A stretch of 64,000 nt of DNA, taken from NCBI GenBank assembly GCA_019096065.1, contig JAGUCH010000006.1:1446001-1510000 (forward strand), written 5' to 3'. The position numbers were made by a program, and so were the translations under genes. Numbering within the stretch: position 1 is the first letter of the stretch; every line of letters begins with the position of its first letter. Positions 1 through 64,000 of the stretch are shown in pieces. The notes under the pieces are model-generated. The model had not been told where the DNA came from. It did not search any database and saw nothing but the letters and a program-made list of their open reading frames with translations. The DNA is from Paracyclopina nana (lineage: Eukaryota > Arthropoda > Copepoda > Cyclopoida > Cyclopettidae).

Positions 1-2206
1 TGGCTCTGTCTCAGACGACTGACAGAGCAATTTGGGTCAAAAGTCAGCCCAAGTGTCTGCTTGCCCCAGGGTCAAGTTATCTGTGTTACGCGATTGTACT
101 AATGAAAGGCTAATTTGACAAGCATTCCTCCAAGGCCTCTTTGCTGGCCTTTTTGGCCTTCAAAGTCATCACTGACTTGACATTTGATAAATTCAGGTGC
201 ATTTGGGGTCATACCTCCCCCCTTTTGGCTGCTTGCCCCGCCCTGTCAGTTTTTGGCCATGTTGGGGCAAGCAGAGTTAATGCAATGCCAAAGCTGGCCT
301 TTTTGGCCTTCAGAACCTTCTTTGGCTCTGTCTCAGACGACTGACAGAGCAATTTGGGTCAAAAGTCAGCCCAAGTGTCTGCTTGCCCCAGGGTCAAGTT
401 ATCTGTGTTACGCGATTGTACTAATGAAAGGCTAATTTGACAAGCATTCCTCCAAGGCCACTTTGCTGGCCTTTTTGGCCTTCAAAGTCGTCACTGACTT
501 GACATTTGATAAATTCAGGTGCATTTGGGGTCATACCTCCCCCCTTTTGGCTGCTTGCCCCGCCCTGTCAGTTTTTGGCCATGTTGGGGCAAGCAGAGTT
601 AATGCAATGCCAAAGCTGGCCTTTTTGGCCTTCAGAACCTTCTTTGGCTCTGTCTCAGACGACTGACAGAGCAATTTGGGTCAAAAGTCAGCCCAAGTGT
701 CTGCTTGCCCCAGGGTCAAGTTATCTGTGTTACGCGATTGTACTAATGAAAGGCTAATTTGACAAGCATTCCTCCAAGGCCACTTTGCTGGCCTTTTTGG
801 CCTTCAAAGTCATCACTGACTTGACATTTGGTAAATTCAGGTGCATTTGGGGTCATACCTCCCCCCTTTTGGCTGCTTGCCCCGCCCTGTCAGTTTTTGG
901 CCATGTTGGGGCAAGCAGAGTTAATGCAATGCCAAAGCTGGCCTTTTTGGCCTTCAGAACCTTCTTTGGCTCTGTCTCAGACGACTGACAGAGCAATTTG
1001 GGTCAAAAGTCAGCCCAAGTGTCTGCTTGCCCCAGGGTCAAGTTATCTGTGTTACGCGATTGTACTAATGAAAGGCTAATTTGACAAGCATTCCTCCAAG
1101 GCCACTTTGCTGGCCTTTTCGGCCTTCAAAGTCATCACTGACTTGACATTTGGTAAATTCAGGTGCATTTGGGGTCATACCTCCCCCCTTTTGGCTGCTT
1201 GCCCCGCCCTGTCAGTTTTTGGCCATGTTGGGGCAAGCAGAGTTAATGCAATCCCAAAGCTGGCCTTTTTGGCCTTCAGAACCTTCTTTGGCTCTGTCTC
1301 AGACGACTGACAGAGCTGTTTGGGTCAAAAGTTAGCCCACGTGTCTGCTTGCCCCAGGGTCAAGTTATCTGTGTTATGCGATAGTACTAATAAAAGACCA
1401 ATGTGACAAGCATCCCTCCAAGGCCACTTTGTTGACCTCTGTGGCCTTCAAAGTCATCACTGACTTGACATTTGATAAATTCAGGTGCATTTGGGGTCAT
1501 ACTTCCCCCCTTTTGGCTGCTTGCCCCGCCCTGTCAGTTTTTGGCCATGTTGGGGCAAGCAGATGTACTGCAATGCTAAAGCTGGCCTTTTCGGCCTTCA
1601 GAACCTTCTTTGGCTCTATCTCAGACCCCTGACAGAGCAGTTTGGGTCAAAAGTCAGCCCAAGTGTTTGCTTGCCCCAGGGTCAAATTATCTGTGTTACA
1701 CGATAGTACTAATAAAAGACCAATGTGACAAGCATCCCTCCAAGGCCACTTTGCTGGCCTTTTTGGCCTTCAAAGTCATCACTGACTTGACATTTGATAA
1801 ATTCAGGTGCATTTGGGGTCATACCTCCCCCCTTTTGGCTGCTTGCCCCGCCCTGTCAGTTTTTGGCCATGTTGGGGCAAGCAGAGTTAATGCAATGCCA
1901 AAGCTGGCCTTTTTGGCCTTCAGAACCTTCTTTGGCTCTGTCTCAGACGACTGACAGAGCAATTTGGGTCAAAAGTCAGCCCAAGTGTCTGCTTGCCCCA
2001 GGGTCAAGTTATCTGTGTTACGCGATTGTACTAATGAAAGGCTAATTTGACAAGCATTCCTCCAAGGCCACTTTGCTGGCCTTTTTGGCCTTCAAAGTCA
2101 TCACTGACTTGACATTTGATAAATTCAGGTGCATTTGGGGTCATACCTCCCCCCTTTTGGCTGCTTGCCCCGCCCTGTCAGTTTTTGGCTATGTTGGGGC
2201 AAGCAG
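1..2206 (+). repeat. 322-bp satellite array, plus orientation (left arm)
   Basis: Head-to-tail copies with an exact 322-base period: the same GGCTCTGTCTCAGAC segment recurs at about 1, 323, 645, 967, 1289, 1611 and 1933. About 6.8 copies are visible and the array runs off the window start. Each unit carries an 11-bp inverted repeat, CTGCTTGCCCC and GGGGCAAGCAG, separated by about 24 bases, plus a third copy of the core. Short open frames of 61-114 codons recur in every copy but are a by-product of repetition, not genes. Two sequence variants exist: the units spanning about 1300-1740 differ from the rest at linked positions and match the main type of the right arm. The array stops just after GGGGCAAGCAG. 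Confidence 0.97.
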
Positions 2207-2596
2207 AATAATAAGCAAATAAGCAGACCAAAGAAGGAGCAATGCCATTGAAATTCGTTGGTTTACAACAAATAAACATTGACTTTCCAAACTTTCAATT
2301 GAGCCACTTTCTCCAAATCTCAGGTAAGTGCATCGAAGCAGGGTTGGAAACATCTTTTCACATGGGCTGGCACTTCTGTTTATGCCCCAAAAGTGATAAG
2401 CAACGATGAATCCATATTGAATGAATTGGTAGTTTGTGATCCAATGCAAAATAATTATTGCAAGAAAGGTAATGCAACATCCCAGGGCTTTGATGACCAC
2501 AAAACGATGAAAGTAGTGAGCGAAGAAGCCCCTCCATTCCAAAAATCTTGTGAACAGGCGTGCTGACCTTTCAATGGCCGCATCAACATTGTCCTC
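2207..2596 (-). pseudogene. Innexin exon fragment, cut off by satellite
   Basis: Innexins form gap junctions and hemichannels in the invertebrate plasma membrane. Translated on the minus strand, this exon gives the end of the cytoplasmic loop, a hydrophobic third membrane segment (FVVIKALGCCITFLAII), the second extracellular loop with two cysteines 17 residues apart (from MFPTLLRCTYLRFG to ESQCLFVV), and the fourth membrane segment (RISMALLLLWSAYLLIILL). This order and cysteine spacing are typical of innexins. A splice acceptor (GTTTCAG then GAGGACAAT) precedes it at 2597. The reading frame runs straight into the 322-bp satellite at 2206 and stops there, so the cytoplasmic tail is absent. No upstream innexin exons were seen on the minus strand. 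It is either a stranded pseudogene fragment or the last exon of a gene damaged by satellite growth. Confidence 0.78.
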
Positions 2597-2680
2597 CTGA
2601 AACATATCACCACCATTTATTTTCGTTGTTTAACAATGCATATAAAAGATTAGGATGTTCAAAGTGGGTGGGGTCAAATT

Positions 2681-4736
2681 ATGAAATTAATTTAAGACTA
2701 ATAATTACGTAATTACGCCAGTTAATTAGGCTAAAATGGAGTAACAGAAAAAGTGGTAAATGAGAATTGAGTTATAAAATAGCAAACTTTCCTTTTATTA
2801 CTAGGAAGCAGAAACAGCAGTTGAAATTAATTTAAGACTGCTATTTACGTAATTACGCCACTTAATTAGGCTAAAATGGAGTAGCAGAAAAAGTGGTAAA
2901 TGAGAATTGAGTAATAAAATAGCAAATTTTCCCCTCATTACTAGGAAGCAGAAACCGCAGTTGAAATTAATTTAAGACTGCTAATTACGTAATTACGCCA
3001 GTTAATTAGGCTAAAATGGAGTAACAGAAAAAGTGGTAATTCAGAATTGAGTTATAAAATAGCAAACTTTCCTTTCATTACTAGGAAGCAGAAACCACAG
3101 TTGAAATTAATTTAAGACTGCTAATTACGTAATTACGCCAGTTAATTAGGCTAAAATGGAGTAACAGAAAAAGTGGTAAATGAGAATTGAGTTATAAAAT
3201 AGCAAACTTTCCTTTCATTACTAGGAAGCAAAAACCGCAGTTGAAATTAATTTAAGACTGCTAATTACGTAATTACGCCAGTTAATTAAGCTAAAATGGA
3301 GTAACAGAAAAAGTGGTAATTGAGAATTGAGTTATAAAATAGCAAACTTTCCTTTTATTACTAAAAAGCAAAAACCACAGTTGAAATTAATATTAGACTG
3401 CTATTTACGTAATTACGCCAGTTAATTAGGCTAAAATGGAGTAACAGAAAAAGTGGTAATTGAGAATTGAGTAATAAAATTGCAAATTTTCCCCTCATTG
3501 CTAGAAAGCAGAAACTGCAGTTGAAATTAATTTAAGACTGCTAATTACGTAATTACGCCAGTTAATTAGGCTAAAATGGAGTAACAGAAAAAGTGGTAAT
3601 TGAGAATTGAGTTATAAAATAGCAAATTTTCCCCTCATTGCTAGAAAGCAGAAACCGCAGTTGAAATTAATTTAAGACTGCTAATTACCTAATAACGCCA
3701 GTTAATTAGGCAAAAATGGAGTAACAGAAAAAGTGGTAATTGAGAATTGAGTTATAAAATAGCAAACTTTTCTTTCATGACTAGGAAGCAGACACCACAG
3801 TTGAAATTAATTTAAGACTGCTATTTACGTAATTACGCCAGTTATATAGGCTAAAATGGAGTAACAGAAAAAGTGGTAATTGAGTTATAAAATAGCAAAC
3901 TTTCCCCTCATTGCTAGAAAGCAGAAACTGCAGTTGAAATTAATTTAAGACTGCTAATTACGTAATTACGCCAGTTAATTAGGCTAAAATGGAGTAACAG
4001 AAAAAGTGGTAATTCAGAATTGAGTTATAAAATAGCAAACTTTCATTTTATTACTAGGAAGCAGAAACCACAGTTGAAATTAATTTAAGCCTTCTTATTA
4101 CGTAATTACGCCAGTTAATTAGGCTAAAATGGAGTAACAGAAATAGGGGTAATTGAGAATTGAGTTATAAAATAGCAAATTTTCCCCTCATTGCTAGAAA
4201 GCAGAAACTGCAGTTGAAATTAATTTAAGACTGCTAATTACGTAATTACGCCAGTTAATTAGGCTAAAATGGAGTAACAGAAAAAGTGGTAATTCAGAAT
4301 TGAGTTATAAAATAGCAAACTTTCATTTTATTACTAGGAAGCAGAAACCGCAGTTGAAATTAATTTAAGACTGCTTATTACGTAATTACGCCAGTTAATT
4401 AGGCTAAAATGGAGTAACAGAAAAAGTGGTAATTGAGAATTGAGTTATAAAATAGCAAATTTTCCCCTCATTGCTAGAAAGCAGAAACCACAGTTGAAAT
4501 TAATTTAAGACTGCTAATTACGTAATTACGCCAGTTAATTAGGCTAAAATGGAGTAACAGAAAAAGTGGTAATTCAGAATTGAGTTATAAAATAGCAAAC
4601 TTTCCTTTTATTACTAGGAAGCAGAAACAGCAGTTGAAATTAATTTAAGACTGCTATTTACGTAATTACGCCAGTTAATTAGGCTACAATGGAGTAACAG
4701 AAATAGGGGTAATTGAGAATTGAGTTATAAAATAGC
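2681..4736 (+). repeat. 140-bp AT-rich tandem array, about 15 copies
   Basis: Copies begin with TGAAATTAATTTAAGAC at about 2681, then TTGAAATTAATTTAAG at 2821, 2961, 3101, 3241, 3381, 3521, 3661, 3801, 3933, 4073, 4213, 4353, 4493 and 4633. The period is 140 bases except one shortened unit of 132 bases. Each unit contains the near-palindrome TTACGTAATTACG. Units alternate between variants (for example CTTTCCTTTCATTACTAGGA and TTTTCCCCTCATTGCTAGAA), suggesting that some growth was by blocks of two units. There is no long open frame. The array abuts the reversed 322-bp satellite directly at 4736/4737. It would lie in the intron upstream of the innexin exon if that gene were once intact. Confidence 0.95.
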
Positions 4737-7700
4737 CAGCTTTGGCATTGCATTACATCTGCTTGCCCCAACATGGCCAAAAACTGACAGGGCGGGGCAA
4801 GCAGCCAAAAGGGGGGAGGTATGACCCCAAATGCAACTGAATTTATCAAATGTCAAGTCAGTGATGACTTTGAAGGCCAGCAAGGCCAACAAAGTGGCCT
4901 TGGAGGGATGCTTGTCACATTGGTCTTTTATTAGTACTATCGCGTAACACAGATAACTTGACCCTGGGGCAAGCAGACACTTGGGCTAACTTTTGACCCA
5001 AACTGCTCTGTCAGGGGTCTGAGACAGAGCCAAAGAAGGTTCTGAAGGCCAAAAAGGCCAGCTTTGGCATTGCATTACATCTGCTTGCCCCAACATGGCC
5101 AAAAACTGACAGGGCGGGGCAAGCAGCCAAAAGGGGGGAGGTATGATCCCAAATGCAACTGAATTTATCAAATGTCAAGTCAGTGATGACTTTGAAGGCC
5201 ACAAAGGTCAACAAAGTGGCCTTGGAGGGATGCTTGTCACATTGGTCTTTTATTAGTACTATCGCATAACACTGATAACTTGACCCTGGGGCAAGCAGAC
5301 ACTTGGGCTAACTTTTGACCCAAACTGCTCTGTCAGGTATATCTGCCATACCGCAAATCCACCTAAACGCAGTCCACCTAAACGCAGTCCACCTAAACGC
5401 AGTCCACCTAAACGCAGTCCGCCTAAACGCAGTCAACAGCAATACTCAGACATAATTATTTCACAATATTTGCGAACAAAACAAATAAGTGATATTAATT
5501 AAAATTATTAAAATTAATAAAATTGAGTTATCAAAGTTATTTGACATCATAAGAAATTATTAACATTTTAACATTAACATTTGAAAATTACTTTCCATCA
5601 TATAAAATCGTTTATATATGTAAACAAATTATAAAACAGGCTTACAAAATATCTGAGTTCATTTTGCAAAGGAAAAATCTTGTTGCATCACTTGGCTCTC
5701 GCAAGCTCGAGCCCACAAAGTTGCCACTCGATTTTTACTTTACAAAATTTGCTCAGCTATTTTATTAGCTTGTTTTATAAATTGTTTACATATATAAATA
5801 GATATTAATGACTATGCGTTGACTGCGTTTAAGTGGACTGCTTTTAGGTGGACTGCGTAAAAGCAGATTTGCGCAAAAGTGGATTGCGTTTAGGTGGATT
5901 TGCGGTTAGGTAGTACATTCCTCTGTCAGGGGTCTGAGACAGAGCCAAAGAAGGTTCTGAAGGCCAAAAAGGCCAGCTTTAGCATTGCAGTACATCTGCT
6001 TGCCCCAACATGGCCAAAAACTGACAGGGCGGGGCAAGCAGCCAAAAGGGGGGAGGTATGACCCCAAATGCAACTGAATTTATCAAATGTCAAGTCAGTG
6101 ATGACTTTGAAGGCCAGCAAGGCCAACAAAGTGGCCTTGGAGGGATGCTTGTCACATTGGTCTTTTATTAGTACTATCGCATAACACTGATAACTTGACC
6201 CTGGGGCAAGCAGACAATTGGGCTAACTTTTGACCCAAACTGCTCTGTCAGGGGTCTGAGACAGAGCCAAAGAAGGTTCTGAAGGCCAAAAAGGCCAGCT
6301 TTGGCATTGCATTACATCTGCTTGCCCCAACATGGCCAAAAACTGACAGGGCGGGGCAAGCAGCCAAAAGGGGGGAGGTATGATCCCAAATGCAACTGAA
6401 TTTATCAAATGTCAAGTCAGTGATGACTTTGAAGGCCACAAAGGTCAACAAAGTGGCCTTGGAGGGATGCTTGTCACATTGGTCTTTTATTAGTACTATC
6501 GCATAACACTGATAACTTGACCCTGGGGCAAGCAGACACTTGGGCTAACTTTTGACCCAAATTGCTCTGTCAGGGGTCTGAGACAGAGCCAAAGAAGGTT
6601 CTGAAGGCCAAAAAGGCCAGCTTTGGCATTGCATTACATCTGCTTGCCCCAACATGGCCAAAAACTGACAGGGCGGGGCAAGCAGCCAAAAGGGGGGAGG
6701 TATGATCCCAAATGCAACTGAATTTATCAAATGTCAAGTCAGTGATGACTTTGAAGGCCAGCAAGGCCAACGAAGTGGCCTTGGAAGGATGCTTGTCACA
6801 TTGGTCTTTTATTAGTACTATCGCGTAACACAGATAACTTGACCCTGGGGCAAGCAGACACTTGGGCTGACTTTTGACCCAAACTGCTCTGTCAGGGGTC
6901 TGAGACAGAGCCAAAGAAGGTTCTGAAGGCCAAAAAGGCCAGCTTTAGCATTGCAGTACATCTGCTTGCCCCAACATGGCCAAAAACTGACAGGGCGGGG
7001 CAAGCAGCCAAAAGGGGGGAGGTATGACCCCAAATGCAACTGAATTTATCAAATGTCAAGTCAGTGATGACTTTGAAGGCCAGCAAGGCCAACAAAGTGG
7101 CCTTGGAGGGATGCTTGTCACATTGGTCTTTTATTAGTACTATCGCATAACACTGATAACTTGACCCTGGGGCAAGCAGACAATTGGGCTAACTTTTGAC
7201 CCAAACTGCTCTGTCAGGGGTCTGAGACAGAGCCAAAGAAGGTTCTGAAGGCCAAAAAGGCCAGCTTTGGCATTGCATTACATCTGCTTGCCCCAACATG
7301 GCCAAAAACTGACAGGGCGGGGCAAGCAGCCAAAAGGGGGGAGGTATGATCCCAAATGCAACTGAATTTATCAAATGTCAAGTCAGTGATGACTTTGAAG
7401 GCCACAAAGGTCAACAAAGTGGCCTTGGAGGGATGCTTGTCACATTGGTCTTTTATTAGTACTATCGCATAACACTGATAACTTGACCCTTGGGCAAGCA
7501 GCCAAAAGGGGGGAGGTATGACCCCAAATGTAACTGAATTTATCAAATGTCAAGTCAGTGATGACTTTGAAGTCCACAAAGGCCAGCAAAGTGGCCTTGG
7601 AGGAATGCTTGTCAAATTAGCCTTTCATTAGTACTATCGCGTAACACAGATAACTTGACCCTGGGGCAAGCAGACACTTGGGCTGACTTTTGACCCAAAC

Positions 7701-8066
7701 TGCTCTGTCAGGGGTCTGAGACAGAGCCAAAGAAGGTTCTGAAGGCCAAAAAGGCCAGCTTTGGCATTGCATTACATCTGCTTGCCCCAACATGGCCAAA
7801 AACTGACAGGGCGGGGCAAGCAGCCAAAAGGGGGGAGGTATGGCCCCAAATGCAACTGAATTTATCAAATGTCAAGTCAGTGATGACTTTGAAGGCCAGC
7901 AAGGCCAACAAAGTGGCCTTGGAGGGATGCTTGTCAAATTAGCCTTTCATTAGTACTATCGCGTAACACAGATAACTTGACCCTGGGGCAAGCAGACACT
8001 TGGGCTGACTTTCGACCCAAACTGCTCTGTCAAGGGTCTGAGACAGAGCCAAAGAAGGTTCTGAAG
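4737..8066 (-). repeat. 322-bp satellite array, minus orientation (right arm)
   Basis: The same unit as at 1-2206, reverse complemented. Equivalent points recur at about 5017, 5931, 6253, 6575, 6897, 7219, 7713 and 8036, a 322-base spacing except where interrupted. A 583-bp transposon is inserted at 5338-5920. One unit between 7219 and 7713 has lost about 150 bases, with the join exactly in the TGGGCAAGCAG core. Most units carry the ATAAAAGACCAAT-type variant, but the last ones (about 7617-8000) carry the ATGAAAGGCTAATTT-type variant that dominates the left arm. The array ends in a 10-bp minisatellite. Together with the left arm it forms a palindrome-like arrangement around a 2.5-kb core. Confidence 0.96.
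5338..5920. mobile_element. Non-autonomous fold-back DNA transposon (MULE-like) inside satellite
   Basis: A 583-bp segment interrupts a satellite unit and is flanked by a 10-bp direct repeat, CTCTGTCAGG, at 5328-5337 and 5921-5930, consistent with a target-site duplication. Both ends carry inverted copies of ACCGCAAATCCACCTAAACG. The left end then has four to five tandem 15-mers (GTCCACCTAAACGCA) and the right end carries diverged inverted versions. A second, inner inverted pair (TATATGTAAACAAATTATAA near 5615 and its complement near 5775) makes it fold on itself. No coding capacity is visible. Target duplications of 9-11 bp and long subterminal repeats fit Mutator-like elements, but the family is inferred. 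Only one copy is seen here. Confidence 0.75.
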
Positions 8067-8290
8067 CTTGCACTAGCTTGTTCTTGCTTGCTGGCATTGC
8101 TTGCCCCTGCTTGCCCTTGCTTGCCCTTGCTTGCCTCTGCTTGCCCTTGCTTGCCTCTGCTTGCCCTTGCTTGCCCTTGCTTGCACTAGCTTTTTCTTGC
8201 TTGCTGGCATTGCTTGCCCCTGCTTGCCCTTGCTTGCCCTTGCTTGCCCTTGCTTGCCCTTGCTTGCCTCTGCTTGCCCTTGCTTGCCCT
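8067..8290 (+). repeat. 10-bp minisatellite (TTGCTTGCCC-type)
   Basis: Tandem repeats of a 10-mer, TTGCTTGCCC with variants (CTCTGCTTGCC, CCCTGCTTGCC), in two blocks. Each block is introduced by a copy of GCACTAGCTT plus TTCTTGCTTGCTGGCATTG, at about 8069 and 8182, so a unit of about 113 bases has duplicated. The 10-mer resembles the CTGCTTGCCCC core of the neighbouring satellite, which suggests that it grew from that core at the array edge. The encoded Leu/Ala/Cys/Pro-rich frames are repeat artefacts. Confidence 0.9.
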
Positions 8291-8368
8291 ATTTAGTCAC
8301 GCCCGTGCAGCTCTCTGTAGAGTACACTGAGCATAGCCTAATTGTTTCCTAATCTCATAAAAGATGTA

Positions 8369-9161
8369 CACACCGTATAGGGAACAAAAGACAAGCATTA
8401 TGCAATAGATGGTGCTGAATTTTTGGCTGTCTGGCGTGCATGCGTTCACGCGTCGCAATTACCGAGAAAATAGCGCATTTGCAAAAACATAAACAAAGCT
8501 GTTTTTGGTAATTTAGTTAAACAAGTGGCAAAGAGAGTGCTTGGATGATGCTTGTAACGCTTAGAATTAAAAAAAGGAACAGAATGGTACAGATTTGAGC
8601 AATTTTCATGAAAGTCAAGGAATTCTGAATCATGAGACATATCATATCCAGGCTTGAGCATGATGGATCGAAAATGAGAAAAATGCCTTACATTACCTTA
8701 CTCAATTCTCTTACAGCTCCAAACTAGCATGTTCAACTTGAGAGGATTAAATAAAAATAGCCAAGATTTTGACAAAACAGTCAATTCTTTGAGAAAAATA
8801 TAGCAAAAAGTGCTTTCTTGCAATGATGTCTGCCATGCTGTAGTTTTTGTACTGGCAAGGAAAAGCTAAGAAAAGTTGGAAAAAGCCAGCCCAAAAGTTG
8901 TGATCAGGCTAAATAGTTTCATGAAACTTAGGTTAAATGTTGAAATACAAGGGTTGCAAATTAGTCAAATCTTAATATATTATATTCAAAATTAGCATAT
9001 GATTTTGGTGACTACATTTTAGGTTTAGTTACAAGCAAACTTCTAGAGAAAAGCCGTGTTGAGAACTTCTGTCAACCAACGCTAGGCAGATTTTTGACAG
9101 CCAAAATTTCAAAGCCGGCCCGCCAGTTGGATTATTGCTTTTCTACTTGTTCCCTATACTG
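8369..9161. mobile_element. Putative MITE with GTATAGGGAACAA inverted ends
   Basis: GTATAGGGAACAA at about 8375-8387 reappears inverted (TTGTTCCCTATAC) at about 9147-9159, about 790 bases apart. Both are preceded, reading inward, by a TA dinucleotide and CA, and similarity continues weakly inward (an AAGCA-type stretch on both sides). TA target sites and short inverted ends are typical of Tc1/mariner-derived MITEs. There is no coding frame inside. The left end has a small insertion relative to the right end, so the exact boundary is uncertain. Confidence 0.5.
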
Positions 9162-11848
9162 TAGCTCAACAGCTTAATGAGAACTTGCTAGGCAAACTCC
9201 ATACACGAGCGAAAAATCACAAATGAGGCGAAGCCCCTCAATTCAACGCAGCTTTGCTTTTGCTTTGACGAGCTAGAAAGTTTGGTGAAACTCAGTTAAC
9301 TCAAGTGCTTGACGATGGCGACCCTTTGAGGGCTCAAACGACCTAATTAGCCCAACGTACTTGGAAAGGCAGCTAGTTGATTTTGGTGGAGCAAGGTAAA
9401 ATATGCTTTTTGATACTCACAGACGGGAAATCACAGCCATAAATTGAGTTTATTGTTGGACTTGCATTAGCTTACAATGAGCATAGGAACGAGCTGCGCT
9501 CTATATCCAGGATAGCAAAAGCACGAGATTGGTTTTGTGGGCAAATCTAATTTGTGGATGCGCGATGTGCTAGTGGTTAATGCAACTCTCTTCCGATCTT
9601 GTTGCAGCAATCATGGCGTTATACCCCATTTGATGCACTACTGGAAGTAGTAGCAGTATCTTCCTCTTAGATCCCAATGCAATATAAAGGATTCTCTTTA
9701 TTGAGTTGCAAAAAAGGAAGGACTCGTTCGTGGCTACTGCCTGGTACGTAGGAAAGTTTGCCAGCTTAGAACTAGACACGCCTCACTGATGAAAGCATTT
9801 TTACCCGCTGTAGTGCTGCCACAATTTGTCAGAAAAAGTCCTCGCTGAGCTGCAGAGGCTATGCACCACGTACGCAACGCGGTGAAAACGGAACAAAGCC
9901 GGAAAGCTTATATCGTATTATTATTATAATAGTATCAACATCTGCTAGCTGGCAAAGCTGGTTATGATGCTGCGACAAGGCTATGTAGTGCAGCAGCCCG
10001 AGAATTGAATAAAGAGCTGCAGAAATGAGCTCGCACGGGCTGTTACATCTAGCAGCCTCCTTTTTCCAGGTCGCACCACATTAGCCTAGATTTGACAATG
10101 GAAACACGAGGACTTTTTTTATTCCAGCAGCAGTAAGTTAATTATGCTCGTAAGTGTATAAGCAAGGAAGATGAAAGCAGACGTCCTCAGAAGTGGTGTA
10201 GTTGATGCGAGCTTACATACGGCGTACATGCAAAGTGCTATATGCTACAACAAAGCTACTCCCACATGCATTGGAACGTCACCTGAATATTGTGAAGTAT
10301 GGGGAAAAGCATCATGGTGCGAAAATGTGCTCAACCAGCGAGCCCTTACTGGGAACTGCATTCCTCATAAAAACTCAGCCTTGGGCCTTTATTAAGGCCA
10401 ATCAAAACTGTCAACGAAGCCTGCGGGAGTTTTCCTTTTTTGCCACAAATGAAAGTTGCGCGCGCGAACAAGCTTCATATATGCTGATGGCCTCGTGGGA
10501 ATGGTGGTCAAACCAAATTTTGCTGTTTTGCAGCTCATACGTTCTGTGGCTGATTCTTGGTAAATGCAAAGTAAGATGCCTTTTCAATTAGAGAGTTTTT
10601 GCAGCCAACACATGAGCTGATTAGCGCTAGGAAATAGTGCATCAACATCTGCAAACGAAATTGAAATGCATTTGTTTAGCCAGAGCATTTATACTGCAAC
10701 GAAAAGGGCAACAGCAATACACAATGCCGGTTTTTCCAGAGACTTGTCCCTAGCTTAGCCTCATTCTTGGAAAGGTTCTGTCACATTTAGGAAAGTTTGC
10801 CTGCTCACATCAACGTCGTCGTCATCATCATCATCATCCCTTCTGGCGAGGCCAGAAAGGAGCTTTTATCATGTTCAAATGTGAGGAGAGCGGCAAGTTA
10901 TAAGAGAATGGCCCCAGAGATTTCGACTGGGCGAAAACTTGTTGGAGGAGTATCCGGATAAGATGCTTTGCAGGTCGTTTACGTTGATGGTGTTTGTGGG
11001 GCGAGAGGAGGACATGAAGCTCGCACTGCTCATAAATATTTGACGAGATAACCCTATATGGCCTCCCACAAACTTTGTTGAGTGAGGCTGCTTTCGACGA
11101 CGACGATGTTCTCTTGGCAGATCATCTTCAAAAATGCTAGATGCACCAACTACAACATTATCTGCATCACATCTTATCACCAACTGCTTGTGGAGCTCAC
11201 TGCTACGGCCGCCCATATTCAAGATTCAGTAAATCATATCAGGGGACGGCGCATATTGACACCATGTTGTATTTATGACCCAAACACTTGGTACGCACAA
11301 GCTATCTCCCAAAATCGAATTTTCCAATCAAACGACGGGAACGTGCTGCTGGTGGAAGATGGAAGGCAGCCGTAATTCAATTTTTACGATGCTTCAGGCA
11401 CTCATATAGACGGCAGGAGAATGAAAAATCTTTGCGAGCACTCACGTTAATTGCAGACCACACTCACACAAACTCCCCAAAGTTACATACTCAAACAGTA
11501 GCCATAGCGAAAAGCAAACATGCAATGCAAGCTTTTTGTTTTCAGGCTCTAGCTGCTGTTGCTGCGCTGGAATGCTGCTTCAGTGGCTCGGCATCTGGTG
11601 AGCCCATTTCAGCTCCCTAGCAAATAGACGACTCGAGTCCCTCATCCAAAATTGGTGGCAGTTGGGAGGGATTTTTGACAGAACCTCAAGGGCTGCTGCA
11701 GCGGCGCATTACAAAAGCTTTCCTTTCATTACAATCCAAGGGATCGACCAGGGAAATGACCCACGACTCAACTCACAAACTGTGGCTCAAGGTCGCCGCC
11801 AGTTCCACTCTTGTTAAGCCTTTGAAAGGCAGTTTCGGCACGTGGAAC
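9162..11848. other. Intergenic region, no gene recognised
   Basis: About 2.7 kb with only short open frames on both strands, none resembling a known family or bordered by convincing splice sites. A (GTC)n/(ATC)n triplet run lies near 10812-10838. The left half is AT-rich. It separates the repeat block from the first intact gene. Confidence 0.6.
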
Positions 11849-11854
11849 TTTATT
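11849..11854 (-). promoter_or_regulatory. Poly(A) signal AATAAA
   Basis: A canonical AATAAA on the minus strand, about 50 bases past the stop codon of the minus-strand gene that ends at 11902. Position and orientation suit its 3' end. Confidence 0.7.
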
Positions 11855-11901
11855 AAACTCTTTGACACAACTTGAAAGATCTAGCCACTAACTTTTTTGT
11901 T

Positions 11902-12691
11902 TCATTCATCTGTTTCCATCAATGCATCAGTGTCACATTTTGGGCTGCTGCTGCCAGCGGTTGGCGTATCCTTTCCTCCTCCACCAAGAATGTCACTGAT
12001 TATCTTCTCTGGTGGCGTGTAGGGCACCAGTGCACTGCAGGGATTGAACAGAGAAGACTTGACGGCCTTTACATACTTTCTAACCAGGATTTCAGGCAAG
12101 CAGTGGTCTGGTTTGTACTGTTCGAGATCCTTGTGCAAATGGATTTGACGCACTTCTCGCTCCTCTCCAGGAAGCCTTGGTCCAGAAGTCCTCCGTGTGT
12201 AAGCCAGCTTACGTTTGGGCTGCTCCATAGATGCATTTAAATGTGGTAGAGATTGGTCTTGGTTGTTATTTAGGCTCGACTGGGAATCCTCATCCTCCAG
12301 GCTGAAATCACGATGAATGATCTCGTCAAGTGCTTGCAGCCTAGATGAGTCCTCAAAGGGATCATGTTCAGGGCTATTAGGAGGCGGCACGATCGAAGGG
12401 AAGTGCGGATCTTGAACAGTCAAAGCATTTCTCCTTCGGATTTTTCTTGGTGGGGGCCTGTCACCAATGGCCAAATCGGAGAGATCAGTTGCTAGGCCGT
12501 TCATTTGGTTGGTTGACAAAGAATGGAAATATGTTGACGCCACTTCATTGCTGATCCCAGGAGCCGAGCCTGACATAGCTCCTAAACAAAGCCACTTGAG
12601 ATTGCTGCTATTAAAATTTCTTTACTGACATACCTGAAGGAGGATAGTTAGGGGCATAAAAACTTTCGCTCTTATGACTGATAGCAAACAT
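11902..12691 (-). CDS. Unrecognised 245-aa protein with nuclear-type sequence
   Basis: Two exons: 12691-12634 and 12581-11902, with a 52-base GT-AG intron (donor GTATGTCAG, acceptor TTTGTTTAG). The sum is 738 bases, 245 codons plus stop. I chose the upstream ATG (MFAISHKSESFYAPNYPPSG) because it is in frame through the splice; a second ATG at 12576 also exists. The protein is Ser/Pro-rich and mostly disordered-looking, with a basic cluster near residues 66-72 (PPPRKIRRR) that resembles a nuclear localisation signal, an acidic middle (FSLEDEDSQSS), a basic KRKLAYTRR stretch, and a more ordered C-terminal part (CLPEILVRKYVKAVKSSLF) before an acidic end (DALMETDE). I do not recognise the family and infer no function. 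It is divergent from the UHRF1-like gene, with about 980 bases between start codons. Confidence 0.85.
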
Positions 12692-13671
12692 GTGTATTCC
12701 ACCGTCACGAAGACATTTCCTTCAACATTACACCAAGAGCAGAGCAAGCCTCAAAAATTGAAGTAATTTCTAATTTATAAGTTGCTCACTGTTGTTACTT
12801 GCTAGCTGGAAAGTCATGAAAGGATCGGTTGACATTTAACAGCGCAATTTCTAGAATTTTTCGTTGATACTTTGTTTCAAAAAGTGAGTAAAAGAAAAAC
12901 AAACTTTATAATATCTGAAAAAGCATTCAGATTAAACCGCTGAGCAATCCAAAAAATCAATGCAGAAGGAAAGTAGACCTAATGCAAAAAGATAAAGAAG
13001 CCTTAAAAAAGTATTTTCGGCTCTGTGCAGAAATTTCTAGAGATGTATCGGCTGAAGAAAAGTCAGGCTCGGAGCCTTCAAGAAATATTTGTCCAGTCAG
13101 ATATTTCAAAACGTTACACGGTTTTCTTATCAGTTTACCGTATTATTGATTATTCTTAAGCACAGATTGATCTGAAAGATTTTGTTTGCGAATCTTTTGC
13201 CAAATAAGAATTATTCGGCTACTGAGCTTGGGCATGGCTTGAAATTCTCTTAATCATTTCTAGATATTTCGCGAATTATTTAGAAATTTCATTCATTCAA
13301 AACTCAAAACGTTCGACAGTTTATATTGTATTGGTGAATGTGAAAAGTAGCAATGATATAAGAACCATCGCAATTAACGTCTCACGAAATATTCTTAATT
13401 CTCCATTCCGATCTTCTAGTTTTTTAATGCTTGGCATATTCCCGCCAAAAACAAAGCTATCTAAAGTCTTCTATGTTTTCCTTTCAGTCCAAGATTGTGG
13501 CGTTTTTTGAAAGAATTCGGCCTTTTTCGAAGGCAAATCATAAATACCTTCAAAAATTCCAAATCAAGTCGCGACTGAAACTGATTTTGACGGCTTGTCT
13601 CAGCTTCTAAAGTGCCGCTCTAAGGTGACGGGTGACTTGAGGGACATTATTGATCAAAATTACGGACCAAG
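12692..13671. promoter_or_regulatory. Shared upstream region of two divergent genes
   Basis: About 980 bases of AT-rich sequence between divergent start codons. It must contain the 5' ends of the minus-strand gene at 12691 and of the UHRF1-like gene at 13672. I see no TATA box or CpG island close to either start. Whether it acts as one bidirectional promoter cannot be told from sequence. Confidence 0.5.
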
Positions 13672-15538
13672 ATGAACGTTAAAGTCAACAACATCGCCAC
13701 TGGCGAGACAGTGAACATTAAAGGTTGTTCGAAGGCTATGACGGTGAAAAAGTTCAGAAAAATGGTCAGCGAGGTAGTCGGCGTGAAGGCTCCACTACTT
13801 AACTTAATATTCGGCGGGAAATTCCTGAACGACGACTGCGATCTTTGTGATTACAAAATCGAGGCTGGATACACGGTCCAAATGCAAGCCAGACAACCTC
13901 TGTCACCGCTGAAAAAGTCCGATGAATCGAAGCAGAATGTCGAGGCTAAGGAGGAAAAGCCCCAGGAAGAAGAAACCCTTTCCCCGGAAGAGGAGAAGAG
14001 AAGGCTCCTGGAAATTGGCGCTCTGGACCTGGTCAGAGACTTGGAAAATGAGCAGGCTCCCCAAGTGGAAGAAATCTGCAAAAGATGTAAAAACAATGAT
14101 GCGAAAAAATGCAAGGAGTGTGGATGCTCTGTCTGCGGTGGAAAGGAGAACCCCGAAACTCAACTGTTTTGTGAACAATGCCAGTACTTCACCCACATGT
14201 CTTGCCTCGATGAACCTCTGGATGCGGTGCCTGAGGATGACTGGTATTGTCCAGACTGCTTTAACGACCCCAACCAGATTGTTGGCAAGAATGAGAGAGT
14301 CAAGTATAGCAAAGCTAGAGCAAAAATGCCCTCCAGGCAAAAGGCCACCAAGCGTGACTGGGGCAAAGGATATGCCACTGCTGGTCGAACTAAAACTTGC
14401 ACCAAAGTTCCGAAAGGCCACTTTGGTCCCATCCCAGGCATTGATGTGGGCATGTCATGGCAGTATCGGATTCAAGCAAGTGAAGCTGGTGTGCATTTGC
14501 CACCTGTTGGTGGAATCGCTGGAACTGCTGACAAAGGCTGCCAAAGCATCGTTCTTGCTGGCGGATATGAGGACGACGAGGACAACGGTACAGAGGTTTA
14601 TTACACTGGAAGTGGCGGACGAGATCTGAGCGGCAACAAGCGAACTTCGGGCCAAAGCTCTGACCAGGAGCTAACTCGCTTCAATAAGGCTATTGCGGTG
14701 AGCTGTAATGCACCCTTTGACGACAAAGAGGGAGCGGAATCAACCGACTGGAGGAAGGGCAAGCCCATCAGAGTTTTGCGCAGCTACAAATTGCAGAAGC
14801 ACTCAAAGTATGCTCCTGACATTGGCGTTCGGTATGATGGCATTTATAAAGTTGTTAAATACTGGCCTCAAAGAGGAAAATCGGGCCACATAGTTTGGCG
14901 GTACCTCTTCCGGAGGGACGATCCAAGGTAATAGTTTAAAGTCACATCTTAAATCAATCTGCCTTACCTCAGTTTTTCTTCGCATTTTTAGCCCTGCTCC
15001 TTGGGAAAAGGGAGCTAAAAAGTTCAAGTGCATCATGAAAGAAGAGGAAGAAGGCGCTACTAGCAGCAAAAAAAGGAAAGCTGAATCCAACGATAACGAA
15101 CCAGGTGCGAAAAAAGTCAGAGATGAGGACGAACCAGATGAGATTTACTTGGTTGAGCCAGAATTGCATGACCTTATCAAAGCCGATACCAAAAATAAGA
15201 AGTACTGGGACGACTGCTTGCAATTTAAGGGACCTAAGAACGAATGGTTTGACCTCGTCGAGAAGGTAACAAAAAAAAAAAACAAAGTTTTCCTTGGCAG
15301 TAGTTCATCTTGCTTCTTTTTCTTCCAGACATTCGATTGCTTCGGGTGCAACGAAATAGTGAAGAAACCAGTCACCCTACCTTGTAATCACAATGCATGT
15401 CTCGCTTGCTTGAAAAAGTCCTTTAAAAACGAATACTATGAATGCTGGTTTTGCCGTTTTGCGTTAGGCAAAGATTACCAACTTGAAGACAATGTAAATA
15501 CCGAATGTGACAAAGCTCTGAGAGCTCTTTTCTCCTAG
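13672..15538 (+). CDS. Uhrf1: UHRF1-like protein (UBL-PHD-SRA-RING) lacking tandem Tudor domain
   Basis: UHRF1 binds hemimethylated CpG and, through its RING E3 ligase, ubiquitinates histone H3 to bring DNMT1 to replicated DNA. Exons 13672-14927, 14992-15265 and 15329-15538 join in frame to 579 residues. Domains seen: ubiquitin-like, about 1-77; PHD, about 136-196, with its Cys/His series; SRA, about 249-420, with GPIPGIDVG, the base-flipping pocket segment LAGGYEDD, YTGSGGRDLSG and the NKR finger at 322-324; C-terminal RING, with Cys514, Cys517, Cys529, His531, Cys534, Cys537, Cys549 and Cys552. Vertebrate UHRF1 is near 790 residues and has a tandem Tudor domain of about 150 residues between UBL and PHD. 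Here residues 78-133 are only a charged Glu/Lys linker. A poly(A) signal lies at 15557. All catalytic and DNA-reading parts look intact. Confidence 0.95.
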
Positions 15539-15926
15539 AGCCCTATGAACATGAGCAATAAAAATATGACTAGTGAACTTTCCCTTCATCAATATAGATC
15601 GGATACTGAGATAAGATCATCCAACATGAAAAATGAAAGCAATTTGGGATCAACCAGGTAGGGAACTTGGCAGAATATTGATCCGTTACTACTGCACATG
15701 ACTCAGACTTCACGGCGCGGCGTGAAGCTTTTATGCACAGTCCAAACTGGTAGCTCTGAATTCAATTTAATTGTTCGCCAAATTCAAGTGCGTCAACAGC
15801 CCAAAACAAAACAAGCTGAGATTGTCGCAATGGCATCGTAAAAATTCAATTTACGGGCTAAACTTCCGACATATGTGATATCCCAAGGGAGCAAATCGAC
15901 CTAACATTCAGGAGAATTGTTCAATC
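15539..15926 (+). other. Intergenic: UHRF1-like 3' end and CFAP53 5' region
   Basis: About 390 bases between stop and start codons of two plus-strand genes. AATAAA at 15557-15562, 19 bases after the UHRF1-like stop, is a likely poly(A) signal. No other feature is recognised. Confidence 0.6.
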
Positions 15927-17600
15927 ATGTCTATTGTGTCTTCGCGACAAGGCTCAAGGCACCGCTTTCAAATTTTCGGCCAAAGAGCTCAAAGGGAAGA
16001 AGCCATCGTACGAAGACGTGAGTCTGAGCGGATGAAAAATGAATTTTGGGCCTCCACTACAAAGTACTTTGGCCAAATTCACAACCAAAATGAGAGGTTT
16101 GAACAGTGGACGAGTCCCGAGGCTGTGAAGAAAAGGTGAGTTTGCTTCAACTTATTAAGTCTTGCGTCGCTGTCACGTTCATTTTTATTTCAGCGAAGAG
16201 GCTTTCAGAAAGGCCAAATTGGCCGAGACGCGGAAAGAAAATCTCTTAGCTCGCAGGTGTAAGTTAAAGGCCTTGCTGGAAGCCGAAGAGTCCCATGACC
16301 TCGAGCAAATGAGGAAACTACCAGCAGGAGTCGCTCGTAAATCTATCAACGACATTCGGCAAGAATACGAGAAAATGAGAATGCTACGAGAGGAAGAGCA
16401 GAAGAAGGAAGCAGAAGAGAAAATGCTCCATCATTGGAAAATCAACAATCCAGAGTATCGCGAATTGCAGTGCAAAAAGCGTTTCGAAATGGTGCAAAAA
16501 GCCTGGGATGATCAGCTTAGCCAAAAGAGGGAAATCGAGGAGGCTCATAAGCGGCAAGAAGAAATCAGGTTGAGGGTCGAGGCTGAAAAGGAGCTACGTA
16601 AAGATGCCGAGGAAAAGCAGCGAGAACGGGAAAAGGAGAGGAAAATTCAGGAATGGAAAGAAATCATTATAGGTCAAATTGAGCAGCTAAAGGAGCGTCG
16701 GAAAGAAGAGGAACATGTTAAGCGTGAGCTCGCCGATGCTCAGGACCGTGAGAAGAAAATGGCGGATGTTGAGGTGAAAAGACGCAAAATTGAGGAGAAA
16801 AGAAAGGCTCTGAATTACAAAGAATTTCTGGACAGACAGCACAGGTTGAAGCTACTGTCAAAAACTCAACAAGTTCAAAAGGAGCTGGAGGAGGACAAAC
16901 GGCTATTGGACGAAATCACTAGCTTTGCTGCGGCCCATGATGCACATCAAATTGAGGAAAGGAATGAAAAGAACCAACGGCTCAATTGGCTAAAAGATGT
17001 GATAGATATGCAAAAGATGGAAGAGGCCAGGCGACAAAAGGAGATGGAGCTCTTGTTCTCTGAAGAGGCAGAAAAAATGTGGCTGAAGCAAGAGGTCGTC
17101 TGGAAAAGAGAAGAGGACGCCAGAAAACGCCTTCTAGATGATGTCATGTCTGGCCTCAAAGAGCAAATTCGAGTCAAGGTTCAAGGTAAATTGTAGCTTA
17201 TCTGAACTCTCTTTTTTCTCATTTATTGATGGACTGTATGCTTTCAGAGAAAAGGCGTCATGAAGAATTGGTAATTCTTGAAAGAAGGAAAATAGAGGAG
17301 AATATCGATCGTCTTTCTAAAGATATTCAGCTCGAGGAAACTGAAAGGCAGCGCCAACGAGATATGTTTGTTGAAGATCTTGATAACCAAGTCGAAGAGA
17401 AAAAAGCACTCGTAAAAAGCGCGCAAAATCGAGGCGAGCTCTTTCGATCGAACAACGAGCTTGCGAGCAAACTCGCAAAACTACACATGACTGACAACGA
17501 GCCTGTGATAACCGTGAGTCACTCGCTGATGGTTTTTAATCAGCTTCTATATTTTTGATTTTCTTAGGATTTCCGTCGGAGAAGAGCCAAATGGTTTTAA
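15927..17600 (+). CDS. Cfap53: Cilia- and flagella-associated protein 53 (CFAP53/CCDC11)
   Basis: CFAP53 is a microtubule inner protein and dynein-docking-associated factor of motile cilia, also at centriolar satellites; in vertebrates it is needed for left-right patterning. Four exons, 15927-16135, 16194-17185, 17248-17513 and 17568-17600, with short GT-AG introns, give 499 residues, close to the human 514. From about residue 70 onward the protein is almost entirely charged coiled coil rich in Glu, Lys and Arg, with the TPH-type signature of this family. The segment RKRLLDDVMSGLKEQIRVKV matches the family's conserved LVDEVM region, followed by a Glu/Arg-rich helix (EKRRHEELVILERRKIEE). In an arthropod the main use would be sperm or sensory cilia. 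The last exon is only 33 bases, and the stop is one base from the stop of the opposing methyltransferase gene. Confidence 0.88.
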
Positions 17601-17601
17601 G

Positions 17602-18168
17602 TCACAGCTTCCTCATGGTGTATATAAATCCTTTTGCATCCAATCCCATTCCTGAGTATCCTCCAAGGTATGCAGCTCCACTATCAGTAAACACCAGTCT
17701 ATCAACCATTTTCATTGGTGTGTAGTATTCCCACTGCTTCAAGGCACGCAGTTCATCAATGATCATGTCATAGCTTTCAAAGTCTTTTCCAAAGAATTCA
17801 TACCCCTCTGCAATGTTCCACATCAAGAAGCCGCCGGGCTTGACAATCCTGAGCAATTCAGGAAACACTTTGGGCGATAGCAGTCCTTGGAAAAAACCGG
17901 CACAGCAAAGCATCACGTCATAGGTCTCATTTTCAATGGGCAGCTTCTCGAGAGGATCAACAGAGGTGTGGAAGTATTCTTTGTATAAGTTGTTTGCTTT
18001 TGCCACCTCTAAGTAGCTCTTCATGCAATCCAGTCCATCTATGTTTGAGTACCCTTCTGCGACCAACTCCATTGCTACTGCTCCCGTGCCACATGCTATG
18101 TCGATTATGCGAACGGATTTATCGAGGTTTAAGCTCAAAAAAGTCTCGCCTATTGTGACACGTTCCAT
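17602..18168 (-). CDS. METTL27-like (WBSCR27) SAM-dependent methyltransferase, short N-terminus
   Basis: A class I methyltransferase of the METTL27/Williams-Beuren region 27 group; the substrate is unknown. Motif I for S-adenosylmethionine is IIDIACGTGAVAMEL at about 21-35, followed by an acidic loop (GLDCMKSYLEVAK), then YDVMLCCAGFFQG and LLRIVKPGGFLMWN, all in family order. A single exon is visible. The first ATG in frame, 18168, gives 188 residues; an in-frame stop lies 11 codons upstream. Human METTL27 is near 245 residues and has about 45 residues before motif I that are missing here. The missing helix could be on an upstream exon I cannot find, or truly absent. The ATG is only 107 bases after the SCPx stop, and CCAG 9 bases before the ATG could serve as a splice acceptor. 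The 3' end abuts CFAP53. Confidence 0.85.
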   Translation of the reverse strand: MERVTIGETFLSLNLDKSVRIIDIACGTGAVAMELVAEGYSNIDGLDCMKSYLEVAKANNLYKEYFHTSVDPLEKLPIENETYDVMLCCAGFFQGLLSPKVFPELLRIVKPGGFLMWNIAEGYEFFGKDFESYDMIIDELRALKQWEYYTPMKMVDRLVFTDSGAAYLGGYSGMGLDAKGFIYTMRKL

Positions 18169-18245
18169 TGCAATTGTCTGGCATTGTGCCAATATTTACA
18201 ATTGCAAATTTACTAGCAGTAACAGTGCATGCACCGGCAAATAGG

Positions 18246-18251
18246 TTTATT
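18246..18251 (-). promoter_or_regulatory. Poly(A) signal AATAAA for SCPx
   Basis: AATAAA on the minus strand, 24 bases past the SCPx stop codon and about 80 bases before the methyltransferase ATG. It marks a likely end of the SCPx mRNA in a very short intergenic gap. Confidence 0.65.
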
Positions 18252-18274
18252 CTTACACCCGGCTAAGCAATGAA

Positions 18275-21200
18275 TTACAATTTGGATTTCATTACGTCGC
18301 CTGCCTGCTTTTGGAATTCTTGCAATTTCATTGCAAGTCCCATGTTGCCCTGGACCTTCAACTTGCCCTGAAAAAAGGCCTTTTGAGGGTTCAGCTTTCC
18401 GGTCATCAAATCCACCAAGTCATTATCCGCCAAAGATAAAGTGACATCTGGCTTATCTGCAAAAAATTGTCCACTAATAAATAAGGTCTCAAAAAAGAGA
18501 TGTATCTGGTTTTGATGGAGATTATTTTGGGCGATAGTGACGTTGTTTCGTAGAGCTTTTCATTTTCTAAGCATTTCTGCTCTTAATCAAACTTTTGCTA
18601 TTAATTACCTTTTCCGTTCAACTCAACTTTTCCATTGCCATTTTTAGCATCCACTATCCAAAGAGCTTCATTCCCATTGCTATCCTTCACCTTAAATCCA
18701 AAAATCCCCTTGACCTTCTTCACCAAATTGGCCCCATCATTTTTCAATGCCTCCTCGATTCCATCGAAAATCAAGGCTGATTTAAATCCCTTTGTTCTAG
18801 GAAAGAAAGTCAATAAGTTATGACAAGAGCAAAAAACAAAGAGCCTTTGTTGCTTTGTTAAGGCATGAGAAAGTACCACACATATACAGTTCGAGGCTAC
18901 TATCAAAACACTCATTACTAATACAAGGCTCTCGTTGAGAAGACAGCTTTCAAGTGATCGGGCGGGGTACGCACAGGAATGCCGAGTTTGACCTGATCCC
19001 ACGTCATCATGAGCATCAGCAGCCAAGGTTTGACACGCTGCTATAGCTGCTCCAGTGCTACAATTCAAAACAACTATAACGACCAGTGCAACGCTAGCTA
19101 GCTCCGCTAACCTTTTTTGCACTAGGTTGTGAAATCTTTGGCCAACAACATATTGATGTCCCACTATTTGAGAATCAATTTCTTATCAACAAAAAAGCAG
19201 TGAAATGAGATAAGTGGGGCTGAATTCCTGTGAGTGTGCTGATGTCACCCTGTGCAGCAAAAGTCTACACTACTTGGCCTAGAAGAAAACATGTCACAAA
19301 ATGTCAGCCAATATGAGATGGTACCAACTCAAGAGTGGACCAGAAATGACCACAGCTTGCCTCCCATAGCCATAGCTATGAGGCAAGCATCTAATATGGA
19401 AAGCCAAAAAAGCTGTGATTTGGGTAGTTTAGATGCTGACTGGTATCCTATTTTGAGCAGCAAGCTCCAGCCCAGAAGAAGAGCCGTGCCCACCTCTCCT
19501 CAAAAACGAAGTAGCTTCGGTGATCAGCCTGACTTTTCACGAACCACCACTTCACCCACCAGACCCTCTTTAGAAGATGAAATCGACGGAAGAGGAACTT
19601 TTGATGCAGAAGAGCTTATTAAAGAGCTGAAATCCATGCACAGAACTGAACTTGAAAACCAATTGGGCCTCTCATGGAATAAAGTTCGGGAGATTATCAG
19701 GAGGTCTGACGTCGACAGAGATGGCAAAGTTGAGTACAGAGATTTCTTGGTGACCCTACAAAACTACAGACTCAACACGGAGCAAGATTCCACGTTGAAA
19801 AGTCTGGTCCGAGCTTTTGCTTATGCTGAAGAGTTCACGTGCACACCAATCAAGTGGTTCATGATCGCAATAACGCTGATCGAGACTGCCTTCTTTGCCT
19901 ACCATTCAATTCATCTAACCACCCAGCACAACATTCCAGTCACTTGGGATGGCCCGGTCCCCTTTTGCTCTGTGCTCATCTACAATCCCAACAGAAGGTG
20001 GGAAGCGTGGAGGTTCGTTACCTACATGTTTATCCACATTGGCATCAGCCATTTCATTTTCAACATGATAATGCAAATTCTGGTCGGAGTCTTCCTCGAA
20101 ATGCAACAAGAAGGATATGCTGGATCTTTTCGGGTCATGTTGGTGTACTTTTCCGGAGTTTTGGCTGGATCCCTGGGAACCTCATTGTCTGATCCCAACA
20201 CCTACATAGCTGGAGCCTCCGGGGGCTGCTATGCTCTCATAGCTGCCCATTTGGCTACTCTGGCTCTCAACTGGCAAGAAGACAGTGCAATAAAGATAAA
20301 GAAAATCATCCACAGGCCACTGACGAGGATTGTGAGGATATTGTTCATAAGTTTTTTGACCATTCACGATGTTGCCCTGGCCATATATTTTCGAGTGGTT
20401 CTCAATGAAGAAAGCAGAACTGGATTTATGGGACATTTTTGCGGGGCACTAGCTGGACTCCTAGTTGGAGTTTTCATCCTTGATAACCGAAGGTTCGCGG
20501 TACTTTTCTAATTTAATGCAACTAATTGAGTTTGTTCTCTGCAGGGTTCAAGTCTGGGAAGTCTGGGTGCAATGGATCGCTGGGCTCCTTTTTATGCTCC
20601 TAATTGTATTTGCAATTGTGTGGAACATATTTGGCAACCAGTGGACCGACGGAACTTTTTACCCTACTCCGGATTATCAACTGTACGACGACGAGAGTGG
20701 AAACTGCAGATTCTACAACTATTTGTAACCTTCCTAGTCATCGGGATCTCCTGTGAAATTATACTTATTTAGCACTTACTTGTCATTGGCCTCGGTGAAT
20801 CCCATCTTGTACAACGCGACTACCACTGCTCCACCAAGTCCCAAGTTGTGTTGCAATGCGATTTTAGCGTTAGGCACTTGTCTTTTGTCCGCTTGGCCAC
20901 GAAGCTGAAGGCAAAGTTCAGTGCATTGAGCGAGTCCTGGACGAGGAAGATAACGTCGTTAAGTCAAGAACATTTATCTTCCTTAGATAAAGTGCAGCAC
21001 TGCGCTGTGCAAACTTTATGAATTTTTAATTTACCCGTGGCACCAAGCGGATGGCCTTTGGAAATGAGGCCTCCAGAAGGATTGATGACATACTTGCCAC
21101 CATATGTATTGTCACCCCTGTCAATAAGCTCACCAGCCTTTAGTAGAAAAAAAACAATTCCAAATGATGCAATTAATTTAATGGTGAGCCGCAGTTACCT

Positions 21201-24200
21201 TTCCCGGAGGACAAAGGCCCAAGGCTTCGTAAGTGATTAGCTCATTGGCAGAAAAACAGTCGTGGAGCTCAATGACGTCGACGTCGGTGGGTTTGAGCAT
21301 GGTCTTGTCAAAAAGCTTTTTGGATGCATTTGCAGTCATGTCATAGCCTATCATTTTAATGCAGGATTTCTCCTCAAAAGTGGAAGGAAAGTCAGTGGCC
21401 ATTTCAATGCCTAAAATCTCCACAGCCTTTTTTGGACATATTTTCAAAGTTGCTTATTTGAATCCAAAACTACTTGAAAAGCTCGGCTTACATTTCTTTC
21501 AAGGCCATGTCTTCTCACAAAATCCTCAGAGGCCAGAATAGCTGCCGCCGATCCATCAGAGGTGGGACAGCACTGAAGTTTAGTCAACGGTTCATGAATT
21601 GAAGGGGAATTCAAAATCTGATCCAGGCTGTATTCATCACGAAATTGGGAGTTCCTATACAGATAGAAATACTCATTTAGAACTGTCTTTTTTGTGTCCC
21701 TTAAAATAATTATACGGGTTGTTCACGGAGTGCTTGTGGTTCTTGTAGGCAACCTTGGCAAATTGCTCTTTGGTGGTGCCAAACTTTTGCATATGCTCTC
21801 TACCAGCATTGCCAAACATCTGGGCAGCCATGGGAGAGGCCTGAATGCCATGCTCAGAGTTCATCATCACTTCCACATGTTTGTCCATAGGATTTGTTCG
21901 ATCATCGAACTGCATCATTAAATAAATAAAAAGTAATAAAGCATAATGGCCCATACTAAATACTGCCCACGATCGCGCACTATCGCGCACAATCGCGCAC
22001 AATCGCGCACTATCGCGCACAATCGCGCACAATCGCGCACAATCGCCCACAAACGCGCAACTACTAAAAACTGCCCATGGATCAAAACGAGCACAAATGC
22101 GCACAAACGCGCACAATCTAAATACTGCCCAGAGATGATAATTAAGAGATAAAAAAAGAATAAGAGTCAAAAATACTTAAAGTAACCCTTATTAAGCAAT
22201 AACAACAACAGTACAATGTTGTCAACTCTAAGGTAAAAACCGCTACAACACTTTTCAACATTTACTTTTTTCCTAGATTTTTTTTTGCTAATTTGGGATG
22301 CTTAAATCTCAACTAAGAGCTGACTCAGCATTCTTGACCCAATGCTGAGTTTTGCTGATAATTTGAGGTACCTGAGTCAACCCCAGCCTGTAGATTAAGC
22401 AAGGATCTACAAAATCCGTTTTTTGGCTGCCCTGAAACGTCCACAGTAGTACTTTTTTTCAGCTAAGTGCAGTCTCAGCATTTTTGACCCTTTGCTGATC
22501 TCTGCTGAAAATTTGAGGCAGCTGAGTCAATTTTAAGGGCCGATTTTAGGAATACCAACAAGCTGCTAACTCCTGCCCATGTACTGAAAGTTGACAGGCA
22601 TAAAATAGAAATACAAAAATACAAAAATGCTGAGTCAGGTCTCAGAAGTGAGTAACTGACTCATTTTTGTATTTCCATTTTATGCCTGTCAACTTTCAGT
22701 ACATGGGCTTTACTTAGCAATTGTTGATACTCCTAAAATCGGCCCTTAAAATTGACTCAGCTGCCTCAAATTTTCAGCAGAGCTCAGCAAAGGGCCAAGA
22801 ATGCTGAGACTGCACTTAGCTGAAAAAAAGTACTACTGTGGACGTTTCAGGGCAGCCAAAAAACGGATTTTGTAGATCCTTGCTTAATCTACAGGCTGGG
22901 GTTGACTCAGGTACCTCAAATTCTCAGCAAAACTCAGCATTGGGTCAAGAATGCTGAGTCAGGTCTCAGAAGTGAGTAACTGACTCATTTTTGTATTTCC
23001 ATTTTATGCCTGTCAACTTTCAGTACATGGGCTTTACTTAGCAATTGTTGATACTCCTAAAATCGGCCCTTAAAATTGACTCAGCTGCCTCAAATTTTCA
23101 GCAGAGCTCAGCAAAGGGCCAAGAATGCTGAGACTGCACTTAGCTGAAAAAAAGTACTACTGTGGGCGTTTCAGGGCAGCCAAAAAACGGATTTTGTAGA
23201 TCCTTGCTTAATCTACAGGCTGGGGTTGACTCAGGTACCTCAAATTCTCAGCAAAACTCAGTATTGGGTCAAGAATGCTGAGTCAGGTCTCAGAAGTGAG
23301 TAACTGACTCATTTTTGTATTTCTATTTTATGCCTGTCAACTTTCAGTACATGGGCTTTACTTAGCAATTGTTGATACTCCTAAAATCGGCCCTTAAAAT
23401 TGACTCAGCTGCCTCAAATTTTCAGCAGAGCTCAGCAAAGGGCCAAGAATGCTGAGACTGCACTTAGCTGAAAAAAAGTACTACTGTGGACGTTTCAGGG
23501 CAGCCAAAAAACGGATTTTGTAGATCCTTGCTTAATCTACAGGTTGGGGTTGACTCAGGTACCTCAAATTATCAGCAAAACTCAGCATTGGGTCAAGAAT
23601 GCTGAGTCAGGTCTCAGAAGTGAGTAACTGACTCATTTTTGTATTTCCATTTTATGCCTGTCAACTTTCAGTACATGGGCTTTACTTGGCAATTTGTTGA
23701 TGCTCCTAAAATCGCAGTATTTAATAGTCATTTTGTTGATCCTTTTGAATATACAGGTTGGGGTTGACTCAGGCGCCCTTAACTCAAAAATATGAGTTTC
23801 TTATCATTTGTGGGCAGTATTTAGTATTTGCGCGTTTGGGTGCGATAGTGCGCGTTCGTGCGCGTTTGCGCGCGATTGTGGGCAGTATTTAGTATATACG
23901 AAGCATAATAGCATTAATTTCGAGTTCTGAGAGTCTACCTGAGATGACAAAGAGCCTCGTTGCATCTTTTCAAAGCCAAGGGCAAGGACACAATCAGAGA
24001 GGCCACCAGCAACAAATTGATAGCCCATGAAAAGAGCTGATGAACCAGTCGCGCAATTATTGTTCACGTTGAAAATGGGAATGCCTGTGAGCCCCATTTG
24101 GTACAAAGCCCTTTGACCGCAGGCGGAATCACCTTATAAATTCGTTTAAGTTTTTAATTATTAAGTTGAACAAAAAGGGGTACCATAGACATATCCAACC

Positions 24201-24430
24201 GCAGCCTGCTGGATGTCAGTGTATTTTAGGCAAGCATCTTTTAATGCTTTTCCCACGCTCTCTTCAACCATTTGAGGGTAGTCAAAATCATCTCGCCTGC
24301 CTGGCTTCTCAAACTAAAATCAGCATAAAGGTAATCTGGAAAAGTTACCTAAGATAATCATGATTTATACCTTTGTCATTCCCACCCCGACCACAAAAAC
24401 ACGCTTGCCTTGTCTCATTAAATGAGCCAT
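18275..24430 (-). CDS. ScpX: SCPx: 3-ketoacyl-CoA thiolase / sterol carrier protein 2 fusion
   Basis: A peroxisomal enzyme that thiolytically cleaves 3-oxoacyl-CoA of branched and other fatty acids and carries an SCP2 lipid-transfer domain. Ten exons: 24430-24371, 24313-24184, 24132-23939, 21909-21716, 21654-21492, 21426-21199, 21137-21035, 20936-20780, 18796-18609 and 18456-18275. They sum to 1599 bases (532 residues; human 547). The thiolase part is residues 1-410, with nucleophile Cys90 in [21 protein letters not shown] at 302-309, and [15 protein letters not shown] with His352. The SCP2 part is about 411-532, with [14 protein letters not shown] and [20 protein letters not shown]. The C-terminus is SKL, a peroxisomal targeting signal type 1. 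Exon 6 uses an A-rich acceptor (AAAAAAG). Intron 3 contains a transposon, and intron 8 contains the rhomboid gene on the other strand. Confidence 0.95.
19291..20728 (+). CDS. EF-hand rhomboid serine protease (rhomboid-related, RHBDL3/rho-4 type)
   Basis: Rhomboids cut single-pass membrane proteins within the membrane, for example EGF ligands in insects. Exons 19291-20492 and 20545-20728 give 461 residues. An N-terminal cytosolic region of about 190 residues includes one EF-hand loop at 140-151 ([12 protein letters not shown]), with Asp at 1, 3 and 5, Gly at 6 and Asp in place of the usual Glu at 12. A hydrophobic segment starts near 191, followed by the rhomboid core with [16 protein letters not shown], catalytic Ser310 in GASGG and catalytic His382 in [12 protein letters not shown] final membrane segment lies in exon 2. 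Frame is open 13 codons upstream to 19252, but no ATG is there; TGTGCAG at 19250-19256 could be the acceptor of a 5' leader exon, so ATG 19291 is my start. The whole gene lies in SCPx intron 8, on the opposite strand. Confidence 0.92.
21948..23900. mobile_element. Non-autonomous TIR transposon in SCPx intron 3
   Basis: A 1953-bp element flanked by a 9-bp direct repeat AAGCATAAT (21939-21947 and 23901-23909). The ends are inverted: ACTAAATACTGCCCAC near 21955 and GTGGGCAGTATTTAGT near 23879. A second GGGCAGTATTTAGTAT sits inside at about 23814 and CTAAATACTGCCCAG at about 22119. Between these the termini carry short repeats of the CGCGCACAATCG type. The interior is filled by a 324-bp tandem repeat listed separately. 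No transposase is seen. The 9-bp target duplication and repeat-rich ends fit Mutator-like elements, by inference. It lies in the intron between SCPx exons 3 and 4. Confidence 0.78.
22318..23700. repeat. 324-bp tandem repeat with one inverted copy
   Basis: The motif AACTGACTCATTTTTG recurs at about 22654, 22978, 23302 and 23626, a 324-base period giving over three direct copies. The segment 22318-22617 is an inverted copy of the same unit, so about 300 bases on each side of a spacer near 22620-22650 can pair into a long hairpin. The copies are nearly identical, implying recent amplification. The period is close to the 322-bp satellite at 1-8066, but I see no shared sequence. Confidence 0.92.
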
Positions 24431-26061
24431 AGTTATTTTTTACCGATGGCAGATCGATGATATAGTTCACTTTAATTGACTTATCAGTATGAAGTCAATT
24501 AACCTTTGGCACCTCTTCGCGAAATGTCAAGATAAGAGTTTGAATTTTCCCGCCGTTCTGTCACTTCATGACGTCAAATCGATGATTCCGATGGTTCCTT
24601 TTGACAGCTGTTAAAAATGCTTCTTTTCACGGGTCGCGTCGATATTTATTCAATTACATTCAATAACACTGAAGTGAGACCTCTTAAAATTCATCATCAA
24701 TGATAAGGAGGGCTGATTTGAATCAAAAAATATCAAGAGCATCGTCGATGAAGAGAAAATGTCGGCGCTTGTTGAGCTTCAAATTAAAGCCCAGAGATGG
24801 CGTAGGCTTAGTAGTTTCTAACGACGACGACGCCGTCACCGCGCTGCAATGGGATTCCTCCGCGAAAAAACAAAGCAAGCATTATCGTTAAATTAAAGGA
24901 AATTTCGAGCGACTTATTAATTTCGTCAAACGAACGAGTGTTCAAAAAGGTCGAGATTCCGTGTATTGTTCGTGATTTTTTCTGTTAAAAAACCAGACGA
25001 ACTGGACTAGTTTTGAGAAAGGGGCGGCGCCTGTCCGATTTCGCTTTTACGGGTGGCCGTTTGGTGCTTTTCGTTGTTGTACCGCCCGTGCAGCTTTGTG
25101 AGTGTGTGTGTTCTCAGTTCTGGAGCTGCTCTTCAATTCAAGCTTCCTTCCAGCGTCGGCCTCGGCTCGGCAAGAAGAGTTCAGCAGCCGCAGCAGCCGT
25201 CGAGACTCGCGCGTTGGCCCCGTGAGTCGACGACAATACAACCAAGACAAGTGAGAAAAAACCTCAAAAAGTCGGCCAATTCTCAAGTGTGGCCGTTACA
25301 CAGGCCTTTCAGTGACTAAGTGGGCCTTCGAAGGCCAAAAAATCTACCTTATTCGACATAGTTCCCCTCATCGTCGCCGCCAATAGTCGAAGCAGCGCCA
25401 GGTAAGAGAAGTCTAATGGCCCTGTGGCCTTTCTTGCGGCCCTCTACTGAACAGGATCTGCTACTTCAACGAGCTGCTTCGTGCGCTCATGATCGGCGTC
25501 AAATCGCAAAATTCAAAATAGGCTCTGCGGTCTATATAAACGTGCATGTATTTTCGCCTCCAATGGCCACAGAGGCCTGGATGGTTGATGCACGGCACAT
25601 ATTGTGATAACGGATTGTCAGAGCATTCCCTTAAAAGGACAAAACCAAAAACAATAATTGGCTTTCTTCCGATCGATCACTTTTAGCCTACCCAATTTTT
25701 TGCAATTTCACCAACACCTTTGATGACAGATGAAAAAATGTTACCCACCTGCGTTAATCTACAATTTATCTATTGCTTATGGATTCGTCTTTAATTCATG
25801 TCGATTATGCCTTTTTTCTTGGTGCATTCGCAAGCATTCAATGTATGATAGCTTTCCATTAATCGCCTATCTCACATCAATCTCGTTGATGACCAACTGA
25901 GCTCATTGATCGCGATAGTTGAGAAAGCTAAAAAATAGCTAACGCGTATTCTATGAACACATGTGAGAACCGGCAAATTAACGCAATGTTAGGATTGCAT
26001 TAATGTATATTATTCATGTTTTTTACCATATTATTTTTTCTTTCCCAGATTTCTGTTCAAG
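24431..26061 (+). promoter_or_regulatory. Divergent SCPx/Nipped-B upstream region and Nipped-B 5' leader with intron
   Basis: SCPx starts leftward at 24430 and Nipped-B rightward at 26070. The segment around 25010-25400 is GC-rich and probably carries the Nipped-B transcription start and leader exon. A good donor, CCAG then GTAAGAGAAG at 25401/25402, and an acceptor, TTTCTTTCCCAG ending at 26048, define a 647-base leader intron. A 63-codon open frame at 24700-24891 resembles nothing I know and is not called. No TATA box is clear. Confidence 0.55.
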
Positions 26062-26073
26062 ATGCCAGGATGA
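26062..26073 (+). promoter_or_regulatory. Minimal upstream ORF overlapping the Nipped-B start
   Basis: ATG CCA GGA TGA, a three-codon open frame eight bases upstream of the Nipped-B ATG. Its stop codon overlaps the main start as ATGA. Both ATGs have A at position -3. This arrangement suggests leaky scanning or termination-reinitiation control, by inference only. Confidence 0.5.
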
Positions 26074-29000
26074 ACGGAGAGATTCCAAGTGTACCGATCA
26101 CCACTTTGGCTGGAATTGCCAGTCTGACAGATTGTAAGCCTAGTTACCGTCATTTTATTGCGCGCGCATTATTCTATCCATCAAATATGCGATTGAACCT
26201 CATTGATTTAAAGCAGAATTTCAAGAATGCGCTTTGATGCGTCAGCATGCCGATTGTCAAAAAAGGTCCGACGCATGCGTCAAATTTAGGCGCACCCTCT
26301 CAGCTGACGTGAGCTTGATAGGCTCTGACGCAAGTTGACGCAAGCGCCATCTGTTGGCCTTCTCGTGTACTTGTCCTGATTATTTGTGCTTTTTCTTCCA
26401 GTGCTTCCTGAACTGCCAGTGGCTGGTCCATCGAGCTCGGGTCCACAATGTCCATCTTCAAATTATATGTACCATGCGACCATCGCGGAGGAAGCAGGAC
26501 ATTTACTCGCAAGGCCGAACGATGCTCTGACCTCGCAACTGGGCATTGCATTGGCCTCCACTCCGGTGGATCACATCACTCTCAATGCCAAAAATGTTTC
26601 TGCCTTTTCACACCAGTCGGGGCCTCCTCCGATGACGTCCAATACAAGTCACTTACAGGGTGCTCTCTACAGACGTGATCAGGGAATCTTCTACTCCCTC
26701 AACCGTCAACAGCAGCACATAGTGCAGCAACAACATTGGAACAATGGGGGAGTGCAGCAACAACCCTCTGCGGCACCAACCAGTATCGATGCCAATTACT
26801 CTCCTGGTCACTACGGACACGCCAGTCCTGCATCTCTTTCCCAAACTGGTTATCCCCAAATGAACTATGGCTACACTCAGCAGCAACAACAACAGTTTGC
26901 CTACCAGCAAGCGGCCATGTCCCCCATGATGGGGAACAGCTCACAGCACATCTCTCAAGTCCAACAGCAGCAACAACATGTGCAGCCGCATTCAGGTCTG
27001 ACGACGCACGGGGCTCCTACTCAAATAAGCAACGTGCAGGATCAGCAAACACCGGTTCAAAAGTTTGAGCCACAAACTAGTACAAATGGAGGAATGGTCG
27101 AGGGGCAAGCGGCGCAGCAACAGCTATCTAACAATAAACATGGTCACCTTCCTTCTGTGCCGCCAGAAACAGTGAATGAGGAGGCTACTCATCAAACACA
27201 GCAAATAAACCACGTTGACGTGAAGGAGGAATCTAAACCAATGTCCTCGATTGCTTCCAATAGCAAAGCCAACGTCCTCAAGCCTATGCTTATGATTAAT
27301 AAGCTTACAAAGGAGGACGAAGAATTGATGCAAAAGAGCCTGAAAGCATTTGTGAAGGAGAATCCCAAACGCGCCCAAGATCTTGGGGTTGTTGCTTCCT
27401 CGAGATCTAGAAGGGGCCTTGCTGTGAAGCACTCGGACAGTTTGTCGTCAGAGTCTGAGTCTGAAGAAGAATCCAACGCTGAGCCGAAAAAGCTGAAAAG
27501 TAAGTTTTTCCGTGCAACCGAAAAGGAGAGAGATGACGAGAAACGTCGTGCTAAGGAGGAAAGGCGGAAACGCAAGCTTGAGGATGGCGATGACCCGAGT
27601 TCTGTGGGCAAAAGAAGGCGGAAGGAGGCCACCCCTCCACCAGAAGAGGACGAACTGAAGCCTTTTGTGCCTAAAAAAAGGACTAGAAAGCTTGAGCGCA
27701 AGCTCATCCCGATGATCATGAAGATTGACGCAGACGAGCTCAGTGAGTCGGGCACGTTTTCGCGCTTCAACAAAACGGTCGAGTTGATTTTCGACAACAT
27801 GGAGGATGTGAATATGAAAGACCTGGAAGCTGCCAGCATCGAGAAAGATGGAGATATCGAGCTACCGCCTGAGATTTTAATACCCAAATATCAGCTGCAA
27901 GATCTAGCCAATGAGACTGCCAAACTGAAATCAATGGGAGCCATGGAGACGATATCCGTGGATCGGTTGATCAAGCTCCTCACTGTGCTTGAGCTTAACA
28001 TTCGAGATGGTGCCAAAGTGATTCCTCTGGTCACCGAGGACGATGACGAGGAGGAAGACAACAACAAGATGTGGATAGAAATGGCAATGGAGCGGGTCAC
28101 GAGAGCCGCGGATGCTTCCCTCACAGCCTTGCACATCATGACATCCAAGAAGATGTCCAAAAGAGTCTACATTGACGACGTGATCGATCGTGTAGCCCTG
28201 TTTCTGCGCTTCCAGCTTGCCAACACAATTTACCCATCTTACGACCCGGTGTACCGAGAGATCTCAAAGAGCAAAACCGGATACATTGGCTCCATGAAGA
28301 AAAAGCGGACGCATGCTCACACTGTCAGAGATAAGAATATTCTTTCCTTGTACAACAAGGTCACCGAGATGGTTTCCATGTTGGCTGACTTGGTCAAAAT
28401 CCAGCTTTTGACTGACACAACTGTCCTCCACATCTCCACTCTTGGAGTGGCTCCCTTCTTCGTTGAAGCTATTCCAGAACTCCAACTTGCTGCCCTCAAG
28501 CTAGTGACCAATTTGTTTGGCAAGTACGAAATGCACCGAAAGCTTCTATTGGATGATATTTTGGCGTCGATTGCGAGGCTGCCCAGCTCCAAGCGATCAC
28601 TTAGGACTTACAGGCTCAATTCTGAAACCCACATTCAAATGCTAACTGCCTTGGTGCTTCAGCTGATTCAGTGTGTTGTGACATTACCCAAGAAGCTGGC
28701 AACTATGGATGACAAATCGGCTCCCAAAGAAGATCCAGATGGTACCGATGACATTGGAACTGATGTCGATCGCGACGTCCTCATCAACAATAAATATTCC
28801 ATGGCTATGGCAACGACGCATCAGTTCCTCACTGTGTTTCTCACGAAATGTGCGACCAAAAGTGATGATGTTGACTATAGGCCTCTGTTTGAAAACTTTG
28901 TTCAAGATCTCTTGACAACCGTCAATACTCCTGAATGGCCAGCAGCTGAGTTGATTCTGTCGTTCCTGGGACGAGTGCTTCATGACAAATTTAGCAACAG

Positions 29001-32000
29001 GAGCACTGAAATGACGCTGCGGATATCGTCTCTCGAGTACCTTGGAGTAATAGCTGCTAGGTTAAGGCGAGATGCTGTCCAGTCCAAGCTCAAAATCGAT
29101 TACATTGACTCAATTGTTAATGCTATTCGTGAGGAGGAAGAGAAGGAATGCGAGGCTGATGACGAAGAGGGCGGAACTAAGGGTAAGAAGAAAAAGCATA
29201 AGGCTGTGACCGACGAGGACAAGGAAAATGAAAGGATCATGTTTCTCCAACGGGTGCTGCTAGACTATTTGGCAGTCAATAGCGGGGATGACCAGTCAAT
29301 GATGAATGCTAGGCACTTTTACATTAGCCAATGGTATCGTGACGCCAACGCGATCGGCAAAACATCCCGAACCGTGAAGAGTAAAAAGGCCAAGAAGAAG
29401 CGCCATTCGGATGACGAAACTGAAGAAGAGTCTGACGGCTCAGACGAGGAGGAAAACGAAGAAGACCTTTCCGACAGTGCCAAAACCGAAATTTATAGGC
29501 TCCGTGAGGAGAAGAAGAAATTTCTTCTGAAGAAAATTTTGCCTTTTGGCGTCAGTAGAGGAAACAAGGCACAAGTTTTGTCGACGCACATCGATCATGA
29601 CTCAGCTGTCCTGATAACCCGATATCTTTCCTCCAAACGAAAGTTTTTCAACTCATTCAACCAATACTTGGCCGACATATTATCGATCTTGAATGAGCAG
29701 TCGACACAGATCCGAACGAAGGCTCTCAAGTGTATGACCATGATAGTGACTGAGGATCCGGATGTGCTGCTGCAGTCCAACATGCAAAATGCCGTGCAGT
29801 ATTCGTTGAAAGATACGTCCACGATGGTGCGTGAGGCCGCTGTCGATCTGGTTGGCCGCTTCATTTTGCACAAGCAAGATCTCGTCGCTCAGTATTACAA
29901 AATCATCACCGACCGAATCCTCGATACCGGCGTCAGTGTCCGCAAACGTGTCATCAAGATTCTCAAGGACATTTGCCTCGAATATCCGAGCTACGACAAA
30001 ATACCGGATATTTGTGTCAAAATGATCCGACGCATCAACGACGAGGAAGGTATTCGAAAGCTGGTCATGGACGTCTTTCAAAACATGTGGTTTGCCCCTT
30101 TGCCTAAGAGGCCCTCTGCCGAGGACAAAGATCTTCTCGTCACCAAGGCTCGTAATATCACTGATGTTGTGGTGGCCTGCCAACATGAAACTGGCCTCGA
30201 TTGGTTTGAGCAGCTGCTAGTGAATATGTTTCGCCCAAAGGAGGACAAAGATGATGCTACCAAGAAGAACACCGAGCCTGCAGCACAGCTTGTGTTGGCA
30301 TGTCAGCAAATTGTTGATTGCCTTGTCGAGAGTGTCTTACGAATGGAGGAATCCAACATGGATGCGATGCCTTCAGAAACGAGCCAGCCTGGTAATCCTC
30401 AACAACAGCAACGTGTAGCTTCCAGCCGATTTGTGGCTTGCCTCTCTACACTTTACCTCTTCGCCAAAATCAGACCCCAGCTGTTGATTCCTCATGTCCA
30501 AACGTTGACTCCCTACTTGTCAGTCACAACTCGGTCCCAGAAAAATGACCTGGTCATTTCCAATGTGGCGCGCACCCTTGAATTGACGGTTCCCCTACTC
30601 AAACATCCAAGCGAAATTTTCCTGTCGCAACTCGAGGAGGCATCGGTCAAACTGGTCCTTTTATATGGCCAGAAGGTTGTTGAGTCTTGCCTTTCTTGCC
30701 TTGGCTCCATTGTCAATGATGTGACGAAGAATTTCAAGCTGATTCGGGACTGCTTTGCGCAATATTTTGGTTGGATGACCAAGTTTCGCGCTGTTCACAA
30801 GCAGAACCCCAATGACCCCCGGCTGGCCGATGGCTTGCCTAGGTTTCGCCGAGCCATGTTCACAGTTGGCTTATTGCTCAAGCATTTCGACTTTGAAAAG
30901 GAAGAACTCTACACGGGCTTACCGGTAAGCATGTCCGACCCACCCAATAAGTTTCTTAAATCATGCTTTTTATTTTTCATTTTTCAGACTGGTGAGCGAA
31001 CCGTAGAAGAAGTTTTCATAACTATGTTTTACTTCATGGGTCATGATAGACGGGAAATTCAGTCAGATGCACTACATGCGATCGGTTTCGTTTGTGTTCG
31101 CCATCACAAATTCATGCTCGAGTCACGGCTCAAAATGCTCTACATTGACATTTTAACCATCGATGGGTATGCTGTGCAGCATAAAATCAAAGTTCTCAAC
31201 AACCTCGAGAGCTTTTTGACCGAAGAAGAGGCTCGAATGATCAAAATGGACCAGCACTGTAAGTTTCCTCTCCACCCTTAACAGAGCGAATATTCTATAT
31301 GAATGTTTCTTTCCCAGGGCAAGACTACGGAGGAAAGGAAAATCTGAAAGAAATGGGAGACGTTTCGTCCGGGATGGCCTCTACTGTGATCCAGGTGTAC
31401 CTGAAGCCCATTCTGAACGCATTTCTTAATGCAACCGTGGAATGTCGGCTGGCAGCCCTCAAAGTCATCGCTCTAATTCTTCAGCAAGGCCTCGTTCATC
31501 CTGCCCAGATCGTGCCCTACCTCATTTGCATGGCTACTGACTCAAGCACCAGAATAGCCCATGCAGCAGACCGTGACCTCCAAGTATGAGTTTGAGTTAA
31601 CTAGATTAGAAGTAACCTCTTTAAAAATGTGCTTTTCTCTTTATAGGAAATCGAAAAGAAATACCCTGGTTTCATTCACATGCGCCTACTTCAAGGGATA
31701 AGATTGTCTTTTCAATTGCAACAAATTATCCAGAGAGACCCTGTTGTGGTTCGGGGGTATCGTGTAATTGAAGAGGGCGAGCCTCCCAAGGCAATGAATG
31801 GTTTTCTTTACTCCATCATGAAAGCAACCAAGGCCCAACGAAGGGGTATTTTGATGCAATTCCTAAAGCAATTTGACGAGACATCGGTAAGTAGTATTTA
31901 CTCCACTTTGCTTTTGAAAGCATTTGATGACAATCATTATTTTTTTCCCACAGAAAAACTCATTGAGCATGATGCTTTACTTGGCTGATAACTTGGCTTA

Positions 32001-33536
32001 CATTCCGTACACAGTTCTTGACGAGCCACTTTATGTGATACACCACATTGATATTCAGATTTCTGTATCCGGGTCAAATTTGTTGCAAACGTTCAAAGAG
32101 GTAAGTTGTGGTTGGCCGAGTTGCTCTTAAGGTATCTCATTGGAATTCCACCCCTTTTTCAGTGCTTGAAACCACCGCCGTCGTGTGAGCAAAGGTTCAA
32201 TCTGGAGACGGGGAAAACTGAATATATCTATGATGAAGATCTCGACGATGACGAAAGATCTGTGTTTGAGCGACTTCCAGATAATCCGAGGCCATTGCAA
32301 GATGCCATCACTGCTGCTCAAGGCTGCAATCTTCTACTAGTCCTGAAAGAGCATTTAAAAAATCTTTATGGGTTAACAGCTGCGTAAGAGAGGACCTAAA
32401 GTTGAAATCGTAATCGCGTTACCATCTCTTTCGCTATTCCAGGAAACTGTCACAGTACACTCCTACTGATACATCCAAGGCTTTCGATCGGCAAGTGACT
32501 CGACGAGCAAATGTCAAATTCAACCCTAGAGCAACAATAGAAATATTGAAGAAGGGTGAACCACCGTCAGTTTTGAGCGACGAAGAAAAGCTCGACATTG
32601 TCAAAAAATATATGGAGGTAGATAAGAGCGGAAAAATATCGCATAACACAGTATGCTTTTAATTAATGTCTATTCTAGTTCAAAGAGCTGATGAATAAGA
32701 TTGACCCTGACGAGGATGAAGACGAGGATGGAAATCCGATTCCGGGTACAGGACGGCAAGCATCGTCGTACAGGGCTCGAGGCCAACAATTGGCCCAACA
32801 GTATAATAACAACCAAGCTCTTCCTGGTGTTGATCAGATGCTACCTCTCCCCGGTGGAAGATCGGAGCCGGGAAGGTCATTCCAGCAGCCCAACCCACAA
32901 GCCTATGGTCAGTACCAAACGCCGACGAAGGCATCAAAGCACCAATCATCCCGCCACAGCTCAAGACAGACCCCCCAAAAGTCATCAAAGTCCAACCACG
33001 CTGCTGAATACTACAATGAGGCGATAGATGGCATGGTTCTGGATCCTGAAACTGGCGAAATGATCGCTGCCGGATCCGGCGGTGCATACGATGATGACGG
33101 TGACGTGCGAGTTCTCAATGAGAAGCCCGTAGTCATTAAATTGGGTCAGTTAACTAAAAACGCTGACAATAGCACCCAGGTTTGTGTGTGATTTTTTCCC
33201 TTACACTTACCGTTTTTTGTCTTTGATTGTTGCTAACTGCACGATTCTTCCTCGCGCGTTTCACCTTTTATTACGCAGCCCCGATGAGCTCGTATCTAAT
33301 TTTCCGTTTCTTTCATTTAGGGGTCTCATCGTGTTCCCAAGCTTACCATTAATCTTGGAGGCCGAGTGGATGGTGGTGGCTCCAACGGTGGACTGAGTGG
33401 CTCTAGTAAAAAGCACCATCATAAGCATCGTAAGCACAAGAAGCACAAAAAGAACAAGCGTCATGTGGAATCCGACGATGAGGACGATGACATCGTTGAG
33501 CTTAGCAATGACTCGGACGCCGACTACAGAGTGTGA
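26070..33536 (+). CDS. Nipped-B: Nipped-B / NIPBL (Scc2), cohesin loader
   Basis: NIPBL, with MAU2/Scc4, loads the cohesin ring on chromatin and stimulates its loop extrusion; it acts in the nucleus. Ten coding exons: 26070-26133, 26402-30924, 30988-31258, 31318-31583, 31647-31886, 31954-32100, 32163-32383, 32443-32617, 32679-33179 and 33321-33536. They total 6624 bases, 2207 residues (fly about 2080, human 2804). The N-terminus MNGEIPSVPITTLAGIASLT is nearly the vertebrate one and is the MAU2-binding part. A Gln-rich stretch (about 120-260) and a charged disordered region follow. From about residue 450 to 1950 it is HEAT-repeat helical and conserved, including LKEMGDVSSGM, HIDIQISVSGSNLLQTFKE and DNLAYIPY. 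The tail is acidic, then His/Lys-rich, ending DADYRV. One very large exon encodes about two thirds of the protein. A poly(A) signal is at 33957. Confidence 0.97.
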
Positions 33537-33956
33537 CCTAATTGCGTGCCATATCTTCCCCCGTCAAATGCAGCCCCCTCCGTGTGCCCGAAAGCCTTTT
33601 GCTGCTACTTAAAAAAAGAAAGAATAAGCTGATATTTTTGTATTGTTGCACATTTCAAGCTGGGCTTTTCGGCCTTGTGGCACCATCGCAGCTGCATTTT
33701 GAAAATTGACCGTGCACCTTGAAATGTTGCTAGCACTTAAAAAAAAAAGAAGAAACCTTCCTTTTTTAAATTCCTTTCGTCGAGCCAACAGAATAACGTA
33801 CTTACAACCTCACGGCTACCACCGTTAGCTGTTATTATTTATGGAAAATCGCTGAAAAGCAAACGATGATGACAAATGAAAATTTCTAGTTATTGCCAGA
33901 TAATTATGAGTCCAGCAACCATCGCAAGGCCGTATTTAGTTAACTTGAATACTCTG

Positions 33957-33962
33957 AATAAA
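33957..33962 (+). promoter_or_regulatory. Poly(A) signal AATAAA for Nipped-B
   Basis: Canonical AATAAA about 420 bases after the Nipped-B stop, giving a 3' UTR of roughly 440 bases. No closer canonical signal is seen. Confidence 0.65.
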
Positions 33963-36900
33963 CAAAGCAAAAACATACGAGTTTGATTATTAGGGAAAAC
34001 AAAAAGCCAATCATGGCTGACTTCCTGGCTAATTTCTCAAGCTTGTAAACATTCTAGTTGTATGAATGGGAGTCCCTCCGTTGATGATGAGAGTAGTGGG
34101 TCGGTAATAGCCGTACCTACTTCCTGTCCAATTTCAACAAGTTTCTTGCTCACTCGTTTGTTGCTCGGGTGGCGCTATCTGCCGCCTAATGATGCAGCTC
34201 ACAGTAACACCTGCCTCCGCGCGGAGCTCTAGATGATGATGATTGTGGCAGTGGCATTGCCTTGCCAAGCCAGTATGGCACTCTATCAAAAAAACAAGCC
34301 AACAGTCTTTTGGCGGAAAAGATTGAATGTGTCTTTTTTCCCCCTTGCAAATGGAATTTAGAATTGATCTGCGCGAGTCTGCGATCACTGTGGCCGGGTG
34401 CTATAAGGTTCTATAGAAATATTTGTTTCCTATTATAGAGGTAGTCTATGGATTGATTGAGCTTTATGGCCATTTGAAATTACTAGTGCAGAGCAAGGCA
34501 ACCTGAGAAGTTGGTATAATGATTTGCATTCAGCAGCTAAAAGCTAGCATATTACGTCAGGCAATAATTTTCCGTCACCAAAAGTAGAATGTAAATGTAT
34601 TTGACGATGCCATGGTTGCAGTCATTATCTAGCTGAAAAGTTGTCGAGAGATTTCCTTAAAAGTGTTCGTCTGTGAAAACTAATTTAAGCATTGTCATCA
34701 AAAACGACTCTAGCAAAAAAACACGAGAATGTAAGAATCCGATGCCAGCTAATTGAATGAAAACGTGGCTTTTATGTTGTTAAGCCTTGCTATTGCTTGT
34801 AATTAAGTACGAATTTTAAGTAGCCCTATAGCTTTGCATAAAAATAATAGCCTGGTTAGGTAAATATCGAAAAACTCGAAATATGCCAAGTACAAGTGAG
34901 TCTGGACTATAACTTCACAAAAAAGACAATTAGGCTCAGTCAAAAAACTCTCATTTCCGTTCTGTTTGGAGGAGCGTCGTCTTCGGCCATAAAGCTTGAT
35001 CATAAGTGGAAATAGCAGGAGAGGAGGAGCAATTAGCTAATCAAACTGCATGCGATTTGCATATGGTAAACTAAACTGTGGGATCCGACACTGCTCCGCT
35101 TCAAATAAGACTGTTTTTTTTAAAAGAGGCACCAACCGAATAAGTCGTTGTGCGGAGAGGAAACAGGTGGGAATGCAAAATACGGTGGCCATCATCCAAG
35201 ACGAGTCGTTGTCCTTTTATGATGAAGCCAGAGCCATGATTATGGTCGAATGGAACAGTTGCCCGCGGGCCCCGGATGACTGCTCAATGAAGGGGATCCC
35301 ACGCCAGACCGACAAGCTCCTCGGCTACTAGCTGGCTCGGATGAGTTGGTGGGAACCGTGACAAGAACCAGAGAGAGATCCCCCAAATATTGCCATGATC
35401 GCCAAGTGACTGCAACGCGTGCATGGACACTTTTTGCTCGCTTTTTCAAATTATTGCGCGATGCGAGCAACAGTAGCCAAAGGTAGTTTCCGCGCCGCTG
35501 GTCACCGCATCCGGTAGACAACCAGCCAGAACATTATCATCATATGAACTTGCGGTGGTTTCGGAATAATGACGGACGCGCGCGCGCGCGCGCCATTGTT
35601 TCCAGCCCATGAAAGTTTCCCATTATTGCTGGCTCGCATGATTGGCATTTCGCGGATGACACTTGTAATTGCTTTCTCGTTGAAGCCTGCCTAAATTAGC
35701 CAGGTAGCAATGCTTTCGTGACTGCGGCGCATGAAAGCAGTCGTTTCGTTCGAAAGGGTGCGGCTCATGGCCTCCACGCGTATGCAGTCGCAAAGGCCGA
35801 GGAAAGCCAGAGGTGCGCGGGGGCTCATTCATATTTCAAGGCTGGATATTAAGGTATATATATATGGCTATCTGCTGCGGGAGAAGCGGGAAGTGCGGCG
35901 GCCGCGTTCGTTGGCCCCTCCAAGTTCCCTACCTGCGTTACTGCCAGCTACGCACCGATTTCAGCGGCGGGCTCTCCGCATGCACGATGATCGCTAGAGC
36001 TGCTGCAACGTGCGACTACACATACACTTGCGGTCGATAACGGCCGACAGTCGACTCCCGTCCGCAAGGCCGACAACACCTGGAACCACGCACTAAATGC
36101 CTACTTGACTTGGAGAGAGCGAGAAAGCTCTCGTGCCAGGTGTCCAAGGCCGTTCTGGTCGTGATTGAGGCCATGTGATCCTCCGAGGCCAGGTGAGTTG
36201 AGACTCGTACTTACAACACTTGGACACTGGATTTGCTATAGCACGCATCAAGCACTCTCACACTTGTGTGCCTCTATTTTGCTCGCCGTAATCATTCTGA
36301 ATAGTGCATTCATGTAGTCATTTAGAACCACCGCATGCAGCTACATTGTTTTCCACTCCACCGTATATAGCAGCGGCAGCTGCTGCAAATATGAGCACGA
36401 TGGCGGAAGCAGATAAAAAAGTTACAACGCTCCGAAAAAAAGCCTCGCACCAAGAAAAATGAGCGGGTTATTTGAGCACCAGATGGTCGTCGCGGCAGCT
36501 ACCATCTTGGTCGGCCAATGGCCGCATTACTTTAGCCCCTGGCTAAATTGAAGAAGCCAGCCGTTGTTATGATCAGTAAAAGCAACTTTTGCACGGCATC
36601 CAATGGCCATTACACGAGCCTTTCATGCGACATTTATCGACGACTCAAACCTAGAACAACAACGGCATAGTCGTTGTTGTTCTTCATTTCCGTTCTCATG
36701 CATTTATATATCATTATATGCTAGTAGCAGCAGTGTCATGCGCTCATCACAAGAACCACAGCAGCAGCAGTCTTATTGAGCTCATCCATGACTGTGACGA
36801 ATATGAGACTCGGCCCGTCTCATCTGCCGCTAATTACGCATTTGCGAAAACACTTTAGAGGAAACAGGTGTGGAATGTAGCGAAGTGACTTTTTGAGGGG

Positions 36901-37195
36901 TGGAAAACGGTTTGCTTATATCGATTCCAAAATAGCGCTAGGAAAATTCGAGCGACAAAAGATACACGATGCGGGCCAAAATGATGGCCAAACGCTAGGT
37001 GCGCAGTGCGCAACTTGCAGACGTTAATTGCTGATAATTGGCACTATTCTCGCGGTACGGTAGCAGCGCATAGAGCAGCTGACTGCCGGTAAAATTCGGG
37101 CACCAGACACGGACAACCACCATAATTTATTTTAACATTTGTTTTTCCTTTTTTCCCTTTTAGTTTCCATTTTGTGTTGCGTTTGCTCTCTCCTA
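33963..37195. other. Intergenic region upstream of mir-263a
   Basis: About 3.2 kb without a supported coding region. A short (CG)n run lies at about 35577-35592. A GC-rich stretch lies at 35880-36060, preceded by a TATATATATAT run at 35855-35865, and could be the promoter of the microRNA primary transcript. CAG/CTG triplets are frequent near 36380 and 36760. Confidence 0.5.
35855..35865 (+). promoter_or_regulatory. Possible TATA element before mir-263a
   Basis: TATATATATAT followed by a GC-rich segment and lying 1.35 kb upstream of the mir-263a hairpin. It could be a TATA box for the primary microRNA transcript, but simple AT runs are common in this region, so support is weak. Confidence 0.2.
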
Positions 37196-37290
37196 CGTTG
37201 AAATCACTCTCAATGGCACTGGAAGAATTCACGGGGTTGTTAAACACTCGATACCTTCCCGTGGATTTCTAGTTCCATATAAAGTGCATT
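37196..37290 (+). ncRNA. mir-263a: mir-263a microRNA precursor (miR-183 family)
   Basis: The 24 bases 37212-37235 begin AATGGCACTGGAAGAATTCA and match, from memory, fly miR-263a-5p in full, including the terminal CGGG. The star arm CCGTGGATTTCTAGTTCCAT at 37259-37278 is complementary across a loop of about 23 bases, giving a standard precursor stem (ACGGG with CCCGT at the loop side). In flies miR-263a/b protect sensory-organ cells by repressing pro-apoptotic genes; vertebrate miR-183 shares the seed region and acts in sensory cells. It lies alone between Nipped-B and Mitf on the plus strand, with mir-263b 1.33 kb downstream, so a shared primary transcript is likely. Confidence 0.95.
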
Positions 37291-38529
37291 TCGCTTCATT
37301 TCAATCATCCACCGTCAGCACCAAAAACAACAGACAACAATACTACAGCCAATGATCGACCAAGTAGCCATAATTATGTTTTTCAGGTATACTACTATTG
37401 CGCTGGTGTCAATCTCGCGTTATAACCGCGCGCCGCTAGTTCGGTATACAGATACTGTATACGCTTTTATAAGTAGGTATATACTATATTGCTTACTACG
37501 AGCAAACCAACGCGTGTGAATAAAGTGTGGCGCGAGCGCGGCGAGTTCCAAAAGAATGTAAAATGACAAAAATCAATAGCAGCTCCATTATTTGGCTACT
37601 CGAGCATTTTGAAAATTAGACCTACTTTTTTCGAGCCAACATCCCACCGGTTGCACTATTGGGTGAGTGTGTATATATGCGACCTTGTGACCCAGACATC
37701 CGGTGCGGTGTGGTGCTCGACTTTTTCACTCCACCGGAGAATAGACAAAAGTACTCTCAATTGGCAAATGGTTGAACTCTTTTGAGCGGAGCTGGTGCAC
37801 CGCAGCCAACTTACTTTTTTAATGGTGGGATGACTCGGTAGAAAGATAGAGTGGCTTTTGTTTCTTGGGAAGAAAAACGTGCAGTAGCCAGCCAGGATGA
37901 GTCATAGACGCAAAATTACGAAAATTGAAAATAGAATGGAAAAAGTTGTGCTGCTGCTGCTCCTTTTGGCTTGACGGGATCGATTACACCCGGTTACCAT
38001 AGAGTTTCTTCTTCTTTACACCAGCATGCAAACTTGCGTGATTTGTTAGTCGAAGAAAAAGAAGCGCACGGCTAATATCACAATTCTTACAAATATTTCC
38101 CAGCCATGCAGCCAACTAGACAAGCTCGTCGTGGCCACGGAGCTGTTTATTCAATCAATAGGCTGCCTTGGCTTCGAATCCAGGCAATTAGGGTCCCTAG
38201 GGGAGCAGCTTAGAGCAGTCGGAAAAAGTTATGAAAATGTATTGTAGCAGCAGTACACAGAGCTGTGGAGGAGCGAGGTCAGTGATTGCAGCCGTGACGT
38301 GGTTTTCTACACCTTTGGCACGAAAGGCATTGCGTGCCCCTCTTCATACCTAGCCAGTATTGCTGCAGCAAAAACAACGGCAAGCAGCGGCGACAGCTGA
38401 GGCCGGCCGCCGAGGCCACGAGCTCCCCTAACTACTGCTGCCATGCTTCGATATGACCGCACCACCACTCAGTTCCTTTTGGACCTGGATCAAGTGAGGA
38501 GGAGGAAGAAGAGGACCAGGGGAAAAAAG

Positions 38530-38625
38530 TCTTTGGTTCACCTTGGCACTGGAAGAATTCACAGATTTAACACACTCTCATATATGAAAGCCCGTGGATT
38601 CCCTGGTGTCATCGTGAACTAGAGT
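38530..38625 (+). ncRNA. mir-263b: mir-263b microRNA precursor (miR-183 family)
   Basis: Bases 38542-38564 begin CTTGGCACTGGAAGAATTCA, the miR-263b-5p type (CTTGG start), and share 18 consecutive bases, GGCACTGGAAGAATTCAC, with the mir-263a copy upstream. The star arm CCGTGGATTCCCTGGTGTCA at 38592-38611 pairs across a loop of about 27 bases. The shared core plus the two conserved star arms show that the pair arose by tandem duplication. The hairpin is on the same strand as mir-263a. Confidence 0.94.
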
Positions 38626-40899
38626 ACAGCCTTTCAACTCCTGCGATGATTTTACCTGCAACTGAGGTTTTCCTTTTCGCTCATGAAAAATTAAATCAGC
38701 CGCAGCAATAGCAGAAGAGCCTTTTTCGGCTGATCACACCCATGTGTGGCTGGAAATAGTAAAGTAGCACAAGTGGGTGTGGCCAGCCATCAAGCATCGA
38801 AAAATGCCTGAAATAAGCATGAAAAGCAAAATTGTATATGATCGCAATCTTTGAAGAAAAAATAAAGCATTCAAGCATAGCTAATCGCTACGGTGCCAAT
38901 CAGTTTTCCTTGGCTTCTTTCGTCATGCACGCGGATTCCGAAAACCAATCCAAGTCTTGTTCCTCAGTGGATCATCTCTGCTACCCAAGTGGAAAATGCT
39001 TACCTACCAATCGCCGACGACAACAACAAATCTGTTTCTTGTTTTGGTCTATGGCAATTTTTTGCTGCTCGCCATAAAATCATAGACCTGCCACCTTGCC
39101 AAGATTCATGGCATCCTGCTACTGCGTGTATTGTAAATACGTAGTACGATCGAGGCAATAAACAGCAACTTTTGCCATCACACTACTTGCCAAGGTGAAT
39201 TTGCAGACAATCGATAGAGTCGTCAACTATTTATGGTATTTATTGATCCGCGTTACTTTATTAGCTGGATGTGTAGTAAAGGTCTGAAATGTCGCGCGCG
39301 CCACACACGCAGAAAAGTAAAATGGCGAAATGCACGCCATTTGTTTGCAGCAACTTGCAACGTTCTCGTCCATTTGATTGTGATTACTATTTCTCTCGAT
39401 TGCCGCCCGTGATACGAGTTAATATAGGCGGTGATTTTAGAAGGGCACCAGGAAAACTGTTTGCCCTACTTATGAAGAAAAATATGGTATATAGTACATG
39501 TGCGAGCAATAAACTTTGCCAGTCATAGTTGCTGCCAGTTTGACAAAACCCAACCCCTGATCCGTTTGCCATGCTGCAATTATAAACGGTAATTGCTGCC
39601 GAGTTCAATTTTATCTGGCTTGAACAGAACTTTTTGTGATCAACCAATTGGATCTTCCCCCAATAAATCAACGACTGGAGTCCTACTCTGAGTGTAACAA
39701 AGACTGAAACAACTACTAGTGCACAACAACAATTCATATTTATAGCTACACGTAACGTCATGATAAATCGATCACAAATTAATTACACATGTCTAGCTCA
39801 TCATTTCGCAAAGTTTGTGCAGACATTCTAGCTTCAAATTCAGTTCTGCATTTAGCCACCGAAAAAAATGGCGGAAGCACCAAAAACGCTACAAATTGAA
39901 GCATTTTCAGCAATTCCAATACGATTTCGTAACGTACGAATCGTTTTGCATTTCCTTTATCCCGTAAATTTGATATTGTATCGTTCACATTTTCATGAGA
40001 AAACTTTTTAGCCAACTGCATTTACATGTAAATGGTAAAAATTGGTTAGCAAATATGCCTTTTCTAACACAATAACTGACGGTCACTATTAAAGACAAAT
40101 TGCTTGTTACGAACTGAAAAAAATATTTGAGCAGCAATAACATGGCTCCCTCGTGAGCACAAATGCCTAAACTATGTAAAGCATGAATTTATCAAGAGTT
40201 AATGAGGCCATAAATATTCTAAAAACCAGCAGACCTTTCGTACAGTCTACACATAAGTGTTTTGATAGTAGGATTCGATTCTCTGTACCAATATTGTCAA
40301 TATTCAGAGGTTTCAGGTAGTGATTAATAGAATTGAGAAAGATAATCAATTCTATTGAGGAATGCGGCATTTTGCAATCGACTTTTTGTGAGAAAGCAGT
40401 AGAAAGGTTGCGCAAGTTATCATACAAATGTTGCGCTAACAATTGCGCCTTCAGACGTGATAAAAGCACGCAAGCCATAAATTATAGAATAACTGTTAAC
40501 GAAACGATTTTCTGCCAGAACAGTCTTCGATACAATTATTTATTGCTCACAAGTGGAGTGCGAAATTTGCTCCAGTCTTTCAATACTCTGTTTATCATTT
40601 TCCCGAATTATATAGAATATAGAATAAATATACAACAAATGCTTCCAAAATCTTACGTTGGTCCCATGGGAAAATCCTTGAGAGCATTGTGAGAGCTAAC
40701 AATAGACGGTAGCAAAAGTGACGAAGTGAAAAATGCCTTAGCTTTCCCAAGTAAAATAATACTTTTCGAACGAAAGGGAATAAAACTGTGAAATAATGCA
40801 ACGTGTGTGGCCCCTAAAATATTTTTCACATCACATATACCACGTCTCCCATCACAAGATACTTTATGGTTTGACGAAAGTTTGCTCCTTTTCGAACTA
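38626..40899. other. Intergenic region, no gene recognised
   Basis: About 2.3 kb with short open frames only. The longest (124 codons, minus strand near 39387-39761) shows no recognisable motif. Nothing else can be supported. Confidence 0.5.
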
Positions 40900-41292
40900 T
40901 ACCGTCTGACCGTTCAAAATTGGACGGTGCGGGAATCAAAAGTTTGTGTTGTGAATTCATGAATTTTGTGGCTTAATGGGTATCGTTGGAAAGCTTGAAC
41001 CTTTAGACATCTTTTTTGTTTTCTGACAAAATGAAAAATATTATAGTGAATTCCCCGTGACATCAAAAAATAAATGACTCACCAGTTTTTTCGTGACAAT
41101 TTTCCGGATTACCTTGGGAAAATCGAATTTTCCTGGTTTTTTCCTCCTTAAATTGATTTTTTCTACTTTTACAAAAAAGATGGAAAAAGGCTCAATCTTT
41201 CCAACGCTATCATTTAAAAGTCCTGTATTTCTTGAATATGTGACAAAAAGTTAAGATTCCGGTACCGTCCAATTTTGAACGGTCAGACTGTA
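40900..41292. mobile_element. Tc1/mariner-type MITE
   Basis: A 393-bp element with inverted ends of about 38 bases: TACCGTCTGACCGTTCAAAA at the left and, inverted, TACAGTCTGACCGTTCAAAA at the right, continuing through TTGGACGGT to GGAATC on both sides with few mismatches. TA flanks both ends (40898-40899 and 41293-41294), the target duplication of the Tc1/mariner superfamily. There is no coding frame. Confidence 0.85.
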
Positions 41293-41294
41293 TA

Positions 41295-42605
41295 GCAAGA
41301 AGATTACTGGGCCGAATCAGCTGCTCGTAATTCTGATTTCGTCAGAAAAGAGCTCCATCATCATCATCATGTGAAGCACATCAAGTTTACTACTATGTGT
41401 ACCATATACCAAAATGTTCCCCGTCATCTTCTGCAATTGAGACTTGCCACTGACGACGAACAAACAACCCAGCTTATGCGAAGAAGAAGAAGAAGTTGCC
41501 AACTTGGAGGAGCGTGAATACTTTTTCAAACTTCACAGCATGTGTATATATGGTGGTAGCTAGGTGCCCATCATGTAGTGCAATCTTGTTAAAAAGCTTT
41601 CCACATAGTTAGCTGTGTGTGTGCTGCCACTGCCTGTCTAAAATGGCCTTGAAGAAGACATAAAATTGATAAACTTCGCTCTTATTGAAGAGAGCAAAAT
41701 TCAGCGGCCGCCATAACTTAGACTCAGAAGCTAACTTTTTATTGCTGCTGCTGGAGAGAGACAACGCGCATTTCCACTTGAATCTACGGTTCAGCACTCT
41801 TCTCTTTTTGTGATACTGAAGAAGGTGACAGAGGTCTCATGTTGCACGAAAGGCCTTTACAGCTCCTCTGTTTCAACTAGGGAACGAAACAAAAGTTATG
41901 TGGTGGATTCGACCTCGATGGGATGCAATCCAATTTCGTGAAACATATTTACGGCTGGGCTGTTGCTTTGAACCTGGTGTGTCCTTTTCTTTAGCGAATG
42001 CTGTTGCACATGCGACCTTGGTCAGGTTGCTGGAAGAATCAGGACCGAAATGAAAACCAACCCGCACGAGCATTTCTATCGATTTCCGTTGCGTATTTTT
42101 TGTTAGAGGCACCATAGCCACTACATCGCCGACATTAAATCTTCCCTGACATTGCCTACTTGGGTGAATATGACAATGTGAGAAAATCCTCAAAATGTAC
42201 TATGCTATAATCAAAGGAATCCGACAGCTAGCATAAGTAAGGTGCATAGCAGCATTGCTTACGTTCTAAACGCAACAACACAATATTTATTTTCGGTGTA
42301 ATCAAGGAGTTTCCGGCGTTTCCCAGCATTTGTTTGCTACAATAATACTTATCTTACAAAAGAACAACATCTTCTGCGCGTGTAAAAGTGAAAGCTCTCC
42401 CGCAGCTTTTACTTTTTTGAGCTTGCCAACAAAACGCTGCTGTATTCCTATGAATTTGATGTAGGCCTCCTATCTAGCTGTAGCTGCTGCTGTCGCGGAA
42501 GTGCCGAGAGAAAGCACCTATTGTCAGTTGTGCAGCCGCGGCTAGGTCAAGTTCATCAAGGGCAGATCAGTGATAATATATGATGGTGTCCCTAAGAAAA
42601 GTGCA
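41295..42605 (+). promoter_or_regulatory. Upstream region of Mitf
   Basis: No coding region is supported. Close to the gene, TCAGTT at 42524-42529 matches the arthropod initiator consensus and is followed by a GC-rich stretch, so transcription may start there, about 80 bases before the ATG. An in-frame stop (TAG) lies at 42543-42545. The rest holds no recognised feature. Confidence 0.4.
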
Positions 42606-45600
42606 ATGAATGCACAAAATCGATCTTTGCCGAGAGCTGGAGCCTCGGCAGAATCTCAAATGGCCGAATTCCAGCGAGTTGTGGAGAATTACTCCTCCTC
42701 GCTGCTCAAAAGTTTGCACCAGGACGTGATCACATCTCCCCCTCCTCCAAGTCCAAGTCCTACAGCGACGATTGCTGCAGTTCGATCAGACGAGGATGGC
42801 TATTTGCATCCTGATGTCGGCATTGACCACGAATTGGAGAGGCTATTGGCGGAGAATCCCGGTCTTTACATGGACGATGAATCCCCTGCAAACAGCAGCA
42901 GCAGGCAATTTGCAACAGCAATTACATTAAAACTTTTAACTAGCAAACTTGCAGTGTGAACATTAATCTTTTGTGCGAGCCATAAATGCGAAAATTTGTA
43001 CATACACTATTATAACCACTCACACACGCTGGCAAGGTATGCTGCCAGTTGAGCACAAGGTGCAATAATAATGGCTAGAAGTGGCAATTTTTCTTAATGT
43101 TGCGCTGCTCTTTTCAGGAGTGCTACAACAACGACTTTTGCATGTACCATGCATGTACCCTCGACAACAAAGAGGTAATTTTAATTTTGCCTTCTTCTCA
43201 GAGCTGTGAGAACAACATGCATAGTGCACATGCTAGTATACGCAAACAGAAGGGGGAAAAGACAATATTGAGCGTTGTCAACGAGCCGCTACATTATTAG
43301 TAGTAGTGGAAAGTCCTCACATCTTGCAAGATGGCAACGAAAACTTTCTCCTCCGCATATGAGATGCCTCTTCTTCTTATATGGAGGCGATGATAGCAGA
43401 GTCCTTTCTAATAAATATGCAGCTCGGACAACTCTATTTATTAATGGAACAATGTAGGCTCTGTACTTCGTTCATTTGCCTCCAGCTTCGAGGTACGTGG
43501 TACAAGCTTTTGAGGGGGAAGGGATTTTTGTTTGGTGCTTAGAAAATCGGATTTTCCAACATTACCAACAAGCTTGCGTTTGTTTGGGTAAAGTTCGGCT
43601 TATGCTTCCTTGTAGCACCACGATGGCTGCAGGAAAAACTTGGAGCAGAAACCCGATAGTTGTGTACAACCACCATTCAATTTTTGCCGTTAATGCACGA
43701 CTTCTTTGTATAGAGTGAAAGGCTTTCGCACCGAAGCGATAGAATATGCCTCCATTATGCCACAGTGTGCTATATGGCGTGGCACATTTTGAGTGGTGTA
43801 ATGAGCTGCTTAGCTTTATGTACCAAATATCCGATAGATAGAGGAGTAATGCGCCTTTTGTCCCGTTTCCCTTTCACGCCCAAAATGAATATGCAACCCA
43901 GCTCTGCCTTCCGAGGTAGCATGGAATTGGTGGTCACTTCCACGTTGGCTGATGCGCGCGTATGGAAAAAGGTAGAGCTCCTCAAGATCGATGGAGCCAA
44001 AACGTGTTGGCAATCCATCAAATGACTGGTACTCCAACATATATGGCACACATGCCACTGCCTCTACTACTTACACCAGACAAAAGAAAACTGGTCCAAT
44101 TTTCAAGGCACAGCGGGCATTTATGTCATGGCGAGAGCCTATTCAGTCTGTGCTGTCTGCCAGAAGATGGTAGGTTCCGTATCTTTGCTTGCTTTGGAGC
44201 TAGCTCCAAGCCAAGCATAAAGAAGAAGAACTTTGTTGTTGTTGTTGTTGCAGCCGTAGTAGCTGGGACGGAAGGCGACCATCATCCTTCAAAACCAATA
44301 TCGAATTTAACAAAGCTTTCTCGGCGATGCTCTACTGTGGCCTCATGATCATGCAGCTTCGACGCCATGTTTGGATGATGCGCCACAATCATTACTCACT
44401 GTTGTTTTGGCCCTATCTTTTTTCCTAGCTTCAGTCAGCTCAAATCATGGAGCTGGTGAAAGCCGTTCATTTATTTGAGACCCCTTGCTTTGTAAGGCTT
44501 CCCATTTCTCCTTTGCCAGTTTTCATTGCCATATAAACACACGGCAGAAAAGAAGAAGTTCTGCTAGCTGCTGTAGAATATGTGGAATTAAGGCCAAACA
44601 CACACTTGCTAATGAAGTGAATTACTAATCCCTCCAAAATTGAGGAGCTTGCTTTCGCACCTGAAATACTACTAGTAAAGAAATGGAGGCTATATCAGTT
44701 TACCTGCATGACAATGTCGTCATCAATGGGCTCTTCTTACATAAAGTAGATGTTGCTCGTGGGGGCGCGAGACGTTTTTCATCTTTTGTGCCGAGATAAT
44801 TCCCTATGCAGCTGGCTGTGCTGCTGGCAATGCGGAATGGTAGGATAGGAAGTGGACAAAGAAGAAGACGAAGGGGAAATGACAAGGCAGATTATGTAAA
44901 AAGCGAGCGAGGCTTATCTATGTCTATCCAGTAGTAGTAGTTGTTATAGTAGTGGTGGCGGATACTTCATCTACTCCTAGCTGCATATAGGCATGCAAAA
45001 CAGTTACTTTGTTGTCGACTTATTCTGCACAAAGTAAAGCCCACGAATGAGTATGTGGAGCTGCTCCCAATACTAAAAGTGTGGCCTGCAAAAAAAGTCT
45101 GGGCTTTTCTTAATTCGAAAGTTTCTATTAATGAAGGATAAAGAGCAAAAAACGGCGCTGCTGTAGCTGATATGTTGAAGTGAAAAATGAGTGCACGAGG
45201 AGAAAAATTATCTATCTTTGCTATCAGGCATGCATATGTTTGTGCAGCACCATTAGAAGAGCATGGCCTCTATCCATGTGAGAGCCATAAAACCGAGGCC
45301 ACGGCGAAAAAGATTTAACTTCAGCTTCTTCTTGAGCTGGCACCTCCTCGAGGCCACACCAGCTCCTCTCGGGCGGAAGTTGGATCTTTTTCTTGTTACC
45401 TCCACAAACTAAGAGTTGGTGTATAGAGAGAGAGAGTAGAAAAGGCTCCAGCCTCTAATCTCTTTTAGCCAGCGGACGCACTGGAAATCGGTCAGACCAG
45501 ATAATGCTGCTGCAGAGTTAGAAATAACAGGTGCTTCACACAAAATATACTGGAACATTGACGCCACACTGCTCCATCTCCTATAATCCTCAGTGTTGAT

Positions 45601-47642
45601 GTATCCTCATGTAGGCCACCACCCAGCTTTAAAGAAGTGACCCCGTCAAACAGGACAAACATGCGTCAACTTTTGATCCGAGAGCAATGCTTGCAACGAG
45701 AGCAAAAGTTTGCCCATTCCAAACAGCAGCAGCAACAACCACCACCACAACAACAACAACTTTGCGAAAAGCCTCGTGGAATGACTGTGGCTACAATTGC
45801 AATAAGTCCTACTTGTGCTCGAACGACCGGAGGCAATCAAGACCATCAGCAAAACTGGGATGCATTACAGCCCAATCAAGGCTTCAAGGTACGTGAATAG
45901 CCATGATGTACTTGAGGGAGGAAGCAATCTTTTTAAAAGCCTCATACATTGCTGTGAATACAGCCAGGTGACAAGATACTTTCTTTAGGTTATGAGTCAA
46001 TAAAAAAAGCAATTTGTGGGGATATCTTGCAGTACAAGAAGCGGTGTCTGGGTTCCATTTCTTGGCACTGCTTTGCTCGAGACGACTCTCTAAATTATTT
46101 AAGTGCTAATGTACTCTAGACAATACTTTATGGGATTATGTACCATGTTCTAGTTGGGAGGTCTGCAACTGAAATAACGACTTGTAGTATCTCTAGTGAT
46201 ATACTTGAGTTATGCCTACCAGCGCATAAAAACTTTTATTAATCATCCAGGCTTGGGTACCTGAATTATGCAAAGAGAATCATGAACGTGGCAAAATTGT
46301 TCAGAGAACAGAACATGTACTGCTAAGCATGGATCACACAAATCAACTGATAAGTGGAGCATCAATTGATGCTTATCATCAAATGGAAAATGTTCCCACG
46401 AATTGATTCGCGTAAACATTGGAAGATTTATAAATTCTGTAGTTCGGTACAAAGAGCATTGCTTACCAATTGTCCATTTTTCTATTGTCAGTATTGTTTG
46501 TAAGCCGTAAACATTGCAATTCTTGAATTAGTAATTTCTCGTTTTCGGAATTCGGATAACGACGGCGTCACGGCGAAGATCGAACTTGGACGGTTTGGGT
46601 TATACCATTACCATGGCAGCAAAAGATTCGTTCTGTCGACAAAAGCGCCACTTTCAGCGCATCTACAAAAAAGCTCTTGGCAAACACGAATTTTTTAGGG
46701 TCAACTTCAGTCCATATGAAAAAATGACTTTAGCTTCAATTTGCAAAAATATTAACCAGCTTTTATTTAAGCCTTGAAAAAAAAAATGCTGATCAAAGTT
46801 ACGCGACTCGATTTTATTTTAAAAATTGTTAGTTATGACTGAATCACAGAGTTAACAACAACATTTTCAAGGACCCTACAGACGGATGAAATTGATGTTA
46901 TGGCGCCATATCCAAAATAGATTAATCAGCTTTACTAGAACTTTTTTGAGTTACAGTACCCTAAAATTGGAGGACTCTCAGCTTAGGATTTTCGACAAAG
47001 TCAATCGTAATGTGGCATTTCTAGCAAACGTGTGGCTCATTTAGACTTCGAAAATGCCAGTGCACACGAAACCGAATAGAACGATCAATATTTACCAGGG
47101 TTTTGCTGCAAGCTACCCCTCGGGGTCAACCATGCAGCTTTAAAAGGTAGTTTTCAAATTGATGTGTACGAACTATGATTGCCTCCTCGTTTTTGGCCTT
47201 GGTCCAAAATCCAAATGCAGTAGAAGTTTAAAAACCGGTAACGTTGTCGTGGATGATGATGACTCTCTTCTTCATTTTCTTTCAGACAAGGCTGAAGAAT
47301 CCCACCCGGTATCATGTCCTCGAGTCACAAAAGAAGCAGGTCAGGGAATTTTCGTCCCCTGCCATAACCAGAGATGAAGAGGAAGAAGAAGATGAAGATA
47401 TGAAGCCAAACAACAAGAAGCGTTTTCATGGGCACCATTTCCTAACTCTACCCAAGGTGGCTTTCATGCCTCGTTCAGCTCCAGAAGTGGAGCAGCAACA
47501 TGCTGCAGCGCCAATGGAGTTTTGCTCCAACAGTGCCCCAGAGCCTGGCACTGTTTTGCCCGATCTCAGCCCTGAATCCAGGTGTGGCTCCCCTGAGGAT
47601 ACCAAAGTAGGGCTTACGGCCAAAATTCCTCCTCATCAAAAG
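42606..47642 (+). CDS. Mitf: Mitf (MITF/TFE family) 5' half; bHLH-zipper exons beyond window
   Basis: MITF/TFEB/TFE3 are bHLH-zipper factors that drive lysosome, autophagy and v-ATPase genes and are held at the lysosome by Rag GTPases. Exons 42606-42904, 45654-45888 and 47286-47642 join with matching phases (2, 0, 0) to 297 codons. Exon 1 ends with DVGIDHELERLLAENPGLY (about 70-88), resembling the GI...P..Y segment before the Ser stretch in TFE3/MITF-A. The junction gives SSSRTNMRQLLIREQ, the family's Rag-binding start (SRxxLRxQLMREQ). Gln-rich sequence follows, then TRLKNPTRYHVLESQKKQVR, matching the family's LENPTRYHLQQ..QQVK. The first intron uses a GC donor (CAG then GCAATT at 42905). Activation, bHLH and zipper parts are not in these exons, so the gene is incomplete here. 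Confidence 0.85.
43118..43174 (+). other. Candidate 57-bp cassette exon of Mitf
   Basis: A strong acceptor (GCTGCTCTTTTCAG) and a donor (AGAG then GTAATT) bound 57 bases inside Mitf intron 1. The length is a multiple of three and its phases fit exon 1 and exon 2 exactly, so inclusion would insert SATTTTFACTMHVPSTTK between the two arginine codons at the junction without changing frame. Thr/Ser-rich sequence occurs at this place in vertebrate TFE3. Short length and chance splice sites remain a real alternative. Confidence 0.4.
45889..47285 (+). other. Mitf intron 2, no other feature
   Basis: A 1397-base intron, donor GTACGTGAA and acceptor TTTTCTTTCAG. Short open frames inside have no recognisable content. 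Confidence 0.6.
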
Positions 47643-50600
47643 GTAAGAAAGCCATTCAACTTTTGGGTAGAGCTTGCGGTGGTGGTAAACCATTATTGTT
47701 ATAATAGAGTACAACATGACAAATTATTTCTCGACTCATTGCTCTCGTCGGGCTTTTTGATCGAGCATACTTTGCTAAGTGTGTACTATGAGCCATGAAA
47801 TTCCCAAATGGATCGGCTGAAGCCATCTCTCGGCTTATACAACGCGCACTTCCGACCCTCATAAGGAAGATTTGTCTAGCAGAAATGTCCCAGTCTTATT
47901 TCTCTCTGCTTATGTCTACCACAATAAGGAACGATGGCGTCTGTTACGTAGTACAGTCAGCGCACCCTAGCGTGAAAAGCCGTGTAGTATGTTCACTACA
48001 GAGGCAGCTAAATAGCAATTCGAAATTTGCCAAAAAATTGGCCTTCCCATATGATTTCTCAAAAATTCGATAAATAATATTTGATCCCTATTACATTTCA
48101 TGCTACTTAGTTTAAAAAAATCAGGCCAATCAGCAGAAAATAGCGGGAAAATGCTGAAGTTCTTCAATTGCAATGTAATTTGAAATTTTCCGCCTTTTTT
48201 TAGACCAATCAGAGCAGAGTTAAATAATGTTGGCTTTTATGGCGCTACCAGATAAAAACTTTTTTCATCACGTAATTAGTGATTTGGGCTGTTTTATGAA
48301 AATACTGGCAACTTTTAGCAGCATTGGAGTGCGTAACCTTAAAATATTTTTTTCACACTTTTCCGTCAAAGCGTCATGCGTAAACAGCTGTACTACCTTA
48401 CAGTGGCGCCATCTAGCATGATAAATTTCAAAATCAGCTCTTATACTGATTTGGGCTGAAGAGAGGACACGAGACAGCGATAATGGTAGCTAGAGATTTG
48501 GCTCTCTTTTTGGACAGCACTTTTAGGGTAGGAATCAGTGACAAATCGAAGGCCACGTCGACATTCCCCATCAACAGGCTCTGGTCTTCTTTCTTTTTGT
48601 CGCCAGAGATGCGTGAAATCCACAGTTTTTCCTCTTTTTACGAGAGGAGCTTGCTAGAGAAAGGAAGGAGACGCCAAGAGACCCAATTGGCAAGAGAACC
48701 CAGAAAATTCCAAGTGTATACTATGTACTTTCCTACCATATACTATAGAGAAATAGCTAGCCGCGCTTGTTTCATACTCTATATCGTAGCAGTCGTGGCC
48801 CTAAATGGGATTTTTTGTGGAGTAAGCACCAAATGCGACCGCTTCTTGTTCATTTTCCAACAGTAGCAGCAGTAGCGCTCTAAGAAAATAGACCATGGAT
48901 ATGCAAACTATGTAGTAAAGTTAGATTTGTATTTTGTCGCCATAGTTGGCAGTTAGCTGTGTAGTGGTGGCCTCCGTTGAGCTAGCTTTGTCATTTCTCA
49001 ACCAACGTCAGAAGAGCCATTTTGAATGGCCTTCCGCCAACTAGCAACTTTTCGAGTGTGACCGTCACTGTCTTCCTCTGCTAGAGTTGTATCCATTATG
49101 CTGCCAACATTATAAGCGCGTGTGCTATGCAGCTTTGCAGCGTGCGTTGTTGCTCCACTTATTTTAGCTGGCCTTTTTCCACGAAAGCAGAAATGGAGGA
49201 GGATAGAGACCCAATTTCAGCCATTCCAGCTTTGAAAAAAAATCTGCTCCTTCATCACGATAAAGGCTGCTTTAAGACAATACAAGAAGAACTGCTATAC
49301 TTACTGCAAATGCAGTGACCTCACGTCCCCTCAATTCTAATTTTATGACCTCTATGCACAATGGCTGGATCTTTGTTGTTGCTTCAGTTGTTTTAGAGGC
49401 TGTAAGCAGACTTCCAGACGCATTTGCTAAGTATAAACGACGGACAGTCAGCCTTTTAGATGCAAATAGGCTCTTCCATTTAAATAATAGTCTCTGAACG
49501 CTCTGGCAAATAAGCTGGCTGGTCTAGCGAGTTATTCCACTCCACGATGATAAAAAGACATGACCTCAATTATTGCCTTAAGGCTTCAGCCGCGTAGGTG
49601 GCAGCAGAGCTCATTTTTTCCTAGCGTACTTCAACGACCTCAATTGCCTTTTTTATCAGTGCTGAGGAGAGCAAGTGTGTAAGCACAATTTCGGAAATCG
49701 CCATGCTATCGCACATACAGCTGGCAAGTGCAGCATCGACAAATCTGCTGGCTATCAAAGTTATTCGCATTTGAAATCGATCCATTTTCTCAACTCATAT
49801 ACATTGTGCGATGATTATGGTACTGGTGTAGGCTGTGTTTTTCTCAAGTGCTTGCGTACTGCAATTCGTCAATCTTTTGGAAGAAAAGTTGGCTCGTTTT
49901 CCTTCACAGATGTTTAAACTTTTCTCGGAGAGGAGAATACTTTTGCCTTTCTAATAGCGCACTTCCCGTGTTCGCTAAGAGCCTACGTCTGTTTTCTGGG
50001 AATTGCTGCTGCTTCTCTTCCAATTCATTTCAGCGCAGCCCGCAAAATCCACAATCTCTAATTCTGGTGATTCAAATTGCCGTGATTTAATGGGTTCTTC
50101 CACCACCACCAAAGAGGAGCACTCCACTGATTTCTTCCTTTCAAGGCTCAGCAGAGTAGCCCGTTGTTTTTTCCCACCTACGCCATAGCATTCGAGCTGA
50201 AGTCCCTAGGTTTTCCATTTTGTTGTGCCCTCCGGATTTGCTCCGCCACCATTAAGTCGGTCGTGGCTCTGCAGTGGCAAAAAGGCTTTTTTCTCTTTGC
50301 TTTGTGTGCGTAAAAAAATGATTTGAATTCCTTATTCTGTGATTTGAGTGGTCTTTTTAAAAGTCTGATAATATGCCCTCGTATGGAATTCCGCGAGCAC
50401 GGCCTGAATAGCGACATGCATCGAGAATGCGAGATTAGTGCTCTGGCAGCTCGCTGTGCATAGTAGCCCTTGATAGCCTCGAATTCGTGTTAGAAAGCAC
50501 CTCCAGGTCCGAAGTCTCTAATGAGCGTGCGTTTGTTTGGATACAAAACCTAACTTTGATCCAGCAACTTACTACGACTTGGCAGTGGCACAACCAGCCT

Positions 50601-53427
50601 AATTGTGTCACTTTTTTACACCGTACAGTAGTAGGTAGCATGTTGGCGAAAATACTGCATAAAAGAGCCTACTTCCAGCTACTGCTTGCTTTGGCTGAAA
50701 AAAAATCCATTCATCTTGCGTCTACCATTGCTGATTCAAAACATCCATTCCTTCGAATGAATGTTGTAACGTTGGCTCTTTTCTTCTTCCACTTTTTTCT
50801 CGAGCCGTCTAAATCGACTAGTAGTAGGAATAAGTGCCAGATCGAAGCTCAATCGTTTTTCGTCCTTGCTGGATCCAGGCTGAATGCTCTAGAATGAGAG
50901 GGATATCGTGGACGATTATCGTAAAATTATGTAAATATTCTCTCCTCATCATCCTCTGAGGCATAATAAAGCTGACAGTATTTGACTGATAACGCAGCTG
51001 AAGAAGAGGCAGGAGAGCAGTCCTTGGCCTCAGCTAAGGTTATCCCATTGGATACTCGCGCGCACATTTTGTACCGATGTAAAAGGCGTCGTAAAAAGAA
51101 GCATCCCTAGTCCACGCAAAATTTTTCCCCTTGAAACGATCCGAGTACACCATAATTTAGAGGCGGCAATAGAAGGGGAGAGATTTGCTCTCTAGCCTCG
51201 ATAGTCATGTTCCACAATATGGCAGCTTTGATGGCTTGGCATTACCGCAATGCTTTTCATGCGTTCACTTTGGTTCCCATGGGACTTTTAATTTGGGCAA
51301 TTTCCCGTCGCCAGAAATACTACATAAATGCTTGGTAGGTATGCTACCTCGTGCGATGGCATTCGAGAATGCAGTACAAGCTTATAAATACGATATTTCC
51401 CTTACGATAGTAGTGCAACCTGAAAATCGTGCTGAGCTATATGTGCGAGACAGCAATTCTTTCGCACCTACTTACATATATATTGCACAGCTTGGTGAAA
51501 AGAAGCCTGCAATCACCATAAATTTAGGCCTTAATTGACTGTGTCCCTCATGGTTATTGGCTTTTCGGGAACCATTTAGTCGGCTACTAAAGCTTTTCAT
51601 TTTGGCTGTCGTGCTTTGAGCACATTCACAAAGAATGGGGTAGAATTTAAATTTGCCTCCGCATGCAGCAGCGAGACTGTGTGTGTGTGTGTGGCCTAGT
51701 TTAGGCAAAAAAGAATGAAGACTTCCTTGTCAATTTGGGATTTGTGGTTCAACTTGGAAGCTACACCCGGAGGATGGAGAGAAGACGAGGCTTTGTGTCA
51801 TTTTAGCATAATAATGACGATAATGGCCTAGTATTTTTCGGCTGCTGTGAAAGCAGTCAAGTATTAGGAAAGCACTTTCAATGACCAGGAAATATCACAG
51901 TAGTGCAAAGTTCCTGGGGTTTTTGCGTAGCATCATGTTCAGCTCGCATGATGACTCAGTGGGAATTACTGGACTAGCGCGAAAAACCTCTCATTCCTGG
52001 CTGTGCAGGAGCTTTTTAAATAAATCAGCCCCAGAGGATGGATGCATGGTCAGTCAATGATGATCAGATTAGATTTTCCGTCAGAGCAGATACACGGCTT
52101 TCTGAATCGGCTACAACTACAGTGAAAGGGATGGCAACAACAGAAGCAGCAAAAGCATTGGGCATGGTATTTTTGACTGTGCTCCGCATCCGGATGCATA
52201 TATAGTCCCATTCTATATATAGGCCGAATGATGATAGTCATCGTTGTGTGTGATACTAACACCATGGCTTTCTAAATGGACCGTGGAGAGATGCGAAGAG
52301 ATAAGCAAGTCGACAACGCTACGCACCTCTCTAATCTTGTTCCGGCCTTGCTTTAACTACTTCTACAGCTACTACCACCAGTTCTCCCCTTCTCCACTTA
52401 GGAGCTCGTGCATGTACGCAAGCCAGTGCCATTTTGGTCTTTTCACAAATTAAGTGAAAGCCTCAACAATATGGCTGAAGCATAATGTGAACCAATTAGG
52501 CATGGTCATGAAGGCAAGCCTGCATTTTTCTTATAATCGCTTGCCAAATCATCTTGTACCATCAATGTTGCCTCCTATCAGTATGGCTGTTGTTCAGCCA
52601 AATGATGCAACGACAACGAGTTTTTTTTTCAGCTTCGTCCTCTTTTGGAGGAGGATGCACTTCTTCTTCTTCTCCGCGCGCCATGCACACCGAATACAAA
52701 TAATACTACACAGCCAGCAGTGTAGTATTCTCTAAACATTCTTTCACGCTCTGCAAGCAAGCAGCGGCATTGTTTTTGACCATTAATTCATCATTCATTA
52801 TTGCCATTGGCCGAACAGTTCTGGCCGCGCACAAGTCAATTGAACAGAGTATTCAAAACGAGCTAGAGGGCCAGATCAAAGGGCAGAAGCGTAGTAATGC
52901 CCCTCCTTGATCCTGAGTAGAGTGTAAGTATATTAGCAAAACGTCAAGTACTTACACATTGAAGGCTCCACAATGCCGAAAGCACTATAGAGCATGCAAC
53001 TACTCACATAGTGCCCAAACGACCCATTTGCTCGACGTGTGTGCCACTTTGCCGACGCAGCAAAATCCGGCTTTTCAAATCAGGACTTCCACGGTGTGCA
53101 ACTCGGTTAGTTATGTGATGATGGTGCAAGTTTGAGTGCTGTTTGAGCAAAAATCCCACCTGCAACTATTTTTTAAATTACGAGCAGGGACACATTTGGG
53201 AAAAGTAGCTAGCAGCGTGTACGCAGGCTTTCCCAAACTTTTGTGTCACATTTCCTGTTGTGTGGAATACCTAGGATGAGCCAAGGTGTTGAAGGTTGTG
53301 CTATTTGTAAGCGATCGTTTGTTGCATAGTGCACATAGCTCTGGTGTCAATATTGACTCCCCAAAAAGGTTCCCCCTTTTTCTTTGTGCCCGCAAGAAGC
53401 TGCATGCTAGGCATAACTTCAGTGCAT
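47643..53427 (+). other. Mitf intron 3 (first part), no gene recognised
   Basis: About 5.8 kb after the Mitf exon-3 donor (AAG then GTAAGAAAG). Only short open frames are present, none with a known motif. A (GT)n run lies near 51678-51691. If Mitf continues past the window, this is intron. Confidence 0.5.
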
Positions 53428-54673
53428 ATCCCCACCAGAACTTAGGTTCCCGATTCGAGAACGAATGTAACACGATTCCTCCAAAGTAGTTATTCGGTAA
53501 AGAATCGTTCTACGATTTTGTCTCGATTAGTTGGTTAATTTGACTCAAAGAAATAATCATTTATGATTATTACTCGAATTCTTGGCAAAGAATCTTTAAC
53601 ACAAATCTCGATAAACATTCTTCGATGAATATTACTTGACTATTCAAGAACTATTCAGTAATGTTCAATTCAACAACTTTTCAATAATGAATACTTTTTG
53701 ATAATTCAAGAACTATTCAAGAACTTTCAATCATCAACTTGTCAACAATAAATTATGCTTATTTTTTCAAGAACTATTCAGTGATGTTCATTTCAGCAAC
53801 TTTTCAACAACAAAAGCTTCTTGACAATTCAAGAACTATGCAAGAGCTTATGTTCAGTAGCTTTTCAATAATGAATGAAACTTGAGTATTCAATAACAAT
53901 TCAGGAATGTTCATGTCAATAACTTTTCAAGAATGATTATTTTTTCTTAGTTCAAGAACTATTCACATATTTTTGTTCAAGAACTATTCATTATAAATAC
54001 TTTTTCACAGTTTCAAGAGCTATTTTGAACTTTTAATTTCAGCAATCTTTCAATTATGTATTCTTCTTGAGCAGTCAAAAACTATTCAGTGACACCTGGA
54101 CTTAAAAAACATGTCCAAGTACTCTAAAAATTAAAGCTAGCTCCATCTAGAGTATGTTCTGCACAATATTATAGCTAAAAAAGCCCAAATCAGAGTGAGA
54201 CATCTGTGGTCTAGAGGCAAGGCACTGGATTCCAAATCTGAGGTTCATGGGTTCGAGTCCACCCTGGGTAAACTTTCATATTGGCTTTTCTAACTTTCTT
54301 TCTTTCAGTTATATGCCATCATTGTTTAAAGAATGAGTAAGCCTAATCAAAAAGCTAGAAAGCTGTAAAAAAAATAATTTTTGACAGGTCCCTGAATAAT
54401 AGCTGAAATCAAGTCCTTGAATACTAACTGAACTCAATTCTTGGAAAGTTCCTGAAAAGTTCCTGAATAATCTGCTGAAAGTGGCCAAGCATAAGAAATG
54501 ATCAGGAAATAATCAACTTTGAATATCAGTTACTTTTCATTAGCAAATTGATTTCTCAGTATTGAATTCCGTCACCGATTTGCAACCGAGACAAGTAATC
54601 ATCGAGAACTAAAATTAACCATGGTAAGTAATCGATTATTTAACGAAAAAAAGGGAAAAGTTCTGGTGGGGAT
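53428..54673. mobile_element. Putative non-autonomous element with ATCCCCACCAGAACTT inverted ends
   Basis: A perfect 16-base inverted repeat, ATCCCCACCAGAACTT at 53428-53443 and its complement at 54658-54673, bounds 1246 bases. The subterminal parts also resemble each other inverted (GTCTCG and GGTTAATTT blocks). The middle is rich in degenerate tandem copies of TTCAAGAACTATTCA (about 53630-54090) and contains a tRNA-like sequence. No clear target duplication was found and no transposase is encoded, so the family is unknown. Confidence 0.55.
54200..54275 (+). repeat. tRNA-like sequence (SINE head or tRNA pseudogene)
   Basis: Pol III boxes are clear: TGGTCTAGAGG at 54207-54217 (box A) and GGTTCGAGTCC at 54250-54260 (a perfect box B), 32 bases apart. 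The middle would place CCA in the anticodon loop (Trp-like), but the anticodon stem, T stem and acceptor stem pair poorly, so it is not a functional tRNA by eye. It most likely is the head of a SINE or an old tRNA copy carried within the surrounding inverted-repeat element. Confidence 0.55.
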
Positions 54674-56473
54674 GAGTTATATGCGTATAATAAGCATAGG
54701 CCGTTTCATAACGCGGAAGTATGCCTCTTTTTTGCCTCCCCTTTAATGATCTGGCATTAGTTGGCTGACCTCCCCAGTCAGTTGACAACAGCACTCATCC
54801 TCCCGATCCCTATGATCGTTCCGATGAATTCACATTCCAGAGCTCCGTTGCACCGAGGACAAGACAAGAATAGCAGTAGTACATGGCATATATTTAGTGT
54901 ATGGCAGCTCTCGAAGAGGGAAGAAGAGCAGAAGAAGCAAAGTATAAAGTGTGCGCGCATGCAGTAGCAGTAAGAAGCTAAAGAAAAGCGAGAGTGTGTG
55001 TACTATATATAATGGTGGACCGCGAGGCCGTCTATAGAAGTAGTAGTATGCTGGTTCTCCTACTTGAGGCTGCTCGAGCAGAAGCCTCTTCTTGCGGCCC
55101 GACTACGTAGTTGCTGCTGCTGCTGCTGCAGGGAAAGCTGCATGGAGCTCCAACGTTAGACGTCAGCTGCCGACGTGCTGAGGCTGTCCTGGTGAGCACC
55201 GTCAGTGCGTGGTGGTGGTTGGCGACGTCCTTCGAGGAGAAAGTTCAGAGAGGCTGTTATTGTCGGCTCTTTCCTTCGAATATACTGTGGCGGAGTGGCC
55301 TCTGTTGTTCTCTAGCTTCTCCCATGTCGATTCAGCGTTCAGTTCGAGTTGCGACTGCCTCTCACGTTGTTGTTGGTTTTTTCATCTGAAGCAGCCAGAG
55401 GATTTGGCTTCTTCAGCTGCAGCAGGCCGGTTGTTGTTGTCGTTGTACACCACCATCTTTGTTGTTGTTGTTGTTGACATTGGTCCCCCACTTGTTACCC
55501 CCATCTTTGCTACCGCGCTGCCCACGTGCAAGACTACAACTTTCAGTGGAGCACCCGTCGTCAACAGCAGACAAAAAGTGAAAGCACGACTCCGACTGCT
55601 TTGACAAAAAAGGGAAGTGATGCAATTCTGCTGCAAGCCTTTTTGTGCCGCTCCAGCTCCTTAACTCGATCCCTATCGTGTCATTTCAGCCTTTTTTGCG
55701 CCTCGTTTGGCAGCACACAACGTATCTTATTTATCTGATTGATTTTCCACGCATTTCTCTCTTGGCACTCACAGCCAGACCTGGCATCCGTTTTTTCAAC
55801 AAACTTGCGTTCTCGTATATATTGGAGAGCTGTCACATATCAAGACTAATAAGATGGTTCTGTCATCAGCAGAGCCACCATCTAACCATTTTTTCCACTC
55901 GTCCTCCTCCCCTTTGAGGGCAACGCAAAGCAATTAGAATATCAATAGAACGATCGCCCAGCATTTGTCGTTGCCTGGAAAGATGCAACCGCGCACGTTC
56001 CATTGATCGACTACTCTCACGTTTTCATTTATCTCTGCTAAGGCCGCAAATTAATCTTCCTTCTCTTGGGTTTCGCGTCTGCAATTGCATCACTTTCTGC
56101 GAATTTCCCAGAAGCCAGCATACGTTTACCAACTGCATGTGTCAGTTGCTGCTATTGTGCAGTACATCACTCTCCTTGCAATGCCACTTACGGAAAAAAG
56201 TCAAACCGAAGAAGAAGTGAAGAAAAAGAACCTTTGTCGCCATAGGGAGGAGGCTTTCATCCGCATGCTGCCCTGCTGCTGCTGCTGCTGCATCAAGCTT
56301 TGACTGCTGCAACCAGAATTTGAAGTGCTTTCAGAATCACATTACAAAAGAAAGAAAAGACGCGATCATTGATTATATACACCATCGATAAATGGCTGCA
56401 GCTTATTGCATGGAGTGCAAAGACCGAGCATTTCATGTCGCTGACTGAGGTAGTCTACCACCACCACCATCAG
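54674..56473 (+). other. Mitf intron 3 (continued), no gene recognised
   Basis: About 1.8 kb with CTG/CAG and GTT triplet runs (for example near 55110-55130 and 55430-55475) and several short open frames that are mostly products of these runs. No supported gene. Confidence 0.45.
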
Positions 56474-56578
56474 CTTCCGCAAGTGCCAATACCAGCTGCC
56501 ATAATTCTAACCATGACGAAAAGCAAGAAGCTCAAGGAGGAGATTCATCACAGCTCTGTCCCGGATGACATAATTCAG
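56474..56578 (+). other. Weak candidate Mitf exon 4
   Basis: 105 bases between an acceptor (CACCACCACCATCAG) and a donor (TTCAG then GTAGGAATT), phase 0 at both ends, as needed after Mitf exon 3. It would encode LPQVPIPAAIILTMTKSKKL and then KEEIHHSSVPDDIIQ. The DDII is reminiscent of the activation-domain core DDVIDDII in MITF, which sits in this part of the protein. Similarity is too short to be sure. Confidence 0.3.
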
Positions 56579-59500
56579 GTAGGAATTAGTATACCATGCT
56601 AAAAGCCACCGTCATCATCATCATCACGAGCAGAGAGCTCAAAAATGACTATTTGCCTGCGCTTGCCTTGAGGATGAACTGTGTTTGCCGCGTGCAAATA
56701 TGTATGTATATATACACGCACAAACTTTTACTTTATATGCTGGAAGTAAAGCAGCGGCTAAAGTGGGGCGCGAGATAGTGGTACCATAAATACTATATAT
56801 CCGAGGACAAAAAAAGGCTAGCCTTCATGCACGCCATATCTCCACTGCACGAGCTAATAACATCAGCACGATCTCTGCCTTGATGTAAGGAATGAATGCT
56901 CACTTAGAGCAGCGTAGCATACTTCATATATAGCCATATCCCCAATCGGTTGCCATATCTCAGGAAACAAAAGAGGAACCGTAGCCCCCAAAAAAGTGGC
57001 TCCAGATTAATGTTATAGCGAAACCTAGTTTTTGTCCGAGTCTTGGCCTCGGATGGTGGTTTTTTCCGACCCCAAAATGCATTGCACACATGTACACACA
57101 GTTGTGTGCGGCAGCAGATAAGACCCTTCTTTTGGTCATGTTCATTCATCTTGTCAATTGAGATATTCAATGAAGTCACGCCCCACTTGACTTTGCCTCG
57201 ATCCCTTGTCGTAGTGGCAGTATGTGGGTATCCAGCGGGAAAGTGGGCTGATTTATTTCGTCAAAACTGACTTTCCACATATGAGGTCTTTTCACTGCAC
57301 AAAAACCTGCTGGCGGCAGCTGCTGCTGTTGGTGTGCAACTCAAACCACATTTGGTGTGCGGAATGTGAGAGAAAATTCTGCTTGGCAAGCAAGTCAAGT
57401 GCGATGACAGTTGAGGCTTCGTACTATTTCACAGCTTTTCATCTTCGCATCATTGGCCTCGAGAGGATTCTCGGTCAGACAATTTCGGCTCAACTTCGGG
57501 CTTCGTGCTAGCCATTCAGTTCTTCCGTCCATGCGAGCCTATTAAGGTACCTCCAGAGTAGTGGGCAGGATCGTAATAGCTTTTAAAGTTGGCAAGTCCG
57601 ATTAGGAAATGCAACGAATCCAAAGGAAATTAGCTATCTCGGGAATTGCTCTCCTCCTGCTGCTGCTGCTGCTGCTGCTGCTTCTTCAGCCGGAGGCCAC
57701 CACGTTTTTTATTTCATCATCCCATAAACTACTGCCTTCTCGTGGTAGCTTTGCTACAGGGAAGAATAACAATGGGATTCATGAAAGGGTTTCGTAAAAA
57801 TAGCTCTCCTTCAGTGAACCGGCCATAAATGCGCAGAGGGTTTTCTGCTACTATGCTAGAATATGACGTCACTACTCTCACTAGTACTCTCCGCTGGATG
57901 AAGGCCTTCTATAGTGAAAAGGGCCCATGCAGGAGAGGCGTTCTCGAAGGGGCGCGAACTTTCCCCTTACCCAACTCTGACGTCATGGCTACATTGAGTA
58001 ATGTGCGAAGGTGCTTGTGACATTTATCACACCACACACTCACAAAATCTTTTTTTTTTGCTCTCATCTGACAAGACAAGGACATTTAACCAAGAGAAAG
58101 CTCATTAGTCATCCACGTAGAGGTTTTTTCCTTGATGACCAGTGCCACTTTTAATGTGACAATGCAGAACTAAAGCTCAAGGCAATTAAACATTTTGTAT
58201 TGTTACTCGTGCTCATTGCCCTAAATCAGCTGAAATGTTTGCATCCGCGTTTATTGCAAGCCACTGACAATTGGAAAGCAAAACACAATATGCAATTAAG
58301 TAGTTGTGTGAAAGTCTGGCAATTAGAGTCAATTCTACTGACATGGTGACTGGTTATAAGAAGGCTTTGTGTGTTTGCTTCACGACAATAATGCAATGAA
58401 TGAGCTAGCTTTGAAGAAAGTTTCTCGCAGCAATTGAAGGTGGGAGCCAAACTTTTTTGCTGATAACTCTTTGAAAATTATATCTGCAACGCTGACTGAT
58501 CAATCAAAGCGATACATTTAGGCAATTGCTGAGCGGAGCAAAACAACGTATCGTGGTGGGGGCTATAAGTAACTAGATTAGAGTGATTTGATTTTGAACT
58601 TTTCAAGGGGAGAAAGCTCATTTAAAATCTGAGGGGATTCTGCTGGCATGGCTAGGAATGCTTAAGGAGCTCAAGCATCTCGTGCGCGCAGTCTTTAGGT
58701 GTTTTACTTAATATGTTTACCGATAAGTTGACAGAATTCCTTGCCAAAGCTGTCAATAGCCACTGCGAAAGTGCCGTTATGGAAATTCTCCCCCCGTCGT
58801 CCCTCTCAAGCTGCATCTTGAAATTTTAAGTAGCATCAGTGCGCTGCCATCTGATTTACCAAGTCGTTTTTGTAAGCCACGAAAGTTGGGTTTGGTTTTT
58901 TTCGATTCACGCTTATGCATATCGATATCTTGAGTGCACGTGCCCGCAGTGCAACCGCTAATATCATTTGGCTCCCCATACATTTCCTAAGCAAATCGAA
59001 TCTTAAAAAAAGACCACGTTAATCACGTAGCAATCGAAGCTGTGGAAGTAAACCTATTAATCATGCAAAACCACTCGAGTTTTGCTGCCACAAGTCCAAG
59101 TGTTTACTCCAATGACTTATAAATATCCACGCGTCAAGGCGTCCATAGAAATTACAACGAAAATACTAGCCTTTTTTTGCTTGTACCCCGTTAATAATGT
59201 ATATATTTAAGTTTGCATGACTGCACATTCATCAAATGTCAATACCGATGATTTATGCTTCCTTACTAGTACGCACAATCCGGTAGAGTAATGGCTTTCG
59301 AAAAAAAAGTCACAAGCTACTCAAGGTAAACCAAAAGGCCATCCAACAATTGCAGCTGCTGTTCCGTCTTCCCAGAAATTGGTGCCCTTTACGTGAAAGC
59401 CACTTTTTGCCACAATAATGCTCCATGAAAGGTGACAATATATAGTAGTACAATGCGACCGCAAGAGAAAAGTTTTTTTTCCCATAGCAGCTCTGCAAAT

Positions 59501-62500
59501 GCACTTGGATTAGGTTTTTCGTTATGGAATAAGTATAGTATATAGTGGAACTAGAGAAGTGCTTTAAGCCAGGGCCAAAGGTTCGGCTGCTGTCAATAAA
59601 ACTTTCTCCACGGTGAAATGAATTCAGTCGACAGCTCCCTGCTGCATGTGGGGCTCTGGCTCGCTCCCTTCTTGCACGCGGCCAGATGTGAGACTGCTCG
59701 ATTGAAATTTGACGACATATGGTGATTAGCATTCAGGCTCAGTAGTTACAATTGTTCGTGACTGCAATGCTGGAGAGCTCGAATCTAAGTACTACTGGAG
59801 TAGCTTCAAGGAAGTTGCTTCTAGGGATTATGGTCAACACGAATTGACACATCAAAGGAATGGTAAGTTTGAGGCACGCTATTGTGTTTTGCCAATGGAC
59901 GCATGCCTGAGTGCCAAGTTTGTACGTATAGCAATGTTGCTGGCACAGCAGCCTTGGGAAATTAAGCCGATGTCGTCTTAATGATGTTTGTCATGTTCTG
60001 AGCTGGTCAGTGTGTTCTGCACAAACATTAACCAATCAGTCTTGCCTTCTCCACTTTGAGCCTCGAGAAGCAGGAGTCGCGTTGCAAATCCGAATTGCAT
60101 CTGCCATAGGTGGTATACTACAGTATATCGATGACTTGAGTAAAGTCTTTCATCATGTGTTGCCAAAGTGCTCTCACTCATCGATCAATTCCTCTCCTTC
60201 GTGCTTTTTGATTTCCCAACCACCGAGATTTTTTTGCATTCGTTCGGGTGTGCATTTGCAGCGCTAAAACAAATCTCTCCTCCGGAAAGAAAGTGTTCAT
60301 ATAGGGCTTAAGACATGCACGTGCGTTTAGGGGTGTTAATTTCCGGCAAGAATTCTCATTCCAAAAGCCAAATATACGGAGCTGGTGTAATATAGTAGCG
60401 TGAGCATGCTGCTGGCATGCCAAACCAAGGACTTTTCTTCTTTATCTCAAACTTCGGTGCTGGGATCGGAGCCTTGCTTCTGCTCTATGTAATGCTGCCT
60501 TGAAATGCTAAATATTTCACTCTGCTCTTGGGTACGTTGGTGCCTCCTTTTCTTGCTTAATATTCTTCTTTTGTGTAGACGAAGGAGTGTACGCGTGGAG
60601 GCTGCTCCTGCTGTCGCCACATTATTTTTTTATGCCCAGGCTTCGGCTAATTCCCACCAGATTATCTAGCATTCGAAGGTAGGCAGGCAGCGGAGGAGAA
60701 TCTAATTTGCCGCTTTTTGAAAGTTGCCTTTTATGACTTTCACAACTTGTTTGAGCTGCGCATACTTTAGTAGACGTGCTGCCGTCTCTTCACGAATAAT
60801 AAAAAGCGATGAGAAAAAAATGGCTGCACGCTACATTGCGGCAGGCTTATGAAATGATCAAATCTGCAGATCCTGTTCAAATATGCTATAAGGCAGATTT
60901 GGAAAGTTTGAAAGTCTTGACGACTACGCTGCATAAACAACATTAGCGCACATGTACCAATCAGCAGCAAGGCGCGCCACCACGACAAAGAACAGCTCCT
61001 GAATTTGAATGTGGTTTGCTACTTTTGTAGCCACGGACTTTTGACAGCAGCTACTACAACGAAATTTTCTCCCTTGATCAGCTCGCGTATATTTGGTTGT
61101 GAAAAAAGTTCGCTTCGACGACGTCACTTTCTTGACGTGCCAAGGCCGATGCGCATAGTTCGCACCTCTCGCGTGCCACTGGCCCGATTTTCAGCCTTTT
61201 ATTATGCTACTTCAGTGCATATGCGAGAGTGGCCTTCTCTCGTTATCTCGGCCGATTTAAAAGGCGGCCGTTTGTCCATAAGGGATGGCCGCGACCCCTG
61301 AAGCATGCCACTGCCATTGCTGGAAAGGCTCATTTTGAAAGTCCGATAGCCTTTGTGTCGCAGCTGCCTCTGATGGCAGTGGCCTTCGTATAGCTTGTAC
61401 GCATATTTGAGAGCAAGTGGAGCCGCGCGGTTGCCAAATTCACCTGAAAGCTAATTAGTTGGCTTATGCTTCGAGCTGTCATTTTGGTGGAAGAGTAGTT
61501 GAGGCCAAAATTGGGTGGCAAAACCACCGCAAACTTTCGTCAGTGTAGCAGCTCGAGCATGGCATGCATGATGTACTACTATGGCATAGGGAGAAAGCCC
61601 GTCTATATGGACGCTACGCGACCATCTGGGCCGCCAAAATTGGCTTCTTCTGGCTCCTCTTCAAACTTCACAATTGGAATGGAAAAAGTTCTTCCTTCAC
61701 CTGTCTGCTGTCCTTCTTCCCATGCTGCCATAGGAGTGCTGTAGGACACGGCAGCACGTGTAGCAAACAAATAGACCTGTCCCAAATCGTGACATCTTGT
61801 TGTACAACTATGGCTACAAGATGCAAACCGGTATTTTATGAAGCATTTCGCTGAGATTCGTCGCTGTCGGACGCGTACTCCATTTCCTACGTTGCAGAAC
61901 GTTCGTTAGTCGCGGACCGCTATTAATAGCGTCGTCATATTGATGAGGATTTTTTATCTCAGTCTGTCAACGGCTACGGCGAGTTGAAGTTCAGCTATTG
62001 TGTCGAGTGCATCATCATTCTCCTCCGTGGCCGGCAAAACGCCTCCTTTTTGAAAAAAGTTCCTCCTTTCGATAATGACGGACAAGGCCACTTTTATTAT
62101 GGAGCTGCTGCAGCATTGCATGGAAGGAGGGAAAAATTGAACGACCATAAAATGTTTTTCTCGGTAAGAAGACTTATGGCTTTATTGCCAAACTAGCTAG
62201 CCGCCAGCTTTCTTTTCCTAAGGTCAAGCTACCATATAGAGATGCTCTCGCTTCCGCTGCTGCTGCTGCTGCTTTCGGGGCAATGTCTTTGGTGCTCGCG
62301 CGATTTATTGCCAATCGAAGACTGTCATGACAGCAGCCAAGCGAGAAAAGGCACTTCTTCTTCAGTCGCGGCTGGCAAAATTAATTTCCTTCATCCCTTT
62401 CCACGCTGGATTCCTATATAGCCAGTCGTCTACTTTAGTAGCTGCTTTGCAGTAAATCCTTGCATAATTGAGTTATTTCAGGATTCGCCCGGGCTCGACT

Positions 62501-64000
62501 CCGTCATGTGTCTCACCTTAAAAAGCAATGACAATTGAGCTGAGCCAAACTTTTCCTGCCAGTATAGGCTACAGTGGAACTCTTGAAGTTTGCAGTTAGA
62601 CTGAAGTTGCAGTCGTGCTATCTTTTAATAGCCTCGATCCCACAAAAATTGACTGGGATGATCGCTTTGCATTTCAAGAATGAGCCCATATTTCAGCCTC
62701 TAGCAACTCCTCGGTCTCCTCCTTCAGTCGATTCCCATTCCTGCAACTGTGGTGGTAGTACGTAGGTCTGCCAAAAATGACACAGAGAAATTTCGCCAAC
62801 ACTCAGCTGCCAAATTCCGCGGAAAAGTGCAATTTCAATTCAGTAAATTACACCAGATACTCTCAAATTTGTTGCAAGTTTGCAGGGGCAGCAGCAGCAG
62901 TCTCGTTTGTTTCCCAATGCAATAATGGATGTACCTGGGTAATAATATATTACCACAGCTCTCTTGACGAAAGTAAGAGCCCAAGAAAATGGAGGAGGAG
63001 GAGGATAACTTTTAGCATAGCACAGCTTTTTCGACAGCAGCAGCAGCTAGGAATGATGCAACTGTGGTGTGGTAAAAGCCGCAACAATAATTAATTACCG
63101 CACTGCATTTACGATACAGAATATGTGCTACTGAAAAAGTCCTACATGCTATATGTATTACAAGTGTTGTTATCGCGGCCAGAAATCGATCTAAATCTTG
63201 GGTGAATTTGATGACTTGAGACTGAATGCCGTTTTTTAACGCGAGCTAGTCAATTGCTGAATTCGTGTTCAACTTTGTGCTGTGCGAGCAAATTTTTTGA
63301 AGCCCACAGCAATTTTTGCGGACCTATTAAAATAATGCTCTCTTGTTCTCCTTCGACCCTTGCTGGATTAATTTCACTCGTAGATCTGCAAGTTTCCCAA
63401 AAATTGCACACATTTTTCCACGGCGTTCTTCCAGACTAGAAGCATATCCTGTTTCGATGATTTACAGCTTGGGGAATTTTTCTTAATTGACTTATACGTT
63501 TTGAATCGCTTTCCTTCTATGAAGAAGTATTCCACAAAGATATCTAGTTTCGCGTTGGGAATTTTTTCGAAATTTCCTTGCCGAACCTGCTCTCTCATTC
63601 CAATGACTCGAGTATCTCAAGGTTGGCGCCAAGCAAGAATCATTTGTTCTACAAGTGATTCTCATAGACTTGTGAACAAAAAAAGTCATCCTTGGAAGCG
63701 ATGCCAATATTTCAGTGTTGTCCTCGTAAATTAGGCGCTCTGTCAAGCAAGATGGGAAGCTTTTATGGGGCATTTTCTTCAATGAACTCAGGGGGGCATG
63801 CGACTTATCTTCTTTAATTAGAGAGCTCCAACTACCATATAGTAGTACCATACTACAAATGGTGGAATGTTCCCGACTTATTTTTTCTGCTGTCATTAAA
63901 ATGGTAGATGGTAGCTGCCTGTTGTGTGCTGCTATATCTGGGAATAAAACAAAAGAGGGGCTTGCATTCTTCTAGTAGTGGTACAAATTTGTCTTCGTCC
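56579..64000. other. Non-coding tail of window, probably Mitf intron
   Basis: About 7.4 kb with only short open frames. CTG-type triplet runs occur at about 57657-57680 and 62257-62276 and CAG runs near 62886-62900 and 63040-63050. I looked for the Mitf bHLH segment (KKDNHN..IERRRRFNIND) and did not see it. No RNA gene or transposon is recognised. Confidence 0.45.

Follow-up and report, generated by a model that had tools for sequence, protein, structure and literature searches.

The analysed stretch of DNA (64,000 nucleotides, hereafter the window) contains on its plus strand a UHRF1-like gene with three exons and a predicted product of about 580 residues, which carries UBL, PHD, SRA and RING domains (Table 1). 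The spliced exons form one open frame of 580 codons counting the stop codon. Exon 1 has no in-frame stop, and the other two forward frames of the same segment have 13 and 31. A Pfam search with exon 1 listed six families at E values up to 10, including ubiquitin (residues 4-75), PHD (152-196) and SAD_SRA (250-417), and the top matches of exon 1 in a phmmer search of the PDB were two UHRF1 chains (E values of 7.6e-124 and 7.4e-121). Two further open reading frames overlap exon 1, one of 183 codons on the minus strand (13906-14454) and one of 238 codons on the plus strand (13913-14626); both are probably chance frames, the gene being accounted for by the coding frame. Downstream lie a coiled-coil-like gene on the same strand and candidate genes for a small methyltransferase, a protein with an SCP2 sterol-carrier domain and a rhomboid with EF-hand. 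PMC numbers below refer to excerpts of the respective papers, except where a main text is named.

Table 1. Features of the UHRF1-like gene and of the surrounding window (positions in the window; residues of the predicted protein)
Feature	Positions	Strand	Residues	Remarks
UHRF1-like gene	13672-15538	+		Three exons
Exon 1	13672-14927	+		UBL, linker, PHD and SRA all inside one exon
Intron 1	14928-14991	+		64 bases, GT..AG
Exon 2	14992-15265	+		Basic spacer and pre-RING region
Intron 2	15266-15328	+		63 bases, GT..AG
Exon 3	15329-15538	+		Holds the RING finger
AATAAA polyadenylation-like signal	15557-15562	+		Starts 19 bases past the last stop-codon base
UBL	13681-13896	+	4-75	Pfam ubiquitin, E 1.4e-8; N-terminal
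Charged linker	13906-14070	+	79-133	Occupies the place of the human UHRF1 TTD
Pre-PHD and PHD	14077-14268	+	136-199	Pfam PHD 152-196, phmmer alignment
Altered H3R2 groove	14167-14184	+	166-171	F-C-E-Q-C-Q; human M332-C-D334-E335-C-D337
SRA	14419-14922	+	250-417	Pfam SAD_SRA, E 3.1e-47
KKRK basic patch in spacer	15068-15079	+		Counterpart in phmmer alignment: human 648-651 (KRKS)
RING finger	15338-15454	+		Exon 3; Pfam zf-C3HC4_3, E 5.4e-7
322-bp satellite arrays	1-2207, 4735-5337, 5921-8066			Both orientations; strongly CpG-depleted
140-bp satellite array	2682-4743			Between 322-bp satellite arrays
10-bp unit run	8097-8290			
Coiled-coil-like gene	about 15879-17600	+		Weak TPH match, E 0.0002, below Pfam cut-off
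Small methyltransferase	17605-18195	-		Match below Pfam cut-off
SCP2 sterol-carrier domain	18275-18559	-		Match below Pfam cut-off
Rhomboid with EF-hand	19243-20508	+		Matches below Pfam cut-offs
Near-palindrome	22313-22969			About 657 bases, 91 percent; overlaps a 324-bp tandem array (3.4 copies); region 22313-23714
Single open frame	26380-31278			1633 codons
Nipped-B_C match	31647-31985			E 1.2e-12
Two mir-263 precursors	37201-37290, 38531-38624	+		Rfam; about 1.3 kb apart; point to animal DNA

Human UHRF1 has 793 residues and the domain order UBL-TTD-PHD-SRA-RING. When the predicted protein was aligned with the 793-residue UHRF1 chain by phmmer, residues 7-78 of the query matched residues 7-78 of the chain and residues 134-418 matched residues 300-585, with 221 residues between the two blocks in the chain and 55 in the query. 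The UBL alignment was weak (i-Evalue of 0.019 with this chain and 0.00039 with a 782-residue chain). The tandem Tudor domain (TTD, 135-286 of the chain) lies inside the unaligned stretch. The linker found in its place is highly charged, with K, R, E or D at 26 of 55 positions, and contains no F, W or Y, compared with 15 aromatic residues in the 152 of the human TTD query; if aromatic residues were as frequent in the linker as in the remainder of the protein, the chance of finding none in 55 residues, calculated post hoc, would be 0.004. The methyl-lysine cage of a Tudor domain requires aromatic residues, and this linker, which has none, is thus not a working Tudor pair. A preliminary description of this DNA had placed a charged linker of about 55 residues where the TTD would be, and this was borne out with the borders corrected to residues 79-133.

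A hidden TTD exon is ruled out, as there is no intron between the UBL and the PHD finger, exon 1 is open throughout, and no TTD occurs elsewhere in the 64-kb window. Indeed, tblastn with the human TTD query against the whole window gave chance matches only (best E value of 5.4), and no TTD was among the Pfam families of exon 1 at E values up to 10, a search whose filters discard most matches above 0.1. A cassette exon inside the linker is impossible because no intron interrupts the place; the first exon is continuous there, as had been claimed, and no exon was overlooked. A Tudor fold in the linker is likewise ruled out, by its length of about a third of the TTD query (55 and 152 residues) and by the lack of aromatic residues. 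The check by structure prediction that had been proposed for the linker gave no Tudor fold, at a confidence too low to count: AlphaFold2 run on the single sequence gave a helix at residues 105-127 and no strand, with pLDDT below 50 over residues 75-103 and 105-210. These runs without an alignment were poor (mean pLDDT of 49.6 and 36.1, with PHD and SRA unfolded), and in the shorter one the UBL alone was confident (block means of 71-82 over residues 1-70).

The segment that follows the linker has changed as well. In human UHRF1, R295, R296 and S298 of the TTD-PHD linker dock onto the TTD (PMC4822050). Their counterpart is missing from the pre-PHD segment of the predicted protein, which reads NEQAPQVEE, and this is consistent with a joint loss of docking motif and TTD. 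It also bears on an assembly artefact, in which about 500 TTD-coding bases would have been dropped in frame. Although a single sequence was seen, we consider such an artefact highly improbable, given that the reading frame runs on across the place, that the UBL and PHD finger are not barely joined but separated by 55 residues of the protein's own with a disorder-like composition, and that the docking motif is gone too. Hence, as far as can be judged from the sequence, the TTD is missing from this protein and, with no TTD and a continuous exon, reading of H3K9me through this domain is absent. Because the TTD is missing, we class the protein as a TTD-less UHRF1-like variant and not as a canonical UHRF1.

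We compared the PHD finger with that of human UHRF1. All 12 cysteine and histidine zinc ligands of the pre-PHD and PHD are kept, where the ligands are in part residues that we assume to have this role. A set of 13 contact positions, some of them presumed by us and the others published, was identical to human at 10; the three differing positions (332, 334 and 337) all lie at the arginine-2 groove. The cradle of the H3 N-terminus is retained (V352, P353, E355, D356 and W358), and so are Q330 and L331. In or beside the groove, M332 is replaced by F, D334 by E, E335 by Q and D337 by Q, leaving E and Q at the positions of the acidic pair D334/D337, and close by, F stands for A339 and T for F340. 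The published contact positions come from PMC3214078 and PMC7060239, which also describe mutants of the human protein. D334A has a Kd above 500 μM, D337A has a Kd of about 70 μM (about nine-fold weaker binding), and binding of the double mutant is undetectable (PMC3214078); D334A/D337A abolishes binding of a PAF15 peptide and reduces PAF15 ubiquitylation (PMC7060239). We infer that reading of H3R2 and PAF15 by the PHD finger may be weaker or of changed specificity; the comparison with the mutants is indirect, because E and Q stand at these sites here, and the human mutants carried alanine. The glutamate at position 334 might still reach the arginine and keep the salt bridge. The substitutions in the groove could also be drift, since the PHD core as a whole has diverged, with human residues at 18 of 40 positions outside the zinc ligands.

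The protein might instead be a working maintenance cofactor whose PHD finger reads unmodified H3R2 and PAF15 normally, and which has lost only the link to H3K9me. The retention of the zinc ligands, of Q330 and L331 and of all five cradle residues would fit, D334E is a conservative change, and human cancer cells are reported to maintain methylation without methyl-lysine reading by the TTD (PMC7585203). Set against this are the four substitutions in or beside the arginine-2 groove and the loss of much or all binding in human D334A and D337A mutants (PMC3214078, PMC7060239), and we regard a fully normal PHD finger as unlikely. Histone reading through a normal PHD finger appears doubtful from its residues. 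The preliminary description had suggested PHD-only histone reading uncoupled from H3K9me. Its second part holds in that the TTD-based link to H3K9me is gone, but normal reading by the PHD finger is unsupported in view of D334E and D337Q. It had also listed UBL, PHD, SRA and RING with their key residues; the four domains are present and the PHD zinc ligands are kept, but the H3R2-binding residues are altered.

In the UBL, 19 of 72 residues are identical to human UHRF1, and the counterpart of human F46 is an isoleucine, as we take position 44 of ubiquitin to be. The SRA domain matches human at 111 of 172 positions. All 11 chosen SRA residues, to which we assign roles in the 5mC pocket, the thumb and the NKR finger mostly by assumption, are identical (A463, G464, G465, Y466, D469, Y478, T479, V446, N489, K490 and R491), and the domain retains the 5mC pocket and the NKR finger. 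Within a wider set of 26 aligned positions, 22 are identical and positions 443, 445, 447 and 494 differ; the first three (R443 to L, H445 to P and A447 to G) adjoin the thumb residue V446. D469 and R491 are named in PMC12704277. The human spacer region, where the KKRK patch aligns, also strengthens binding of hemimethylated DNA (PMC4822050). The RING finger keeps eight zinc ligands, judged by eye on the alignment, and the pre-RING and RING regions together are identical to human at 34 of 96 positions. It has F at what we take to be human I725 and W in place of the P of CPAC, two sites that presumably lie on the side usually facing the E2. The RING ligase surface may thus be changed too; the C-terminal RING sequence is present, and the protein may have ubiquitin-ligase activity.

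The divergence of the UBL and the RING region would also be expected of a gene on its way out, or of one that serves a purpose other than the maintenance of methylation, in an animal that has ceased to depend on UHRF1. We consider this quite improbable for an open frame of about 580 residues with canonical splice sites and an SRA domain this similar to the human one.

We next placed the protein among known systems. It shares with animal UHRF1 and UHRF2 the order of UBL, PHD, SRA and RING, the zinc ligands, the 5mC pocket, the NKR finger and the basic spacer, and differs from them in the missing TTD and TTD-docking motif and in the changed residues of the H3R2 groove and the RING. Plant VIM/ORTH proteins have no Tudor domain either. 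However, VIMs are also without a UBL and, except for VIM6, carry a RING on either side of the SRA (PMC8594673), whereas the protein described here has a UBL and one RING, none being listed by Pfam in exon 1; it is not a VIM protein by this measure. A likeness to bacterial SRA proteins (four Sphingobacterium loci, L001-L004, 35-38 percent identical over the best segment) is limited to the SRA, covering query residues 251-418 or 251-411. Scans of viral contigs returned no eukaryotic relatives, and the scan of genome contigs returned only these four bacterial SRA loci.

The TTD is retained in other animals. It is present in octopus UHRF1 (PMC9476566), the composition of Capitella teleta UHRF1 is said to resemble that of human (PMC11292947), and a figure legend on chaetognaths has the TTD among the UHRF1 toolkit domains that are compared with the ancestral state (PMC12460157). 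Loss of the TTD in this lineage is therefore the simpler reading of the sequences, in a comparison that covered these non-arthropod animals. PMC10538959 surveys the presence of UHRF1 in Ecdysozoa, and the words 'TTD' and 'tudor' are missing from its main text; the word UHRF1 is absent from the main text of PMC8821070. Excerpts of the open-licence literature yielded no description of a TTD-less animal UHRF1, which does not establish its absence from print. The chaetognath Paraspadella gotoi, an animal that methylates transposons, is described as having UHRF1 copies reduced through domain loss; the loss named for its UHRF1 paralogues is that of the ubiquitin domain, and a loss of the TTD is possible there as well (PMC12460157). 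This precedent of a duplicated UHRF1 raises the possibility that the gene studied here is a sub-functionalised paralogue doing a partial job, with a canonical TTD-bearing UHRF1 elsewhere in the genome, and the altered PHD and RING surfaces fit a relaxed or shifted constraint. In the 64-kb window, tblastn with the whole protein matched its own exons only and the TTD matched nothing, and the gene has introns and so is no plain retrocopy. We regard a paralogue of this kind as unlikely.

We also looked at the window for signs of CpG methylation. Over the whole window, the observed/expected ratio (o/e) of CpG is 0.72 and that of GpC 1.34. The intervals 1-2000 and 6001-8000, both holding 322-bp satellite arrays, have CpG o/e of 0.14-0.24 and TpG/CpA o/e of 1.42-1.48. 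The 322-bp satellite has 16 matches. We aligned the 13 that cover 301 bases or more and set aside 3 partial matches; the pooled CpG o/e is 0.18 and the GpC o/e 1.27, with a low value for TA as well (0.46). The 140-bp satellite is less depleted and has no TpG excess (CpG 0.64 and TpG 0.92 at 3001-4000). In the region of the UHRF gene, CpG o/e is 1.17 at 13001-14000 and 0.58 at 14001-15000.

Shuffling of synonymous codons revealed a shortage of CpG at codon boundaries, with z below -2 in four of seven coding stretches, six of which are stop-to-stop open frames and not curated coding regions. The z values were -5.1 for the NIPBL-like frame, -4.4 for the rhomboid, -3.1 for UHRF and -2.4 for the methyltransferase, and -1.8 for the NIPBL C-terminal piece, -1.0 for TPH and -0.4 for SCP2. 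A control with all 16 dinucleotides showed that TA is avoided about as much as CG or more in most coding stretches (z of -3.4 for TA and -3.1 for CG in UHRF, -8.1 and -4.7 in the NIPBL-like frame). In the frames at 13672-15535, 19243-20508 and 26380-31278, avoidance of TA at codon boundaries at least equals that of CG and is accompanied by an excess of CA and TG. Since TA is avoided as strongly as CG, an excess of TG and CA need not mean deamination. Variants among the satellite copies were more frequent at CpG sites (7 of 11, against 20 of 151 at the others; p 0.0004) when columns fixed for T/A were left out, but this excess vanished once such columns were counted (7 of 60 and 20 of 244; p 0.45), and six columns combined CG with either TG or CA, in five of which CG occurred in one copy only. 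The variant test among satellite copies gives no support for deamination. The CpG depletion is thus real and uneven; it fits germ-line methylation, is not specific to it and is no proof. For a gene that is decaying or repurposed, the unspecific CpG pattern of the window would fit and the strong CpG depletion of the satellite would not. The earlier suggestion that the protein could copy CpG methylation is compatible with the depletion, which is too unspecific to single it out.

Overall, the reading that we favour, and to which we give an even chance, is a UHRF1-like protein that assists maintenance of CpG methylation, whose TTD was lost in its own lineage and which is targeted mainly by the DNA mark. 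The SRA domain would find hemimethylated CpG and flip the 5-methylcytosine, as its kept residues suggest, and the UBL and RING, both present, would hand ubiquitin to a nearby substrate, leading to recruitment of DNMT1. The contacts that the human UHRF1 TTD makes with H3K9me2/3, with methylated LIG1 and with the nucleosome acidic patch (PMC12704277, PMC7585203) cannot be made through a TTD, as the predicted protein has none. The PHD finger, which retains the zinc ligands and the free-N-terminus cradle but has a changed arginine-2 groove, may bind H3 and PAF15 more weakly or differently, and targeting would rest mainly on hemimethylated CpG recognised through the SRA. We counted the absent TTD and docking motif, the kept SRA pocket and basic spacer, the changed PHD groove, the CpG depletion and the reported dispensability of the TTD's methyl-lysine reading (PMC7585203) in favour of such a cofactor. 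Counted against it were the RING substitutions (I725 to F, P to W), the altered thumb neighbours R443, H445 and A447 in the SRA, the salt bridge that D334E may keep and the unspecific signature of methylation. Moreover, in human cancer cells both histone ubiquitination and the maintenance of methylation are said to require that the PHD finger reads the H3 N-terminus (PMC7585203), so that impairment of both readers might be expected to leave a UHRF1 working badly.

A bolder version would be a nearly histone-blind animal UHRF1, in which hemimethylated CpG alone steers the protein through the SRA and the basic spacer and the PHD finger has shifted to another N-terminal ligand. It is disfavoured by the same requirement for reading of H3 (PMC7585203), and we offer it tentatively, as a somewhat unlikely case. 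If true, this animal would serve as a natural experiment in which DNA-based inheritance of methylation is set apart from the histone-based kind. In excerpts of human and mouse work, mutants have been used to test whether UHRF1 must read histones. A TTD-less protein with a changed H3R2 pocket would provide a ready test of which contacts suffice; if CpG methylation is still maintained, it would be natural proof that the histone link is optional, and if the species relies on this copy alone, the effect of the loss of H3K9me reading on methylation placement becomes testable.

Three further features of the window stand apart from the UHRF1-like gene. The open frame of 1633 codons and the Nipped-B_C match that follows it, linked by position, probably belong to a Nipped-B/NIPBL cohesin-loader gene, one exon of which would be very large; the portion of the frame that was scanned, its first 500 codons, had no Pfam match. 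A near-palindrome overlaps a tandem array ahead of this frame in window coordinates, and two mir-263 microRNA precursors follow after the Nipped-B_C match.
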